From NCBI GenBank assembly GCA_903850915.1, contig CAINMV010000037.1, positions 1 to 64,000 on the forward strand: a DNA stretch of 64,000 bases. The letters run 5' to 3'. The notes beneath the pieces are model-generated. The model was not told the origin of the DNA. It did not search any database and saw only the letters and a list, made by a program, of their open reading frames with translations. A program made the translations under genes and the position numbers. The DNA is from an uncultured Bacteroidota bacterium (GTDB lineage: Bacteria > Bacteroidota > Bacteroidia > UKL13-3). Shown here piece by piece: positions 1 through 64,000 of this stretch; the first letter of the stretch is position 1; every line of letters begins with the position of its first letter.

Positions 1-61
1 ATTATTTTCGAGTGCAATTCATACCCAAAAATAACCTTTTGGGGTTTGAAATTACAAATAA

Positions 62-1009
62 ATGAAACGCCGAAACCCATATCCAGTTGGCAATATAATG
101 CAATCAAATCTGCATTCCTTTGGTATGCTGATGAAAGAAAGGACGTTTTCGAGTGAAAATTACAGGTACGGTTTTAATGGGAAAGAAAATGATAACGAGG
201 TTCAAGGACAAGGAAACTGGCAAGATTACGGAGAGAGAATGTATTCGCCACGATTAGGTCGCTTCCCAAGCCCAGACCCTTTAATTATTCATGAAAAGAA
301 GTATCCTGAATTATCTCCATATCAGTTTGCAAGTAATACACCGATACAAGCTATAGATTTAGATGGATTGGAGGCATTTGGAGTTTATAATAAAGCGACC
401 AAAACTTTAGCTCTCATTCCTGATGAAAGTCAAACAAATCCCAAATTAACTTACAAATTTGTTAGTGCTCAGGCTTATGCAAAGCTCACACCTGAAATGA
501 AATCCAAAGCTAACTATGGGATACTTGTTAAAAATGTATTTACTGGAGGTCATTCAGAAGGTGGTGGGAAAGTTGCATCTCAAACTAATCCAAATGAGAA
601 ACCAATATCAGCAGGTAGCTATAACATCTTAGAGAATAAAGGTAATACTAATCCTGACCACAATTCATTCTTTGTATTAGACCCTCAAGATAACAGCCAA
701 TATGATAAGGTTGACAATAGACCTGGGGAGGTTAATTCTGCGGGTGAACAAAGGACTGGTTATAATTTACACCCTGGTAGAGTTAGTTTTGGATGTGTTA
801 CAATAAATAAAGATGACCCGAACATGACTCCCGAAAAAAGAGCGGAAGAATGGAATATTATTAACAACGCTATTAATAACACAAAAACAGAGCAAGTGCC
901 TGACAACAGAGGTATTCAGAAATACGTGCCAGGAACAACACAAACTAAATTTGGAACATTAAAGGTTGTTGACGAGAAACCAGCAGCAACTAAAACTGGG
1001 GGGAATTAA
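62..1009 (+). CDS. Orphan Rhs C-terminal tip with L,D-transpeptidase-like toxin domain
   Basis: Residues about 35-104 match the end of a Bacteroidota Rhs core: YRYGFNGKE, then YSPRLGRF and PDPL, then SPYQFASNTP and DLDGLE. The variable tip follows, as in polymorphic toxins. The tip contains HPGRVSFGC with His237, Ser242 and Cys245, like the His/Ser/Cys signature of DUF2778 or L,D-transpeptidase-like effectors (Tlde1 group) that act on peptidoglycan. The long Rhs repeat region is absent: in-frame stops lie just upstream, and I see no Rhs-like residues in bases 1-61 in any frame. This is therefore an orphan or displaced tip, expressed from its own ATG or silent until recombined onto a full Rhs gene. 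A lipoprotein gene follows after 11 bases. The Rhs call is firm; the enzymatic class is moderately supported. Confidence 0.75.
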   Translation: MKRRNPYPVGNIMQSNLHSFGMLMKERTFSSENYRYGFNGKENDNEVQGQGNWQDYGERMYSPRLGRFPSPDPLIIHEKKYPELSPYQFASNTPIQAIDLDGLEAFGVYNKATKTLALIPDESQTNPKLTYKFVSAQAYAKLTPEMKSKANYGILVKNVFTGGHSEGGGKVASQTNPNEKPISAGSYNILENKGNTNPDHNSFFVLDPQDNSQYDKVDNRPGEVNSAGEQRTGYNLHPGRVSFGCVTINKDDPNMTPEKRAEEWNIINNAINNTKTEQVPDNRGIQKYVPGTTQTKFGTLKVVDEKPAATKTGGN

Positions 1010-1020
1010 AAAGGCTATAT

Positions 1021-1440
1021 ATGACAAGAATTATTTTGAAATATTTTGCACTTGCCTTTTTTGCTGTAATCATATCCTGCACACCTAATCCAGCAATACA
1101 AATTAATGATACTTTGGAAATGGGCTTAGGTAAAAAGTATTTTGATTATGTTGTAAATCTTAATGCTTCTGTGAAAGGCGATACCTCTGTATTACATAGC
1201 TTTTTAAATGTTAAAGACCTATATGATGGGGCAGCTTATGAGCATGGATGGGTTTTGATTGAGTTAATGCGAAAATTGGGTGATGAAGCATTTGCGAATG
1301 CCTTAGGTAAATTAAATAAGGAGCAGTTGGAGAATTTGAATATTTATTTTAAGGGAGGTTTAGATATGCATGCCAAAGCAAATGAGTTACCGAGAGATTA
1401 TCCAAATAGTTTTAAAAGATTAGGCTACGTAAACGAATGA
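1021..1440 (+). CDS. Small lipoprotein, candidate immunity protein for the Rhs tip
   Basis: This 139-residue protein has a lipoprotein signal: a positive start, a hydrophobic stretch and the lipobox IISC with Cys20. The mature part is about 119 residues, mostly helical in character, with no domain I recognise. It begins 11 bases after the Rhs tip on the same strand, the usual place for the cognate immunity gene of a polymorphic toxin. A periplasm-facing lipoprotein would suit a toxin that attacks peptidoglycan, since immunity proteins of L,D-transpeptidase-like effectors act in the periplasm. The lipoprotein signal is visible in the sequence; the immunity role is inferred from position and compartment. 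Confidence 0.6.
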   Translation: MTRIILKYFALAFFAVIISCTPNPAIQINDTLEMGLGKKYFDYVVNLNASVKGDTSVLHSFLNVKDLYDGAAYEHGWVLIELMRKLGDEAFANALGKLNKEQLENLNIYFKGGLDMHAKANELPRDYPNSFKRLGYVNE

Positions 1441-1490
1441 TAAATAAAAAATCCCATTTGCAACAGGTCGTTAAACAACACTATCATAAT

Positions 1491-1514
1491 TATCTTGAGA
1501 AATAAATCAAGATA
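1491..1514. other. Stem-loop downstream of the toxin/lipoprotein pair
   Basis: Perfect 8-base arms TATCTTGA (1491-1498) and TCAAGATA (1507-1514) enclose an 8-base loop, 51 bases after the lipoprotein stop. No T-run follows on the plus strand, so it is not a textbook terminator. It could end or stabilise the two-gene transcript. Confidence 0.35.
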
Positions 1515-1531
1515 CATTAATTAAATAGTCA

Positions 1532-1699
1532 ATGAAAGAATTTTCTTTTAAAATAACAGGAATGGTTTTCATAATCCTGTTAATTATTAATGGTAAGTGT
1601 AAAATACCATGTTCCGAGAATATGAGTAATTCGTTAATAAATGAAATCCTAAATATTCTTACGACTCTATTTATAAATAAAATTCTAATCTAATTTAAC
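1532..1699 (+). CDS. Possible small membrane or secreted peptide (55 aa)
   Basis: An open frame of 55 codons starts with MKEFSFKITG and continues into a strongly hydrophobic stretch (MVFIILLIIN) followed by GKC, which resembles a lipoprotein or signal segment cut short. It lies in the 362-base space between the lipoprotein gene and the converging gene at 1803, just after the stem-loop. It may be the remnant of a second, decayed immunity lipoprotein, as Rhs loci often carry orphan immunity genes, or it may be chance. Only the hydrophobic N-terminus supports it. Confidence 0.25.
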
Positions 1700-1802
1700 A
1701 AATGAAACTGAAAATTGGTGGTCAATGCCACCGAATATTCCTTATTAGCATTTATGAGGCCAACATCACTCTCAAATCTACAAGGTTTCAACTTTACAGA
1801 TT

Positions 1803-2240
1803 TTAGGAATTTGCTTTTTCCTGCACCATTTTCTGTTCCTTTTTATACTTAAGGTATAAGTGGCTACAAAGGATAATAACTCCTACAGTTACGCTACCCA
1901 CAATAATCCATTTGATGGTGCTCCTGCCTTTAGAGTTAGCACTTGACCCAATATCACCGGTTACATTTGCAGAAGTAGCTGATTCCATTCCGCCTAACCC
2001 GCCATTTGCGATGCTCGAAGCAACCGGATTTCCTCCCATAGAAGCTGTGGCACCTGCTCCTGCCGATGTAACGGAAGCAGCGTTTGACGTTTGCCCAAGA
2101 CCCGATGAAGTTCTACCAGCTGAAGTGCTAGCACTACCTTGATTCACAGAATAATTTCTCCCTGTAAATGATTTGCTGGAGTTAATTGATTTACGTGTTC
2201 GCAAAAGTAAATCCAGCATAGTTTGTTCGGTGACATTCAT
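1803..2240 (-). CDS. Unknown protein with Ser/Gly/Ala-rich linker and C-terminal membrane helix
   Basis: I do not recognise this 145-residue protein. It has a short charged N-terminus (about 1-30), a low-complexity middle rich in Ser, Gly, Ala and Thr (about 30-105), one transmembrane helix near residues 109-128 (WIIVGSVTVGVIILC) and a short lysine-rich tail. There is no signal peptide, so it is probably tail-anchored with the linker in the cytoplasm. It starts 4 bases after the stop of the gene at 2245-2610, so the two are very likely co-transcribed. An open frame on the opposite strand within it is a shadow. Function unknown. Confidence 0.6.
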   Translation of the reverse strand: MNVTEQTMLDLLLRTRKSINSSKSFTGRNYSVNQGSASTSAGRTSSGLGQTSNAASVTSAGAGATASMGGNPVASSIANGGLGGMESATSANVTGDIGSSANSKGRSTIKWIIVGSVTVGVIILCSHLYLKYKKEQKMVQEKANS

Positions 2241-2244
2241 GATA

Positions 2245-2610
2245 TTATTTATCTGTTACAATGTTGATTTTGAATTCGGTGGTTGAGATGGCAATAAGAT
2301 AAATGTATCCATAGCGAAATACTTCTTGTTTTTTGTCATTTATATCTGGAACGATAGCAGCTTTAAAGTTAAATCCCATTTTGGTTAATTCGATAGCGCT
2401 TATGCGGTATACTTCGAGGTCTAATAGTCCCTCAAGAATTTTTATATTGTCCAATCTCGCCTTTTGAAGGATAATTTCATATTGGTAATCGTCATTTTTC
2501 ATCTGATAGCTTTCTTGATTCTTATGGCGTATACAACAATACTTTTGTTTTGAAATTTTAGTTTCGAAGTCTTTAAGACAATATCTGTAAGTGCAGGTTT
2601 TGATAAACAT
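2245..2610 (-). CDS. Unknown protein with an N-terminal Cys pattern, possibly zinc-binding
   Basis: This 121-residue protein starts with a cysteine- and histidine-containing segment: CTYRYC, then KYCCIRH about 15 residues later. That spacing could bind zinc in the manner of a small ribbon. The rest (about 40-121) is mixed helix and strand without a signal peptide or membrane segment. I do not recognise the family. It is the upstream partner of the membrane-anchored protein at 1803-2240, with a 4-base gap. Both lie inside the island, so they may serve the mobile element, but nothing in the sequence shows how. Confidence 0.6.
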   Translation of the reverse strand: MFIKTCTYRYCLKDFETKISKQKYCCIRHKNQESYQMKNDDYQYEIILQKARLDNIKILEGLLDLEVYRISAIELTKMGFNFKAAIVPDINDKKQEVFRYGYIYLIAISTTEFKINIVTDK

Positions 2611-2803
2611 GATTTTGGTGGTTTTATTATATTAAAATTGATAATCCTTTTATGAAATGTAGTTAATACTTTTTATAGCGGTCATTATTAAGCTAAAGCT
2701 ATGCCTATAGAATCCACCAAGCATGTATATGTTTTGCCCAATGCATCTTGCCGTAGCATTTTCAACATCGCGGATTTTTACAGACCATAATCCCCTTATG
2801 ATT

Positions 2804-3109
2804 TTATTTCTTTCTTCCATTTTTCTCTTCTGCGTTATTAATTGCCCTCATTACTTGACTTTTCAAAAAATACACTCTCGATTTTATTTTCTGCTGGGAA
2901 ATAATGCCTTCACGTCGCCATTGATTAAGCGTAACGAGCGAAACCTTCAATAGCTTCGCTACCTCTTTCCTGGTTAATAAAGTATCATCAACGGTTTCCT
3001 GAGGCATCTTTTGAAGTACTTTCGCAACGCTTTCTTCGATGATGCATCGCAACTCGTCCTCATCTAAATTGAAGATTAGTCGGTTGTTCTGGATTCTATT
3101 ATCTAACAT
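2804..3109 (-). CDS. Helix-turn-helix DNA-binding protein, excisionase/MerR-like
   Basis: This 101-residue protein has a classic helix-turn-helix of the excisionase-like (HTH_17) kind at about residues 46-90: LLTRKEVAKLLKVS, then TLNQWRREGII, then a basic end. The N-terminal 40 residues look helical and may dimerise. Such proteins are regular cargo of Bacteroidota integrative elements, where they regulate excision or transfer genes. A perfect 16-base palindrome lies about 40 bases upstream of the start and is a plausible operator. The domain call is firm; its targets are unknown. Confidence 0.8.
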   Translation of the reverse strand: MLDNRIQNNRLIFNLDEDELRCIIEESVAKVLQKMPQETVDDTLLTRKEVAKLLKVSLVTLNQWRREGIISQQKIKSRVYFLKSQVMRAINNAEEKNGRKK

Positions 3110-3516
3110 GACCGTAAATTTAAATACATTAAAAAAAAAAAATTAAAAGACTGCCAGTTGGCAGTGTTTTGTCAGTGGAATTTTATATCTGATTGATATC
3201 AGGACTTATAGAGGGATGAAAATAATTTGATACGTGGTAAAACTGTAGCAAATTCAATTTATGGGTCTTTTGTTTTGAGAAGTAGCGCTAAAAAATCATC
3301 GTATTTTCAAGAAAGAATCATTTTTAGTGAAAAAATCGAATCATTTATTAGTCTTGTTTAAAAGTGGTAAGTACTAATAATAATTGGATCTTTTACCTAC
3401 GTAAATCGGATTGCTCTAAAACCGCAGCAGAGACATTCTAATCTCAATGGAATGATTATACCAGAGATGATACAATTTGATTTAGCGAATGCTAATTAGA
3501 ATTTTATGTGTTTCTT
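3110..3516. other. Intergenic region of 407 bases, no gene seen
   Basis: This AT-rich spacer separates two minus-strand genes. It holds a run of twelve A at 3131-3142, the palindrome at 3150-3165, and a weaker inverted repeat (TATTAGT at 3346-3352, ACTAATA at 3373-3379, 20 bases between). I see no convincing coding frame, RNA gene or repeat. The promoter of the HTH gene should lie at the low-coordinate end. Confidence 0.5.
3150..3165. promoter_or_regulatory. Perfect palindrome upstream of the HTH gene, candidate operator
   Basis: ACTGCCA and TGGCAGT are perfect 7-base arms around a 2-base centre, 41 bases upstream of the HTH gene start at 3109. Size, symmetry and place fit a binding site for a dimeric regulator, perhaps the HTH protein itself. 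There is no T-run, so a terminator is unlikely. Confidence 0.4.
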
Positions 3517-4389
3517 CTATGAAATAGATTTAGGCGATTTCTTAACTATTAGAGGGAAAATTAATTCATAGTCATCATCATAACTTTTACTCTTTTTCGA
3601 TTGATGACGCATTGAGCTTTCGCTCAAAGTAATATTGAACTTCTTGCAGAATACTCTGCCAACAATTTCCTGAGAAAGATTATCCCTGATGTACCCGTTT
3701 TTTTTAAGCACCGTTATCAAGGAAGTTACATCAGTCTGTGTATATGATAACCCGATCCAAGAGCCATCTGTGTCCAAAATGCTTTTATCCTTAAGGATTT
3801 TGAGAAGCATAGTATCATAATTCGGAACAATAAATAATTTTTCGAAGGTAATTAAATTGGTATCGGTTTTTGGTTTAGTTCGCTTAGCGTAAAACTCTAA
3901 CCAGTCAGTGATTAATTTCTGCCTTTCTGCAAAATCTCGAAAGGGACAGATCTTTAGAAAAACCTTATAGACTTGTGATTCAACAAGATTCACAAAGTCT
4001 CGTTTTTTTGGATAATTATCATTGTAACGATTCAAGAACAATCTGATTAGATCCTTATCCAGCCAACTAAGTTGATATGCTAAAGCTCGAACATAGAGTT
4101 GACTATTGTTATCAATAATAATCTTACCACAAATAGGCTCAAAATGATATTCAAAATCAATTTTGTTATTCTCGCAATAAAACTGAACTTCTTCTTTTAG
4201 TCTATTTAAATACTCCACTTTTACTATACCTTTTTTTAATGAAGTCGAATCGTTAAACTTTTTTTCTATCTCTTGATAAATTTGGATTATATCAATTTCA
4301 TGTTTCTCCTGTTTAAATTTCCATAAAGTGTTCCGATTCTCACTTAATTTTAAGGGCTTGGTTCGAGTTATAGTTTTTAATTTCATCAT
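3517..4389 (-). CDS. Unknown island protein, 290 aa
   Basis: This soluble protein has no signal peptide or membrane helix. It is charged and largely helical. The C-terminal third (about 215-290), with YTQTDVTSLITVLKKNGYI then VGRVFCKKFNITLSESSM, resembles the C-terminal module of proteins common in Bacteroidota integrative elements, broadly like the RteC group, but the match is weak by eye. It lies next to the tRNA-Arg boundary, transcribed away from it, in the place often held by element regulators or mobilisation genes. I do not assign a function. RteC-like is a guess. Confidence 0.55.
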   Translation of the reverse strand: MMKLKTITRTKPLKLSENRNTLWKFKQEKHEIDIIQIYQEIEKKFNDSTSLKKGIVKVEYLNRLKEEVQFYCENNKIDFEYHFEPICGKIIIDNNSQLYVRALAYQLSWLDKDLIRLFLNRYNDNYPKKRDFVNLVESQVYKVFLKICPFRDFAERQKLITDWLEFYAKRTKPKTDTNLITFEKLFIVPNYDTMLLKILKDKSILDTDGSWIGLSYTQTDVTSLITVLKKNGYIRDNLSQEIVGRVFCKKFNITLSESSMRHQSKKSKSYDDDYELIFPLIVKKSPKSIS

Positions 4390-4595
4390 AATATTTTTGA
4401 TAGAATACAGAATACTTTTTTGTGATTGGAGATGTTTAGAACAAAGGTAGTTCTTGGTTCAGAAATAGCTTGATTAACCATAAGAAAAAATAGGTTCGGT
4501 TTGCCCCGAAAGAATATTTGTATCCACTTCTGTATCCACTTTGCTTCTTAATTCACCTAAAGCACTTGCTATCAGAGAGTTAAGAAGTTAAATTG

Positions 4596-4667
4596 TGGCT
4601 CCATCGGGAATCGAACTCGAATCTGCGCCTTCGGAGGGCGCCGTACTATCCATTATACTACAGAGCC
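4596..4667 (-). tRNA. tRNA-Arg (anticodon CCG)
   Basis: Read on the minus strand this folds as a 72-base tRNA: acceptor GGCTCTG pairing with TGGAGCC (two G-T wobbles) and discriminator A; D arm GTAT/GTAC; anticodon stem GCGCC/GGCGC around loop CTCCGAA, giving anticodon CCG for codon CGG; T arm TCGAG/CCCGA around TTCGATT, with one A-C mismatch in the T stem. CCA is not encoded. The 3' end faces the island, which makes it a natural attachment site for a tyrosine-recombinase element. Confidence 0.93.
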
Positions 4668-4821
4668 GTTATTAAATCAAATTGATCGCAAATTATATCA
4701 AAAATTTAAGCACAACAAATCGGTTTAAAACGGATGCAAAAGTAATAAATTAAACGTTGTTGAGCCGATTAAACTCATTGTACCGCTATTCGTATTTTCT
4801 TTTTTCATTCCAATGTTTGAA

Positions 4822-5313
4822 TTATCTTTTTAACGACTCCATCTCAAATTGAAAGGGTAGAAAAGAACGTGTGCCTATTTCTGAAATATAAATATCTCCT
4901 ATTTCTCCTTGCAGTATTGTCCTAATTGGTTGCTTTTGACGCATCTCATATTCACTGATGCTTTGCAAACAAGCTCCACAACTCATAGCTGGCTCTGCCA
5001 CAACTTGTTCTGTTGCTTTTACAGTGATGGCCATCGATACAATAGTCACTCCTGGATAGGTTGAACCGGCATAAAAAATAGCCACGCGCTCGGCACATAA
5101 GCCACTCGGAAAGGCAATATTTTCCTGATTACTGCCTTTAATAATCTCACCATTAGCTAATAAAAGCGCGCACCCTACATAAAAAGCTGAATAAGGAGCA
5201 TACGCTAATTGAATTGCATCTTTGGCAGCATTTAATAGTGTTCGATCAGCTGCGGTTAATTCCGCTGCCGAAGTATAACGTTGCAATAAAATCTCCTTTT
5301 TTATCAAATCCAT
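4822..5313 (-). CDS. cdd: Cytidine deaminase
   Basis: It converts cytidine and deoxycytidine to uridine and deoxyuridine in pyrimidine salvage, in the cytoplasm. At 163 residues it is the usual size for the tetrameric, zinc-dependent family. Landmarks are the substrate-binding NQENIAFPSG (about 62-71), the zinc/catalytic CAE at 73-75 with Glu75 as proton shuttle, and the second zinc motif CGAC with Cys112 and Cys115. The usual Pro before CGAC is Ser here, a mild change. It stands alone between tRNA-Arg and the divergent peptidase gene and marks the return to core genome after the island. Confidence 0.95.
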   Translation of the reverse strand: MDLIKKEILLQRYTSAAELTAADRTLLNAAKDAIQLAYAPYSAFYVGCALLLANGEIIKGSNQENIAFPSGLCAERVAIFYAGSTYPGVTIVSMAITVKATEQVVAEPAMSCGACLQSISEYEMRQKQPIRTILQGEIGDIYISEIGTRSFLPFQFEMESLKR

Positions 5314-5530
5314 TTTTCAAGTTTAAGTAAATTTATGCAATAGAATAGATTAAATTAATTCCTAGATTGTTTTTAGCCTCAAAAATAATGTCAAGTGACG
5401 GCGTCATGTTTTTTATTACCCTATTGAAATGATGAAAATTGATTCTCCCGATTACTGAAATAAGTGAAATTTTAACCATTTACAATTCCAACATAAACTT
5501 TACTTTCGCATATTATTTTATTACCAACAC

Positions 5531-7645
5531 ATGAAAAAGTTCTCTATCATTTTTATCGTATTTATCCTTTTCACATCGAGTGTTACCGATGAAGGGATGT
5601 TTCCTTTAACAGAGATATCTAAATTAGATTTGGCAAAGGCCGGACTTAAAATTCCTGTAATTGAATTATACAATCCGAATGGCACAAGCCTAGTTGATGC
5701 TGTAGTTCGTGTTGGCGGTTGCACTGGATCTTTTATTAGCAACGAGGGTTTAATAATTACCAATCACCATTGTGGTTTTAGCAGTGTGAGTTCAGCAAGC
5801 GACAGTGTTCATAATTATTTGCGTGATGGATTTTACGCGAATGAAAAAAACAAAGAAATAAAAACAGGTCTCACTAGCAAAATTATCGATTCGTACACCG
5901 ATGTGTCGACTCTTGTATTAAAGGGAACAGAATCGGTTTCCAATGACGTTGAGAAAACAAAACTTATTCTTGAAAACAGAAAACAAATTATTAAAAACGA
6001 ACAAGCCAAAAACAAAGATCTTGATTATGAAGTAAGTGAAATGTTTACTGGGCGAACCTTTATTCTCTTTCGTTACAATACGTTGAAAGATATTCGCATT
6101 GTCTATAATCCGCCTTTAGCCATCGGAGAATTTGGTGGTGAAAGCGACAACTGGGTATGGCCTAGGCATAATGGCGACTTCTGTATTTTGCGCGCTTATG
6201 TTGCACGTGATGGTAGCAGTAAGCCTTTCGATAACGATAATGTGCCTTTTCAACCTAAGAAATTTTTGAAGGTGAATGCGAAAGGAGTCAAAGAAAATGA
6301 TTTTGTATTTATCCTCGGTTTCCCAGGACGCACATTCAGACACGTGCCTTCACAATTTGTTGAATACCAGCAAAAATACCTGATGCCATTCGTTGCTGAC
6401 CTTTATGAATGGCAAATTGCGAAAATGTTAGATTTGGGTAAGAACAGCGATAACAAACAACTATACTATGCATCCAAGATTAAAGGATTGGCAAATACGT
6501 CGAAGAACTTCAGAGGGAAAATTCAAGGACTGACACGAACCCATCTTGTAGAAAAAAAACGCTCAAATGAAAAGTTGATGGAAGAAATGCTAAACACCAA
6601 TGATGTAGGTGGCAATAATAAAAATTTATTTAAAGAAATTGAGGAAACATATTCAGCTATGTTTGCTCGTGCTTACAAGAATGTGTGGCTTCAACAACTG
6701 GGCAATGTGAGCTATCTCACCACCGCTAGTAACAATTATCTTTCATTAAAAATGATGTATTCAATAGGTGATACCATTGGTGTAAAGTCGGCCATAGAAG
6801 GCACCCGGAATGCATTGGCAAATTATAATCCAGAAATCGAAATTCCAACCTTGGCGCATTTGATGTCGATGGCATTGCAGTTTCCTGAATCGCAACATAT
6901 TAAAACAGTGGATGCCTATTTTAAAGGGATGGAAGAAAATGCAATTGAAACAAAAATAAAGTTGATGATCAAACAATCCATCTTTAATAATACGGACAAC
7001 GTGAAGGAGTCGATGGCGAAAAGATCCGAAAAGGCAATAAGTACTAAAGGAATATGGTTTAGTCTTATAAACTCCTTAACGGACGAATTGCGAGAAAATG
7101 AAAAATTTGTAATGGCTTGGCAAGCTAAAGTGGCTAACCTTACAACGCGCTACAACGATGCTGAAATGCTCATGAATATTACAACTTACATGCCTGATGC
7201 CAATTCTACATTACGATTAACATATGGTTATATAAAAGGTTATGCGCCACAAGATGCCGTATACCATAAACCATTTACAACCTTGAAAGGAATTGTAGAA
7301 AAACAAACGCCGAGAGGCGATTACGTGATGCCTACATTGCTTCGCCATTTAAGTGAAACGAAAGATTATGGGCCATGGAAAGATAATGAACTTAATGATA
7401 TACCCGTTGGATTCCTTTATAACCTAGATACCACTGGGGGAAACAGTGGCAGTCCGGTAATGGACGCTTTTGGCAATTTCATTGGAATAAATTTTGATCG
7501 TGCCTATACGGCTACTATCAACGACTATGCCTGGAATGAAAATTATAGTCGCAGCATTGGATGTGATGCCCGATACATCTGTTTTGTATTAGACAAATAT
7601 GCGCATGCAAATGCTGTTCTGAATGAGATGGGTGTGAAAAACTAA
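5531..7645 (+). CDS. dpp11: S46 dipeptidyl-peptidase, DPP11-type (Asp/Glu-specific)
   Basis: It is an exported serine exopeptidase that removes dipeptides from peptide N-termini in the periplasm. The 704-residue length fits family S46 (about 700-720). A signal peptide covers about residues 1-19. The catalytic residues look intact: His80 in TNHHCGF, an Asp near 216 in WPRHNGDF, and Ser639 in GGNSGSPV. In S46, the residue 18 after the catalytic Ser sets specificity: Gly gives DPP7 (hydrophobic P1), Arg gives DPP11 (acidic P1). Here it is Arg657 in INFDR, so DPP11-type is predicted. It is a single gene, convergent with the TPR gene and separated from it by a stem-loop. Confidence 0.92.
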   Translation: MKKFSIIFIVFILFTSSVTDEGMFPLTEISKLDLAKAGLKIPVIELYNPNGTSLVDAVVRVGGCTGSFISNEGLIITNHHCGFSSVSSASDSVHNYLRDGFYANEKNKEIKTGLTSKIIDSYTDVSTLVLKGTESVSNDVEKTKLILENRKQIIKNEQAKNKDLDYEVSEMFTGRTFILFRYNTLKDIRIVYNPPLAIGEFGGESDNWVWPRHNGDFCILRAYVARDGSSKPFDNDNVPFQPKKFLKVNAKGVKENDFVFILGFPGRTFRHVPSQFVEYQQKYLMPFVADLYEWQIAKMLDLGKNSDNKQLYYASKIKGLANTSKNFRGKIQGLTRTHLVEKKRSNEKLMEEMLNTNDVGGNNKNLFKEIEETYSAMFARAYKNVWLQQLGNVSYLTTASNNYLSLKMMYSIGDTIGVKSAIEGTRNALANYNPEIEIPTLAHLMSMALQFPESQHIKTVDAYFKGMEENAIETKIKLMIKQSIFNNTDNVKESMAKRSEKAISTKGIWFSLINSLTDELRENEKFVMAWQAKVANLTTRYNDAEMLMNITTYMPDANSTLRLTYGYIKGYAPQDAVYHKPFTTLKGIVEKQTPRGDYVMPTLLRHLSETKDYGPWKDNELNDIPVGFLYNLDTTGGNSGSPVMDAFGNFIGINFDRAYTATINDYAWNENYSRSIGCDARYICFVLDKYAHANAVLNEMGVKN

Positions 7646-7679
7646 TTGTTTAAAAAGCAACTTTTTTACTTAAAAAGCA

Positions 7680-7703
7680 AAAAGTGTGACGTAAAACACT
7701 TTT
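7680..7703. terminator. Stem-loop between convergent genes, likely bidirectional terminator
   Basis: Arms AAAAGTGT (7680-7687) and ACACTTTT (7696-7703) are perfect complements around an 8-base loop. The outer parts are A- and T-rich on both strands, which suits termination of both the peptidase gene and the converging TPR gene. The stem is AT-rich and so only moderately strong. Confidence 0.55.
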
Positions 7704-7726
7704 AGCAAAGATCCTGTTTTCTTACT

Positions 7727-9139
7727 TTAGTTATTGCGAGGGTGGTGGTTATCGAGCACATCTAAGAATTTTTGCGACTGCAATAAATCTGGAAAGAAAT
7801 CAAAAAAGGCCGTATGCTGATCAAAGTTATGCTGAAGGGCACTTTCAAAAAAAGCAATTCCTTCCTTCTGCAATCCACTTTTATAGAGATAACCTGCCAC
7901 ACGATAATAATATTGTGTGATGGTATGATTTTCTTCGATTTGATTTAATAGCATTTCAATAGCCGAATCATGATCACCATTCTCAAATTTCACTGCACTC
8001 CAGTCAAGCCAGGCTTCATGTAAATTTGGGTTAATCGTTGTAGCTTCCTCAAACGCTTTTTCGCATTCCTCCATTAGCCCGAGAGAAAACAGAACATCGG
8101 CATACGCAAACCAATATTCGGCATTAGTTGGATCAATATCGAGGGCTCGTTTATAATAATGCTGCGCCTCAATCATTTTATCTTCATTATCATAACAAAT
8201 GCCGAGGCCAAACCAAGCCTCATCAAGTTGAGGTAGCATTTGAACAGCCTTCTTATAATGATTGCGAGCCTCATCAAACTCTTCTAGTTGCTCATAACAT
8301 TCACCAATGTTGCAATGACAGAAAGCATCAGGACCATCCAACTCCATCGTGGTAAGGTAATTGTCGATAGCTTCTCGGTATTTATTCAAATGCATTTGGG
8401 CATTTGCTTTATTAAAATAAGCGTTGCTTAAGTTTTCATCAATAACTATAGCATAATCAAAGGCCCATTCGGCCTTTTCGTAACGTTGCAATTTACTGAA
8501 TGATATTCCTAGATTGTACCAAGCATTAGCATTGTAAGGATGACGATCGATAAATTTCTCATAAAAACGTGTGCTCTCTTCATTATTCGATAAGGCTTCA
8601 TAGCACAATCCGATTTCAAAAAAAGCTTGCTCGTTGTGTTGATCAAATTCCAAACTGCGCGTAAACATTTGGAGCGCCTGTTTAAAATCTTTCTTGCTTT
8701 CATAAAGAAAGCCGAGATGCATATAAATTTCACTTTTCTCGTCGGTAAATTCTAGAGCATTGTAAAGGCAGGCTATAGCCTCATCAAATCGCCCTTGTAA
8801 TTCAAGTGAATCTGATTTAGTAATATAAATTTCAGGATTGGTGGGTTCTAGTAATTCAATTTCTTCGATTACTGCGAGGGCGCTTTCCGCATCTTCTAGC
8901 AAGTTATGGGCTTGCGCTTTTTTTAATTTAAAATGTAGGTTAAATGGGCTTTGTTCCAGAGCAATTTGCGATGCATTGAGTGCTTTGCGCGGTTTGCTTT
9001 GGGCAAGATAGAATTCGATGATGTCTTCCAGGGTTTCCTCATCCAAATAAATGCTTTCGCGATTCTGAAGCATTTTTTCAAAATTCTCAACCGCCTTGCG
9101 CACATCATCACTAAAAAAATCATTCCTGTCTATCATCAT
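7727..9139 (-). CDS. Tetratricopeptide (TPR) repeat protein
   Basis: About eleven TPR-like helical hairpins run from residue 40 to the C-terminus. Typical units read A-x-x-x-x-G-x-x-x-x-x-x-x-x-Y followed by A-x-x-P; examples are EAWFGLGICYDNEDKMIEAQ and NAWYNLGISFSKLQRYEKAE. There is no signal peptide or membrane helix, so it is probably a cytoplasmic scaffold. I start it at the ATG at 9139 (MMIDRNDFF; the next codon, at 9136, is also ATG), because the frame upstream opens only with TTG and overlaps a good TATATTTG promoter element. It is 471 residues from that start. Partner unknown. Confidence 0.88.
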   Translation of the reverse strand: MMIDRNDFFSDDVRKAVENFEKMLQNRESIYLDEETLEDIIEFYLAQSKPRKALNASQIALEQSPFNLHFKLKKAQAHNLLEDAESALAVIEEIELLEPTNPEIYITKSDSLELQGRFDEAIACLYNALEFTDEKSEIYMHLGFLYESKKDFKQALQMFTRSLEFDQHNEQAFFEIGLCYEALSNNEESTRFYEKFIDRHPYNANAWYNLGISFSKLQRYEKAEWAFDYAIVIDENLSNAYFNKANAQMHLNKYREAIDNYLTTMELDGPDAFCHCNIGECYEQLEEFDEARNHYKKAVQMLPQLDEAWFGLGICYDNEDKMIEAQHYYKRALDIDPTNAEYWFAYADVLFSLGLMEECEKAFEEATTINPNLHEAWLDWSAVKFENGDHDSAIEMLLNQIEENHTITQYYYRVAGYLYKSGLQKEGIAFFESALQHNFDQHTAFFDFFPDLLQSQKFLDVLDNHHPRNN

Positions 9140-9157
9140 ACCCTTATTTAAGTAGGT

Positions 9158-9188
9158 CAAATATAACAAATAATATCCTAACTCACAA
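9158..9188 (-). promoter_or_regulatory. Bacteroidota-type promoter of the TPR gene
   Basis: On the minus strand a TTG (9186-9188) is followed after 20 bases by TATATTTG (9158-9165), matching the Bacteroidota -33/-7 pattern with TAnnTTTG. The start codon lies 19 bases further on. This supports the ATG start and excludes the longer TTG-initiated frame. Confidence 0.6.
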
Positions 9189-9397
9189 GTAAAAATAGCG
9201 TCATTGAATGATGCATCTTCCCTGTTTTATTGCAGAATTAGATAAATAACATTTACTTAATAAGCTGAGAACCTTGCAACTAGATTGTTTCTTCGAGGTG
9301 ATTCAAGATTTGACTTCGTAAGGTTTTAACAAATCATTTCAATGTCATGTGTACGAATATTTAAAAGAATCCAATAGAATTATGGAAAATTTATTCT

Positions 9398-9880
9398 CTA
9401 AAACACCTCTCTAATTGCAATTTCCTTTCCATTAAGTGTAAAATTATCTCCCGCTTTTTTACCTAGCAATTGCGTGGCTACCGGTGCTTGGGTTGATATT
9501 ATATTAATTTTCACATCGTCGATGACTTTGGCACCAATGCTTGATAAAATAAAGTAATTAATATCACCGCAATTGATAAATGCCCCTGCTTGAACTTCTT
9601 TATAAATAACATCTATCTGAACTTGATTAAGCTGTGCCAATTGCTTTTTCCCTTCAAAAAATTGCAAGCCTGCACGATCACTATCAATCTGACCCATCAC
9701 CTTAGAGGTTTCATACTTATCGCCCATGGAACTTTTCCCCTCGCTATTGGCGGCTTCCTGGGCTCGCTCCATAGAAGTTTTGGCTTCATCAATTTTTCCT
9801 TTGACGATTTCCACACACAATAACTTTAGCTTCGCTTTAAAGTTAACGCGATCTTGCTTTTTCCATGTTGATGTTTTCAT
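9398..9880 (-). CDS. GreA/GreB-like transcription elongation factor family protein
   Basis: This 160-residue protein has the Gre layout: an N-terminal coiled coil (about 10-85) and a C-terminal FKBP-like domain (about 85-160) ending in GKKAGDNFTLNGKEIAIREV, which matches the Gre GxxxGD...G end. At the coiled-coil tip GDKYETS (about 53-59) replaces the GDLSENAEY of true GreA and keeps an Asp and a Glu that could position Mg2+ in RNA polymerase. Such Bacteroidota proteins are often mislabelled 3-oxoacyl-ACP synthase. It starts 4 bases after the M13 peptidase stop, so it is second in that operon. Role in transcription is inferred from fold. Confidence 0.75.
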   Translation of the reverse strand: MKTSTWKKQDRVNFKAKLKLLCVEIVKGKIDEAKTSMERAQEAANSEGKSSMGDKYETSKVMGQIDSDRAGLQFFEGKKQLAQLNQVQIDVIYKEVQAGAFINCGDINYFILSSIGAKVIDDVKINIISTQAPVATQLLGKKAGDNFTLNGKEIAIREVF

Positions 9881-9884
9881 TTTC

Positions 9885-11963
9885 TTACCAAATTTTCACT
9901 ACCTCTTTTCGAAACATCGTATCACCATCTTTAATATTAAACGCTTTGAAGAATTCAGGCATATTACTCAGTGGGCCATTAATACGAAACATCGCTGGAG
10001 AGTGAACATCTGTCATTATTTGCGTTGCTGCACTTTTATTGGTACGCTGCACCATCCAGCTATATGCAAATCCTAAGAAATATCTTTGCTCTGGTGTAAG
10101 GCCATTAATGGCTTTGCCATCTTTTGCTTGTTGCGTTTTCATAAAGGCTTCATAGCCCATTACAGCCCCTCCTAAATCGGCAATATTCTCACCTAAAGTG
10201 GCGTATCCACGAACATGCAATGTTTGCGTATCTGACTTTACGGTGTAAAGATTAAATTGTTCGGCAAGGCTTTTAGAACGTGCGCTAAACTTATCATTAT
10301 CGTCTTTAGTCCACCAGCTCTTTAAGTTTCCTTCTGCGTCATATTGACTTCCTTGGTCATCAAAACCATGCGTGATCTCATGGCCAATGGTACTTCCACC
10401 AACTATTGCATATAAAATAGCATCATCAGGCATTTCATCATTTGTAAATCCGGGAACGATAATATTACATCCTGGTATCACTATTTCGTTGGAGGTAGGC
10501 TGGTAATATGCATTGTAGGTTTGAGGTGTCATATCCCATCGCGATTTATCGATAGGCTTACCATATCTTGCTATCATATCATTAAAAGCCCAGTTATTAA
10601 CGCGAATAATATTTTTTAGATATTCCTGCTTGTTAATTTCGATGGTACTCATGTCTTTCCACTTATCCGGATAGCCCATTTTAAAATTCACTTTACTTAA
10701 CTTATCCAAGGCTTTTGTCTTTGTGGAGTCGCTCATCCAATCCAACTTTTGAATGTGTTCCCTATAAACAGTTATAATATTATTCGCAATTTCCGTGAGT
10801 TTCTCTTTGGTGTTTTTTGGAAGATAATTAGCTACAAACTCCTGACCAATAAGGTCGCCTAGCGCACCATCTGTTTCCTGCACAATTCTCTTCCAACGTG
10901 GTTTCTGCTCTTTCTGTCCATTTAGTTGCTGATAATAAAAAACAAAATTTTGATCTTCGTATTTTCCACCTAAACGACTAGCAAAGGTGTTTAACAAGTT
11001 CCATTGTAAATATATCTTCCAATCTGAAATCGATCTTCTCTCCATAAGGTTATCGAAAGCCTTGAAAAACTCTGGCTGGCCCACATTCACATAATCAACA
11101 TCCTTCAATCCAACATTCTGGAAGAATCGTGACCAGTTAAAATGAGGCGTCAATTTTTTTAATTCGGCTACCGTAGTTTTATTGTAGTTTTTTTCAGGAT
11201 CACGAGATGCCTCCAACGTTCGTGAGGACTTTGCTAAGGCCTCTTCCATAGCAACCACAGTTTTCATGTACTGATTGTCAATTTTTGTTTTAGGAAGTAT
11301 GCCGTCTTCACAAAGTAAGTTAAAGCATACAGTTAAATGCTCTTTATATTGCGAACGAACGGTACTGCTGTTCGCATCCGTATTAAAATAATAATCACGC
11401 TCTGGCAAACCAAGGCCTCCTTGCATAATTATTGGAATATATTTCGATGCGTCTTTATCATCTTTGTCAATATAAAAGGTAAATGATGGAGATGCCCCGA
11501 TTGACTTCAGATGTGCGATGGCATCTATCACATCGTCCTTGGTTTGTATTTTATCTAAAATTTCAAACTCCTCTTTTAATGGAGTCATTCCTAATTTATT
11601 AATTGTGGCCGTGTCCATACCACTAGCATACAAATCGCCGATTTTTTGTTCATTACTTCCTTTTTTTAGATCTGTTTTTGCGCCATACGTTTGACATAAT
11701 CTATTGATAATATTATCGATGCTATCACCGACCATTAAAAATATACCATTTGTTTTTTCGGAAGCTGGAATGGGATGCGTTTTAAACCATCCATTATTTG
11801 CATATTGAAAGAAATTTTCTCCAGGTGAAATGGTAGTATCACGATTTTCGATCAACGGATCATGTGTAAATTGCGCTTCAACGTTTTTAGCTTTATTGAT
11901 GCCGCAGCTAATAAAAAACGAAATGGTAAGAATAATAGTAAGAAACTGAATTTTGCGAATCAT
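9885..11963 (-). CDS. M13-family zinc metallopeptidase (PepO/neprilysin-like) lipoprotein
   Basis: It is an exported endopeptidase of the neprilysin family that cleaves oligopeptides. Length 692 is typical. A lipoprotein signal with FFISC near residue 20 suggests anchoring in the envelope. The N-terminal M13 domain covers about 40-420 and the catalytic domain about 480-692. Zinc motif HEITH is at 528-532 with catalytic Glu529; the third ligand is Glu592 in ENIADLGG. Family landmarks NAYYQPTSNEIVIP and FRINGPLSNMPEFFKAF are present, and the end WKPE-type tail is altered to KIW. It is first in a two-gene operon with the Gre-like factor and is divergent from the isoaspartyl peptidase. Confidence 0.95.
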   Translation of the reverse strand: MIRKIQFLTIILTISFFISCGINKAKNVEAQFTHDPLIENRDTTISPGENFFQYANNGWFKTHPIPASEKTNGIFLMVGDSIDNIINRLCQTYGAKTDLKKGSNEQKIGDLYASGMDTATINKLGMTPLKEEFEILDKIQTKDDVIDAIAHLKSIGASPSFTFYIDKDDKDASKYIPIIMQGGLGLPERDYYFNTDANSSTVRSQYKEHLTVCFNLLCEDGILPKTKIDNQYMKTVVAMEEALAKSSRTLEASRDPEKNYNKTTVAELKKLTPHFNWSRFFQNVGLKDVDYVNVGQPEFFKAFDNLMERRSISDWKIYLQWNLLNTFASRLGGKYEDQNFVFYYQQLNGQKEQKPRWKRIVQETDGALGDLIGQEFVANYLPKNTKEKLTEIANNIITVYREHIQKLDWMSDSTKTKALDKLSKVNFKMGYPDKWKDMSTIEINKQEYLKNIIRVNNWAFNDMIARYGKPIDKSRWDMTPQTYNAYYQPTSNEIVIPGCNIIVPGFTNDEMPDDAILYAIVGGSTIGHEITHGFDDQGSQYDAEGNLKSWWTKDDNDKFSARSKSLAEQFNLYTVKSDTQTLHVRGYATLGENIADLGGAVMGYEAFMKTQQAKDGKAINGLTPEQRYFLGFAYSWMVQRTNKSAATQIMTDVHSPAMFRINGPLSNMPEFFKAFNIKDGDTMFRKEVVKIW

Positions 11964-12093
11964 GAAAAATGTTTTTTTGATTGTACGAAGGTAGTGAAAA
12001 AAGTGAGTCAGTATGGCGCAATAGCGTTGTGAATTTGCAGAAAATCATTCATTAGCAGATAGTTTTTTTGTTCCTTTGCACTTTTACTTCATT

Positions 12094-13008
12094 ATGGTAA
12101 TTGCAATACACGGCGGCGCTGGCACTATTTTAAAAAGCGAGATGAGTGCTGAAAAGGAATCGGCATATAAACACGCCTTACAAACTTCGCTAAATAAAGG
12201 CTTTAGTATTCTAGCAAAAAAAGGAACAGCAATTGATGCAGTAGCCGCTGCTATTCAGGTGCTAGAAGATTCACCATTATTTAATGCTGGTAAAGGCGCA
12301 GTTTTTAATGCAGAAGGCAAGCATGAGATGGATGCTAGTATTATGAATGGCCGCGACCTTAGCGCTGGCGCTGTGAGTGGTATCCGCAACGTTAGAAATC
12401 CAATTACATTAGCGAAGGCTATTATGGAAAAAAGCGAACACGTATTTTTAACAGGCGAAGGGGCAGAAATTTTCGCTAAACAACATCACCTTGAATTTGA
12501 GGACGACTCTTACTTCTATGATGAAAATCGATATCAACAATGGCAGAAGATTAATGCTACCGATGCGTTTCAACTTGATCACACATCAGAAAAAAAATTC
12601 GGAACCGTTGGTGCTGTTGCACTCGATAGTTTTGGGAATTTGGCTGCCGGAACAAGTACCGGAGGCATGACAAATAAAAAATATGGACGAGTTGGTGATA
12701 GCCCTATTATTGGTGCCGGAACCTATGCCAACAATAATACTTGTGCAATAAGCTGCACTGGCCATGGAGAACTTTTTATTCGCAGTGTGGTGGCTTATGA
12801 TATTAGTTGCCTAATGGAATATAAGGGTATGAGCTTGAAAGATGCATGCCTCTTGGTGGTTCACGAGAAATTATTAAAAATAAAAGGAGAAGGTGGATTA
12901 ATTGCGATAGATAGAAATGGAAATATTGAATTGCCTTTTAATAGCGAAGGAATGTACCGTGGATGGCAAAATGTTGCCGGAGGAGCTGTAGAAATCTATG
13001 GAAATTAA
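12094..13008 (+). CDS. iaaA: Plant-type isoaspartyl peptidase / L-asparaginase (Ntn hydrolase)
   Basis: It hydrolyses beta-aspartyl dipeptides and L-asparagine in the cytoplasm after splitting itself into alpha and beta chains. The N-terminus AIHGGAGT is diagnostic. The self-cleavage site and nucleophile are Gly170-Thr171 in KFGTVGAVALD, close to Thr179 of E. coli IaaA; GTSTGGMTNK and GDSPIIGAGTYAN follow. The ATG at 12094 is chosen over an upstream in-frame TTG because a TTTG promoter element (about 12075-12078) overlaps the latter. The same window carries cyanophycinase and cyanophycin synthetase; cyanophycinase releases beta-Asp-Arg, a known substrate type for this family, so it may complete that pathway. 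Confidence 0.93.
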   Translation: MVIAIHGGAGTILKSEMSAEKESAYKHALQTSLNKGFSILAKKGTAIDAVAAAIQVLEDSPLFNAGKGAVFNAEGKHEMDASIMNGRDLSAGAVSGIRNVRNPITLAKAIMEKSEHVFLTGEGAEIFAKQHHLEFEDDSYFYDENRYQQWQKINATDAFQLDHTSEKKFGTVGAVALDSFGNLAAGTSTGGMTNKKYGRVGDSPIIGAGTYANNNTCAISCTGHGELFIRSVVAYDISCLMEYKGMSLKDACLLVVHEKLLKIKGEGGLIAIDRNGNIELPFNSEGMYRGWQNVAGGAVEIYGN

Positions 13009-13192
13009 GGTTAAAATTCAAGTAAATAAAGGACGATGGGTTTGTGTAACACTATTTTTTTAGCTAAATAGATGACTGGATTGCAACTATTTGCAACCTA
13101 TATTATGGATTTTTCGACGTTAAAGCATCTATCGATAAAAACAATTCCCAATCGGTGTGTAAAATGATGCTTCATACAATTAAAAAACAACA

Positions 13193-16100
13193 ATGCTGAA
13201 TATCAAGAAAAATACCTTTCTGCTGTTCGCCTTATTAGTTGGAATTGCCGGAATGGCACAAACCATCAAGGAGAATAAGTTTTATAGTAATTATAAATAT
13301 CTATTAAAATTAGATTCTGCACAGCTTCGCTTTCTAAATCAGAAAAACAAATTAGATACTGCTTGGTTATTCAATTCTATTGTAGATAGTTTTTATAAAG
13401 ACAGTAGCTACAACTATTCTAAACTCGGTTTTGGAACCTACCTAATTTGCTATGTGCAAGAGCATCAAATTTATTTTAACACGTACCACAAAAACCCATT
13501 CATGCTTGATGTTTGGGGGGTAAATACAAAGAACTTTGTTATTGTAAAGGACCATCAAGGAAAAGTTATAGAAAACGCTAAAATAAGCTTACCCAATGGG
13601 AAGAATTGCCAATACAGCATAGGCATGGCATCTTATGAATTACCGAAGATAACGAATGGAACAATCGTAAAGGTTGAATATCAAGGTTACTTCGATTATA
13701 TGGTGGTTAACCCTAGCTATTACAATGCACCACGTTTCAGAAATTCATATCCGCAAAATCGAAGCAATAAAATACTTCCAGGATATATCGCATTAAATCA
13801 ACCTAAATACAAAAAACTTGATACCGTTAAGTTTAAAGTATTCCTAGTTTATAATGATGGAGTATACTACAATGAAAAGATTACACTTTGGATTGTTGAT
13901 GATAATGGCAGAGAAAAGAAAATTGGTGCTTATAAAAGTAAAACATCTGGCGCTTACTTTGGTCAGTTTGCACTTAGTGATACGTTAATCTCTGATCGTG
14001 AATACAACTTAATTTTTAGAAACAATTTAAATGAGGAAATTAAAAGAACGCGATTTACTATAGAAAATTATGTGTTAAAACAAAACACCTATGATTTATC
14101 GATGACATCGAATATTATTTATCCCGGACAAAAAATAATTGCAGTTGCCAAGGCGCGAGATGCTAATAATTTACCCATAATGGATGGGTATGTAAAGTTT
14201 AACATACGATTATCGTCCATAAGCCAGGTGAACACCAATATGTTTTTTGTGCCGAACAAGTGGTACCAAAGTATGCTCACAATGGAAAAGGAACTTGACC
14301 CATCCGGATATACAAGTATAGAAATTTCCGATACGCTATTCCGTAATTTTAATGGAGCAATTACAGTGGATGCTACTTTTACGAATGAAGAGAATGAATT
14401 AATCACACGTTCTGTTTCTTTTAATTATGAAAATAAAAATCATACCTACGCAATTACTGCACAAAAAGATAGTATTGCTGTAAACTACTATTTTCAGGCA
14501 CACCAGGCAATAAAAGAATTGCGACTTGTTACCTTTTTTACAAATGAAATACGTCGCACGACGCTAATAACAACGCCATACATCGAGAAGTTAGACTATG
14601 CTGCGGTGCGCTATGAATTGTATCAAAACGACACCTTGGTTGCCAGCTACTATTGTCCTGAGATTGACCAATGGCTTGGAGTATACGGAAAAAGAAGCTT
14701 TGACTCCATTTCAATAAAATTATATAATCCACTGTTAATTCCAGTGCATTATGAAATTTATAAAGATACAAAAAAGGTCGCTGAAGGTAAATCGTCAATA
14801 ATAAATTTTTCTGCAGGTGATGCTACTAGTTCATCATATTACATATTTTGGGGGCATAATTATAGAGGAGGATTACGTAATAATTTCAAAACACAGTCTT
14901 TTCATTTTCAAGAGAAAAAACTTTATGTTGATTTAACACAACCAGAGGAAATTTACCCAGGACAATCAGTAAAAGTAAATATTAAAGTTACCGATGCGTA
15001 TAATAAGCCTGTTGAAAATGTAAACTTAACAGCATATTCAATAAATACGCAATTTGGAGAAATCCCATTGCCCGATTTGCCCTACATGGGATTAATTCGC
15101 AACGACGAACCTTTGCATTTCACAAGTCCCTATTTTCAATTGTTTAACTGCAATACAAGCCAGCAATTAAAGCCATTTCAAATTGATGCTCTACATCTCG
15201 AAAGAAATGAGATGTATCGATTAATCTATTCGAAGGATCAAAAAACAATATTGAAGTTTAAAACAAAAAATAAGTTGCCTGAACTCGCCATTTACCTCTT
15301 CAGCCAACATCAATTGCAACCGGTGGTAAGTATTATTATTGACAATCAAATTCTCTATCATTCCCGAAATACATATTCCCAACAATATACATTTCCGGTT
15401 AGCAGTGGTTCGCATAATTTAAAAATTAGAAGCAACAGCTTATTATTTAATTTGGGTGAGTTTAATTTTGAAGACAGTACAAAATATATTTTCGGGATTC
15501 AGCTCGACAATATAAAAGGCATGGATACCACGAAGATGGTAAACGGAGGATTTGACAAAAAAGAATATTTGGATTACATCGGTCAATCTTTGTTCATACA
15601 TATTGATGAAGGTTTTGATACAATACAAATTTATCAGGGTGGAAAGTTGTGTTTTTTTGGAAACCATAATTCAACCTATAAAACAATTAGTATTGATCAA
15701 GATTTATTTTATGCGATAACTTTAATAGAACGAGGGGACATTAAAATTAAGTTAAATGGACGGTATGAACATGAAATAGTATTTGAACCTAACAAAGTAT
15801 ACTACATGAATAAAACGGAAGTTAAATCCTTCCCGATGAGTGCAAAAGGAAAGGCCGCACTCAGCTATTTTGATAACAACTACAATAACAAATATAATCT
15901 AACGTCGTTCGACCAAACTAATATAGACCCCGAAATAATTATTCTCGACACTTTTAAAAAAGATGACCCAAAAGAGAAACAAAAGAATATAAGGCAACGG
16001 CCTTTTATATATTATAGAAATTACGCTCCTGCCTACAACAATGTTCGTAATGCTTTAGCGGTATATCAAAAACACGATTATGTTCCTTACAAACGTGCTT

Positions 16101-18922
16101 GGCTTATCAACAGAAATGATGAATCTAAGTCGGTGATACAGGCTTATGAAGGTTATATAAGTTATGTTGATTCAGGATACTACGATCTTATTTTACTCAA
16201 TGATACCGCTATGTGTATCACAAAAAATATTTACCTACCTTACAATGGCACATTGCATCTCTTTCTTTTTGCCAATGTGGTTCAAGAGTTAGATCAGATC
16301 GCCACCTGGGATTATGAGCAAATTGTGAAACGCTTAACAAAAATTCCACTTCGACTTTTCACAGATACACCAATCACCATTAGACCAAAGCTTATGAAAA
16401 CAATAACCTGGAATAATAACTATGGCAAGTTAAGTGGCAATGTGGAAGATGCAATATTTCATACACCTCTAGATATGGTGACAATTATTGCAGAGATAGA
16501 CGGGAAATATCATGGAGGAGCTCTTACCAATGCTGATGGTGATTTTGAAATAAACTATTTGCCAGAAGGAAATTACATGTTGAAACTTCGTGTTGATGGA
16601 TATCACTATCAAATTGCCTACGATTTGAAGGTGGAGAATGGCATTGAAAAAGTGCTGAAACTTCGATTGCTGCATTTGGAGGATAGTGTTACACTCGACA
16701 AAAATGGTGTTGCTATTTACAAAGATCGAAATCGGTATGATGAAAAAAGGAATAATGAAAAAGCAAGCAGCGCTATTCGATATTCAATTTCAGAGGCCGA
16801 CAACATTAGCGCATCTAGTCCGGGGTATTATAGTATTGAGAATACACCGAATTTAATGGGCTATTCAGCTGGCACCTATAGCATGAATGGACAATTGGAA
16901 AGTGTTGAAGTTACGGTGGCGGGCAACTTTCTTAATGATGGTGTGCTAGAAACATCTGTTCCAATCACTAAAATTAATGAAGAGAAAATGCAACAACATT
17001 TAAATGATCTTTCACAAGATGTTGCAGCCAATAGAGTTAGAAATACATTCCGTGATTATGGATATTGGGTGCCAAATTTACTTACTAACCGACAAGGCAT
17101 CGCATCTATTAACGTGCAGTTTCCAGACAATATCACAAGTTGGAAAACGATTATTCCTGCAATGAATGGAAGTAGACAAAGCGGATTAACGACTATGATT
17201 ACCAAATCCTATAAGCCTTTGATGGCAACCTACGCGGCACCACAATTTTTAATTGCTGGCGACTATGTAAAACTAAAAGGAAGAATTATTAATTATACCG
17301 GTATCATTCAGAATGCAAGTATTACGTTTAGCGTTAACCAAAAAACAAGAAAACAATATGAGGCAGCGCTTGACAAGGTGACAACAGATACCCTAATGAT
17401 TAAGGTTGGAAGTGCCTATGATACATTAACAACTGCCTTCACATTGAAACTTAACAATGGATATACTGATGGTGAAGAGAGGTTAATTCCAATAAAGCCT
17501 AATGCCATTTCTATTTCAAAAAGCGAATATATTTCATTGATAAAAGACACCATGGTGCAATACATTGTGCCCGAAGAAGTAAGGAAAGCTCATGTCTATG
17601 TATACAATACAGAGATAGATCAATTGAAGCATGAAATAAACGAATTGAAGAATTATTCCTATGGCTGTACAGAGCAAACAACCTCAAAATTACGTGCAAT
17701 GCTGGCTGAGAGAAATATTGCCGCAACATTGAAATTATCCTTCACAGGAGACAAGGAAATAAAACAACTCATTAAGAGATTGGAGGTTTTAAAGAATAAT
17801 AAAGGAACGTGGGGTTGGTGGGAAAATGCATATGAAGATTACTGGCTTACGATGTATGTAATAAAAACATTAAATGAAGCACGCTTGGCCGGTTATTCAA
17901 ATAATATTTACATACGAGCTGCAAATAGAATGCAAGATGAACTACCAATTATGAATATTGCGAATCAATTAGAGGCACTAAATTTATTAAAGGATCTTGA
18001 TCGAAGAATTCCATATGATACGTTTACGCGTAGAATGGATTATTCGGTTTTAGATATACATCAGAAATTACTCTATCTACGTTTAATGCAACGTATACAT
18101 CCACAATTTGATGTTTCAGATATTATAACCTATTCGCATATACTACCTAATGGTGCACTATCCTGGGGAGGAGAGCGTTTCAATTACAAATATGATGATG
18201 CCTCAAATACCCTGCTCGCCTTTGACATTCTCAGTAATGATAGCGCTGGTAGAAGTTTTTTACCAAATATTAAAAGTTACTTTAACAGCGATGCATTTAC
18301 TCGACACACCTTAGCAAGAGCGGAAATAATAACATTATACTTGCGTGATTGGAATCAACACCATGCCAAAAACAAAAATATCTTTGGTGATGTAATCGTA
18401 AATGGAAATAAGCTTGCAATAAAAGACTATCCATTTATTAAAACCTACTCCAAAAAAGATACCATCTCTATTGAACATCAAGGAAACGAAAGTTATGTTA
18501 ATATCATCAGCGATAGGCTAGAATCGAAGCCTCAACCCAACGATTCTTTTTTTAGAATTAGCACCTATATAAATCAGAAGAAAGATTCTATCTCTTTGAA
18601 AACGGGAACAATAAACACTCTTGAAATACAAATCGAGGTGATTAGAAGTGCCCAAAATGTGATGTTAGAGATACCTATTCCTGCTGGTTTTACTTATTAT
18701 AATAAAGGGCAGGGCAAGAGTCAAATTGAAACACATCGAGAATATGACCTTGACAAGACATCAATTTTTTGCTCGAACATGCCTCGAGGTAAATATAGTT
18801 TCTATGTGCAAATGGTCCCTAAATTTAGTGGCGTTTTTAATTTACCCCCTGCCAAAGTTGAATTAATGTATTATCCAGAGATTCGAAATAATGAGATCCC
18901 TAAAGTTGTAGTTGTAGAATAA
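13193..18922 (+). CDS. Alpha-2-macroglobulin family protein with thioester motif
   Basis: This 1909-residue exported protein has a signal peptide (about 1-22, ending GMAQ) and no lipobox. MG-type beta domains fill the first two thirds. The A2M domain begins near DYGYWVPNLLTNRQG with NITSWKTIIPAMN, then the thioester motif Cys1492-Thr-Glu-Gln1495 in YGCTEQT, followed by the helical thioester-domain barrel (WGWWENA...) and a receptor-like C-terminal domain. An extra carboxypeptidase-regulatory-like domain (about 1080-1160) is inserted before the A2M domain. Bacterial members trap attacking proteases covalently. In E. coli the homologue is a lipoprotein beside PBP1C; here neither the lipid anchor nor PBP1C is present. 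Family firm, role inferred. Confidence 0.88.
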   Translation: MLNIKKNTFLLFALLVGIAGMAQTIKENKFYSNYKYLLKLDSAQLRFLNQKNKLDTAWLFNSIVDSFYKDSSYNYSKLGFGTYLICYVQEHQIYFNTYHKNPFMLDVWGVNTKNFVIVKDHQGKVIENAKISLPNGKNCQYSIGMASYELPKITNGTIVKVEYQGYFDYMVVNPSYYNAPRFRNSYPQNRSNKILPGYIALNQPKYKKLDTVKFKVFLVYNDGVYYNEKITLWIVDDNGREKKIGAYKSKTSGAYFGQFALSDTLISDREYNLIFRNNLNEEIKRTRFTIENYVLKQNTYDLSMTSNIIYPGQKIIAVAKARDANNLPIMDGYVKFNIRLSSISQVNTNMFFVPNKWYQSMLTMEKELDPSGYTSIEISDTLFRNFNGAITVDATFTNEENELITRSVSFNYENKNHTYAITAQKDSIAVNYYFQAHQAIKELRLVTFFTNEIRRTTLITTPYIEKLDYAAVRYELYQNDTLVASYYCPEIDQWLGVYGKRSFDSISIKLYNPLLIPVHYEIYKDTKKVAEGKSSIINFSAGDATSSSYYIFWGHNYRGGLRNNFKTQSFHFQEKKLYVDLTQPEEIYPGQSVKVNIKVTDAYNKPVENVNLTAYSINTQFGEIPLPDLPYMGLIRNDEPLHFTSPYFQLFNCNTSQQLKPFQIDALHLERNEMYRLIYSKDQKTILKFKTKNKLPELAIYLFSQHQLQPVVSIIIDNQILYHSRNTYSQQYTFPVSSGSHNLKIRSNSLLFNLGEFNFEDSTKYIFGIQLDNIKGMDTTKMVNGGFDKKEYLDYIGQSLFIHIDEGFDTIQIYQGGKLCFFGNHNSTYKTISIDQDLFYAITLIERGDIKIKLNGRYEHEIVFEPNKVYYMNKTEVKSFPMSAKGKAALSYFDNNYNNKYNLTSFDQTNIDPEIIILDTFKKDDPKEKQKNIRQRPFIYYRNYAPAYNNVRNALAVYQKHDYVPYKRAWLINRNDESKSVIQAYEGYISYVDSGYYDLILLNDTAMCITKNIYLPYNGTLHLFLFANVVQELDQIATWDYEQIVKRLTKIPLRLFTDTPITIRPKLMKTITWNNNYGKLSGNVEDAIFHTPLDMVTIIAEIDGKYHGGALTNADGDFEINYLPEGNYMLKLRVDGYHYQIAYDLKVENGIEKVLKLRLLHLEDSVTLDKNGVAIYKDRNRYDEKRNNEKASSAIRYSISEADNISASSPGYYSIENTPNLMGYSAGTYSMNGQLESVEVTVAGNFLNDGVLETSVPITKINEEKMQQHLNDLSQDVAANRVRNTFRDYGYWVPNLLTNRQGIASINVQFPDNITSWKTIIPAMNGSRQSGLTTMITKSYKPLMATYAAPQFLIAGDYVKLKGRIINYTGIIQNASITFSVNQKTRKQYEAALDKVTTDTLMIKVGSAYDTLTTAFTLKLNNGYTDGEERLIPIKPNAISISKSEYISLIKDTMVQYIVPEEVRKAHVYVYNTEIDQLKHEINELKNYSYGCTEQTTSKLRAMLAERNIAATLKLSFTGDKEIKQLIKRLEVLKNNKGTWGWWENAYEDYWLTMYVIKTLNEARLAGYSNNIYIRAANRMQDELPIMNIANQLEALNLLKDLDRRIPYDTFTRRMDYSVLDIHQKLLYLRLMQRIHPQFDVSDIITYSHILPNGALSWGGERFNYKYDDASNTLLAFDILSNDSAGRSFLPNIKSYFNSDAFTRHTLARAEIITLYLRDWNQHHAKNKNIFGDVIVNGNKLAIKDYPFIKTYSKKDTISIEHQGNESYVNIISDRLESKPQPNDSFFRISTYINQKKDSISLKTGTINTLEIQIEVIRSAQNVMLEIPIPAGFTYYNKGQGKSQIETHREYDLDKTSIFCSNMPRGKYSFYVQMVPKFSGVFNLPPAKVELMYYPEIRNNEIPKVVVVE

Positions 18923-18934
18923 TGAACTCTAGAA

Positions 18935-20149
18935 CTATTGTGTGTTTAAAACAAGTACTTTCCTGACATTAATTTGACTTCCTATTTTAAAATAAATGCA
19001 ATAAACACCCGGTTCATTTAACACCACTTTTACTTTTTTCGCATCCGGCATAATTTTACGAATTACTTGACCCAAACTATTTGTTATCGTTATCGCGTCC
19101 ACAATTAAATCGCTTTCCAAAAAGATTTCGCCCTGTGTTGGGTTTGGATAAATTGAGCAAGTGCGTAAAGTAGATTGATTTTTTATTATACCCGAAGTTG
19201 CATTCGCATTTCTTACAAATAGTGCATAGTTCTTATTCACCTTATTGGCATAGGTTGTTATGCCATAACGAGTATCTAAATACCATGCTTTTGAATTCTG
19301 GTTTGGTAACGTTGTCGAAGACCAAAAAAAAGCAGCTTTCATTCCATTAAAATAAACTGTACTAACCGATGGGTTTATTAGGCTTTCGTCATTAATTGAT
19401 TGTAGCTCTTTAATGTCGGGCAAGCGCCAATCCGTATGGCCAGAGAAATTTAAATTCTCAGCCTCTATGAGCGCCTGCTCCCAAGTAATACTATCGGCAG
19501 AAAACGATTGTTTCCAAATTAAATTCGTTAGTAAATCTGTTGTTGTTCCATCACCATTGTTTGTATAATGATTCGGTAATAATGGAGGAGAAGTAATATC
19601 GCGTACAGCTCTCACATGAAATCGCTTCGTTCCGCCTGCACTAATGGTTTCCAGCTTTGGATGATTACCCACGCCACCTCCGGCATTAGTACACCAAACT
19701 TTAGTGGCATCATTCACCTGTTTCTGGCTGCTCCACCAATACTCAGCGGCAGTAAGTGTGAAGTAGGTAGTGTTAATTGCAGGGTTAGTTTTATCATGAT
19801 GAAGGATGCTAAAAAGCTCGTGGCAATTGGGTAAACGCCAATCGGTATAACCGCCTAAAGTTAACGTGTCGCAATAAATGGTGGCATTTTCAATGGTCAT
19901 TTCTCCTCCATCGGTTTTTTGCCACATGAGTTCGGTAACAGTATCCGTGATTGTACCGTTACCATTTAAACGATAGAAAGGCGGATTGAAATTATAATCG
20001 GCATCTTCTCCGAAGGTGTTGGTATAGCTAGTGGTCTGGCCCGTTCCAGGTAATCGCTTCATCGTTTTATTCACGGCTTGCGCATTTATTATAAGTGTAA
20101 TAAAAACTGATATGATGGCTAAAGATAATTTTCGAGGAGTTTGAAGCAT
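18935..20149 (-). CDS. Secreted DUF1566 (Lcl-like) protein with T9SS sorting domain
   Basis: It has a signal peptide (about 1-24, ending NAQA) and two DUF1566 units: about 60-180 with TELMWQKTDGG and YTDWRLPNCHEL, and about 200-310 with LIWKQ and HTDWRLPDIKEL, each closing on a WWSS or FWSS segment. DUF1566 is a C-type-lectin-like adhesive fold in some surface proteins. The C-terminus (about 330-404) is a type A T9SS sorting domain starting IYPNPTQGEIFLES, so the protein should reach the cell surface. It converges on the macroglobulin gene with 12 bases between. The ligand is unknown. Confidence 0.85.
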   Translation of the reverse strand: MLQTPRKLSLAIISVFITLIINAQAVNKTMKRLPGTGQTTSYTNTFGEDADYNFNPPFYRLNGNGTITDTVTELMWQKTDGGEMTIENATIYCDTLTLGGYTDWRLPNCHELFSILHHDKTNPAINTTYFTLTAAEYWWSSQKQVNDATKVWCTNAGGGVGNHPKLETISAGGTKRFHVRAVRDITSPPLLPNHYTNNGDGTTTDLLTNLIWKQSFSADSITWEQALIEAENLNFSGHTDWRLPDIKELQSINDESLINPSVSTVYFNGMKAAFFWSSTTLPNQNSKAWYLDTRYGITTYANKVNKNYALFVRNANATSGIIKNQSTLRTCSIYPNPTQGEIFLESDLIVDAITITNSLGQVIRKIMPDAKKVKVVLNEPGVYCIYFKIGSQINVRKVLVLNTQ

Positions 20150-20191
20150 TAATACAATTAGGATAAAAAATTTATACTATTTAAAGTTGAG

Positions 20192-20410
20192 TTAGCCGAC
20201 GAAGATAAAATCATTTTTAATAAAGCGGATATTTTGACAAGATATAAAATTATAAATCTTTGAAAAATAGTTGCCTGGGGTTAAATTTCGCAAGTAAATA
20301 GCGTAGGATGATTTATTCGAAAACCGACAATTGAAAAAATATTGCTTCGCGTATTTAACAATGATTTTACTAAAAAGGAAGATGAAAACCAAAATGAATA
20401 AATTTTTCAT
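20192..20410 (-). CDS. Doubtful small ORF (72 aa)
   Basis: An open frame starts 17 bases after the HupE-like gene's stop, with a hydrophobic N-terminus (MKNLFILVFIFLFS) followed by a sequence rich in Asn, Phe, Tyr and Lys that has no recognisable motif. It fills most of a 278-base spacer. It could be a small coupled membrane peptide, but composition and lack of similarity make chance at least as likely. Confidence 0.2.
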   Translation of the reverse strand: MKNLFILVFIFLFSKIIVKYAKQYFFNCRFSNKSSYAIYLRNLTPGNYFSKIYNFISCQNIRFIKNDFIFVG

Positions 20411-20427
20411 GATACTGTGTGTTAAAA

Positions 20428-20985
20428 TTATTGAATTAAAAAGCGCTCTATTACCCAGAAAAAAGCAATACCGGAAATTATTAAAGAGATCGGGTTAACA
20501 AGCTTTGTCTGATACCATATTTTATTACTAAACCATCTTGCTATAAATAAATAACAACTTGCAATCAATAGAAGTTGTGCAATTTCAACCCCTAAATTAA
20601 AACCTAGAATTCCAAGTACTAAATCATTTGGGGGCAATCCTACACCGCGCAAAGCAGATGCAAAACCCATCCCATGTATTAGTCCGAAGAAAAAAATCAA
20701 TAGAAGCCTTGCTGCTTTAAGTCTAGGCTGAAATAAATTCTCGAAGGATACAAAAACAATAGATAGTGCAATCACCGTTTCTACCCACGCCGCATTCCAT
20801 GGAATATAACCAAGTGTAACTAAGGCGAGTGTTGTTGAATGTGCAAAGGTGAAAACCGTGCATTGTATAAATGCAGTTTTTATTTTTGAATTTAAGAAGA
20901 AGAGCGAAACAATAAATAGGATATGATCATAACCCCACGGTACGACATGCTCAAATCCAACGTTTATATAGTTCCAAAATGACAT
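20428..20985 (-). CDS. HupE/UreJ-2-like integral membrane protein
   Basis: This 185-residue protein has about six transmembrane helices. It shows the N-terminal GFEHVVPWGYDHILF (His13, Asp20, His21), the FAHSTTLAL segment and FGLIHGMGFASALRG, all typical of the HupE/UreJ_2 family. Related HupE and UreJ proteins are linked to nickel or cobalt uptake; this subfamily's metal is not established. It begins 5 bases after the YHYH protein gene's stop, at the end of a long run of genes for secreted metalloenzymes, suggesting a metal-handling role for that operon. The metal role is inference. Confidence 0.8.
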   Translation of the reverse strand: MSFWNYINVGFEHVVPWGYDHILFIVSLFFLNSKIKTAFIQCTVFTFAHSTTLALVTLGYIPWNAAWVETVIALSIVFVSFENLFQPRLKAARLLLIFFFGLIHGMGFASALRGVGLPPNDLVLGILGFNLGVEIAQLLLIASCYLFIARWFSNKIWYQTKLVNPISLIISGIAFFWVIERFLIQ

Positions 20986-20990
20986 TTCAT

Positions 20991-22607
20991 CTAATCCATG
21001 ACAAACTTATATGTATAATTCTCTGAAGCGGTTTTTACTATCACGAAATAAACTCCTTTTGAGAATACGTCAGTTTTTATCTTTTTCTGATAGGCCTTAC
21101 TTGAAAAAATAATTTTCCCCTCCATCGAAATAATATCGATAGAACGAACATCGTCCTGCTGAATATTGGACGACAATTCAATTGAGAATTCACCTCGAGC
21201 AGGATTCGGATATAATAATATTTTCCCTGAATTGGTTTTATAATCATTTATACCTGAAGATAAAAAACAAGGTTTAAAACCGTTGTAGGTAGAGGTGGTG
21301 GTGCCCCCGGGATTGATAAAATTGAAACTGTAAACACCGTTGCTGGTCCAACTGTAACTTACCTGATAGGTTTGTCCGGATAGGGTGTAAGACAAAATAT
21401 ATCCATTGTTACCATTGGCCATACAGCCTGTAATTACGGCTCCTTTCAAGGGAGTTCCGGCAGGCCTTATCGGATTTGCCGACGCTTGTGGAATGATCTG
21501 ATGAGTGGTATCTTCTGTAATTTGTCCCACCATATTACCAATCATATAAGGGGCAGCGGCGCTGCCATGATAATGATAAACACCATTTGTTCCGTAATGT
21601 CCATGATTCGCGTCCAACACTTTCATTGAAGAACCATCTGGCTCCAAATTTCCGTAAACAGCAAAGCCATCTAGGGCGTAGGCAATCGGAAGCTTTTGGC
21701 TTGTGCTCCCGTATAAATGTAAAGGAGCGGTATGATAATGGTAATCGTCAGCACGACCACAATGTCCTCCCCAATTATCAAGCTGCCCGTCGAGGAACGC
21801 ATCTACACCCGTGTTGGTATAAGGATTAAATATTGCTACACCATTTACCGCTACTGCAATTGCACCTCTAGAAAAATGCGCAGGACTTACCGGTACAGGA
21901 ACTGCCGCAACCACCGGATTCAATGGAATGCTCCATGCATTATTACCAATATAACATTGAGGGATTGGTACTTGTTGCTGCCAACCTGTGATGCCTGTCA
22001 TCATAGCATGTGTAGTAGGAATACCTTTCGACTCTACATAGAAAAAAGAATTGTCCCAGCGCGTCACTACATTTGGTTTAAATGGAACAAAGGCGGAGTC
22101 CATAGAAAGCGGATTTGTGGTGGAATTTATTCGACGAAGATAATTGACAGAGAAACTATAACCAATAGAGGCCAACCCAACAAGCAAAAGATAAGTTATA
22201 TATTTCAGTTGCTGACGCTGAAATATGAAATAAGAAAATGCCCAAACGGCAACTAAAAATAAAAAAACACCTATTGTTTTTTTATAGTCGAAAGTGGTGT
22301 AAGATGATGTCTCTTGCGATTGCGAAATTACAATTGACTCATTCTGCTTCTGGATTATAGCATAACGCTCCTTTATAAACTCTTGATCTAAATTGGAAAA
22401 AGAGTTTAAATGATAGTGCACTGTTTCAGAATTTGACTTTTCGAGAAAAACTTCGCCTTCTTTCAACATTAGAAAAGAAGCCTTAAACTTTGAATTGTCG
22501 ACTAAATTCCACTCACGTGTTTTTATTGCTTTCAGATCTAAATTGTGACTGAAAGAAACGACAAACTGAGAGGCGATGAAGAACGTAAGTAGAAATCTTT
22601 TGAGCAT
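20991..22607 (-). CDS. YHYH-domain protein with SHD1-like and transmembrane N-terminus and T9SS sorting domain
   Basis: Signal peptide about 1-20. Residues about 30-85 (REWNLVDNSKFKASF ... SNLDQEFI) resemble an SHD1 domain. Two hydrophobic helices follow at about 111-129 and 136-157. A YHYH domain spans about 180-410 with YHYH at 289-292 and again at 344-347, next to GHCGRADD and ALDGFAVYG; the histidine clusters suggest metal binding. A type A T9SS sorting domain begins near 466 (LYPNPARGEFSIEL). Membrane helices inside a T9SS client are unusual. It is co-transcribed with the HupE-like gene (5-base gap). Function of YHYH proteins is unknown to me; they often sit near secreted oxidases. Confidence 0.82.
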   Translation of the reverse strand: MLKRFLLTFFIASQFVVSFSHNLDLKAIKTREWNLVDNSKFKASFLMLKEGEVFLEKSNSETVHYHLNSFSNLDQEFIKERYAIIQKQNESIVISQSQETSSYTTFDYKKTIGVFLFLVAVWAFSYFIFQRQQLKYITYLLLVGLASIGYSFSVNYLRRINSTTNPLSMDSAFVPFKPNVVTRWDNSFFYVESKGIPTTHAMMTGITGWQQQVPIPQCYIGNNAWSIPLNPVVAAVPVPVSPAHFSRGAIAVAVNGVAIFNPYTNTGVDAFLDGQLDNWGGHCGRADDYHYHTAPLHLYGSTSQKLPIAYALDGFAVYGNLEPDGSSMKVLDANHGHYGTNGVYHYHGSAAAPYMIGNMVGQITEDTTHQIIPQASANPIRPAGTPLKGAVITGCMANGNNGYILSYTLSGQTYQVSYSWTSNGVYSFNFINPGGTTTSTYNGFKPCFLSSGINDYKTNSGKILLYPNPARGEFSIELSSNIQQDDVRSIDIISMEGKIIFSSKAYQKKIKTDVFSKGVYFVIVKTASENYTYKFVMD

Positions 22608-22633
22608 ATTTTAAAAGGTTCGTTATTGTATAA

Positions 22634-23902
22634 TTAGTATTGATTTTGTTGCATTAGTTTGGTTGCGTAATTTATAATTTCACTTTTTATTTGCAACACA
22701 TAAACACCATTAGCAAGTATAGCATTTAAATTTAAAATGCACTCATTGGTGAAATTAAAATTACACTCCTTCCATTCTTGTATTATGTTTCCTCTTAAAT
22801 CGCATAGCACAGCGGTGAATGCGAATTCTTCACCATTTAATTTGAGTTTAATCACAGAATTAAATGGATTAGAAATTTGAAGTTTTTTGAAATCACTTTT
22901 TGGTTTGATACCATTATTTTGTAGGATTGTTTTACGTGCTAAAACAATATTATCTAGAATTAAGTTGGATGACCAAATAAATTTTGCATTAGGCCATGCT
23001 GTAGTTGCAAAATTTGTATATGGTATTGAGTTCGTAACTTGAGCTGCGGTATATAAGGTTGCACTTGGCCATGGGTTATCATTGAATCCAACACTATTCC
23101 AAGTAGTTGGAATGGCATAGTGAACACCATAACAATTGGCATTACAAGTTGGAGTTACAGAGGCTGTTGCTGTTGATCGGGTGCCATCTGGTTTCTCTAT
23201 AACTGTATTTAAATCTTGGATGGGTGCAAGATAAAATGTTTGTACTTTCCAACTGGCATCAGTAACAGTACCATCACTAAATTGTGCGATAAAGCCGCCA
23301 TCACCAGGATGAAATAAGTTTGTTGCACTTTGAATTTCCGATCCTAGACCAAGGTTCTCTTCCCAATCCACTAACTTAACAGCAATGGTATATGGCCTGG
23401 AAACTTTAAATCGAACAGCACAGGAATTAAAGGGTGTAAATGGAACTGGATCTACACCAACTAAAACACCATTAATATATAATTCAAAATAGTTATCTGC
23501 AAAAATATACCCGGTAATAACATCTCCGCTAGCATCAATAATAGTGGTGGGCATTGCGCTTAAGTTGGCTGCCGCTAACGATGATGGAATTATGCCATTG
23601 CACTCGTTATGCAAATCGGTAAGTTTCGTGCCTCCTACAAAATTTGTTTCTGCAGGTACAATCCAATCCTTATTATCAGTAGATTTTATATTTCCTACAG
23701 GCGTCACATGATTACTTGCACAACTAGGCATTAGGTTTGCTGTGGCGGTAACACCTAGTCCTTGGGTAATTGAACCTGAAGTTTGTGAAAACAAAAAATC
23801 ATGATGAAATACACTCAATACAATTAAGAATATTGTTATTCGGTATTTATTTTGTAGCCTCAATTTTTTATTTTTTAACAGCCTAAAACAGTGCATCATC
23901 AA
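22634..23902 (-). CDS. Secreted protein of unknown function, jelly-roll-like, with T9SS-type C-terminus
   Basis: Signal-like segment at about residues 22-40 (ending LFSQ). The body contains a beta-sandwich-like stretch, FELYINGVLVG then FKVSRPYTIAVKLVDWEE (about 128-180), similar in style to PA14 or jelly-roll binding domains, then a second beta-rich region to about 330 with NSVGFNDNPWPSATLY. The last 80 residues (SNPFNSVIKLKL ... GVYVLQI) are a degenerate T9SS sorting domain. No catalytic motif is visible. It lies 10 bases after a phosphatase gene and 26 before the YHYH gene, so it is part of the same operon. Family not recognised. Confidence 0.7.
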   Translation of the reverse strand: MMMHCFRLLKNKKLRLQNKYRITIFLIVLSVFHHDFLFSQTSGSITQGLGVTATANLMPSCASNHVTPVGNIKSTDNKDWIVPAETNFVGGTKLTDLHNECNGIIPSSLAAANLSAMPTTIIDASGDVITGYIFADNYFELYINGVLVGVDPVPFTPFNSCAVRFKVSRPYTIAVKLVDWEENLGLGSEIQSATNLFHPGDGGFIAQFSDGTVTDASWKVQTFYLAPIQDLNTVIEKPDGTRSTATASVTPTCNANCYGVHYAIPTTWNSVGFNDNPWPSATLYTAAQVTNSIPYTNFATTAWPNAKFIWSSNLILDNIVLARKTILQNNGIKPKSDFKKLQISNPFNSVIKLKLNGEEFAFTAVLCDLRGNIIQEWKECNFNFTNECILNLNAILANGVYVLQIKSEIINYATKLMQQNQY

Positions 23903-23912
23903 ATTCTAAAAG

Positions 23913-25628
23913 TTATCTAATTAAAATTAATTTACCTCGTTTATCGCCTGATTTTTCTCCATGCAGTAAATAATAATAATTCCCTGCTAACAATTGGTTG
24001 CCATTGCCATCATTACCATCCCAAATTATTTGAAATTTACCTTCATTAATTACATTATCATCCAACAACGCACGTACCTTTTTTCCTTCTTCGTTATAAA
24101 TTGTCAAATTCATTGATTCAGTGTTCGAAATTGAAAACTCTATTTTAGTGCTTTCATGAAATGGATTTGGTGAAATTAATTCATCAGCATAATCACTATT
24201 CCAAATAATAGGTATACCTGTTGAAACAGAATCATAGCAATTTTTAATAGCAATAAAATAGGTTGCTGAAATATCTTTATTGTGTCTTGACCCATTCTCA
24301 TTGGCGGCTTTGTAGGCGCGCACATATTCGACCTTAACGCCTGTTCCACTAACCGTAACCCTTATATGTCCGGAGTTAGGAAGAATTTGACCTTGAAAAT
24401 AACCATACGTTGCTGCTTGAGATGCGTTTGAAAAGTTCGGATGACTTGGTTGAGGTGACTCTTGGTAAATAAGGCAATCTTTTTGCTGCTTGCCAAAAAA
24501 GTGATCATGCCCATGAAAGAATATGGTGACACGATTTTCAGTAAGTAAATCTTTGATAGGCTTGTACCAACCTGGACGATTTACTGTAAATCCGTATGTT
24601 CCATTTAAATTTTTCCCACCCCATTCATACAAATCAGCAAATTCTACTCCGCCCCGGCCATCAGGATCACCGCCTATGATTTGATGAGAAAATACAAACT
24701 TAAATTTAGCAGTGCTTTTTTCAAGAGTGTATCGAAGCCAATCATATTGAACCTTTCCAAGGGTCCAACGCCAACCATTTAATGAGTCGGGCTTTACATT
24801 TGTATACCAATATGGATCGAGCACAATATACAACGCATCGCCCCATTGCCAAGAGTAGTAATTTTCACGCTGGCCAACATATTTATGATTGGTTGTATCT
24901 CCACTATAAAAATTATCGGGTGAAGGATTTAAGAAATATTTTTTACGTTCTTCCGTATCCCAAACTCCAATATTGTTTGCTGTGCCATTCAGATACCATC
25001 CTGCCTCGCCTTCATGATTTCCAAGGGCAATAAAAAGTGGCACCGAATGTGATGACGTTTCATAGTAGGAACGTAATAAATTGCAACGATAAGGAATGGT
25101 ATCGTGGGGGACCACTTTTGCAGTTGTTTGTAATTTGTCCGTCATTAGAAAGTCACCCAAATCAATCATAAAATCAGGTGCATCTTCCAGCTGATTTTTG
25201 AGGCATCGCTTATAAACCGCCGTATCTGTTTGCTCATCTAAATGAGGATCTGCTTGTACTATAAAAGTATAGGTAGAACCCAGGCTTCTTTGTGTTTGAA
25301 AACAATATTCCGGCTGATTATATATTACACTTGTACCTGGCTTACGATAATTTAATTTATAAACGTATTTTGTGTTTGCTTGCAATCCCGAAATTACAAA
25401 TTCAGCGGGTACACTATCTGCAAAAGTTTGCCATGTTGTTTGGTTAGAATATACGCCTGAGGTAGTACCATATTGAATTTGAGCTTCTGTCGAATCTTTA
25501 AAAATAACTTGCACAGTAATGCTTTTATCTGTTGGTCGTCCAAGTAATTCGGTATGAATAAAAGTTTGGGCATTCGAAATACAAGATATTTCGAATAGAA
25601 AAATAACAAGAAATTTACTAAAGCTCAT
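23913..25628 (-). CDS. Secreted purple-acid-phosphatase-like metallophosphoesterase, T9SS client (copy 2)
   Basis: Signal peptide about 1-20; an N-terminal fibronectin-III-like PAP domain (about 22-110, with NTKYVYKLNYR); then the calcineurin-like phosphoesterase domain with DPH (DxH), DLGDF, GNHEGE, FSHQ and GHDHF, so both metal sites look complete. Such enzymes hydrolyse phosphomonoesters or diesters with two metals. The C-terminus from about 490 (SPNPFHESTKIEF ... IWDGNDGNGN) is a FlgD-like type A sorting domain. It is a close paralogue of the next gene upstream (18-base gap). Substrate unknown. Confidence 0.88.
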   Translation of the reverse strand: MSFSKFLVIFLFEISCISNAQTFIHTELLGRPTDKSITVQVIFKDSTEAQIQYGTTSGVYSNQTTWQTFADSVPAEFVISGLQANTKYVYKLNYRKPGTSVIYNQPEYCFQTQRSLGSTYTFIVQADPHLDEQTDTAVYKRCLKNQLEDAPDFMIDLGDFLMTDKLQTTAKVVPHDTIPYRCNLLRSYYETSSHSVPLFIALGNHEGEAGWYLNGTANNIGVWDTEERKKYFLNPSPDNFYSGDTTNHKYVGQRENYYSWQWGDALYIVLDPYWYTNVKPDSLNGWRWTLGKVQYDWLRYTLEKSTAKFKFVFSHQIIGGDPDGRGGVEFADLYEWGGKNLNGTYGFTVNRPGWYKPIKDLLTENRVTIFFHGHDHFFGKQQKDCLIYQESPQPSHPNFSNASQAATYGYFQGQILPNSGHIRVTVSGTGVKVEYVRAYKAANENGSRHNKDISATYFIAIKNCYDSVSTGIPIIWNSDYADELISPNPFHESTKIEFSISNTESMNLTIYNEEGKKVRALLDDNVINEGKFQIIWDGNDGNGNQLLAGNYYYLLHGEKSGDKRGKLILIR

Positions 25629-25646
25629 TGGTGTTGTAGCAGCGTA

Positions 25647-27317
25647 TTAATTGTGGTTTATAATTATTTTTTTAGATATCCGACCCGCATCAGTTTCTAC
25701 CGTAATTAAATATATGCCATTCGGAATTAGGCTAACATCAATAATATCTGAAGTTGATTTCGTAATTTTCTGTCCTAATAAATTACTCATTGTCGCTTCC
25801 TTTAAAGTTAAATCATCCGATATTTTAATGTAAATTTTCTCGTTGCCCGGATTTGGAAAAACCCTAACATTGTTATTGTTAAACTTCGAGTCGATTCCTG
25901 TTGATGCACAAGTGCCTATGGTATAAGAAAAAGCCACTTCTCCATTTTTATGGATGCCACTTAGTGTGTCGGCAGGCAAATAAGAGCGAACATAATCTAC
26001 TTTTATACATGACGGAGTAATATTAACTCGAATATGGCCGGTACCATCCAATGTATCTGAAACATAGGCATCTGCGTTAGCGAGCATTCCAATTTCATAG
26101 GTGGAATCGCTTGGCATAGGTACAGCTTGATAAACAATATTATCCATTACCTCATGCGCGAAAACATGATCGTGCCCCTGGAAAAATATGTTGACGCCGT
26201 TGTCGACAAATAACTTATGAATTGGCTTTGTCCATCCCGGACGTTTCGTTGGAAAGCTATAGGTAGTTCCCTTGTTACCATCGTAGCCGCCCCATTCAAA
26301 TAGCTTCGCATTGGTAACACCTCCGCGTCCTTGTCCACGAATATGATGGGCAAAGACAAATTTATATTTGGCACTGCTTCCTTCTAATGTATATTTCAAC
26401 CAATCATATTGTGGCTTTCCAAGTGTCCAATCCCAATTTGTTGGCTTAGCTGATGTATCGCATTGATCTCGATAAACATCCAACACCACAAATAAAGCAT
26501 CTCCCCATGTCCATGCATAATAATTCTCAGGATTGCCAATACCATAAGATTCCAAATCAGTATTGCCGGTGTAAAAACCATTGGGATAAGGATTTGGATA
26601 ATAGTATTTCCTCCATTGTGTGGCCCAAACACATAAATTATTACCCGGATTTTGAGCATAATAATAATCATTTTCACCTTCATGATTTCCTAAGCAAACA
26701 TAAAAAGGAATTGAATGACAGATGCTACCAAGGAATGGCCGGTAATCTTTATGTAAGGAGTCTAATTCTGCTGAGGTAATTGTAAATGGATTGTGATCAT
26801 CGCCAAAAATATCACCTAAGGAAAGCATAAAATCAGGTTTGTCTTTCGCTTCATTATTTAATGTGTTCTGATACATACTTTTTACCCCTTTTTTATCATA
26901 AAGATGTTCATCAGCCTCTATAGTAAACGTAAAGGAGGAACCTTTGGCTCTTTGGGTGTAAAAGGAGTATTCAGGGCTGGGCGTGAATGTAGTAGCTGAA
27001 ATGGTTTTCGATTGAACTCGATAATAGTACTTTGTGTTTGCTGCCAGATTATGTAAGTCAATCTCATCTGGCTTATTGGCCTGATTGTAATATTGGGAAG
27101 TGGCTTGCGTATAATTTCCAGATGCTTTTCCGTACTCGAGGTAATAAACCATATTTTGATTGAAAAGAATACTCGCGGTGATTGATGTATCCGTAGGTCT
27201 TCCTAAAATTATAGATCTAGTTTGGGAGAAAACAACACCATGATACCCGAAAATGAGTAATATAAGTGTGTAAAAACGTAATAAAAATAGGTGTTTGTAA
27301 ATTTGCATTCGATACAT
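25647..27317 (-). CDS. Secreted purple-acid-phosphatase-like metallophosphoesterase, T9SS client (copy 1)
   Basis: It has the same plan as the downstream paralogue: signal peptide (about 4-32), fibronectin-III-like PAP domain (NTKYYYRVQSK), and phosphoesterase motifs EADEHL, SLGDI, GNHEGE, FAHHIRG and GHDHVF. The sorting domain at the end (VRVFPNPGNEKIYIKI) is the short standard form instead of the FlgD-like form of the other copy. The first ATG (27317) is used; a second at 27308 is equally possible. It opens the lower part of the operon after a 104-base AT-rich gap, so it may have its own promoter. Enzyme class firm, substrate unknown. Confidence 0.88.
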   Translation of the reverse strand: MYRMQIYKHLFLLRFYTLILLIFGYHGVVFSQTRSIILGRPTDTSITASILFNQNMVYYLEYGKASGNYTQATSQYYNQANKPDEIDLHNLAANTKYYYRVQSKTISATTFTPSPEYSFYTQRAKGSSFTFTIEADEHLYDKKGVKSMYQNTLNNEAKDKPDFMLSLGDIFGDDHNPFTITSAELDSLHKDYRPFLGSICHSIPFYVCLGNHEGENDYYYAQNPGNNLCVWATQWRKYYYPNPYPNGFYTGNTDLESYGIGNPENYYAWTWGDALFVVLDVYRDQCDTSAKPTNWDWTLGKPQYDWLKYTLEGSSAKYKFVFAHHIRGQGRGGVTNAKLFEWGGYDGNKGTTYSFPTKRPGWTKPIHKLFVDNGVNIFFQGHDHVFAHEVMDNIVYQAVPMPSDSTYEIGMLANADAYVSDTLDGTGHIRVNITPSCIKVDYVRSYLPADTLSGIHKNGEVAFSYTIGTCASTGIDSKFNNNNVRVFPNPGNEKIYIKISDDLTLKEATMSNLLGQKITKSTSDIIDVSLIPNGIYLITVETDAGRISKKIIINHN

Positions 27318-27421
27318 AAAAGTCGTTTAAAATTAACACTTAAAAATCCTTTTTAAAGCCCTTTTGACTCGAGAATAAAAAAAAGGTTTAATTAGATTTT
27401 AAAAAAACTTTATTGCAATTT

Positions 27422-28039
27422 TTAACCTCTAAAATGAATTTGACAGCCTACCGATTTCGTCTCCTTGACTGGGACTTCCTTGCCTTGAAGTATTGCATCT
27501 ACTGCCTTCTCCACATATTTCTCCTTAACTTTTGAGGGTTCAGCCCCATTATCATCAATTGCCCCATTATATTTTATTACCCAGGCGCCATTGTCCTTCC
27601 ATATCACAAATGCATGAGGCGTTTTTTCGGCTTTAAAGTTTTTGGCCACCATCTGATTCACATCAATGAGATATGGGAAGTTAAACTTTTCTGATCTGGA
27701 TTTCTTCACCATTTTATCAAAAGTATCTTCTTCAAAAATTAGCGTGTCTGTGGAACTGATGGCAAGCAGAGGCACTCCAAGTTTGTTGTATTTTTTGTTT
27801 AGAGCGTTTAGGCGCTTAGGATATAATTTAGCAAAAGGACAATGGTTACAAGTAAAAATAATAATAAATCCCTTAGCGCTTTTATAATCTGACAAAGACA
27901 CCATGTTGCCATCTACATTTTTTAGACTGAAATCAACGACAACACTTTGGTTATGAATTTTAAAACTAGTAAAGAGGGAAAATGTCGCAATTATAAGTAA
28001 TCCTAATTTAGCTTGGATAAGCTTAGTTTTAAATTTCAT
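27422..28039 (-). CDS. Thioredoxin-fold protein, peroxiredoxin-like (AhpC/TSA), exported
   Basis: An N-terminal hydrophobic segment (about 9-27) suggests export or membrane anchoring. The thioredoxin fold carries CNHC (Cys64, Cys67) in FTCNHCPFA. The C-terminal GCQI near residue 200 matches a conserved Cys in this Bacteroidota group (PRX-like, often called thioredoxin family protein). Likely role: periplasmic thiol redox, or reduction of a metal site or peroxide. It overlaps the TlpA-like gene by 4 bases, so the two are translationally coupled, just after a multicopper oxidase gene. That context suggests handling of copper or oxidant stress. Confidence 0.85.
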   Translation of the reverse strand: MKFKTKLIQAKLGLLIIATFSLFTSFKIHNQSVVVDFSLKNVDGNMVSLSDYKSAKGFIIIFTCNHCPFAKLYPKRLNALNKKYNKLGVPLLAISSTDTLIFEEDTFDKMVKKSRSEKFNFPYLIDVNQMVAKNFKAEKTPHAFVIWKDNGAWVIKYNGAIDDNGAEPSKVKEKYVEKAVDAILQGKEVPVKETKSVGCQIHFRG

Positions 28040-28542
28040 GGTAGTAATTTATTTAAAGTTTCAAAATTAAGAGATTCGGCAATTAGCCTTTGGTATTGCC
28101 TTTTGCTATTAATAAATAGCGTGGCCGGAATGGAGCCACTCCAATTTTTATCAATTTGATTAATCCAAGTATCAGCCACTGGCTCGTTTAGGAGAAAAAC
28201 AATTTGTCGGATATTGGTCTTTATTATTAAAGGCGATAATGTTTTCTTATAGTCCTTCTTTAAATCCAAACTAACAAAAATAACTTTTATAGCATCCTTT
28301 TGGTGAGCGTCTGCAAAGCTAACAAAGGCCGGTAGCTCTTGAACACAGGGCGCACACCAGGAAGCAAAAAAATTCACGATATACGTAGTGTCGGATGAAT
28401 TAGTGAACTTTTTTTCTAAATCTTTAAACCGAACAACTTCGATATTTTGCGCAAGGAGCTCAGAAGAAGAAAATAGTATGGAAAGGAAAATACTAAACAA
28501 TAAAAATTGTTTTACGCAGCGAGTACTACCTATGAATATCAT
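28036..28542 (-). CDS. TlpA-like periplasmic thioredoxin
   Basis: A signal segment covers about 11-31 (ending LLAQ), followed by a TlpA/ResA-type thioredoxin domain with active site WCAPC (Cys63, Cys66) in VNFFASWCAPCVQELPAF. It has 168 residues, and the fold's cis-Pro segment SGSIPATLFIN is visible. TlpA-type proteins reduce disulfides in exported proteins, including copper sites before metal insertion. It starts 3 bases after the multicopper oxidase stop and overlaps the next thioredoxin-fold gene by 4 bases, so it may serve the oxidases encoded around it. The partner is inferred. Confidence 0.88.
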   Translation of the reverse strand: MIFIGSTRCVKQFLLFSIFLSILFSSSELLAQNIEVVRFKDLEKKFTNSSDTTYIVNFFASWCAPCVQELPAFVSFADAHQKDAIKVIFVSLDLKKDYKKTLSPLIIKTNIRQIVFLLNEPVADTWINQIDKNWSGSIPATLFINSKRQYQRLIAESLNFETLNKLLP

Positions 28543-28545
28543 AAA

Positions 28546-30309
28546 CTATTCAACAATGAACTTTTTGGTTATTGTTTGCTTAAATTTCTCATCAGTGACT
28601 TGAATTGTATATGTACCTGGTTTAAAATTACGCATATCAATTCCTTCGTTTAATTTAGGCATTGGCATCATATATATCGTGCGGCCCGCAGCATCGAATA
28701 TTTTAATATAATATACTTTGAGCGCTGGGTTAGAAGAGGAAACAAATAACTTGTCTTTCACTGGGTTGGGCGATACCATAAAATCCAAATCAGAATAATT
28801 TTCTTGATTAATACCTGCTGGATTTACCACAACAAAAGAGGCCATCATCCCCTCATCTTCATGGGTAAGGGCATGACAATGATACATATAGGGCCACTTT
28901 GAGTCTGCATAGTCTTCAAATTTTGCTAAGAACGTTACAGAACCACTAATAGGTATCCAAACAACATCTTTCCATCCTTGTTCATAGGTTCTTAAGTTAG
29001 TTCCCATATTTCCACCCGACCTCGAAATGATATGAAATGGAACGTCATGCAAATGAAAAGCGTGTCCAAAAATGTTATTGTTCACGATCGTCCACTTCTC
29101 GACAGCGCCCAAATTTACCGTTTGATTTGTTTTAGTTAAACTAAAGAACGCATTGTCTAAAGAAAATGCTGTTCCTGCTTGACCTCCTGTAATTGTAATG
29201 GTTCTAGATTTACTCACCTCGGCGGTAGTCCAGTAGTTATTTTTAATTAATGTAACAGGAATTAATGTGATTGGATTGGAAGTGGTTGCAACAATATTAA
29301 TTCTTAAAATGTTGAAATTGGTATTGTTGAGTAATCCACCATTGATGGGACCGTTATTGCCTGTTGGATTGCTAGGGTTACCTTCGTTTCCTGGCCATCC
29401 GAAAATATTTTGCCCAGGTGTTAAGGCCTGCAATTCACTAGCTGAGTTATACGCAATCATATCGAGGGTTCCACCTATAGTTGCCTTAGTTAAATCCACT
29501 AGAACTTCGTAACGTTCGCCAGTTTGAACGGCCAAACGAGTTACTGGAATAGGAGCGTCAAGCAATCCATCATCATTAGCAATAACAAAGAACGTACTAT
29601 TGTCACTAAATCCAATATTATATCCCCTCTGAATCTCGCCATTCAAAATTCTCAATCGAACAACCTGTTTGGGTAAATTTAATTGCGCTTTAAGTGTGCC
29701 ATTTACCATCTCGTAATCGCCATAGTTATCTATTAAACTAAAAGCCATTTGATTGCCTGTTAAAAATCGCCTACTTGTTAATGCTAAAGGAATATCGTCA
29801 ATTCCATATTTCCGAGGAATAGGCAATGCATCTTCAGTTGAATCCCGAATAATAATAAAGCCACCTATACCTTTAGTAACATGCTGCTGCGTCATTTCAT
29901 GCAAATGCGGATGATACCACAATGTTGCGGCTTGATTATTAACCTGCCAATAGGGTTGCCAACTCGCACCTGGAGGTATTATCTGATGTGGGCCACCATC
30001 CATTATTGCGGGTAAGTGCATCCCATGCCAATGAATAGTTGTTGAATCATTAAGTTTATTCGTGACATTAAAGTTTACTGCGTCACCTTTTCTCATAATT
30101 ATTGTTGGGCCCCAGAAATTAGATTTATTTACAGCACCTGTAATTGTCTGATTTCCTGTTCTAAATTGCGCGAAGGTGTCTTTTAAGATTAAATTAAATG
30201 TAGTCCCAGAAAGTGTGTCTGGAATCCACAAATTATTGTATTGGGCTAATAGAAAATTAGCCTTGAAAATAATTAAAAAAAATAGAGTGTTTTTTGAAAT
30301 CTTTTTCAT
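28546..30309 (-). CDS. Secreted multicopper oxidase, T9SS client (copy 2)
   Basis: This 587-residue three-cupredoxin oxidase has a signal peptide (about 1-22). All four copper-binding motifs are visible: HWHG (93-96), HPHLH from 133, HAFHLHD, and HCHALTHEDEGM with His477, Cys478, His479, His483 and axial Met488 of the type 1 site. It resembles CotA/CueO/bilirubin-oxidase enzymes that oxidise phenols or metal ions with O2 as acceptor. The C-terminus from about 505 (VSPNPVKDKLFVSS) is a T9SS sorting domain, so it should work at the surface. It is one of two copies flanking a sulfatase. Substrate unknown. Confidence 0.92.
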   Translation of the reverse strand: MKKISKNTLFFLIIFKANFLLAQYNNLWIPDTLSGTTFNLILKDTFAQFRTGNQTITGAVNKSNFWGPTIIMRKGDAVNFNVTNKLNDSTTIHWHGMHLPAIMDGGPHQIIPPGASWQPYWQVNNQAATLWYHPHLHEMTQQHVTKGIGGFIIIRDSTEDALPIPRKYGIDDIPLALTSRRFLTGNQMAFSLIDNYGDYEMVNGTLKAQLNLPKQVVRLRILNGEIQRGYNIGFSDNSTFFVIANDDGLLDAPIPVTRLAVQTGERYEVLVDLTKATIGGTLDMIAYNSASELQALTPGQNIFGWPGNEGNPSNPTGNNGPINGGLLNNTNFNILRINIVATTSNPITLIPVTLIKNNYWTTAEVSKSRTITITGGQAGTAFSLDNAFFSLTKTNQTVNLGAVEKWTIVNNNIFGHAFHLHDVPFHIISRSGGNMGTNLRTYEQGWKDVVWIPISGSVTFLAKFEDYADSKWPYMYHCHALTHEDEGMMASFVVVNPAGINQENYSDLDFMVSPNPVKDKLFVSSSNPALKVYYIKIFDAAGRTIYMMPMPKLNEGIDMRNFKPGTYTIQVTDEKFKQTITKKFIVE

Positions 30310-30352
30310 TGCTTATGATATATTTTTATTCGGATTTTGTAAAAACTAACTC

Positions 30353-31942
30353 CTACTTTTTAATCAGCTTAAGCATTGGATTAATGCCTCCTAACTCCTT
30401 TAAGATGTATATTCCTGGCTGCAAAACAGAGAAGTCGAAAGACTCAATTGCTTGCCCATGATAAATACGCTGGCCTAGGCTATTTAGTAAATCATAGCAG
30501 GCATCCTTATTTTGTGTGTTGATTTTAATTTTTGAAGTTACCGGATTAGGTGAAAATGAAAATGCATATTGGTCTGTTTTCTCCTTTTGAATTCCAACTC
30601 CTGCCTGACAAAACGTTCCAGTTCCCACCAAGGTGGTCATCTCATTACACAAATATAAATAATTTGTGATGTCCTTGGATGTCATGGTTTTCGTTAGTAA
30701 GTTATTAAATTCATTCGGGTCGATGGAAAGATTATAAAACTCTTCTTTGCCGTAATTAAATTTGATGAGTTTGTATTCTAAATTTCGCATTGCTTTACCT
30801 TCATCGGAATCAGGAATTAGCTTAAAAATTTCCGAGAAAGCCCAAGGTCTAGTTGTGGTTGCCTTATTTTTAATAATTGGAACTAAACTTTTTGTATCTA
30901 CAGGTTTGTTGGCTGGAATTTGACTTTGCCAATTGTTGCTTCCCATCAACTCCAATATCGTAGCAAAAAGATCGGCAGTATTTACCAAGGCACTGCTAAC
31001 ACGATTGGGATTTACTACCGAAGGGCCAGAGACGATAAACGGAATATGAATTCCATATTGATAAACCGTTCCTTTGGCTCGACTTGTATCTGGTGTTTGT
31101 GCTGTTCGTGGGGTATTGCCGTTATCTCCAATAAAAATAATATCTGTGCTATCAAATTTATTCATCACGCGCAAGGTGTCGAATAGCCTTCCTATTTCAT
31201 GATCCAAAGCCTGCACCATAGCCTTAAAATATTGCTTCGGATTGTTCTTAATATCCACTGCTGTTCCTGTAAGTGTAGTATACGAATGCAATCCCGCTGG
31301 AGGTAAATGAAGCGGCTCGTGCGGAGCATTAAAAGCAAGCCAAAGAAAGAATTGTTTGGTTCCTTGTCCTTTCAACCATGTTATCGCATTATTTACATTT
31401 TCAGTAGTGGCATAATTGGTAACATTGCTTGAGATTCCATCGGTATATTTCGTCCAATTTGTAAAGCTTGGAAGCTGACCGATGAAGGGTCCTTCAAAAT
31501 GATCGTATCCCATTTTAAGTGGATTCAGTAAATTAGATGCCGGATTGGGCTGATGCAAATGCCACTTCCCGATATCCGCTTTGGCAATATTGGGATTATA
31601 AAGCTTTAACAATCGCGGTATTGTAATTTCTGCTGTATCCAATTGATTGGATCCTCCAGCTCCTCCAACAATACCACCTACGCCCGTTCTAAAACTATAA
31701 CGACCCGTAAGTATTCCTGAACGCGTAGAAGAACATACAGGGTTAGAGGCAGCATTGGTAAATCGTACTCCTTTTTTTAATAATGTTCTAATATTGGGTA
31801 CATCAACAGTATCTCCATGATCTTCATAAAAACCAAAATAATCTGGGCTTAAATCATCAGCGATAATCAATATTGTATTTCTTTGAGCAACAGCATGCAT
31901 GCTATAAACTAAAAAGAGAAGTATTAGAAATCTTTGTGTCAT
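30353..31942 (-). CDS. Secreted sulfatase with atypical CSSTR motif, T9SS client
   Basis: Family S1-type sulfatase fold. Signal peptide about 1-19; metal-binding IIADDLS; then the formylglycine site Cys70-Ser-Ser-Thr-Arg74 followed by SGILTGRYSFRTGVG. The usual consensus is CxPxR, so Pro is replaced by Ser. Further landmarks are GKWHLHQ, HEPLHLP and IFIGDNGN. A sorting domain ends the protein (from about 450, FSPNPVTSKIKI). It should remove sulfate esters at the cell surface if Cys70 is converted. It lies between two multicopper oxidase genes (gaps 54 and 43). No anaerobic or FGE-type maturase is seen in the window. Confidence 0.9.
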   Translation of the reverse strand: MTQRFLILLFLVYSMHAVAQRNTILIIADDLSPDYFGFYEDHGDTVDVPNIRTLLKKGVRFTNAASNPVCSSTRSGILTGRYSFRTGVGGIVGGAGGSNQLDTAEITIPRLLKLYNPNIAKADIGKWHLHQPNPASNLLNPLKMGYDHFEGPFIGQLPSFTNWTKYTDGISSNVTNYATTENVNNAITWLKGQGTKQFFLWLAFNAPHEPLHLPPAGLHSYTTLTGTAVDIKNNPKQYFKAMVQALDHEIGRLFDTLRVMNKFDSTDIIFIGDNGNTPRTAQTPDTSRAKGTVYQYGIHIPFIVSGPSVVNPNRVSSALVNTADLFATILELMGSNNWQSQIPANKPVDTKSLVPIIKNKATTTRPWAFSEIFKLIPDSDEGKAMRNLEYKLIKFNYGKEEFYNLSIDPNEFNNLLTKTMTSKDITNYLYLCNEMTTLVGTGTFCQAGVGIQKEKTDQYAFSFSPNPVTSKIKINTQNKDACYDLLNSLGQRIYHGQAIESFDFSVLQPGIYILKELGGINPMLKLIKK

Positions 31943-31996
31943 ATGTTGTTTTTTAGAGATTTCATCTCTACTCAGTAATGCTCTTTACTTTACAAA

Positions 31997-33712
31997 TTAA
32001 TTTTTAATGAACTTTTTGGTTATTACGTTTTTGGTTTTGTCATCTGTAAGTTGCAGATAATATATACCCGAGGCTAAGCTGCTGATATCAATGCCATTTT
32101 GCAGCACTGGGCTTGGCAACATAAGCATTGTGCGACCAACAGCACTATTAATTTTTATATAATAGGCCTTAATGTCTGTATTTTGAAAAGCAATAAATAA
32201 TTTTTGGTTTGCAGGATTAGGATACAAAGAGAAATCTGTTGTTGGATCATGAGAATCATTGATGCCGTTAGGTGTGTTGCTGGTTACAATAAACTGACCC
32301 ATCATTCCTTCATCTTCGTGTAACGATATATGACAATGGAACATAAAAGGATGAAGGCTATCTGCAAAATCATCAAACTTTGCAATAAATTTTACTACTG
32401 TTGATGTGTTGCCTGTCTTCCCTGGAATAAAAACCACATCCTTCCATCCTGCTTGTGCGGCAACGGGTGCAACACCATTCACTGAAATAATATTAAATTC
32501 AACATCATGGATATGGAATGGATGACCAAAAATAGAAGAGCTAGTGATTTCCCATATCTCTGTATTATTTAAGGGCACTTGATAGTCGTTTTTATTGTAT
32601 TTAAAGAGATGGTGATTTAGCACAAAATAGTTTGGACCAGTGGCTCCGGCGCCGGCACTATCTGTAATGGTTAATTGCCTAGTCACAGTTGCGCTAGCTG
32701 CATTTAATAATGTATTGTTTACCAATGCCGTTGGAATTACATTAATGGGATTATTTGTTGGAGCACCGATGTTTAAGTGTAAGATATTAAAGTCTTTTTT
32801 ACCTAATGCATTTCCAAAAGGGCCTGTAACGAAATTTTCACCACCAGCAACAAAATTTCCTAGAAGTGAATTATACGCTTTTAAATCAACGCTAGTTCCT
32901 GATTGGCCTGAGCAGTTTACTAAAATTTCTACGCGTTCACCGGCATGAATTAAATATTTTGTAACTGACACTGGAGCGTTTAACAATCCACCATCAGAGG
33001 CAATTACATAAAAAGACCGCCCATCGCTAAAGCCTAAATTATACGAACGTTCGATAGCGCCATTTAAAACCCTAAAACGCAACACTTGCGCTGGTACATT
33101 AAATTGTGCTCTTAGCACTCCATTCGTAAGCATACTATCTCCATAAGGAGCCACAGTGAATTGATTTGATGTTGAAAATTTGCGATCTGTAAGTACTAAC
33201 GGAATATCATCAACACCATATTTTCTTGGCAATGGCAATGCCGCCTCAACTTGATCACGAACAATAATTAAACCTCCAATACCTTTTGTTATTTGATCCA
33301 TCGTCATCTCATGCAAATGCGGATGATACCAATAGGTGGCGGCATTATTATTTACGGTCCAATAGGGTTGCCACAATGTTCCTGGAGGAATTACTTGATA
33401 TGGCCCTCCATCCATTACAGCTGGCAAATGCATTCCATGCCAGTGAATTGTAGTTGAATCGTTGGTGCTGTTTTTTACATTCATGTGCACAACATCACCT
33501 TTATTAAGGAATAACGTTGGACCCCAAAACTTATTATTAATACCCCCTGTGATGGTTTGATTACCCGTTTTTACTATTTGTGCAAACGTGTCCTTGATGT
33601 TCAAGTTGAAGGTAGTTCCAGATAACGTGTCAGGAATCCAAAGGGTATTGTATTGAGCATTGACAGAAGTAAAAATGATTAGAAAATTTAGAATAAAAAA
33701 TACTTTTTTCAT
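31997..33712 (-). CDS. Secreted multicopper oxidase, T9SS client (copy 1)
   Basis: It is a paralogue of the oxidase at 28546 with the same opening (YNTLWIPDTLSGTTFNL) and the same copper motifs: HWHGMHLP, YHPHLHEM, HPFHIHD and HCHISLHEDEGMM. I start at the ATG at 33712, which leads directly into a signal peptide (KKVFFILNFLIIFTSVNA); a longer frame would begin with TTG and add 19 poorly placed residues. A T9SS sorting domain starts near YPNPANQKLFIAF. It is first in the run of minus-strand genes for secreted enzymes. The 171 bases upstream probably hold the operon promoter; I see only weak TTTG elements there. Confidence 0.92.
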   Translation of the reverse strand: MKKVFFILNFLIIFTSVNAQYNTLWIPDTLSGTTFNLNIKDTFAQIVKTGNQTITGGINNKFWGPTLFLNKGDVVHMNVKNSTNDSTTIHWHGMHLPAVMDGGPYQVIPPGTLWQPYWTVNNNAATYWYHPHLHEMTMDQITKGIGGLIIVRDQVEAALPLPRKYGVDDIPLVLTDRKFSTSNQFTVAPYGDSMLTNGVLRAQFNVPAQVLRFRVLNGAIERSYNLGFSDGRSFYVIASDGGLLNAPVSVTKYLIHAGERVEILVNCSGQSGTSVDLKAYNSLLGNFVAGGENFVTGPFGNALGKKDFNILHLNIGAPTNNPINVIPTALVNNTLLNAASATVTRQLTITDSAGAGATGPNYFVLNHHLFKYNKNDYQVPLNNTEIWEITSSSIFGHPFHIHDVEFNIISVNGVAPVAAQAGWKDVVFIPGKTGNTSTVVKFIAKFDDFADSLHPFMFHCHISLHEDEGMMGQFIVTSNTPNGINDSHDPTTDFSLYPNPANQKLFIAFQNTDIKAYYIKINSAVGRTMLMLPSPVLQNGIDISSLASGIYYLQLTDDKTKNVITKKFIKN

Positions 33713-33883
33713 GGATAGCTTGAAACTTTTTGGGGAATTGAAAATGACCTTGTTGTTGTTGGACGACAAAAAATAAAAAAACCTTCGCAGGCATCACCTA
33801 CGTAAAAGAAACAGACAAATGGGAATAGCCAAGCATTAAGCTCATTTAAAAGAACTTTATTGATAAAAAAATTGACTACTTTA

Positions 33884-35365
33884 TTAATGTACCGCCGACT
33901 CAAGCTGGTCCTCATCAATACCTTGAGTTTTTAAAATTGCCTTTGCTTTATAGGCGAAGAACGCAAGATATGCGAAACAAAATACAGTAATAATATAGCT
34001 CATGTGAATGCCAATACTATCGGCTATTTTACCTTGAATAGGAGGAATAATGGCACCACCTAAGATCATCATTATTAAAAATGCTGACCCTTGGCTAGCA
34101 TATTTTCCCAAGCCAGAAATTGACAATGCAAAAATAGCTGGCCACATGATGCTACAAGCCAAACCACCGCTTAAAAATGCGTACAATGCAACCTGACCAG
34201 TAGTTAACAACCCAATAAGCATGGCTGCCATACCGAAGAATGAAAACAACATAAGCGTTTTCGCTGGTTTTTCGTTACCCATAAAATATGCCACAATTAA
34301 AGCTACTACACAAATCGCATATTTGTATAATTGAGAGATATCTTTCCCCCCGAAGCTATTTACTAATAATACCAAGCCAAAGGCAAGAAAAGGAACTATA
34401 ACAATTAACACCTGTCTCAATTGTTTTGAAATATTAAATGCGGCGATAGCAGGTTTACCGTTTATCGTGACACGGAAACTCAATTGTTTTGAAATATTAA
34501 ATGCGGCGATAGCACCTGCCCATCTTCCAATCATTAAACTACCCCAATACAAAGAAATAAAAGGAGCAATATCACTAGCATTCAAACCACCGAAAGCCTC
34601 TTCCTTCAGTAAAGAACCCATATTGCTTTGTATGGTAACTTCAACACCAACATAAGTAAAGATCGCCACCATACCTAATACCAATTGAGGGTATTTTAAA
34701 GATCCCGCACCCGGCTCAAACACTTCATCTTTGGTAATCTCTGGTAACTTTACCATCGAAAAGAAAATAGCAACTGCGAGAAAAATTCCAGCCAAAATAA
34801 GATACAATGAATTTATTGATGTAATAGAAACCGGCGCATCGCTGCTAACAGAACCAAACAAAATAATACCTACCACCAAAGGTCCGAGTGTAGTTCCTAA
34901 GGAGTTAACTCCACCTGCCAATGTTAATCGGTGTGCTCCTGTTTCTGGACTTCCCAATGCAATTACAAAGGGTTGAGCACAGGTTTGTTGTAATGAAAAG
35001 CCAAGGGCAACAATAAAAAATGAACCTAGAATTAGAGGAAACTCACCTACATTAACTGAGGGTATTATCGCTAAAGCACCAACTACTGAAATTAACAAAC
35101 CATAAATGATTCCTTTTTTATACCCAATTTTATTTAAGATGTCAACCTTTATTATCTGCGACAAGGCAAGTAGTAAAATTGAACCTATAAAATAGCCACC
35201 ATAAAAGGTAAAATCAACCAACTGCGATTGAAATTGACTTAGGCTAAAATGACTTTTACAAAAGGGAATAAAAATCCCATTTGAGGCAGCCACAAATCCC
35301 CAGAAAAAGAACACAGAGATAATGATTGATAATGCTGAATAGTTTTTGTTTGTAGGGTGTACCAT
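33884..35365 (-). CDS. FucP-like MFS sugar transporter with a 21-residue internal insertion
   Basis: This sugar/H+ symporter of the FHS (fucose/glucose/galactose) group has about twelve membrane helices. [18 protein letters not shown], the [12 protein letters not shown] segment and [13 protein letters not shown] are family landmarks. After helix 7, in a cytoplasmic loop, the sequence AAFNISKQL occurs twice, separated by a foreign-looking stretch, so the protein carries 21 extra residues against the usual layout; the reading frame stays open. It follows the glucan locus after a terminator and may import its released monosaccharides. Whether the insertion leaves it active cannot be judged from sequence. 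Confidence 0.88.
34416..34514. repeat. 36-bp direct repeat flanking a 27-bp insert inside the transporter gene
   Basis: Two identical 36-base copies, 34416-34451 and 34479-34514, surround 27 unrelated bases (34452-34478) that contain the small palindrome CGTGACACG. The period is 63 bases, a multiple of three, so the gene remains in frame. It looks like a templated duplication or a small in-frame insertion with target duplication. An assembly error is also possible. Confidence 0.85.
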
Positions 35366-35412
35366 AATTTCTTTTTTTTAGTGATGAAGTTTACATTTTA
35401 TAAAAAGGGAAA

Positions 35413-35451
35413 ATAAAAAAAAATCCGGCGACTGCCGGATTCTTTTTTTTT
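35413..35451 (-). terminator. Rho-independent terminator after the carbohydrate-binding protein gene
   Basis: Arms AATCCGGC (35422-35429) and GCCGGATT (35434-35441) enclose a 4-base loop and are flanked by long A- and T-runs, so it can work on the minus strand for the glucan locus. It separates that locus from the sugar transporter gene, whose start is 48 bases downstream of it. Confidence 0.9.
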
Positions 35452-35468
35452 AATAAATAACACTCAAA

Positions 35469-37184
35469 TTAATCAATCTGTAATTTCATAGTTTTCTCCA
35501 GACTACCAATCTGACATTTAACAATATAGATTCCAGGCTTCAATGCACGGATATCGAAATCCATTTCATTATTATTTGATTGTACCAAGGTTCTATCCAT
35601 AACCAACTCGCCAAGTACATTATATATATGCACGAATACATCATTTGATGTGGCTTGTCCTATGTTGATATGCAAAACCTCCTTGGCAGGGTTCGGATAA
35701 ATCTGAATCGCATTTACTTCTTCTTTATTAATACCAGAATTAAAGCAAGTGCTACATGTGTTCCAACATACTAAAGGAAGCGAATCGTTCTTAGATCCCG
35801 ATTTGTAAAGACGATTTGTAAATGCACCTGTAGTTTTAACACAAGGTAAAGCAACTGCCAATGTTTCTTGAACTGTCCAATTACCAATAACATATTTAAA
35901 TTCATACTCGGTAGCAGTATCTAATGCAACAGTAGCTTCGTAAATTTTTGTTCCCGCAATAAGTGTCATTGGAGTACAAACACCACACCAACCGTTGAAA
36001 GTACCATTTAAAGTTAAGGTATCGGTAGTTTTCACTGAAGTGTTTTTCATATCAACTTTGAACTTCACATTCACTTTCGCTGGTGGCGGAGGTGGGCCTC
36101 CTGCACCGAAAACAACATTGTCAAAATAATAGGTTTTAGCTCCACCTGCCTGAACTCCTGTTACACCGAAGTTAAAAAATATCGAAAGCATTTTATAGGT
36201 ATAACCAAAATTAATTGCGGCAGTTCCTGAGGCTTGGTTTGCAAAATCGAAAACCAAAACATCCCATCCATTTTTTACTTTTGTTTTCGCTTCAGTCTCT
36301 ACGCTTTTTGTTGGATCTGTTGGATCTTCTGCTTTTAAGCGCACCATGATACCGGTATCAGGAGAATAAACCCTAACACTTAATTTAGTTGAGCCTGCTA
36401 CAAATGGGATTGCATTAGCTAGGCCTGATGAAGTGCTTAATGTAGTACCTGCCCATAATTCAGCAGTAGCACCTTTTATTACTTTACCAACTTTGTTGGC
36501 TGCATTATTTGGATCAGCAACAACAGAACTTGCATTACCACCAAAATCAACCATAGTATAATCTACATTGGTAGAATCGAAGTTGATAGGTAATTTAATT
36601 TTGGCCAATACCGGACCGCTAGTTGTAACAAATTTCACGTCGTCGCAATAGTAGACTTTAGTTCCAGCAGCGCTTCCGGCAACATTAAAATTAAAAAACA
36701 CAGAGAGTTTCTTGTATGTTTTTGAAAGATCTAAAGCTGCCGTTCCGCCTGCTTGATTTGCAAAATTAAATTCAAGTGTTTCCCACGCGTTTGATAAGGT
36801 GGTACGCGCTTCTGTTTCAACACTGATTGCTCCATTTGTTGCATCCTCTACTTTCATACGAACTGGAATGTTCGCATCAGGAGAATAAACACGCATGGTG
36901 ATTTTTGTAAGAGAGGCTGTAAAAGGAATAGCGGTAGCTAAGCCTGAAGTGCCTAACGTAGTTCCTGCCCAGGTTTCAGCGGTGTTGCTTTTCGTTATTT
37001 GGGCGACTTTATTCGAACTTACAACAGGGTCGGTTACAATGGCACTAGCGTTTCCACCGAAATCTCCGAGATTGTAATTAACGTTGGTACTGTCGAAATT
37101 AATCGGCAAGTTTACAGCTACCTGAGCATAGCTGTAGGCATAAAAAATAATGCTTAAAAGTAATGTAGAAATTTTCTTTGTCAT
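35469..37184 (-). CDS. Secreted carbohydrate-binding protein with two tandem beta-domains, T9SS client
   Basis: Signal peptide about 1-20 (ending AYAQ). Two homologous domains of about 165 residues follow (about 22-190 and 198-365), each starting INFDSTNV and containing the DFGGNAS, AETWAGTT or AELWAGTT, and VRVYSPD or MRVYSPD segments and a closing YY-DDV or YYFDNV strand, in the style of carbohydrate-binding jelly rolls. A starch-binding-like Ig domain (about 378-470, LNGTFNGWCG) comes next, then a T9SS sorting domain (IYPNPAKEVLHINI). No catalytic motif is seen. It is last before the terminator and 104 bases after GH16, and probably holds glucan at the cell surface. Confidence 0.82.
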   Translation of the reverse strand: MTKKISTLLLSIIFYAYSYAQVAVNLPINFDSTNVNYNLGDFGGNASAIVTDPVVSSNKVAQITKSNTAETWAGTTLGTSGLATAIPFTASLTKITMRVYSPDANIPVRMKVEDATNGAISVETEARTTLSNAWETLEFNFANQAGGTAALDLSKTYKKLSVFFNFNVAGSAAGTKVYYCDDVKFVTTSGPVLAKIKLPINFDSTNVDYTMVDFGGNASSVVADPNNAANKVGKVIKGATAELWAGTTLSTSSGLANAIPFVAGSTKLSVRVYSPDTGIMVRLKAEDPTDPTKSVETEAKTKVKNGWDVLVFDFANQASGTAAINFGYTYKMLSIFFNFGVTGVQAGGAKTYYFDNVVFGAGGPPPPPAKVNVKFKVDMKNTSVKTTDTLTLNGTFNGWCGVCTPMTLIAGTKIYEATVALDTATEYEFKYVIGNWTVQETLAVALPCVKTTGAFTNRLYKSGSKNDSLPLVCWNTCSTCFNSGINKEEVNAIQIYPNPAKEVLHINIGQATSNDVFVHIYNVLGELVMDRTLVQSNNNEMDFDIRALKPGIYIVKCQIGSLEKTMKLQID

Positions 37185-37288
37185 GGGAATAGGTTAATAA
37201 AGTTTGAAAATTATAAAATTAGACGATAAAAAGGTTTGAAACTGGCGGTAAAATTAATAAAAAATAAAATTTTATGTTATTTGAATGA

Positions 37289-38131
37289 TTAAAATGGTAA
37301 AAATTTGAATGACTTAATGACAACCTCTACTTCTTTATTATCAGAAGGTGCTATTCCATTTAAAAGCCATAAATTAAATCGAACATTCGTACTGTCGCTT
37401 GGGGCAGGCACCACTATTGCATCTGAAGTCAAGCCACCTTCAAGTTTGCGTCTTGCAACATTGGTGCTGTCGAATGACCACGTGGCCAAAAGGTTATTTC
37501 CTGGATAGGTATTTCCTTCATAGGTTTCCCATAAAATTTTACCCGACGACCATTTGAACATGTGAGTGCATGGCCCTTTTAGTTTGCTAACCTGCATCTG
37601 TGGCTTGCGCGTTCGCTCAGGATAGGGTGCAGCATTATCAAACCAAACCGGCTGTGCGCTGTACGTTAATAAAAGCGAATCCGATGCATTATTCCAACGA
37701 GCAAATTCGATATCTACTTCGCTATTGGCTTGCTTTTGAAAGGAATAGTCGTCCCATGAAAACAATCCGAAAACCACTTTCTCATTTAAAGTGGTTAAGT
37801 CACTACCGGTGGTAAAAATATATCGCCCATAGCCGAATTCTTTTACGGAAATTAATTCAGCACAACTCCATATGTTATTGCTCTTGGTAATTTTTAAATG
37901 CAAGTAATTATTTGAATCGAGCCAAATATTACTAGACGAATTTGCGAAGCGGTTGGGTCCTGGACCAACTTGCGTTCCATTACTGTTTTTAATGTTCCAG
38001 TAATATCCTGAAAAGAAGATGTCGCCAGTTTCTACAGGTGTTGGAATAGGCAATGGATCCGATTGCTTGCAGGAAAACAAACAGGCAGCCAAACAAAAAA
38101 ACAAACTTGTGAAAATTATTTTACCTGACAT
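37289..38131 (-). CDS. GH16-family glucanase, lipoprotein
   Basis: This is a 280-residue single-domain enzyme with a lipoprotein signal (LFSC, Cys21). The GH16 catalytic signature ExDxE is present as Glu138-Val-Asp140-Ile-Glu142 in NSEVDIEFARW, with the family's preceding GYGRYIFTT strand and a TYEGN segment near the active-site cleft. GH16 enzymes cut beta-1,3 or mixed-linked glucans, or galactans, with retention. A lipid anchor without SusD nearby suggests it acts on the cell surface or at the outer membrane. It overlaps the GH3 gene by 11 bases, so it is the last gene of a tightly packed operon. The exact linkage cut is not predictable here. Confidence 0.85.
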   Translation of the reverse strand: MSGKIIFTSLFFCLAACLFSCKQSDPLPIPTPVETGDIFFSGYYWNIKNSNGTQVGPGPNRFANSSSNIWLDSNNYLHLKITKSNNIWSCAELISVKEFGYGRYIFTTGSDLTTLNEKVVFGLFSWDDYSFQKQANSEVDIEFARWNNASDSLLLTYSAQPVWFDNAAPYPERTRKPQMQVSKLKGPCTHMFKWSSGKILWETYEGNTYPGNNLLATWSFDSTNVARRKLEGGLTSDAIVVPAPSDSTNVRFNLWLLNGIAPSDNKEVEVVIKSFKFLPF

Positions 38132-40373
38132 AAATTACTTTTTTTTGATTTGACAATTGAATTTCAATAGCTCCCGGTTCAGTAATACGCTTTAAGTTTT
38201 TATCAATGAACGAAAAATCTTCTTTATGCATTATAAAACGAAGCTCTTTTGTCTCCCCTGGATTTAATGCAATTTTCTGAAAGTTAGTTAGCTTTTTCAC
38301 GGATGGCGTGATAGATGCTACCATATCCTTATAATATAGCTGCGCTACTTCCATCCCGTTTTTGCTTCCGCTATTAGTGATTGAAAAATTCAACACAATA
38401 GAATCAGTATTGTTTAAAATCGTATCCGAAAACTTGAACGATGAATATTGGAATTGAGTATAAGATAGTCCAAATCCAAAATCGAACTCAGGCCGGTAGG
38501 CATTTTGAGAGAAGTCAATATCCTGATCTTCGGAGGCTTTGTGGTCGTAATGTACTATTGCATTGGATGCCATTGGATAAGTAAACGGTAACCTGCCACT
38601 TGGATTAACTTTACCTACGATACAATCAGCAATGGCTCTACCCCCTTCGTCTCCGGGTAAATAACCATATAATATTGCATCAACTTTCTCTACAATATCA
38701 TGAATAATTCGAGGGCGATTAAAGCAACAAACTAGTATAATCGGTTTTTTAAGCGTTGCTAATGCAAGAACCAATTGCTTCTGTGCATCTGATAATTCAA
38801 GTTCGTCAATATTTCCAGGGATTTCTGTACACGGCTTCTCACCCAGACAGATAATTATTTTATCGGAACTTTTGGCTTCACTTATAATTACATTCATATC
38901 TCCCAAAGAATCGAGAGAAGCACCCAAACTATATGAAACACCTTTCTTACTGTAATTTGATATTAATGACTCCAGTATTGTCTTTTTGTTTTTTGTGTTA
39001 TACGTTGCATCTACACCTTGCCAGGTATGCGTCCAAGCTCCATTAAGTAAATTGAGACTATTGGCTGCGGGTCCGCATACAAATATTTTCTCCTCCTTGT
39101 TTTCCAAGGGCAATAAGCCATCTTTATTTTTAAGCAATGTCACTGATTCACATGCCGCTTTATAGCTGACATCAGAAAACTCCAGAGACCCAAACTTGGG
39201 ATACATCGATAATGGGTAAAATGGTTGATTAAAAAGACCCAAATCTTTTTTCAATTTTAAGATGCGCGTTACCGCTTCATCAATACGACTTAATGGAACA
39301 CCACCTTCATTCACCAATTCTAACAACAATTCATTAAACTGAAAATCGTTGGGAGTCATACTCATATCGATGCCCGCCATTATAGCCATTTTTACAGCTT
39401 CCTTTTTGTCTGTTGCCACGTGATGAACGGAAACCAATTTGTAAATATCCTCCCAATCTGTCACAGCCACTCCTGTAAACCCAAGTTCGTGGCGCAATAA
39501 TCCGGTTAGTATATCGTAATTAGCATGCACCGGCGTACCATTAATATCTCCAGAATTTATCATCACCGTTTTTGCTCCAGCATTAATGGCTTGTTGAAAA
39601 GTAGGCACGAAGTACTCTCGTAATTCCCTATCTGATATCCAAGCTGGAGTTCTATCCTTACCACTTAAAGGGAAGCTATATCCCAAAAAATGCTTCATAC
39701 ATGCCGAAACTTTATATGGATTGTCAGTGTTACTGCCTTGTAACCCATTAACCGCAGACTTTGCCATAGTTTTTGCCAAGAATACATCTTCTCCATACGT
39801 TTCAAAAAAGCGCGACCATAAAGGTTGTCTTCCCAAATCGAGCACAGGTGAAAAGTTCCAAGGAATTGCACTAGCACGAGTCTCATAAGCAGAAATTGCA
39901 TTGGCTTGTTCAACAAGTTGAGGATTCCATGTTGCAGCCTGTCCTATTTCTTGTGGAAACAATGTTGCACCCATGGTATAATTTGCGCCATGTATAGCAT
40001 CGATACCATAAAGAACTGGAATTTTCAATCTAGAAAACTGGTTATTGGTATTTTGAATAGCGTCAATTATTTGGCGCCAATTGTCCATTGCGATTGTGCC
40101 ACTTCCACAGCCTACATTTAATATGGATCCCACTTTATATTTTGCGATAGCCAATTTCAATTTGTCGATATCCAACGCCTGTGGATTCTTTAAATTGCAA
40201 ATATCGCCTACAGCGACAACCCCTAAATCAACCTGCGACATTTGCCCAACCTTCTCTTCTGTGTTCATCATTTTGAGTAACGAATCAATAGAGATATCTC
40301 TATTATATTGTGATTGCAAAGTCACAGATAAATGAAGTAAGGCTAAAAGAAAAAGTAGACTTCTATTTTTCAT
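38121..40373 (-). CDS. bglX: GH3-family beta-glucosidase
   Basis: It removes terminal beta-linked glucose (or xylose) from oligosaccharides. Signal peptide about 1-20 places it in the periplasm. The 750-residue chain has the N-terminal TIM barrel with nucleophile Asp306 in VAVTDWED and substrate motif KHFLGY, the alpha/beta sandwich (about 390-600) with GEKPCTEIPG, and a C-terminal FnIII domain (about 660-745). Length and layout match BglX. It overlaps its neighbours on both sides by 11 bases (upstream lipoprotein, downstream GH16), so the products are made together. Glucan disaccharides or oligosaccharides are the likely substrate. Confidence 0.93.
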   Translation of the reverse strand: MKNRSLLFLLALLHLSVTLQSQYNRDISIDSLLKMMNTEEKVGQMSQVDLGVVAVGDICNLKNPQALDIDKLKLAIAKYKVGSILNVGCGSGTIAMDNWRQIIDAIQNTNNQFSRLKIPVLYGIDAIHGANYTMGATLFPQEIGQAATWNPQLVEQANAISAYETRASAIPWNFSPVLDLGRQPLWSRFFETYGEDVFLAKTMAKSAVNGLQGSNTDNPYKVSACMKHFLGYSFPLSGKDRTPAWISDRELREYFVPTFQQAINAGAKTVMINSGDINGTPVHANYDILTGLLRHELGFTGVAVTDWEDIYKLVSVHHVATDKKEAVKMAIMAGIDMSMTPNDFQFNELLLELVNEGGVPLSRIDEAVTRILKLKKDLGLFNQPFYPLSMYPKFGSLEFSDVSYKAACESVTLLKNKDGLLPLENKEEKIFVCGPAANSLNLLNGAWTHTWQGVDATYNTKNKKTILESLISNYSKKGVSYSLGASLDSLGDMNVIISEAKSSDKIIICLGEKPCTEIPGNIDELELSDAQKQLVLALATLKKPIILVCCFNRPRIIHDIVEKVDAILYGYLPGDEGGRAIADCIVGKVNPSGRLPFTYPMASNAIVHYDHKASEDQDIDFSQNAYRPEFDFGFGLSYTQFQYSSFKFSDTILNNTDSIVLNFSITNSGSKNGMEVAQLYYKDMVASITPSVKKLTNFQKIALNPGETKELRFIMHKEDFSFIDKNLKRITEPGAIEIQLSNQKKVIYVR

Positions 40374-41019
40374 GATTAAGCTTCACAATTTTAATTTCAT
40401 CTAAATAAATATCACCTTCCGCTTCCAACTGCATCATAAACTGCTTCACTTTTCCCAAATCGGCATCCTTAGCTTCAAAAGGGAATTTATTTAAAGGTAT
40501 GGTAACCGTGGTCCATGTTTTATCATTAAAAATTCCTGATGCCAATTGCGCATTAAAACCATAATACGTTTGTACGCTTGTATAATCTTCGAAAGCAAAG
40601 GCAACGGGTAAATTGCTAAAGCTTCCTTTTACTGCCTTCACATGAAACTGAACGGCTGCGTCATTAACAACCTCTATCATATCTTTAGCTTGCCAATTGT
40701 TCCAGCCAAAACCGATGCCAATCCAATTGCAACCACCTGTGATTTTATCCCATTTTACATGTAAAGAATAGGTGCCGGCATAAATTTCTTTAGTCTCTTT
40801 TGTTAACTGAACACATTGCGTTTCAGGGGATACCCAAACACTGTTGTCCATGTTATCTGCAAAAATTACTACATCTTTAAATCCATTGATAGAGGAAGTG
40901 TCTTCCGATGCAACGACATCATACAACTCTTTTTGCTTTACTTGTACCAAAGAAGATTTATGAACAACACATTGGCTGAACATCAAAAGCAAAAAACAGA
41001 ATAGCAACAAATGCTTCAT
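40363..41019 (-). CDS. Lipoprotein with a carbohydrate-binding-like domain
   Basis: This 218-residue protein has a lipoprotein signal (MFSQC, Cys17). The mature part is one beta-rich domain (about 45-215) with TYSLHVKWDKITGGCNWIG and a closing IYLDEIKIV strand, like carbohydrate-binding domains of the CBM4/11/29 type. No catalytic residues are apparent. It overlaps the GH3 gene by 11 bases, and its ATG shares one base with the stop of the upstream lipoprotein gene. It probably displays glucan-binding capacity at the outer membrane, in place of SusD/SusE-type lipoproteins. The family is inferred from sequence style, not a clear signature. Confidence 0.72.
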   Translation of the reverse strand: MKHLLLFCFLLLMFSQCVVHKSSLVQVKQKELYDVVASEDTSSINGFKDVVIFADNMDNSVWVSPETQCVQLTKETKEIYAGTYSLHVKWDKITGGCNWIGIGFGWNNWQAKDMIEVVNDAAVQFHVKAVKGSFSNLPVAFAFEDYTSVQTYYGFNAQLASGIFNDKTWTTVTIPLNKFPFEAKDADLGKVKQFMMQLEAEGDIYLDEIKIVKLNHEK

Positions 41020-42017
41020 TATGGTTCAATTGGGCTAGAGGTGAAGATAAGATAATCGATTTTGCAACTTGCAAAACCATTGTCCTTATTGGCTAAATGG
41101 TACATCGATATTTTTCCTATTTTATTTGGATTATGTTGGCTGTTACCTTTAGGCGTTACCGGCTGACCATTTACCATGGAGGTAACATCGCTGTATTTTA
41201 TAGTTACCAATTTCCATCCCGACCAGTTTACATCTATTTGATAATCATATTCGTCTTCATTGGCAGCGTTAAATATTCCATCTGCATTTTCATCTTCTTT
41301 AAACTGAAATAAAACTAACGATGAATTGGTATTTGGCACACCATAAATTAAGCAATTGAAAAATACCGCATCTGGATTCGTGGCTAAAGCCAAGGTATTA
41401 GAGGCGCTGTAGGCTGTTGCCGGAAAATCGATATAACCGATACACCAATCCCAATTTACCGTACCGGCCATATTTAAATATTTTGCTCCTTGTGGAGCAT
41501 ACGTATCAGCCTTTACATTAAAATCCATGTTCGCACCCGATTGAGCAAATTTTGTCCAAGCCGAATTAAAACCATTTTCAAAATCGGCAATTACCAAACC
41601 ATTATTTACTTTAGTTGACCTGATTTTAATAGGCAACAGAAAACTATCTGTAACACCTTCCACTGTTAATTTAGCAATACAATTTTCCACTCCAAAAATT
41701 GGAAATACGGTAGTAGATCCATTCCAGGTTCCATTGTTAGCATCAATTGTTTTGCTTTGGCCTGTAATTATTTTCTGGGCTTTTGACGTCGTCCCTGTAA
41801 TGGATATCTGCCATTTTACAGCTTTATTAAAACTAGCAGTGAAGTGCGACACTTCGCCTGCAGCAAATGATACACTGTCCTTATCGCACTTGAAGTTGTC
41901 TATTAATTTAAAGTTACTGTAAAGATCCTGAATGCTCGGCCCATCAAACTTGGAATTGTCTTTTCGACAAGCATTTAATAGAAGCAAACAAAAAACGGCA
42001 ATTGTTATATTTTTCAT
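41019..42017 (-). CDS. Surface-glycan-binding-type lipoprotein
   Basis: This 332-residue protein has a lipoprotein signal (LLLNAC, Cys17). The mature chain has an Ig-like first domain (about 35-135, with SHFTASFNKAVKWQISITG) and a jelly-roll-like second domain (about 140-330, ADFENGFNSAW ... CKIDYLIF), an arrangement seen in surface glycan-binding proteins of polysaccharide loci. It begins 2 bases after the upstream barrel gene's stop and ends sharing a base with the next lipoprotein. It is likely to be the glycan-binding partner of the two barrels. Binding specificity cannot be read from the sequence. Confidence 0.72.
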   Translation of the reverse strand: MKNITIAVFCLLLLNACRKDNSKFDGPSIQDLYSNFKLIDNFKCDKDSVSFAAGEVSHFTASFNKAVKWQISITGTTSKAQKIITGQSKTIDANNGTWNGSTTVFPIFGVENCIAKLTVEGVTDSFLLPIKIRSTKVNNGLVIADFENGFNSAWTKFAQSGANMDFNVKADTYAPQGAKYLNMAGTVNWDWCIGYIDFPATAYSASNTLALATNPDAVFFNCLIYGVPNTNSSLVLFQFKEDENADGIFNAANEDEYDYQIDVNWSGWKLVTIKYSDVTSMVNGQPVTPKGNSQHNPNKIGKISMYHLANKDNGFASCKIDYLIFTSSPIEP

Positions 42018-42019
42018 GG

Positions 42020-43735
42020 TTAGAAGGTCATGTTATAGGTGATAGCAAATTGATTTAATTTGTACTGCGGATTCAAATTTAACTTATCGTTGTAGTTGCT
42101 GTATTGGTAGTTACCACAAAGATAAATACGATCAGAAAATCGGCATCGGATTCCAAAGGCTGTGATTTGTTGATGTAAGTCATAATTTACATTGGTTAAG
42201 TAATCTACAACAGAGTAGGCGTTGCGTGAATCACTAAAATCATTGCCTTTGTTGTTTACATTAATTGTGCCCAATAAAATGTCGATGTTTGAGAACAGTT
42301 CATATTCCAATCCTACAGTCATAATTAGCGTGTTCAATTTAACATGCTCTACTTCCACCTGCGACTTACGCATAGTAGATTGCAAGTCTAGTCCAGCTTG
42401 AATTTTAAATGATCGTTTTGTGCTAATAATTTTATTGATTTCTAAAGCCGCATTTACTTTTGTTTGAGTAAATTTCTTCAATGCAAATGTACCTTGACCT
42501 CGTATTTCGGATAAATTATTGTGCGTTGCATTGCATGTAATACCCTTTTGATTATCGAACTTGGCTTTCAGATAGGCGCCTACACGATTAAAGGTGGCGA
42601 TTCCGTATGGTAAAATATTATTATAGATAGGGCTAGTAACCATTAGGTTAGAATTCACTGAAGTGGTATATAAATTGTCATTTCGTATTATATCCATTAC
42701 ACTTAATGGCCGACTGGATTGTGCATTACCATATCGGTTATAAAATTCTGGAGTGGCATTATAATTTACGTTTTTACTTTGAGCACCAATGCTTCTGAAA
42801 TCAGGTCCTACATTTAAATAACCTAGGCTTAAATTAAGATGTTGTTTAGGTAATTTAAACTCGGTATAGGCATGGATAAAATAATCCTGCATCGAAGAAG
42901 CCGTTATGTTTTCCGTTGTTTCAGATAGGCTACGACCCGCTTCAGCCTTTATTTCCAAGGGTTTGTTCTTGATTTGTGTTTTATAAATAAAACTAAAAGT
43001 ATTGACAAGGTTACGATAGCGGTTACTATCGATTATTGTTCCTTTAACATCGAATACAGAAAAGTTATTGTACCCGAATCCAAAATTTTTACTTTGTAAT
43101 ATGTTGACGGTAAATCCGCCCATTAGCCTATCGGGCACTTTGGCAAAATCTGTGGCAAGCAATCGTGTGAGGTAACCATCAAAGTCTGCTTCCTTTAAAT
43201 ATTTCGAGAATTTTAGTCCAAAATCCAAATTCACACCTTGCTGTCTCCACGTATTATTCAAATAGAACTTCTCGTACGAAATAATTTGATTCTGAAAATT
43301 GAAAATAGCGGGCAAGGAGTCCAATTTATCTGCGTGGTGATTGTATAGGGTAAACGGCGTTTGTTTTAAATTTAAATCGCCAACTTGGTAACGCACTACA
43401 TTAGCGATAACACCCTTTAACCAAAGCTGACGGACATCAAAGCTCACACCAGAACCCCAAAAACCACCATATTGATTACGAATTCGAAACATTCCAAGTA
43501 TCTCAGTGTTCTTATTCGGCTTAATATTAACACCAAGATCTATCAAGGCATAACCGCCTGTGTTTCTTTTCGTGGTTAGCGTATCTGGAAAGCTATCCGT
43601 TACCAGAATCCTATTGTTCGACATCATTGAACGCGCACCACCAATAAAATCTACGGCACGCTTTTGCTGTGCGAATAATGCTCCAATGCTAAAAAGCAGG
43701 AACAACATGCCAAGGGGGATTTTTAATTTATACAT
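42020..43735 (-). CDS. Outer-membrane beta-barrel protein (second of a pair)
   Basis: Signal peptide about 1-22 (ending LFAQ). The 571-residue mature chain is almost wholly amphipathic beta strands with alternating hydrophobic residues and aromatic girdles, and it ends in Phe (AITYNMTF), the usual last residue of an outer-membrane barrel. There is no TonB box, plug domain or carboxypeptidase-regulatory domain, so it is not a SusC or TonB receptor. Its start directly adjoins the stop of the upstream barrel gene (no spacer), so the two are co-translated. It could form a channel for glucan oligosaccharides. I do not recognise the family. Confidence 0.75.
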   Translation of the reverse strand: MYKLKIPLGMLFLLFSIGALFAQQKRAVDFIGGARSMMSNNRILVTDSFPDTLTTKRNTGGYALIDLGVNIKPNKNTEILGMFRIRNQYGGFWGSGVSFDVRQLWLKGVIANVVRYQVGDLNLKQTPFTLYNHHADKLDSLPAIFNFQNQIISYEKFYLNNTWRQQGVNLDFGLKFSKYLKEADFDGYLTRLLATDFAKVPDRLMGGFTVNILQSKNFGFGYNNFSVFDVKGTIIDSNRYRNLVNTFSFIYKTQIKNKPLEIKAEAGRSLSETTENITASSMQDYFIHAYTEFKLPKQHLNLSLGYLNVGPDFRSIGAQSKNVNYNATPEFYNRYGNAQSSRPLSVMDIIRNDNLYTTSVNSNLMVTSPIYNNILPYGIATFNRVGAYLKAKFDNQKGITCNATHNNLSEIRGQGTFALKKFTQTKVNAALEINKIISTKRSFKIQAGLDLQSTMRKSQVEVEHVKLNTLIMTVGLEYELFSNIDILLGTINVNNKGNDFSDSRNAYSVVDYLTNVNYDLHQQITAFGIRCRFSDRIYLCGNYQYSNYNDKLNLNPQYKLNQFAITYNMTF

Positions 43736-45619
43736 TTAAAAAAATATTTTAATTTCAGCGGTAGTTTCATAACCACTGTATTTGTCTTTACTAAAACTTG
43801 AGTCGTACGAATTCATCCACCGTTGTCGCAGATAAAGTCCGGCACCTTTACTTAGTCGTATATCGAATCCTGTTGCAATACTTATTCCTGTTTGGTTTTT
43901 GGGTCTCCTTGAGACTACATCTGTTTGTGTTTCATAATTGGCAATAATTCTTTCAAAACCGGCATAGTTACACCAGATGAAATTATTGCTAATACCAAAA
44001 TAGGTTTCTAATTGATGATAGTATGTTCGTAATAGCGCCTTCTCGGTAAATATTGTTAGGGGTGCTAAATTATTTTGAGCCGAGCTAAATTGTCCGAGAT
44101 AATAAATATAGAAATCATGCGCCCCCATACTGCCATGGTATTTTGAGTTTATTTCAACACTATTAAAATACTTTTTCTTTAACGGTAGGCCTGTTGTCGC
44201 ATCTATGGAGGTAAGGTTTACCGTTTCATAAACATTTCTGTATATTTTAGAAAGATTATTGTAAGGTCCGACGTTGCTTGGAAAATCCCATCTCCAGAAA
44301 TGTGCCAACACCAAGCTGTTTACAGGATGAGCATAGGTGATTTTAGAAGAAAGATTCTCAATTTCAGCACTGACATTATACCCTATTGCTGTTTTTATTT
44401 TTCCAATATTCACTTGTGCATTTAAATCCACGCCTTGTCTATTATTTACCAGTTGGCCAATAGGAGCCATTGTACTTGCAACAGCAGGTAATACAGGCTG
44501 TGTGCTTGTATTGGCAGTAAGTATTTGGGTTTGCTCAAAAGAGGTATTAATAAATGATGAGCTATTGTTTACCACCTTAGAGCTAATTCTGAATAGATGC
44601 ATTTCAAGTGGATACTTTTTAAATAAATCACCTGAAATTTTTAAAGAAAGCGCCTCTCCCCATCCATTCGATTTTTCTTGCACGAAGGCTCTGCCCATCC
44701 CCAATTCACCTTTAAGTAAAATGCGTTTAATTTTATTTCGAAACTCTAAAGTTGCCACATTAAAACCTATGCGGGTTTGTTGTAACGTATCGGTATAACT
44801 TACATTATTAAACGTATTGGCACTGATATAGTTACTGCCATATTCTTTTTTTATCTTTCCTCCTATTGAGTTGTTTGGCAAAGGTGAAAGACCTCCATTC
44901 AGTTGTGTTTTGCCATACATCATCACACCAGAAAATCCTTTTGGCAATCTGCTTGCCTCTAAAATCATTCCTTGAAAAGCTTGCTGACCCCAACGCTCAT
45001 CTTGATTGATACTTCCTGAATTATAAAAATCAGCATAGCGGGAATCCATATTTTTAGTATTCGGATCCCATGGGTTACGTTCAAAAATACTATATCTATT
45101 ATAACCTTTATTTGATTGAAATGTAAATGGTGTAAGTGAATACCAGTTGATACCTCCGGTACGAACATTAAAATCACCTAATGAGCTTGTGAAGTTTCCA
45201 TACAAACTAATACCTAAGTTCAAACCTTTAACATTTTCCGTTGTTCCGAGTCCGGTCATGGGTGTCCACATATACAAATCGGTACCAAAAGTGGTGTTTT
45301 TTGCCACACTTCCGCTCATATTCAACATCAGTTGAGGAATTTGACTATCATCACCAACAAAAATATTGTTTTTATTGTTTTCGAGATGGGCATAGGCCTG
45401 GTTTAAATGACGATAATTGGACACAAAACGATAATACCCATTCACACTGAACTGTTTCAATGCAGTGGCGGCAGTCTTCGGAAAATTTCCGACTTCAAAA
45501 TATTTCAATCCATTCTGATAAGTACTATCAACAGCTGTATTTTTTTCCTGAGCCATTGCTAAAAAACCGGGCTGGAATAAGAAGCCAAAAAGTATTAAAC
45601 ACGTAAATTTAAATTTCAT
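43736..45619 (-). CDS. Outer-membrane beta-barrel protein (first of a pair)
   Basis: Signal peptide about 1-23 (ending AMAQ). A short helical lead (about 30-50) is followed by a long run of beta strands to the C-terminal Phe (TAEIKIFF) at residue 627. Strand-rich segments such as FSVNGYYRFVSNYRH and TTFGTDLYMWTPMTG suggest a large barrel. As in its neighbour there is no plug or TonB box. It starts 1 base after the GH-A hydrolase stop and runs straight into the next barrel gene. Position between hydrolases and binding lipoproteins suggests a role in oligosaccharide passage or surface assembly. Family not recognised. Confidence 0.75.
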   Translation of the reverse strand: MKFKFTCLILFGFLFQPGFLAMAQEKNTAVDSTYQNGLKYFEVGNFPKTAATALKQFSVNGYYRFVSNYRHLNQAYAHLENNKNNIFVGDDSQIPQLMLNMSGSVAKNTTFGTDLYMWTPMTGLGTTENVKGLNLGISLYGNFTSSLGDFNVRTGGINWYSLTPFTFQSNKGYNRYSIFERNPWDPNTKNMDSRYADFYNSGSINQDERWGQQAFQGMILEASRLPKGFSGVMMYGKTQLNGGLSPLPNNSIGGKIKKEYGSNYISANTFNNVSYTDTLQQTRIGFNVATLEFRNKIKRILLKGELGMGRAFVQEKSNGWGEALSLKISGDLFKKYPLEMHLFRISSKVVNNSSSFINTSFEQTQILTANTSTQPVLPAVASTMAPIGQLVNNRQGVDLNAQVNIGKIKTAIGYNVSAEIENLSSKITYAHPVNSLVLAHFWRWDFPSNVGPYNNLSKIYRNVYETVNLTSIDATTGLPLKKKYFNSVEINSKYHGSMGAHDFYIYYLGQFSSAQNNLAPLTIFTEKALLRTYYHQLETYFGISNNFIWCNYAGFERIIANYETQTDVVSRRPKNQTGISIATGFDIRLSKGAGLYLRQRWMNSYDSSFSKDKYSGYETTAEIKIFF

Positions 45620-45620
45620 A

Positions 45621-47075
45621 CTATTGTTCGTTAAACGACCTCATGTCTTTTTTCTTAAATTCAATCCATCGCGCCTGTCCATCTTGTTCAGCACGTTTCT
45701 CAACCCAAAAAGGAATATTGGCATAAGCCACCTTTCCATTTGACGTTACCTTAACAAAAATACGATAGGCGCCTTCGACCTTTGGTGCTCTCAATTCAAT
45801 GGCACTTCGCGATCCGTGTTTTATTAGTCCATGAATTTCTTGAGCTTCTTCTTCTGCGTCTCCGCCCGATTTCTTATCGCTACTTTCGGAAAGCACTTTC
45901 CAAGTGTAAACAAAAGCATGGTTAGAATCTTCTACTAAATTATCCATGTTCACTCCTATTTCAGCAACCACATCTGCTTTATAAATCTCCTCGGCTTTCA
46001 ACCTGATATCCTTATTATCGCTGGAGTTATTAAGTGTCATACTAACAACAGTTGGAGCCGGCAGCGTTGGATTCTTGCCTGTGAAAACCATTTCAAGTGC
46101 GTCGATTGGTTCTGTAGGTAAGTTATCTTTTGTAAACAAACCAAACCAAGTTTCAGTATACTCTTGTTTCATACCCCACAAGAAGGCGTATGAGCCCAAA
46201 CACTTTTCTTTGTTGGCGTCGATATAATTTTTATAGCGATCATAAAAAACTCGCTTTTTTTCAGCACTAGTCTGTTCAATGGCTGCCTTCCAAGTAGTGT
46301 TCGGTGATTCCCAATATCCATTAGGCCCCCATTCGGTAATCATATAAGGGCCATCCCAACCAAATTTTGCAATATTTAATGGAACATTAGCGATGTCACC
46401 ATACGTATTCACACAATAAACATCAACGTCCGGTGCATTCTTTTTAATTAGTTGCACCTCTGAGGAATCTAAGCCTGCCGTAACAGTTGAAGTTGGATGG
46501 TTTGGATCAACTGCATGTGCATACTTGGCAATATCTTGCACTGCATTCCAACATTTTGTATTTGTATAGTTTAGGTCGAGCTCATTACCAATACCCCACA
46601 TCAGCAGTGCTGGATGATTTTTATATTTATCTATTATCGTCTTAAAATAATTTAACTGCTTGAGTACTTTTTCTGAGTCGCTGTAATTAAAGCCATGACG
46701 TTCGTGCTGAAGCCACAACCCTAACATCACGGTGAGTCCTCTTTTTTGAGCTTCATCAAGCACCTGCTGCGCATTTTCTACGCCCCAAATTCGAATAGAA
46801 TTGCCTCCAATAGCCACCACTCGATCAAGATTTACGTCACCTCCTAAACCCTTCACGTAATATGGTGCCCCATTCCTATAAAAACTGTAATGTTCACCTT
46901 TTCGTACTACCTTAGTTTGTGCTGAAAGGCATACACTAAAGTTTAGAAGTAATATAAAAAACAATGTTTTTATATCAAAATTGATCCTACTTTTAAAATA
47001 GTTCGTAATTCCAACTATTGCAGGAGCATTTCCTGAATGGGCTTTGGTATATGAACTAAGAGGATGGTTTGTCAT
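45621..47075 (-). CDS. Clan GH-A glycoside hydrolase (GH2-like TIM barrel)
   Basis: An N-terminal extension is followed by a hydrophobic signal (about 34-52, ending LSAQ), then a (beta/alpha)8 barrel (about 55-335). The acid/base Glu165 in GNELDL and nucleophile Glu248 in ITEWGPNG give the clan GH-A arrangement; the lead-in YVKGLGGD and SIRIWGVENA is GH2-like. A beta-sandwich domain (about 350-475) follows. It lacks the GH2 sugar-binding N-terminal domain, so it is not a standard beta-galactosidase; it may be a glucan exo- or transglycosidase. The first ATG is the only one before the signal. It lies 34 bases after the sigma-factor gene and heads the packed operon. Confidence 0.85.
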   Translation of the reverse strand: MTNHPLSSYTKAHSGNAPAIVGITNYFKSRINFDIKTLFFILLLNFSVCLSAQTKVVRKGEHYSFYRNGAPYYVKGLGGDVNLDRVVAIGGNSIRIWGVENAQQVLDEAQKRGLTVMLGLWLQHERHGFNYSDSEKVLKQLNYFKTIIDKYKNHPALLMWGIGNELDLNYTNTKCWNAVQDIAKYAHAVDPNHPTSTVTAGLDSSEVQLIKKNAPDVDVYCVNTYGDIANVPLNIAKFGWDGPYMITEWGPNGYWESPNTTWKAAIEQTSAEKKRVFYDRYKNYIDANKEKCLGSYAFLWGMKQEYTETWFGLFTKDNLPTEPIDALEMVFTGKNPTLPAPTVVSMTLNNSSDNKDIRLKAEEIYKADVVAEIGVNMDNLVEDSNHAFVYTWKVLSESSDKKSGGDAEEEAQEIHGLIKHGSRSAIELRAPKVEGAYRIFVKVTSNGKVAYANIPFWVEKRAEQDGQARWIEFKKKDMRSFNEQ

Positions 47076-47109
47076 TGTTTGATTTTAAAGTTACAATTCC
47101 TTCTTTTTA

Positions 47110-47730
47110 TTAACCGACCATATTAAAAACAGCGGACTGGCTTGATTCTGAATTTTGAATTCGGCTTATGTCTCGCAATTGACTCATCAAAGTTAACTTA
47201 AAATTCTTTTTTGCCCTATAAATTAATGAATCTACTGCTGTTAATGTTGTCTTCATCTTTCGTGCTATTTCGGTATTGCTATAGCCGTCCAACTTACTTA
47301 GGGTAATTGCCATTCGTTGGTTGTCGGGCAAGCAATTTAAAGCATGAAAAAACAACCCAACGCTCTCTTTATCTTCAAGTCTTTTGTCTGGCCTGTCCTT
47401 ACAAATCAACCGATGCGCTATCTCGTCAAGTCCTGAGGTAATGCCTGCCGTACTCACTCGCTTCTTTCTTTGCTGGCGCTTAATTTCATCTAGCGATTTT
47501 GCAACAGCAATGCGGTACATCCAAGTACTCAGTTTCGATTCACCCTTAAACTTATCAATAGAGTTAAACACTTCAATAAAAACTTCTTGAGAAACATCCT
47601 CTGCATCCTCTTTATTCATAAGAAAACGATAACACACATTAAGAACCGTTTCTTTATAGGCAGAAACAAAGTCATTAAAGGATATCCTATCCCCAGAGCG
47701 AAGTTGGTGTATTAAATGCGCCTCAGTCAT
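47110..47730 (-). CDS. ECF-type RNA polymerase sigma factor heading the glucan locus
   Basis: This 206-residue sigma-70 relative has region 2 at about 10-80 (YRFLMNKEDAEDVSQEVF, STWMYRIAV) and region 4 at about 120-175 (LPDNQRMAITLSKLDGYSNTEIA). It ends with a short Ser-rich tail. I start at the ATG at 47730; the frame upstream has no ECF-like sequence. No anti-sigma factor, FecR-like gene or two-component sensor adjoins it. The stop is 34 bases before the GH-A gene, so it is either the first gene of the operon or its regulator. Autoregulation of the locus is a reasonable inference. Confidence 0.88.
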   Translation of the reverse strand: MTEAHLIHQLRSGDRISFNDFVSAYKETVLNVCYRFLMNKEDAEDVSQEVFIEVFNSIDKFKGESKLSTWMYRIAVAKSLDEIKRQQRKKRVSTAGITSGLDEIAHRLICKDRPDKRLEDKESVGLFFHALNCLPDNQRMAITLSKLDGYSNTEIARKMKTTLTAVDSLIYRAKKNFKLTLMSQLRDISRIQNSESSQSAVFNMVG

Positions 47731-48209
47731 TTGCTTTATTATAATATGATGATGAACTAAAGCAGAATGGAACCCTATTTTTTGTTGAGGGCTGAAATAG
47801 AAAATTAGAATTTCCAAAAAATACGAACGATCGAAACGTATTAGTAAATGCATAACCCACCCTCACAAAGACTTCGTTTATAAAAGCAAATGAATTTAAC
47901 ATGGGCATATACAATCTAATTAAGATTATCATTACGTTAATTAATTTGCAAGATATTGTATTTTTTACAATAAGGGTGTTTTTTTAAGAAAAAAAGTGCC
48001 ATTTTTTAATTTTATGACAATTATGGCATTTTCATGCGATTCGGAACAATAAAACGATTATTAAAAGAAATGAGGGGAATGCGGATAATATCTCAAGTGA
48101 AATTTTTAACTTACTTAATGCTGTGCGTTTCCAAAAAAACCAGGATTGCATAAGCCAATTCAAAGTAAAAAGCTTCATAAATTTAGAGAATATCCTTTAA
48201 TAAACGCGG
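47731..48209. other. Intergenic region of 479 bases upstream of the sigma factor
   Basis: No convincing gene or RNA is seen. Near 47955-47971 there is a small inverted repeat (ATTGTA/TACAAT around 5 bases), and A- and T-runs lie just after. The promoter of the sigma factor and glucan operon should lie here, but I see no clear TTTG/TAnnTTTG pair close to the start, which would fit use of an alternative sigma. Confidence 0.4.
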
Positions 48210-50168
48210 CTATTGCTTAACAAACTTGCTGGCCATTTGGTTATGATCGCCAACGCGAATAACATAAAAGCCCGTTGCGAGTGTATGCGTATCCAACAAG
48301 GTATTAGCATTCAACAAAACACCACTTTTTACAGCCTTTCCTAGTGCATCATAAATGCGGTACGAAAGTGGAGCATTGAAAGTTCCTGTAGTTATTGTAA
48401 TTTCATCCTTTGATGGATTCGGATAAATAAAAATATCAGGTATTAGAGGCGAATCTGTATTTATTCCAATGGGCAGTTGATTGGGGTCTTTTACAGAGCT
48501 GCTTTTACAAAGCAGCCAATTAGATGGGTCCACCTGCACTGCAATTACTGAGTCTTTAATGGTGATTGCTGTACCTTGAACATTTTTGGTGAAATATACT
48601 TTTATGGTAGTATCCCCTTTTGTAGTTTTAATTTTATACTCAACTGGGGTGTTAAACAAACTTACACTCGATGGCATCGAAGTGGACTGTGCATTAATAA
48701 TACTCAGACGGCTACCCAGCTGATTCCAGAATAGGTTAAACGTAGGATATCCTTCGCCAAAGTACCATTGATTAAAAAATCGAGTGAAGTCCTTGCCTGA
48801 CAAATCTTCAACCACCTTTTTGAAATTTAGGGCTGTGGCTGTGCCACCTTTAAATTTTCGGATATACTCCTTCAAAATATTAAAAAAGAGGGTGTCGTTA
48901 TTTAATTCAAAACGAATCATATGAATAATTGAGGAGCCCTTTTGATATGTTAGGCGACTGCTGAATATTCGTCCTACATTGCTAGTATCATTGCACCATA
49001 CACTACCATCGGGAGCACTCATAGCGCTATTATGCGAGTTCACCATATATTGTGGCGCCCTTGCTGTATCCAAATATTGATAAGCCAAATACGCGGTATA
49101 TGTAGCAAACCCTTCATTCACCCAAATATCATTCCACGTGGCACAAGTTACCGCATCGCCAAACCATTGATGTCCGAGCTCATGAGCAATTATTTCGTAA
49201 TTTATTACACCTAGAGTAGTCATGGTTTGATGTTCCATACCACCACCGAGCGGCGCCATACTATGTCCATATTTTTCATTGGCAAAAGCATAAGGCCCAA
49301 ACAATTTACAATACAATTCCATAATAGATTTTGTATTGTTAAATTGGGGCTTCATGGCTGCAATAGTGGTGGGGTTATCGTAAATGTAATTCTGAATTAA
49401 AATAGGCGGGGTATTCACCGGATAGGCATAAAAACTATAATCATAGTATTTGGTGACTGCCACTGAAATTAAATAACATTCAATTGGATTGGTTTGTTGC
49501 CACTCATAGCGTTTTTTATTACCTATGACTACTGTGTTTTTCAATTTGCCATTCGACCCCACTTTATTCGCACTATCTGTGGTTATGTATACATAAGAAG
49601 AATCAATTTTATCTTGCAGACTTTGTTTGCAAGGCCACCATTCTTCAGCGCTATATGGCTGGCTTAAAGTATAGGTAACCTGGAGTCCACTCGATGCGTC
49701 GGTTGCATTTGTAATTCCATCACCAATAGCGGCAGTGCCTGGTTTTGGTGGAGTACCATGATAATATACTTTTATATCCAAAAGTGCACCTAGCGCTTTT
49801 GTTGTTGGAAATTTTGCATAACAAAAGTTTCCAACATGGGCGGTCAACAACTTTTGTGTTCCAGAAAAAACAGAATCCAAAATCATGGCATTGTAAAGCT
49901 CAAAAGCGAAAGTATCGAGCGGGCTAATTGCTATTGAGATAGATCTTACCCAGCCGCTAATATCCGTTGAGGTACGCTCTAAATTTAAATTAAGGTGGTA
50001 GAATTTAACATCATACTTGTTCATAAGAACTTCCTGGATGCTTTCCGGTCCTGATTCAGGACAGTAACGACCGCGATTGGATTTAACCTCGGAACAAAAA
50101 TTTTGTTGTGCAAAAATGGTTGAGGTAATTGAGCTAATCAGAATAAATAGCAGAAACAAATGTCTCAT
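48210..50168 (-). CDS. Secreted M1-family aminopeptidase, T9SS client
   Basis: This zinc aminopeptidase removes N-terminal residues from peptides outside the cell. Signal peptide about 1-20 (ending IFAQ); N-terminal M1 beta domain (about 50-240); GGGMEHQTM; then HELGHQWFGD with zinc ligands His329 and His333, catalytic Glu330, and third ligand Glu352 in NEGFATY. A type A T9SS sorting domain starts near residue 575 (IYPNPSKDEITI). The GMEH form in place of GAMEN is typical of this secreted subgroup. It stands alone between the glucan locus and the cyanophycin genes. Confidence 0.93.
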   Translation of the reverse strand: MRHLFLLFILISSITSTIFAQQNFCSEVKSNRGRYCPESGPESIQEVLMNKYDVKFYHLNLNLERTSTDISGWVRSISIAISPLDTFAFELYNAMILDSVFSGTQKLLTAHVGNFCYAKFPTTKALGALLDIKVYYHGTPPKPGTAAIGDGITNATDASSGLQVTYTLSQPYSAEEWWPCKQSLQDKIDSSYVYITTDSANKVGSNGKLKNTVVIGNKKRYEWQQTNPIECYLISVAVTKYYDYSFYAYPVNTPPILIQNYIYDNPTTIAAMKPQFNNTKSIMELYCKLFGPYAFANEKYGHSMAPLGGGMEHQTMTTLGVINYEIIAHELGHQWFGDAVTCATWNDIWVNEGFATYTAYLAYQYLDTARAPQYMVNSHNSAMSAPDGSVWCNDTSNVGRIFSSRLTYQKGSSIIHMIRFELNNDTLFFNILKEYIRKFKGGTATALNFKKVVEDLSGKDFTRFFNQWYFGEGYPTFNLFWNQLGSRLSIINAQSTSMPSSVSLFNTPVEYKIKTTKGDTTIKVYFTKNVQGTAITIKDSVIAVQVDPSNWLLCKSSSVKDPNQLPIGINTDSPLIPDIFIYPNPSKDEITITTGTFNAPLSYRIYDALGKAVKSGVLLNANTLLDTHTLATGFYVIRVGDHNQMASKFVKQ

Positions 50169-50450
50169 GATGAAAGAAAATTAAAAGTTCAAAATTGCAC
50201 GTGTAATTTGTCACTCACCGTCATCTTATTTTTCGGCAAGTTAGATATATTATAGGAACGAAAAAATGATAGCGATATTTATGTATCGTTTTCAGGCATT
50301 ATGATGGCGAGAATGAGTTTTAGTTTCTTATGTTTTAAAAAACAGAAACGAAAGATTAAATAAAAACTATAGTATCTAATTAATCAGGCAGATAAGATGA
50401 TTTTAGGAAGGTAAATTACGATAGTATCACTGTAATAACCAACAATTTAA

Positions 50451-51311
50451 TTAACCAGCCACTACATTACCTTCGTCGAAGACCCTAGTTTTTAAATTAT
50501 AGGCATTGCCTGCTTCCATAATATGTACAATAAGCCCTTCAACACTTATTGGCTGCTTCTCATCAATATCGGCAATATTATTATGACGAATATTTCGTCC
50601 ATCAACAATAGTTACAGCGCCACTTCCAATTGCAACCAAATCGCTACCATGTCGAACCACAACGCCAGTATCTTCACCTAACCCAATACCCACAGCGCCT
50701 GGGTTTGCAGCCACTGCTTGAGCCAAACGCGAAAATCGACCTCTCTTATCGAAATGTGAATCGATGATGACACCCGGCAAAAAACCAAGTCCTGTGGTTA
50801 GCTTCACCTCCCCTTTTAAATGTGCTCGACCTGCATTACCCTCGTATATCATAGTGCCACTCATGGCCATAGCGCCTGCGCTAGTGCCTGCAATAATAAA
50901 ATTCTCCTCTTGATATCGTTGTAAGGTAATGTCTAAAAAATCTGTTCCTCCAAAAATAGACGAAAGACGCAATTGATTTCCACCACTGAACATCAAGCAC
51001 TGACATTGCTTTAATCGTATAATATTATCCTGCATTATTGCATCATTACGATCGCGAATTCTCAGGTGTCCTACATTCTCAAATCCAAGAACTTTAAACG
51101 CGTGAAAATAATTATCGGCTACCTCATCAGGAATAGAGGATGCTGTAGTCACCACTTCAATCCGAGAGGCCTTGTCCGTTAAAAACTTGGTGATATTCTT
51201 AAGAATACCCATCTCCATAAAATTCAAGCGGTTCCGCTCAATAATTCCTGCCTCCAAATCTGTACCTTTATCTTCGGCTCCGCCTACGGGTATTAGTATT
51301 CCTTGTATCAT
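50451..51311 (-). CDS. cphB: Cyanophycinase (family S51)
   Basis: It degrades cyanophycin (multi-L-arginyl-poly-L-aspartate) to beta-Asp-Arg dipeptides in the cytoplasm. The 286-residue length is typical. The nucleophile Ser144 sits in the family signature GTSAGA, with LMFSGGNQLRL upstream and HFDKRGRFSRL downstream. I use the ATG at 51311; a TATTTTTG promoter element only 9 bases upstream excludes the longer TTG-initiated frame. It is divergent from cphA with about 190 bases between, the usual pairing of synthesis and breakdown. Its dipeptide product suits the isoaspartyl peptidase at 12094. Confidence 0.95.
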   Translation of the reverse strand: MIQGILIPVGGAEDKGTDLEAGIIERNRLNFMEMGILKNITKFLTDKASRIEVVTTASSIPDEVADNYFHAFKVLGFENVGHLRIRDRNDAIMQDNIIRLKQCQCLMFSGGNQLRLSSIFGGTDFLDITLQRYQEENFIIAGTSAGAMAMSGTMIYEGNAGRAHLKGEVKLTTGLGFLPGVIIDSHFDKRGRFSRLAQAVAANPGAVGIGLGEDTGVVVRHGSDLVAIGSGAVTIVDGRNIRHNNIADIDEKQPISVEGLIVHIMEAGNAYNLKTRVFDEGNVVAG

Positions 51312-51320
51312 GTATAATTG

Positions 51321-51328
51321 CAAAAATA
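51321..51328 (-). promoter_or_regulatory. TAnnTTTG -7 element of cphB
   Basis: TATTTTTG on the minus strand, 9 bases upstream of the ATG at 51311. No clear -33 TTTG accompanies it. It gives a very short leader and fixes the start codon. Confidence 0.45.
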
Positions 51329-51503
51329 GGTCTTAAACAATTAGTTTTAAGCCTATATTAAGATTAGCAAACAACTATTTTTTTATGGTATAGACGTATT
51401 TATTTTTCAACACGTTTTAAAATTCTATCTTGCAACAAAAAAGCCTCGATTCTTTTTTTTATAAATCACCGTTTTTCAAGAATAATAATCCTACACACTC
51501 CAC

Positions 51504-54113
51504 ATGAATATTATTGATATAAAAGTAATGAAAGGCCCCAACTATTGGAGCATTCGTCGCCATCATCTGATTGTGATGCGTCTTGATTTGGAAGAAATGG
51601 AGGAACGCCCTACCAATATGATTGACGGGTTCTTAGAACGCCTAAAATTGATGTTTCCAACCATGTATGACCATCGATGTAGTGAAAATCAACCTGGTGG
51701 TTTTTTTTACCGTGTAGAAACGGGAACATGGATGGGCCACGTTATTGAACATATTGCACTCGAAATACAAACGCTTGCTGGTATGGATGTTGGCTTCGGT
51801 CGTACCCGCGAAACAAGCACTAAAGGAGTTTATAATGTCGTATTCAGTTATTATGAAGAGAAGGCCGGCATATACGCCGCACGCTGTGCTGTTCGAATTG
51901 CGGAAGCCCTTATTGATAATCTTCCATATGATTTATCCGACGACATTCAAAAGCTACGTGAGATGCGCGAAGAAGAGCGCCTTGGTCCATCTACGGGTTC
52001 TATTGTGGAAGAGGCCATCAAACGTAAAATTCCGTATATTAGATTAAACCGTGCTTCTTTGGTTCAACTTGGATACGGCATTAATCAAAAACGTATTCAG
52101 GCAACCATAGCAAGCACAACAAGTAGTATTGCTGTAGAAATTGCCTGCGATAAGGAAGACACAAAGAATCTTTTGGAGGCTGCCGAAATACCAGTACCAC
52201 GCGGACGAATATGCGTAGACCTTGAAGACCTTGACTTAGCGGTTAAAAAATTGGGATATCCTTTGGTGACTAAACCTATCGATGGAAATCATGGCAAGGG
52301 AGCTACCACAAACCTGCAAAATTGGGAAGAGGTGGTACGAGGTTTTGAAGCCGCCAAAAAATATGGACGCAAAATTATTGTTGAAAAATTCATCACCGGA
52401 TTTGATCACAGGATTTTGGTTATCAATTACAAATTTATTGCTGCCGCAAAGCGCACTCCTGCCGCAGTTACTGGCGATGGGAAGCACTCTATTCAAGAAC
52501 TTATTGATATCGTAAACCAAGACCCTCGTCGCGGCTATGGTCATGAAAAGGTGCTGACTTCCATAAAAGTAGATGACTTCACCTTAAATATACTTGAAGA
52601 AAAGCATCTCACCTTAGCTTCGGTACTGCCTGCTGGTGAAGAGCTTTGGTTAAAACCAACTGCAAATATTTCTACTGGTGGCACGGCAACCGATGTTACC
52701 GATATGGTTCATCCAAGTAACGTGTTTATGTGCGAGCGTATTGCACGTATTATAGGACTTGATATATGTGGTATTGATATAATGACCCATGATTTAAGTG
52801 TTCCTGTTTCAGAAAACGGGGGCGCTATTTTGGAAGTTAACGCTGCACCTGGTTTTCGAATGCACCTCGAACCCACCGAAGGTATTGGAAGAAATGTAGC
52901 CGAACCTGTCATTGATATGTTGTATCCTCCTGGAAACAATGTAAGAATTCCTATAATCGCCATCACAGGTACCAATGGGAAAACAACCACCACACGTTTA
53001 ATTGCACATATTGTGAAGCAAATGGGCCATAATGTCGGCTTCACAACTACCGACGGCATCTACATCCAAAACCAAATGATGATGAAAGGAGACTGCACGG
53101 GGCCTGTTTCTGCAGAATTCGTATTAAAAGATCCTACCGTAGATTTCGCAGTTCTTGAAAGCGCTCGTGGCGGAATTTTAAGAGCTGGTTTAGGATTTCA
53201 CAATTGCGATATCGGCATTGTAACCAATATCGCTGCCGACCATTTAGGACTTCAAGGCATTGACACACTTGAGCAATTGGCTAGAGTAAAAGCAGTAATA
53301 CCTGAGAGTGTTTTACCCGGTGGCTATGCGATTTTAAACGCCGATGATGAACGTGTTTTTGCTATGAATCAAGGCTTAAACTGTAAAATTGCCTATTTCA
53401 GCATGGATGAGCATAATCATCATATTATTCTACATACCCAAGCAGGCGGTTTGGCTGCTGTTTTTGAAAACGGCTACGTAACGATAATGAAGGGGACGTG
53501 GAAAATTCGCGTTGAGAAGGTCACCAATATTCCTCTTACCTTCGGCGGAAAAGCAGAATTCAATATTGCCAATGTTTTGCCGGCAATTTTGGCGGCACAT
53601 ATTCGCAATTTTAAAATCGAAGATGTACGTTTGGCTCTTCAAACCTTTATTCCATCACCAGTTCAAACTCCAGGACGAATGAATATGTTCGACTTTAAAC
53701 ACTTCAAGGTGCTGGTTGATTACGCTCACAATGCCCACGGACTGAGTGCCATTGGTAAGTTTATTGCCAAAATAGATGCAACGAAAAAAACCGGTATCAT
53801 AGCTGGTGTAGGCGATAGACGAGATGAAGACACCATTCAACTTGGGGAGTATGCTGCCAAAATTTTCGATGAGATTATTATTCGTCAAGATCGAAACTTA
53901 AGAGGTAAAACCGATAAAGAAATCATCGATTTGATGCTTCAAGGCATTCATAATATTAGTCCAACGAAAAAAGTTAAGGTTATTCCGAAAGAATCGGAGG
54001 CTATTGACTATGCTATTAAACATGCTACCAAAGGAAGTTTCATTACCATTTGCAGCGATGTTGTGCCTGATGCGCTCGAGCAGATTATGAACTTGAGGGA
54101 AGCTGAAGGTTAA
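51504..54113 (+). CDS. cphA: Cyanophycin synthetase
   Basis: It builds the storage polymer cyanophycin by ATP-dependent addition of Asp to the backbone and Arg to the side chains. At 869 residues it has the full three-part layout: an N-terminal domain (about 1-160), an ATP-grasp domain (about 200-480, KPIDGNHGKGATTN and ILEVNAAPGFRMH) and a Mur-ligase-like domain (about 485-869) with P-loop GTNGKTTTT near residue 490, LESARGGILRAGLG and DYAHNAHG. Divergent from cphB. The polymer stores nitrogen and carbon; the pair suggests a complete make-and-break cycle. Cyanophycin is best known in cyanobacteria, so presence in a Bacteroidota is notable though not unique. Confidence 0.96.
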   Translation: MNIIDIKVMKGPNYWSIRRHHLIVMRLDLEEMEERPTNMIDGFLERLKLMFPTMYDHRCSENQPGGFFYRVETGTWMGHVIEHIALEIQTLAGMDVGFGRTRETSTKGVYNVVFSYYEEKAGIYAARCAVRIAEALIDNLPYDLSDDIQKLREMREEERLGPSTGSIVEEAIKRKIPYIRLNRASLVQLGYGINQKRIQATIASTTSSIAVEIACDKEDTKNLLEAAEIPVPRGRICVDLEDLDLAVKKLGYPLVTKPIDGNHGKGATTNLQNWEEVVRGFEAAKKYGRKIIVEKFITGFDHRILVINYKFIAAAKRTPAAVTGDGKHSIQELIDIVNQDPRRGYGHEKVLTSIKVDDFTLNILEEKHLTLASVLPAGEELWLKPTANISTGGTATDVTDMVHPSNVFMCERIARIIGLDICGIDIMTHDLSVPVSENGGAILEVNAAPGFRMHLEPTEGIGRNVAEPVIDMLYPPGNNVRIPIIAITGTNGKTTTTRLIAHIVKQMGHNVGFTTTDGIYIQNQMMMKGDCTGPVSAEFVLKDPTVDFAVLESARGGILRAGLGFHNCDIGIVTNIAADHLGLQGIDTLEQLARVKAVIPESVLPGGYAILNADDERVFAMNQGLNCKIAYFSMDEHNHHIILHTQAGGLAAVFENGYVTIMKGTWKIRVEKVTNIPLTFGGKAEFNIANVLPAILAAHIRNFKIEDVRLALQTFIPSPVQTPGRMNMFDFKHFKVLVDYAHNAHGLSAIGKFIAKIDATKKTGIIAGVGDRRDEDTIQLGEYAAKIFDEIIIRQDRNLRGKTDKEIIDLMLQGIHNISPTKKVKVIPKESEAIDYAIKHATKGSFITICSDVVPDALEQIMNLREAEG

Positions 54114-54207
54114 TTTTAACCGGTTTTTGAAATCATGAAATCTCTTCTTTAAAGCGGGAAATAACACGCGTCGGCAATTAAACGCCTATTTAATCGGCAT
54201 TTAGGGC

Positions 54208-54242
54208 AAAAAAAAAGCCGGCAAACTGAATCACCGGCTTTA
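54208..54242 (-). terminator. Rho-independent terminator after rpsT
   Basis: Arms AAGCCGG (54215-54221) and CCGGCTT (54234-54240) around a 12-base loop, followed on the minus strand by a run of about nine T. It lies 24 bases past the rpsT stop and may also halt cphA transcription from the other side. Confidence 0.88.
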
Positions 54243-54265
54243 ACCATGAAAAACTTAACCTGAAA

Positions 54266-54520
54266 TTAAGCTAATTTAGCTATTGCTTTAGCTAACTTAG
54301 ATTTTTTATTGGCTGCATTATTTTTGTGAATAATACCGCGTTTTGCTAATTTATCTAACATACTTGAAGCTTTAAGAAATAAAGGTGCTGCTTCGATTCT
54401 TGTTTTACTTGCACGAACTGTTTTTAAAACTGTACGTGTAGATTTCATTTGATAACGGTTACGCATACGTTTTGTTGCGCCGCTACGGATACGTTTTATT
54501 GCTGATTTATGATTTGCCAT
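54266..54520 (-). CDS. rpsT: 30S ribosomal protein S20
   Basis: This 84-residue, highly basic, all-helical protein binds 16S rRNA early in 30S assembly. The start MANHKSAIKRIRSGATKRMR is diagnostic, and the end (KAIAKLA) matches Bacteroidota versions. It is a single gene with its own excellent promoter and terminator, so it is probably one of the most strongly expressed genes in the window. Confidence 0.98.
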   Translation of the reverse strand: MANHKSAIKRIRSGATKRMRNRYQMKSTRTVLKTVRASKTRIEAAPLFLKASSMLDKLAKRGIIHKNNAANKKSKLAKAIAKLA

Positions 54521-54547
54521 TGTTGAGCTTTATTTTCTAAAGGGCGA

Positions 54548-54579
54548 CAAAAGTACGAGTTTTATCCAAATATTCAAAA
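54548..54579 (-). promoter_or_regulatory. Bacteroidota -33/-7 promoter of rpsT
   Basis: On the minus strand TTTTG (54575-54579), 19 bases, then TACTTTTG (54548-54555): an exact TTTG-N19-TAnnTTTG promoter. The start codon is 27 bases after the -7 element. It is the clearest promoter in the window and supports assignment to Bacteroidota. Confidence 0.85.
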
Positions 54580-54734
54580 TATCTTTAAAAAATATCTTAA
54601 AAGTCTAAAACCATGGCTCTAAAAACCGCATAACATCCTATTTATAAGCTACTTATACCCAATATTGGCAGTATAATTGCCTTTTCAATTCATATATTCG
54701 AAAATGCCAATTTTAAAGCCTTAATTCGTAGTCT

Positions 54735-55367
54735 ATGGAATGGCTCCAAAACCTAACAAGCTCTGAAGCACTGTTGACGTATGGCGGTTTTGCAGCTATA
54801 TTGCTGGTTGTTTTTGCGGAGACAGGCCTTTTGGTTGGTTTTTTTCTTCCTGGCGATTACTTTTTATTTTTAGCCGGCGCGTTTTGTGGTAGTGGTAAAT
54901 TAGATATTGCCTACCCAATTCTTGTAATATCTGTTTTTGTTGCCGCGGTAGTGGGTAATTTCTCGGGGTATTATATCGGCAGGTATTTAGGAGATAAACT
55001 ATTTACTCGAGAAGAATCTTGGTTTTTCAAGAAATCATATCTAGCGCGTACCCGACTTTTTTACGATAAATTTGGCGCACGTGCCTTAGTTTTAGGGCGT
55101 TTCCTGCCAATCGTAAGAACCTTTGTGCCTGTATTTGCAGGAGCCGTGCGACTTAACTTCAGGAAGTTTTCTATATACAATATCACTGGCGCTGCTTTAT
55201 GGGTAGGCATCTTAATTAGTTTAGGATATTATTTTGGGAATAAATTTCCAGGAATCATAAACTATGCCACCTATATCATCATTGGGTTTATTATCATCAC
55301 CACCTTTCCCGTAATAAATACCATCAGAAAGTTAAAAGACATTAAACTTCCAAAAGGAAAGGAATAA
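54735..55367 (+). CDS. DedA-family membrane protein
   Basis: This 210-residue protein has about five membrane helices and the DedA/SNARE-associated landmarks: FAETGLLVGFFLPGDYFLF, then GNFSGYYIGRYLGDKLF, then FDKFGARALVLGRFLPIVRTFVPVFAGAV with the conserved Arg residues. DedA proteins flip undecaprenyl phosphate or phospholipids across the inner membrane and affect envelope homeostasis. It is a single gene, convergent with the M20 amidohydrolase (21 bases). Which lipid it moves cannot be told. Confidence 0.93.
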   Translation: MEWLQNLTSSEALLTYGGFAAILLVVFAETGLLVGFFLPGDYFLFLAGAFCGSGKLDIAYPILVISVFVAAVVGNFSGYYIGRYLGDKLFTREESWFFKKSYLARTRLFYDKFGARALVLGRFLPIVRTFVPVFAGAVRLNFRKFSIYNITGAALWVGILISLGYYFGNKFPGIINYATYIIIGFIIITTFPVINTIRKLKDIKLPKGKE

Positions 55368-55388
55368 CGAAAACGCTATTATTTAATT

Positions 55389-56567
55389 TTAATTTACGGC
55401 TATCCAAGCCATTAGTCCTACTCCAACTTTCAATGCTTCTTCCTCTATGTCGAAAGTTGGCGTGTGAACAGAGGAGTCGATGCCTCGAGCTTCATTACGT
55501 GTACCCAGCCGATAAAAACAGCTGGGAACAACCTGAGAATAATAAGCAAAGTCCTCAGCTGCCATCCAAATATCCAAATCAATCACATTCTCGTCCCCCA
55601 AATAGTCTTGTGCGAGTTTCTTATTTATCGCAGTAAGGGTCTCATCATTATACAAAAAGGGATACCCTTTGCGGATTTCAAAATCACATGTTCCTCCCAT
55701 GGCCTTTGCCATATCTTCAGCCATCTGCTTCATTCGTAAATGCGCCTCTCCTCTCCATTTCTCATCTAAAGTACGAAAGGTGCCTTCTAAATAAACTTCA
55801 TTAGGAATAACATTGGTGGCACCGTTGGCGATTACCTTTCCAAAACTTAATACACTTGGGATTATTGGATTGGCTGTTCTGCTCACTACCTGCTGCAATG
55901 CCACAATAATATGAGAGGCTATAAGCACGGGGTCGATATTTAAATGCGGCATCGCTCCATGTCCACCCTTTCCATTTACGGTTACATATAACTCATCGGT
56001 AGATGCCATATATAGGCCGCTGCGAAAGCCCACTTTACCAGCAGGAATCTGTGGCATCACATGCTGACCATGCATAAACTGTACGTCTGGATTTTTCAGC
56101 ACACCTTCTTTAATCATCAAACTAGCTCCGCCAGGAAGTTTTTCCTCCGCTGGCTGAAACAACAATTTTATTGTACCATTCCACTCCGATTTCAGCTCAT
56201 TTAATATTTGAGCAGCACCTAACAATGACGCTGTATGCGCATCATGACCGCAAGCATGCATCACACCTATATGTTTGGATTTATAACTTACATCATTAAC
56301 TTCATTAATAGGTAAGGCGTCCATATCAGCACGAAGCGCTCTAATTTTACTTTCAGGATTTTTACCTTCGATAATACCAACAACACCAAACCCTGCTACA
56401 CCCTTTTGATGCTTGATTCCAAGGGCCGTTAGCCGCTCACTCACAAACGCCGAAGTTTGTTCTTCGTGAAACGACAACTCAGGATTCTGATGCAAGTGCC
56501 GACGATAGCCAACTACATCGGAATAGAGCGCATCGGCACGTTGTTTTATTTTTTCTTTAAGATCCAT
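55389..56567 (-). CDS. M20-family amidohydrolase / aminoacylase-like peptidase
   Basis: This 392-residue cytoplasmic enzyme has the metal sites HACGHDAHTAS (about 104-114), FQPAEEKLPGG with the catalytic Glu pair, and a late His in SSVHTPTF. A dimerisation domain is inserted in the middle (about 190-305). Family members split N-acyl amino acids, hippurate or short peptides. There is no signal peptide. It follows the M1 lipoprotein peptidase gene after 15 bases and is probably co-transcribed with it, which suggests joint use of peptides or acyl-amino acids. Substrate not predictable. Confidence 0.93.
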   Translation of the reverse strand: MDLKEKIKQRADALYSDVVGYRRHLHQNPELSFHEEQTSAFVSERLTALGIKHQKGVAGFGVVGIIEGKNPESKIRALRADMDALPINEVNDVSYKSKHIGVMHACGHDAHTASLLGAAQILNELKSEWNGTIKLLFQPAEEKLPGGASLMIKEGVLKNPDVQFMHGQHVMPQIPAGKVGFRSGLYMASTDELYVTVNGKGGHGAMPHLNIDPVLIASHIIVALQQVVSRTANPIIPSVLSFGKVIANGATNVIPNEVYLEGTFRTLDEKWRGEAHLRMKQMAEDMAKAMGGTCDFEIRKGYPFLYNDETLTAINKKLAQDYLGDENVIDLDIWMAAEDFAYYSQVVPSCFYRLGTRNEARGIDSSVHTPTFDIEEEALKVGVGLMAWIAVN

Positions 56568-56582
56568 AATAATTAAAACTAT

Positions 56583-58448
56583 TTATTTCAATAGGTCGTC
56601 GATGGTTTGTTGTGCAACACTATGATAGCCCACGCGGGCATGAGCATAAACCTTGGTAGCGAATGCCTTTCCTTCTTGTGTTTTCACCAGTGCTTTATAA
56701 AGCGGCACAATAAATTTACGTCGACCCACATTTGTTAAAAATAACTCCAGCTGGGCTTCTGCAGGTAAATAAGAACTTGCTATCGTATGTTGAAACCAAT
56801 CACATAATATTTCGCAATTACCACTGTTAGTGAAGTGGAATTTTTTATCCAAGGCGGCAATTTGATCTTTAGATAAACCTTCGGGAAGTGACCGAAGAAA
56901 CTGAAGCCACTCGTGGGTGCTCCAGCCTTTTGTTTCAAGCTCCTTTGGAAGCGCCCCCGCCATAAATGCTTTTGCCTGAGAAGCAGCCTTTTCGAGTAAA
57001 ACACTATTCACACGGAAGGAATTCGATGGAATGCCAGGACCGAAAATCCAGTCGTTCATCTTTATTTTGTTTGCAACAGCGGTATCACCATGAATTAAAT
57101 TTTCATTTAAATAAGCAATGAATTTCGCTGTGTTCATACTTTGAAAGGCGTGTTCAGAAAAGTATTTTTTTAGAAAAACATCCATCTTTTCTCGTCCAAC
57201 AACACTCTCTATAGTCTTTAAAAAAAACTGTCCTTTTATATACGCTATATCATTCATTCCGTCATCGGGATCACGATCTTTTAATTGCAGATACAGATGT
57301 GTGTCTGCGCTTGTGTCACCCAATTCCTTCACCGTCGACTCTAACTCATTAAAACCCAATACATCCAAGATATCAGCATAGTCACTTCCATAAAGTTTCT
57401 CCATGATTCTATTTTCAAAATACATGGTAAAACCTTCGTTCAGCCAAAAATCGTTCCAAGTAGCGTTAGTTACCAGATTACCACTCCAGCTGTGTGCTAA
57501 CTCATGTGCTACAAGCGCCACTAAACTGCGGTCGCCTGCAATAATCGTTGGTGTGGCAAAGGTGAGCCTTGGATTTTCCATTCCACCAAATGGAAATGAA
57601 GGAGGTAGTACAATCACATCATAACGTCCCCAAGCATACTCTCCATAGAGTTCGCCGGCTGCATCAACCATTTTTTGCATATCCTCAAATTCATAGATAC
57701 ATCGTTCGAGCATCACAGGCTCAGCATAAACACCTGTATTTTTACCAAACGCATGAAAACGAACATCACCAACAGCAATAGCCATTAAATAACTAGAAAT
57801 AGGTTGTGGCATATTAAAATGATATTTACCATCTTTATGCACTAAAGTATCGTTTTCTGCACTCATCAGCGCCATTAAATTGGAAGGACACGTGATGTCG
57901 GCACTATAGGTAAATTTCACACCTGGGCCATCCTGACAAGGAACCCAAGTACGAGCTAATATTGCTTGCGACTGAGAGAACATAAACGGGAACTGCTTTC
58001 CAGCTGTTTGTTCTGGTGTTAGCCACATTAATGCTGCAGCATCGGGAGCCGTTTTATAATAAATAGTAACCAAACTAACGCCTTTATCAACAAATATATT
58101 TAAGGCTTTACCCAAAAACTTCACCTCGTCTCCAAAGGTAAATTTCACATCACGCTCGTCATCACCTTGCGTGATGCGAGAAATTTCAAGATCTCGTGTA
58201 TCGAGAATCAGTCGATCTGCTCCAGTTAAATTCTTGAAATTGATTTTTGCAAAACCCATTAGTAAGTGCTTGTCAAAATCGACATTCAGATTTAAGTGTA
58301 TATGTGTGATGATGGCCTCCTCTGGCTTTGCAAATGAATGGACATCGGGCTCATTATGATCTATGTTTTGGGGTTGTGTAGGTTGTGACATATTACAATT
58401 AATAAATAAACTGAAAAATATTAGGAAAAAATAGAATGACTTAAACAT
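56583..58448 (-). CDS. M1-family peptidase, leukotriene-A4-hydrolase-like lipoprotein
   Basis: Lipoprotein signal (LFINC, about Cys18). The N-terminal M1 beta domain covers about 40-230. GGMENPRLTF is the aminopeptidase motif; HELAHSWSG holds zinc ligands His315 and His319 with catalytic Glu316; the third ligand is Glu338 in NEGFTMYFE. The C-terminal helical domain (about 470-620, ending in DDLLK) is the LTA4-hydrolase type. Bacterial members act as aminopeptidases in the envelope. Length 621 is normal. It is first of a two-gene operon with the M20 enzyme. Confidence 0.94.
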   Translation of the reverse strand: MFKSFYFFLIFFSLFINCNMSQPTQPQNIDHNEPDVHSFAKPEEAIITHIHLNLNVDFDKHLLMGFAKINFKNLTGADRLILDTRDLEISRITQGDDERDVKFTFGDEVKFLGKALNIFVDKGVSLVTIYYKTAPDAAALMWLTPEQTAGKQFPFMFSQSQAILARTWVPCQDGPGVKFTYSADITCPSNLMALMSAENDTLVHKDGKYHFNMPQPISSYLMAIAVGDVRFHAFGKNTGVYAEPVMLERCIYEFEDMQKMVDAAGELYGEYAWGRYDVIVLPPSFPFGGMENPRLTFATPTIIAGDRSLVALVAHELAHSWSGNLVTNATWNDFWLNEGFTMYFENRIMEKLYGSDYADILDVLGFNELESTVKELGDTSADTHLYLQLKDRDPDDGMNDIAYIKGQFFLKTIESVVGREKMDVFLKKYFSEHAFQSMNTAKFIAYLNENLIHGDTAVANKIKMNDWIFGPGIPSNSFRVNSVLLEKAASQAKAFMAGALPKELETKGWSTHEWLQFLRSLPEGLSKDQIAALDKKFHFTNSGNCEILCDWFQHTIASSYLPAEAQLELFLTNVGRRKFIVPLYKALVKTQEGKAFATKVYAHARVGYHSVAQQTIDDLLK

Positions 58449-58663
58449 TTTAATAGAGAAAGTGCTAAATTGAAAGTTATGTTTATTTGGCAGGCAACTT
58501 TAGTTAAATATAGATGCAAATTAAAGTTATTTTATAAGATATTAGATTCGTGATCCTAAATAAACGTATAATATTATATTCAAGATGTTTCTTTTCGATA
58601 GATATTTACAAACATTGTTGAAAATTTGCAATCATTAACTTTTATTGACGACCAATTCATGCT

Positions 58664-58671
58664 TAAATTTG
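58664..58671 (+). promoter_or_regulatory. TAnnTTTG -7 element of the DUF4468-like gene
   Basis: TAAATTTG, with ATTG about 16 bases upstream as a possible -33 element. The start codon is 34 bases downstream. Confidence 0.5.
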
Positions 58672-58705
58672 CCATTCATAAAATAATACAATCTATTCCA
58701 TAAAG

Positions 58706-59374
58706 ATGATTAAGAAAATCCTATTTAGTGCGCTGGTCTTAGGTGTTTTTTCTGCCTTTTCCCAAACTACTAGTCCTGCAACCCCAACGGATAGTTTAAC
58801 CAACTATACCTATGCTAATGATGATAGCTCAACCCAAAGTGGAGGGGAGGCAACGCCAATGGTGAAACCCTATGTTCGTTTAAAAATGACGAACATCGAT
58901 ACAATCACCAACCTTATCACTTACCGTGAAATTGTAGAACAGGAAGAATCACAGGAAGATTCGATATATATCCGTTGTTTAAAGCTGTTGAAACGCAAAT
59001 TTGGTGTTTATGGAAAAATGATTCCTTTAAATAAGAAAAATGAAAAAATTCAGGTTACGTTGCAGCTTCCTGTTTACACAAAGCCGAATAGCTTCTCAAA
59101 AGTACCCGTTGGAAATATAGATTTCACATTTACTCTTGATATTAAGGCTGGACGCTATCGCTATAAAATAGACAATATAAGACATTTGCCACCTCCAAAT
59201 TCACTAACACCAGAGCCACGCCCAGTTAATATGGAATATTATCTTGAATCGAAAGTGGGTGTAAAAAGTACAGATCTGATTGTAAAAGGTTCCGACGAAG
59301 AAATTAAGAAGTTTATTGTCGAACTTAAAAAACGTCTTCTTGACCCTAGAATGGCAGACGACGAAGATTGGTAG
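58706..59374 (+). CDS. Exported protein, DUF4468-like
   Basis: This 222-residue protein has a signal peptide (about 1-20, ending AFSQ), then a Thr/Ser-rich linker and a domain (about 60-215) whose middle, VGNIDFTFTLDIKAGRYRYKIDNI, resembles the DUF4468 (TBP-like fold) strand pattern of Bacteroidota exported proteins. No catalytic motif is visible. It is a single gene with its own promoter and a strong shared terminator. Function unknown; the family call is by resemblance only. Confidence 0.7.
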   Translation: MIKKILFSALVLGVFSAFSQTTSPATPTDSLTNYTYANDDSSTQSGGEATPMVKPYVRLKMTNIDTITNLITYREIVEQEESQEDSIYIRCLKLLKRKFGVYGKMIPLNKKNEKIQVTLQLPVYTKPNSFSKVPVGNIDFTFTLDIKAGRYRYKIDNIRHLPPPNSLTPEPRPVNMEYYLESKVGVKSTDLIVKGSDEEIKKFIVELKKRLLDPRMADDEDW

Positions 59375-59394
59375 GCCATACTTATTAAAAACTC

Positions 59395-59430
59395 AAAAGC
59401 CCGAAACTATTTGGTTTCGGGCTTTTTTTT
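59395..59430. terminator. Bidirectional Rho-independent terminator
   Basis: Arms AGCCCGAAAC (59398-59407) and GTTTCGGGCT (59414-59423) around a 6-base loop, with A-run before and T-run after. It lies between the convergent DUF4468-like gene and the glycosyltransferase gene, and overlaps the latter's last codons. Confidence 0.9.
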
Positions 59431-60177
59431 ATGCATTTTAAAAAGTAAATAATATTTACGAAATGTTTCTATTGCCGTTATCCAACAAATTCTTATTCCA
59501 TTAATGCCATCAAGAAACCCAAGGTGCAAAATATAATTACGTATAAATTTACTGAAGCCCTTAATATAAATCATGGGATATGAAATTGTAACACCTTGCT
59601 CGAATAAGGCTTTGGCAGAGATTTCGGCATATCGATGAGAACGATTACGGTGATCTGCAACGGTATAATAACTGTAATGCAATAAATTGCCTTTTAAATG
59701 TTGGATTTTAGCATCTGGCTTATGCATTTCAAATTTATCATGAGGATTAATACCTCCCCATTTGCCTTTACGACTATCCCACAAGCGTAATTTAACATCT
59801 GGGTACCAGCCACAATGTTTTATCCACTGACCACAATAGTTGGTTAAGCGATTCATAGAATAACCATCAACATTAAAATTTCTTTTTAGTTTGCTAATTT
59901 CTTGTTTCAATGTTTCATCGAGACATTCATCAGCATCCATACTAAGTATAATCGGATTCGATGCTTGTGTGATTGCAAAATTTTTTTGTTGGATATGCCC
60001 TTCAAAAATGTGGTTTACAATGCGTGCTCCTAAATCCCTAGAAATTTGTACGGTATTATCGGTACTATTTGAGTCTACCACCACCACCTCATCCGCAAGC
60101 CCTGCAAGTGAATGCAAACAACGCGCAATGTTTTTCTCTTCATTGTGTGTGATAATAACAGCCGATATTTTTATCAT
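59407..60177 (-). CDS. Family 2 glycosyltransferase (WaaE/KdtX-like)
   Basis: This 256-residue GT-A enzyme has ISAVIITHNEEKNIARCL at the N-terminus, DSNSTDNT, and the nucleotide-sugar/metal DAD motif at 81-83 in SMDADECLD. The whole layout matches the WaaE/KdtX type that adds a hexose to the lipopolysaccharide core; a membrane-proximal hydrophobic patch near the C-terminus would hold it to the inner membrane. It overlaps aroQ by 4 bases, so it is coupled to it. Acceptor inferred from family resemblance. Confidence 0.88.
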   Translation of the reverse strand: MIKISAVIITHNEEKNIARCLHSLAGLADEVVVVDSNSTDNTVQISRDLGARIVNHIFEGHIQQKNFAITQASNPIILSMDADECLDETLKQEISKLKRNFNVDGYSMNRLTNYCGQWIKHCGWYPDVKLRLWDSRKGKWGGINPHDKFEMHKPDAKIQHLKGNLLHYSYYTVADHRNRSHRYAEISAKALFEQGVTISYPMIYIKGFSKFIRNYILHLGFLDGINGIRICWITAIETFRKYYLLFKMHKKKPETK

Positions 60178-60596
60178 TGTAACTCGATAAAATATTTCAA
60201 AGCCAATTCGTACCCTCGCAAACCCAATCCGATGATACTACCCTGGCATGCTTTTGAAACTAATGAAGAATGCCTGTATTCCTCGCGATTAAGAATATTG
60301 CTTATATGCACCTCTATGACTTTAGTAGAAATAGATGAAACACAATCAGCTATTGCCACAGACGTATGTGAATAGCCCCCTGCATTTAAAATAATTCCAT
60401 CATAAATAAAGCCCACTTCTTGTAGTTGATTTATTAATTCACCCTCCACATTGCTTTGGTAATAAGAGATATTAACTTCAGAGTATTTCTCAATTAGCCG
60501 TTCGAAATACTCTTCGAAATAAATGTCACCATAGATTTCTGGCTGCCTTCGTCCTACTAAATTTAAATTTGGCCCATTGATAATGCAAATATTCAT
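60174..60596 (-). CDS. aroQ: 3-Dehydroquinate dehydratase, type II
   Basis: It dehydrates 3-dehydroquinate to 3-dehydroshikimate in the shikimate pathway. The 140-residue size is typical of the dodecameric type II enzyme. Active-site features: NGPNLNLVGRRQPEIYG with the lid Arg and catalytic Tyr22, Asn71 in NAGGYSHTS, and His97 in VEVHISN. It overlaps the glycosyltransferase gene downstream and is divergent from xerD. Confidence 0.96.
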   Translation of the reverse strand: MNICIINGPNLNLVGRRQPEIYGDIYFEEYFERLIEKYSEVNISYYQSNVEGELINQLQEVGFIYDGIILNAGGYSHTSVAIADCVSSISTKVIEVHISNILNREEYRHSSLVSKACQGSIIGLGLRGYELALKYFIELQ

Positions 60597-60610
60597 TTTG
60601 TATTTTTGTG

Positions 60611-60618
60611 CAAAGTTA
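60611..60618 (-). promoter_or_regulatory. TAnnTTTG -7 element of aroQ
   Basis: TAACTTTG on the minus strand, 14 bases upstream of the aroQ ATG. On the plus strand TATTTTTG at 60601-60608 may serve xerD (start 60673), so the short spacer probably holds two divergent promoters. Confidence 0.5.
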
Positions 60619-60672
60619 AATTAAATATTTACTCCTGTTGTTTCCAAAATAAACAAGAAAGTAAATTAAATT

Positions 60673-61578
60673 ATGAGTTGGACAGGGTATAAAAAAAGCT
60701 TCAAAGCTTATTTGCAATTAGAGAAGGGTCTCTCCAAAAATACTATTGAGGCGTATCTCGATGATGTGAATAAACTTACCCAATTTGTAGATTTTCACCA
60801 ACTTAATTTATCGCCACAAGAATTTACACTTAAATACCTTCGCGAATTCATTGGCTGGCTTCATGAACTTGGCTTAAGTGCCTTTTCGCAGGCTCGCATT
60901 ATATCAGGTATTAAAGCATTTTTTGAGTTTCTGTTGAATGAGGAGATTATTAAAGCTAGTCCAGCCGAACTATTGGAAGCACCACGCCTAGCCAGAAATT
61001 TGCCAGATGTGCTGTCGGGACAAGAAATAGATAAGATTTTAGATTTTATTGACCTCTCCATTCCCTTCGGACATCGCAACAGGGCTATTGTGGAAACACT
61101 TTACAGCTGCGGTTTGCGGGTAAGTGAATTGGTTAACTTAAAACTCACCGATATTTATCCGCAAGAAAAGTTTATTAGGGTTACCGGCAAGGGCGATAAA
61201 GAACGACTTGTTCCTATTGGCAAGATTGCGTTGAAACAAATTGCCAACTATACTAAAGAAAGGGCACAATCAAAAATAGATACTGGGTCTAAAAATATTC
61301 TTTTTTTAAACAACCGTGGTAAAGCCATTTCCAGAGTGATGGTATTTCTTATTGTTAAAAAACTTGTAAAAGAAGCTGGCATCAAAAAGTCTATTTCGCC
61401 ACATACTTTTCGTCATAGTTTTGCTACAGTATTAATTGAAAATGGGGCCGACTTAAGAGCTGTTCAGGCAATGCTTGGACATGCCAGTATTACGACTACA
61501 GAAATATATACGCATCTCGATCGTAAATATTTGCATCAAATAGTGAATAAGTATCACCCAAGAGGAAACAACAATTAA
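60673..61578 (+). CDS. xerD: Tyrosine recombinase XerD
   Basis: This is a 301-residue site-specific recombinase that resolves chromosome dimers at dif. N-terminal SAM-like DNA-binding domain (about 5-90), catalytic domain from about 105. The catalytic set is complete: Arg149 in CGLRVSEL, Lys in GKGDKERLVP, HxxR in PHTFRHSFAT, His in LGHAS, and Tyr279 in TEIYTHLD. Its place beside aroQ is the housekeeping arrangement of Bacteroidota, so it is not the integrase of the island at the other end of the window. Confidence 0.93.
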   Translation: MSWTGYKKSFKAYLQLEKGLSKNTIEAYLDDVNKLTQFVDFHQLNLSPQEFTLKYLREFIGWLHELGLSAFSQARIISGIKAFFEFLLNEEIIKASPAELLEAPRLARNLPDVLSGQEIDKILDFIDLSIPFGHRNRAIVETLYSCGLRVSELVNLKLTDIYPQEKFIRVTGKGDKERLVPIGKIALKQIANYTKERAQSKIDTGSKNILFLNNRGKAISRVMVFLIVKKLVKEAGIKKSISPHTFRHSFATVLIENGADLRAVQAMLGHASITTTEIYTHLDRKYLHQIVNKYHPRGNNN

Positions 61579-61584
61579 GATAAC

Positions 61585-62943
61585 TTAGAAACGCTTACCA
61601 ACACCCATTCCTACTTGAAACTGCCAGGGATATTCACGATACCAATGACTATTTTTTGAAATACTAGTGACTGCGATTTTAAATTGAGGAGCAAGTGACC
61701 ACTCCACATTTCGCTTGGCTTTGTAAACAATTCCATAACCTAGTATTGTATTAATGGCATCCTTATACGAAGGAAAGAGGTCAACGTTCGCTGTTTTATT
61801 AATGATGTCGACAAAACCAACATTATCGGCATCAGGCATTCGAGCTGTAATACCTCTAATAAACATATATGAGAATCCTATATGAATAACTGTGCTTAAA
61901 TTTTTATATTTAGGCATCGGCATGGCGTATTCAAAAACTACAGGTATTTCGTTGAGTGCATATTTATTGTTAAAAGAATGCGTATTCCCAACAGAGATTG
62001 TATCACCGATGTTACTCATATTTTTTTCCTGCAGGTTGGGATCAATCTGTGATAGTGAAACAGCTTGTCCGCAATTGCAAGAAGAAGTAGTTGTATTGTA
62101 ATAAAGGGTTTGATTAACCTGCGTAAAATAATAACCCGACTTAACGCGAAGATTTTTAATGACATTCATTTTTACACCAAAACCAGTAGTATAACTAAAA
62201 CCTATTTTGCTAATACCCTTGCGTAGATTTTTATTGTCGGCAATAGTTTTAGGAGTAAAATACTTAACCAAAGGATCTTTTAGAATTATATTACTTATAC
62301 CTGGAGCATAGTAAATTTCTAATTCAAAATTATCTTCCTTCTTTTCATTCGGTTTAATTCGTATCGCTTCAGCAGCTAAAACAGAATCAATTCTCAAAGA
62401 TTCATTTGTATTCGGATCTGCCACCTGAGCCACCTCTTCAGAATCATTTTTTACGCCTGTGTTGATTTCTGCTTCTGACGTTAAACCATTAATTGAGAGC
62501 AACGTTGTAGGCTTTGGTGTATTTGGTGAACTAGGCGAAGCGATAGCCTCTTCATCCTGTAAAATTATTTTAGTTTGATTTGAATTGTAGCGGGCAACCT
62601 TTTGGGGTGTTACCTTTGGATGAACTTCATGAACTTCAACTGTGCTAAGGCGCTGATGTAATTCATTAAGCGCTAAGGACTCTGTTTTTTCTCCAACATC
62701 AGCAATGGCGGCAAAGCGTACTTGCTCTTTTTGAGTATCAACAATAATTCTTTGGGCTGAGAAATTCATTGAAGTTAACCATAAAGCGATAGCTCCAATA
62801 AAAACAAAAGGAAGAACCCAAAAATAGTATCTCCGTTTTTTCTGAACAGGTATTTCTGCATCAAGTTGCTTTAACAGCTTCTGCCACGAAGCATATTTTG
62901 GCTCCTCCTTAAAATCTTCAAATTTACTTTTTAATGAACTCAT
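61585..62943 (-). CDS. Membrane-anchored anti-sigma-like protein with C-terminal barrel-like domain
   Basis: About 36 N-terminal residues (KFEDFKEEPKYASWQKLLKQ) are cytoplasmic and helical, then one membrane helix (about 41-60, FWVLPFVFIGAIALW), a long Ser/Thr/Asn-rich linker (about 70-205) and a beta-rich C-terminal domain (about 207-452, LEIYYAPGISN ... FQVGMGVGKRF) that resembles a small outer-membrane barrel of the PorT/OMP_b-brl kind and ends in Phe. It starts 2 bases after the sigma-factor stop, the standard place for an anti-sigma factor. It converges on xerD. No zinc-type anti-sigma motif is seen, so the role is inferred. Confidence 0.72.
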   Translation of the reverse strand: MSSLKSKFEDFKEEPKYASWQKLLKQLDAEIPVQKKRRYYFWVLPFVFIGAIALWLTSMNFSAQRIIVDTQKEQVRFAAIADVGEKTESLALNELHQRLSTVEVHEVHPKVTPQKVARYNSNQTKIILQDEEAIASPSSPNTPKPTTLLSINGLTSEAEINTGVKNDSEEVAQVADPNTNESLRIDSVLAAEAIRIKPNEKKEDNFELEIYYAPGISNIILKDPLVKYFTPKTIADNKNLRKGISKIGFSYTTGFGVKMNVIKNLRVKSGYYFTQVNQTLYYNTTTSSCNCGQAVSLSQIDPNLQEKNMSNIGDTISVGNTHSFNNKYALNEIPVVFEYAMPMPKYKNLSTVIHIGFSYMFIRGITARMPDADNVGFVDIINKTANVDLFPSYKDAINTILGYGIVYKAKRNVEWSLAPQFKIAVTSISKNSHWYREYPWQFQVGMGVGKRF

Positions 62944-62945
62944 GG

Positions 62946-63530
62946 TTAATTTTTAACATGTGATAAAAATGATTTTTCCATTAAATTTTTCAAGAATACC
63001 TTGCCACGACTAAGCTGCGATTTGCTAGTTCCTTCGCTAATTCCCATAGCCTCAGAGATTTCTTTATGCGAATAGCCTTCGATGGCATACATATTTAGTA
63101 CCATACGATAACCCTCCGGCATTTCGTCCATAAGTTTAATAATATCCCTTGCTGTCATATTGTCGATTACGTAATCATTCACTTGAACATCGTGAGCTTG
63201 AAATTCATCAAAAGGCATTCTCTTAATTTTTCTATAGTGTTCAATGGCCGTATATACCATGATGCGCTTCATCCAACCTTCAAAAGAACCTGTGGCGGTA
63301 TAGTTTCCTACTAATTTATAAATTTTCATAAACCCTTCCATCATCACATCTTCAGCCTCCATTCTACTCTTTACGTAACGAAGACAAATTCCCAGCATCA
63401 GCCCAGCATACTTTTTGTAAAGTCGCTCCTGGCTTTTCCTGTTGTTTTGTCTACATCCCTCGATGAGCTCAGCCTCGCTTTCTTGCATGACAGTTCGGTG
63501 ATTTTTAGGGGTAATCGCAACGAATTTCAT
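62946..63530 (-). CDS. ECF-type RNA polymerase sigma factor
   Basis: This 194-residue sigma-70 relative has region 2 at about 35-100 (GICLRYVKSRMEAEDVMMEGF, GWMKRIMVYTAIE) and region 4 at about 130-185 (MPEGYRMVLNMYAIEGYSHKEISEAMGISEGTSKSQL). The first ATG (63530) is used; a second at 63488 would also leave a full sigma factor. A 7-base inverted repeat spans the first start. It is co-transcribed with the anti-sigma-like membrane protein (2-base gap). The target regulon is not visible. Confidence 0.92.
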   Translation of the reverse strand: MKFVAITPKNHRTVMQESEAELIEGCRQNNRKSQERLYKKYAGLMLGICLRYVKSRMEAEDVMMEGFMKIYKLVGNYTATGSFEGWMKRIMVYTAIEHYRKIKRMPFDEFQAHDVQVNDYVIDNMTARDIIKLMDEMPEGYRMVLNMYAIEGYSHKEISEAMGISEGTSKSQLSRGKVFLKNLMEKSFLSHVKN

Positions 63531-63540
63531 AAACGTTGCG
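63516..63540. promoter_or_regulatory. Inverted repeat spanning the sigma-factor start codon
   Basis: Arms CGCAACG (63516-63522) and CGTTGCG (63534-63540) are separated by 11 bases that include the ATG. In mRNA this would fold into a hairpin with the start codon in the loop, or it could be an operator in DNA. Only symmetry supports it. Confidence 0.35.
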
Positions 63541-63724
63541 TACCCTTATCAAAAATACAAATAAAAATTAGGCAAATTTCATTGAAAACATAAAAACACT
63601 AAAACAACATAGAATTAGCAAAATTAAATTCTATTAATACTAGGATAGAATCGAAAAATCGAGTAAAATGGGATGATTTCCGATTTTTATTTGTTTTTTC
63701 GTATGCTGAATTCGGCAATTGGTT

Positions 63725-64000
63725 ATGCAAAAAATACAAACCGTACTTTCCCCATTACTACTTCAACTTACAAGCTTAGAAGAGAAAGTTGTGGTTGTTA
63801 TTGATGTGTTAAGAGCTACAAGCAGCATTTGTGTTGCCTTTGCCCATGGTGCATCCAAAATTATTCCGGTGGCCACCCCCGAAGAGTGTATGCAATATAA
63901 AATACAAGGTTTTATTGCTGCTGCTGAGCGTGATGGTAAGCCTGTTGATGGCTTCAGTATTGGCAATTCGCCCTTTAGTTACATGACTGAAGAAATAAAT
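63725..64000 (+). CDS. comB: 2-Phosphosulfolactate phosphatase-like protein (ComB family), 3' end cut by window
   Basis: The frame from the ATG at 63725 stays open for 92 codons to the window edge with no stop, so the gene is partial. It carries the ComB signature: VVVVIDVLRATSSICVAFAHGA, an AAERDGKPVDGF segment with the Glu-Arg pair, and FSIGNSPF. ComB-type enzymes remove phosphate from 2-phosphosulfolactate in coenzyme M synthesis; in bacteria without coenzyme M the family's substrate is uncertain. It is divergent from the sigma-factor gene. Confidence 0.82.
   Translation, partial: MQKIQTVLSPLLLQLTSLEEKVVVVIDVLRATSSICVAFAHGASKIIPVATPEECMQYKIQGFIAAAERDGKPVDGFSIGNSPFSYMTEEIN

Follow-up and report, generated by a model that had tools for sequence, protein, structure and literature searches.

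How would a Bacteroidota cell take up glucan fragments when its glucan-degrading genes are accompanied by neither SusC nor SusD? This protein pair is regarded as the defining mark of glycan utilization in the phylum, and methods for finding polysaccharide utilization loci (PULs) depend on it. The question is raised by a gene cluster in a 64,000-nucleotide stretch of DNA from an uncultured Bacteroidota bacterium (the window, on contig C37). We consider it likely that this locus is a form of the chu_1276-chu_1280 cluster of Cytophaga hutchinsonii that acts on laminarin-type beta-1,3-glucan and imports the products through plugless outer-membrane barrels.

A packed gene cassette without SusC and SusD

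The cassette consists of eight minus-strand genes, a sigma factor gene followed by seven packed genes, all of which were found as described in the first-pass annotation, coordinates included. In order of transcription the intergenic gaps are 34, 1, 0, 2, -1, -11, and -11 bases, confirming both the reported distance of 34 bases behind the sigma factor gene and the tight packing (-11 to 2 bases) of the other seven. The features of the locus are as follows:

47110..47730, minus strand: ECF sigma factor, 206 aa from an internal ATG (longest ORF start 47853)
45621..47075, minus strand: GH158 enzyme, matching PDB 9oro and BuGH158 (6pal)
43736..45619, minus strand: barrel 1, CHU_1276 homologue; plugless outer-membrane beta-barrel, last residue F
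42020..43735, minus strand: barrel 2, CHU_1277 homologue; plugless, 22 predicted strands, paralogue of barrel 1
41019..42017, minus strand: lipoprotein A, CHU_1278 homologue, CBM11-like; lipobox LNAC
40363..41019, minus strand: lipoprotein B, single CBM30/SGBP-B-like domain; occupies the CHU_1279 position
38121..40373, minus strand: GH3 beta-glucosidase, type I signal peptide, GH3 domains
37289..38131, minus strand: divergent GH16-like lipoprotein, invariant E138-x-D140-x-E142
35469..37184, minus strand: T9SS-secreted CBM-like repeat protein (Por_Secre_tail 8e-15)
35415..35448, minus strand: terminator-like hairpin, bidirectional, 15 pairs and a T-run
33884..35365, minus strand: gluP-type glucose/galactose MFS transporter (TIGR01272 1.6e-61, above cut-off)

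The operon probably extends to the T9SS protein gene at 35469 as its last gene, ahead of the hairpin at 35415-35448. This hairpin is the strongest of the terminator-like sites; overall, promoter-like and terminator-like sites occurred at chance level, the latter being no commoner than in shuffled sequences. Strong homologues of the T9SS protein adjoin the cassette in relatives, and a match lies near the cassette in at most 40 of 70 loci, a figure that also counts weak hits on the common secretion tail. A gluP homologue was close to the cassette in 9/70 loci, and the transporter is likely responsible for inner-membrane uptake of released glucose.

Pfam-type profile searches found no match to SusC, SusD, TonB_dep_Rec, or Plug among the proteins of the locus, in line with the earlier description of the cluster, and lipoproteins A and B matched CBM or SGBP-B families alone, not SusD. 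The genome does carry two SusC/SusD pairs, counted as its two SusC matches passing the cut-off, and these sit on contigs C34 and C27, the only contigs with SusD-like genes. No linked pair was present just outside the operon, and the possibility that the window edge truncates a SusCD locus was rejected on the same grounds. No obvious glycoside hydrolase gene lies beside either pair; the neighbours of one include a class-V aminotransferase and a phosphoesterase-family protein.

Enzymes, lipoproteins, and the predicted substrate

What had been annotated as a GH-A hydrolase is indeed a glycoside hydrolase, and more exactly a GH158 enzyme (E = 3e-86 to the GH158 structure 9oro, E = 1.4e-72 to BuGH158 6pal), in which the catalytic motifs GNE and TEWGPNG aligned. 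The GH3 protein, with Pfam domains at 8e-67 and 5e-40 and a match of 3e-179 to BoGH3B (5jp0), is probably periplasmic. For the protein labelled GH16 the picture is less clear, since the window protein alone had no Pfam match. The ExDxE motif is invariant in its 14 homologues, the family profile gave a weak remote match to the 1,3-1,4-beta-glucanase 1byh (E = 0.004), and 7 of the 14 family members matched Pfam GH16 weakly (best 0.004). The GH16 assignment is a weak one.

BuGH158 is strictly endo-beta-1,3-acting and shares a B. uniformis glucan locus with GH16 and GH3 enzymes, and the GH158 members assayed to date are strict endo-beta-1,3-glucanases whose activity on mixed-linkage glucan is low (PMC7157763). 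By analogy, the predicted substrate would be a laminarin-like beta-1,3-glucan, although enzyme linkage is no proof of substrate. The B. uniformis locus, BACUNI_01484-01490 (PMC7157763), has GH158, GH3, and an SGBP-B-like lipoprotein in common with the window, and its GH16 enzyme would correspond to the weakly assigned GH16-like protein; however, it relies on SusC/SusD import and hybrid two-component control, whereas the window has the barrel pair instead.

Lipoprotein A matched CHU_1278 (BLASTP 7e-25) and, weakly, CBM_11 (0.0015). Lipoprotein B matched PF21582 (6e-7) and SGBP_B_XBD PF18329 (1.7e-6), each match exceeding the cut-off. When profiles were compared, its link to the CHU_1279 family was weak (44% probability), and homology to CHU_1279 is not secure.

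Two plugless, paralogous barrels

Barrel 1 was modelled with about 22-24 strands (AF2 pLDDT 72) and barrel 2 with 22 predicted strands (pLDDT 76). On sequence grounds the two are distant paralogues (hhalign E = 3e-9, 96%), and the C-terminal residue is F in 66/67 and 61/70 members of the two barrel families. None of the 29 family members scanned matched Plug or TonB_dep_Rec, and the models begin at the first barrel strand, while TonB receptors aligned only from about residue 134 of their chains. Both results uphold the earlier observation that the barrels have no TonB plug, and a TonB receptor that had gone unlabelled was rejected for lack of one. Since the long loops were poorly modelled and the models are of moderate confidence (pLDDT 72-76), a loop may close the pore.

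The best PDB matches were porins, ushers, and the barrel parts of TonB receptors (Z about 16), with no single family prominent among them. Compared with TonB-dependent transporters such as SusC, the barrel part has a comparable size and fold, but the plug, the TonB_dep_Rec domain, the carboxypeptidase-like N-terminal domain, and any sequence match are absent. A chaperone-usher system (FimD/PapC) was rejected because the barrel part alone aligns; no usher Pfam family matched the barrels, and the models lack usher accessory domains. Like the substrate-specific porins (OprD/Occ, AlgE, and maltoporin), the proteins are plugless outer-membrane barrels (Z about 14-16). Unlike these porins, they show no detectable sequence relation, have about 22 predicted strands, and come as paired paralogues with long conserved loops and constant surface lipoproteins alongside. 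The resemblance to OprD/Occ (Z about 16, rmsd 4.5-5 over about 300 residues) is at the level of fold alone, as there was no sequence match and that family has 18 strands.

Relation to the Cytophaga cellulose cluster

For comparison with CHU_ proteins we used genome G441, taken as C. hutchinsonii ATCC 33406. The published chu_0029 primer (PMC7906972) matched it at 32 kb, the barrel genes are positioned as expected for locus number 1276 of about 3,790, a 375-aa ORF has the stated length of CHU_1279, and the order barrel 1-barrel 2-lipoprotein A-375-aa ORF-GH9 equals the published chu_1276-1280 order. Barrel 1 matched CHU_1276 (BLASTP 1e-55, 27%) and barrel 2 matched CHU_1277 (6e-70, 30%). The barrel system is not of an unknown kind, because the chu_1276-chu_1280 cluster has already been called an 'atypical PUL' (PMC12016534). 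Cellulose activates the genes of this cluster together; chu_1276, 1277, 1279, and 1280 have an effect on how cellulose is used, and mutants without chu_1276 or chu_1279 grow more slowly on 0.1% glucose (PMC12016534).

Both clusters have adjacent CHU_1276, CHU_1277, and CHU_1278 homologues in the same order, a second SGBP-like lipoprotein, an endoglucanase, and no SusCD. In C. hutchinsonii an ECF sigma factor is reported to control chu_1276, and an ECF sigma factor probably has a part in control in the window as well. They differ in their enzymes, which are GH158, GH3, and a GH16-like protein in the window and GH9, with an endoglucanase role but of another family, in Cytophaga, and in substrate, predicted to be beta-1,3-glucan here and cellulose there. 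Moreover, lipoprotein B of the window is single-domain, the sigma gene is in cis, and the T9SS protein and gluP transporter genes adjoin the cassette.

Barrel pairs recur with different enzyme sets

Barrel 2 was found in 49 of 395 genomes (about one in eight) drawn evenly from the class of the window, and in four genomes outside the class. In all 70 loci barrel 1 lies directly before barrel 2 on the same strand, so that the arrangement is not due to chance, and lipoprotein A is present in 68/70. Recurrence of the gene order thus applies to this core, while the enzymes vary. Three sets accompany the barrels, GH158/GH16/GH3, GH9 (Cytophaga), and GH18 with NagB. Within the first type no enzyme is better conserved than GH158, which occurs in 35/70 loci. 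The barrel trees group by enzyme set, with 8 changes on the barrel 2 tree versus 21 after shuffling and 6 versus 19 on the barrel 1 tree (0/200 shuffles as low in each case). Several genomes carry two or three cassettes of different enzyme type, and there too the barrels sort by set.

This cassette type has been reported previously only for cellulose use in Cytophaga and Sporocytophaga, and a literature search on SusC-independent PULs returned unrelated papers only. The recurrence of the barrel pair, the enzyme sets, and the sorting in the trees go beyond the literature searched. PUL prediction based on SusCD would miss such loci, so the use of laminarin and chitin by these lineages may be more extensive than assumed. 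With the glucan variant, moreover, the barrels could be tested on a soluble substrate, whereas the cellulose variant has been hard to study.

A proposed uptake route and its alternatives

The first-pass annotation had proposed that the barrels and binding lipoproteins form an alternative uptake system. The effect of the C. hutchinsonii homologues on cellulose use supports this, whereas import itself is something that we infer. The GH158 and GH16-like enzymes would cut glucan at the cell surface, with lipoproteins A and B and the T9SS protein helping to bind it. Oligosaccharides or glucose could then enter the periplasm by way of one plugless barrel or both, independently of TonB, the paralogues acting together, and periplasmic GH3 hydrolysis and glucose uptake by the gluP transporter would provide the driving force. 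The deletion phenotypes of the homologues could also stem from a loss of regulation, from effects on the envelope, or from the way enzymes are displayed.

The barrels might instead be assembly or display platforms for surface enzymes and lipoproteins, with glucan cutting dependent on them and sugars entering by general porins. This would agree with the reported importance of chu_1276 and chu_1277 for maintaining cell-associated beta-glucosidase activity (PMC5553014), with FimD usher barrels being among the best structural matches, and with the finding that cells can still grow on cellulose when their CHU_1279 has lost its binding ability, suggesting that the protein has a structural function within a complex (PMC12016534). 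We nevertheless think it unlikely, as the barrels lack usher family matches and accessory domains, the low-glucose growth defect of the chu_1276 and chu_1279 mutants points to sugar entry, and a general display platform need not sort by enzyme set. Less probable still is that the locus supplies enzymes and binding proteins only, with import in trans by one of the two complete SusC/SusD pairs of the genome. Neither pair neighbours an obvious glycoside hydrolase, it is the barrel pair and not SusCD that accompanies the enzymes in 70/70 loci, and the SusC/SusD-like proteins of C. hutchinsonii are dispensable for cellulose use, according to work as cited in PMC12016534.

As for the substrate, a mixed-linkage glucan, a fungal wall glucan, or some other glycan would fit the top remote match of the GH16-like protein, the origin of the closest solved GH3 relative from a xyloglucan locus, and the match of lipoprotein B to a xyloglucan-binding SGBP-B domain. 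The strict linkage preference of GH158, the best conserved enzyme of the cassette, argues against this, and we give such a target slightly less weight than the display platform. With laminarin-type glucan import as the preferred reading of the window, we are evenly divided over a broader proposal, in which paired paralogous barrels and a CBM-like lipoprotein constitute a second, TonB-independent glycan importer of the Bacteroidota outer membrane, parallel to SusCD, with lineages specialised for beta-1,3-glucan (GH158/GH16/GH3), cellulose (GH9), and chitin (GH18 with NagB), and with interchangeable regulators.

Regulators differ between lineages

The sigma factor gene product matched Sigma70_r2 (6e-17) and Sigma70_r4_2 (2e-13), and no anti-sigma gene adjoins it. 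It probably switches the operon in cis, as the earlier annotation suggested for this locus, but an ECF sigma factor is not a feature of the system as a whole. Only the window and one congener were seen to have such a gene immediately ahead of the cassette, and the cassettes of relatives have Reg_prop-LuxR, NrtR-type, or LacI regulators instead, consistent with a lineage-specific choice of regulator. The best C. hutchinsonii match of the window sigma factor is a sigma factor encoded at 0.63 Mb (40%).

Gene run and enzymes

All eight genes reported in the first-pass annotation are present where it placed them, every one on the minus strand, from the sigma factor (47110-47730) to the GH16-like gene (37289-38131), with gaps along the direction of transcription of 34, 1, 0, 2, -1, -11, and -11 bases. 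Pfam recognized an ECF sigma factor, a TIM-barrel hydrolase, two CBM-like lipoproteins (A and B), and GH3, but gave no assignment for the two barrel proteins and no match for the GH16-like protein on its own. A T9SS-tailed protein and a gluP-type transporter also belong to the setting of the run:

35469-37184, minus strand, T9SS-tailed CBM-like protein, 104 bases downstream of the eight-gene run
35415-35448, strong bidirectional terminator-like hairpin after the T9SS-tailed protein
beyond this hairpin, minus strand, gluP-type glucose/galactose transporter

The hydrolase, labeled GH-A before, is a TIM-barrel enzyme whose family can now be given as GH158, with E-values of 3e-86 against a solved structure of that family and 1.4e-72 against BuGH158 of the Bacteroides uniformis 1,3-glucan locus; BuGH158 is a strict endo-beta-1,3 enzyme and is accompanied there by GH16 and GH3 (PMC7157763). 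The closest match of the window's GH3 enzyme is BoGH3B. The GH16 label had no Pfam match for the window protein itself, but in its family the ExDxE motif is invariant, a weak profile match to GH16 lichenases spans this motif, and 7/14 members show sub-threshold GH16 Pfam matches; judged by its sequence, the protein is probably a divergent GH16.

Barrel proteins

In sequence searches, neither barrel matched TonB receptor, plug, SusC, usher, or porin families. Models built from 17-sequence alignments predict 22 strands for barrel 2 (pLDDT 76) and about 22-24 for barrel 1 (pLDDT 72), and both would open with the first barrel strand and lack a plug, in agreement with the earlier claim that a TonB plug is missing. 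Matches were found at the fold level only: porins, ushers, and TonB receptors (their barrel part) score alike, at about Z 13-16, and none of these families leads. A C-terminal phenylalanine, typical of outer-membrane barrels, is present in 66/67 and 61/70 barrel members. The two families are related (hhalign 96%, E=3e-9), and thus form an old duplicated pair.

A SusC/SusD pair just outside the operon and linked to it was also looked for. The two pairs of this genome both lie on other contigs, no obvious glycoside hydrolases stand beside either, and it is unlikely that they serve this operon in trans. One of them (L172:2521-8821, on another stretch of this genome) adjoins a class-V aminotransferase resembling a phosphonate-pathway enzyme, and may therefore serve another nutrient.

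Relation to the cellulose cluster of Cytophaga hutchinsonii

Starting from a primer given in PMC7906972, a Cytophaga-like genome family was reached, and 17/19 of its genomes contain barrel 2. One of these genomes, G441, carries a chu_0029 primer sequence at 32 kb and is treated here as C. hutchinsonii ATCC 33406. Its region at 1.487-1.496 Mb contains genes of 747, 606, 380, 375, and 598 aa in that order, the fourth equal in length to the published CHU_1279 (375 aa) and the last a GH9. Barrel 1, barrel 2, and lipoprotein A of the window match the first three (1e-55, 6e-70, and 7e-25, respectively), whereas its second lipoprotein is equivalent by position only. The chu_1276-1280 genes, named an "atypical PUL" and reported in two close relatives, are switched on together by cellulose; chu_1276, 1277, 1279, and 1280 influence cellulose use, growth at low glucose is poor in mutants of chu_1276 and chu_1279, and chu_1276 is under the control of an ECF sigma factor (PMC12016534). 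The locus belongs with this atypical PUL. Putative oligosaccharide transport through the barrels, as proposed in the first-pass annotation, is still the best reading, but a system of this kind was already known.

Spread and variation of the cassette

Barrel 1 was found in 25/97 relatives, and barrel 2 in 49/395 genomes drawn from the class and in four outside it. In all 70 neighborhoods read, barrel 2 comes immediately after barrel 1 in the same orientation, an adjacency not built into the search since loci were retrieved by one barrel or the other, and lipoprotein A is present in 68. The enzymes encoded near the cassette are GH158 in 35, GH3 in 36, Pfam-level GH16 in 28, divergent GH16 in 16, GH9 in 8, and GH18 in 7. 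Locus L166, outside the class, has the full barrel1-barrel2-lipoA-lipoB-GH158-GH16-GH3 set behind a LacI regulator. At L107:4176-7091, lipoprotein B and GH3 are apparently fused into one 971-aa protein. The GH18-chitinase cassettes (L045, L121, L127, L129, L133, L138, and L153) usually carry a second lipoprotein A, with a NagB-type gene in six, which suggests a chitin version.

Neighborhood labels followed the barrel trees: the five labels take 8 changes on the barrel-2 tree versus 21 in shuffles, and 6 versus 19 on the barrel-1 tree, with 0/200 shuffles as low in either case. In multi-cassette genomes each barrel copy was placed with its enzyme type; in genome family f11, GH9-linked copies cluster with Cytophaga copies, and GH18-linked ones with a Cytophaga-family GH18 copy. 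Such tracking would be expected of substrate-specific channels, a reading kept tentative because enzyme family serves as a proxy for substrate, closely related copies exaggerate the clustering, and the trees were made by a quick method.

What appears to be new is that the system has a beta-1,3-glucan variant and apparently a chitin variant, that it extends over the class and outside it, that the two barrels are paralogues, and that barrel lineage agrees with enzyme set; a search of the open-access literature found no earlier reports of these points, the chitin version included.

Regulation

The description of the locus as led by an ECF sigma factor holds for the window, where this gene is directly upstream with no anti-sigma gene adjoining it, but not for the system, since among the loci examined this arrangement occurs only here and in L031, a congener. 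Elsewhere the cassette is accompanied by a divergently transcribed Reg_prop/Y_Y_Y/LuxR sensor-regulator of ~960 aa (19 loci: L034, L042, L043, and 16 more), an NrtR-type regulator (14 loci), or LacI. The sigma factor is therefore a local choice.

Other neighbors in the window

The gluP transporter gene contains a 63-bp in-frame insertion (34451-34513) that is missing from relatives and consists of an exact 33-bp direct repeat around a 30-bp imperfect palindrome, occurring once in the window; either a recent duplication or an error of assembly may account for it. Immediately downstream of this gene, a sulfatase is flanked by two similar T9SS-tailed multicopper oxidases (28546-33769). At 50451-54113, genes for a cyanophycinase-like peptidase S51 and a cyanophycin synthetase-like protein are divergently oriented, and a T9SS-tailed M1 peptidase (48210-50168) lies next to them.
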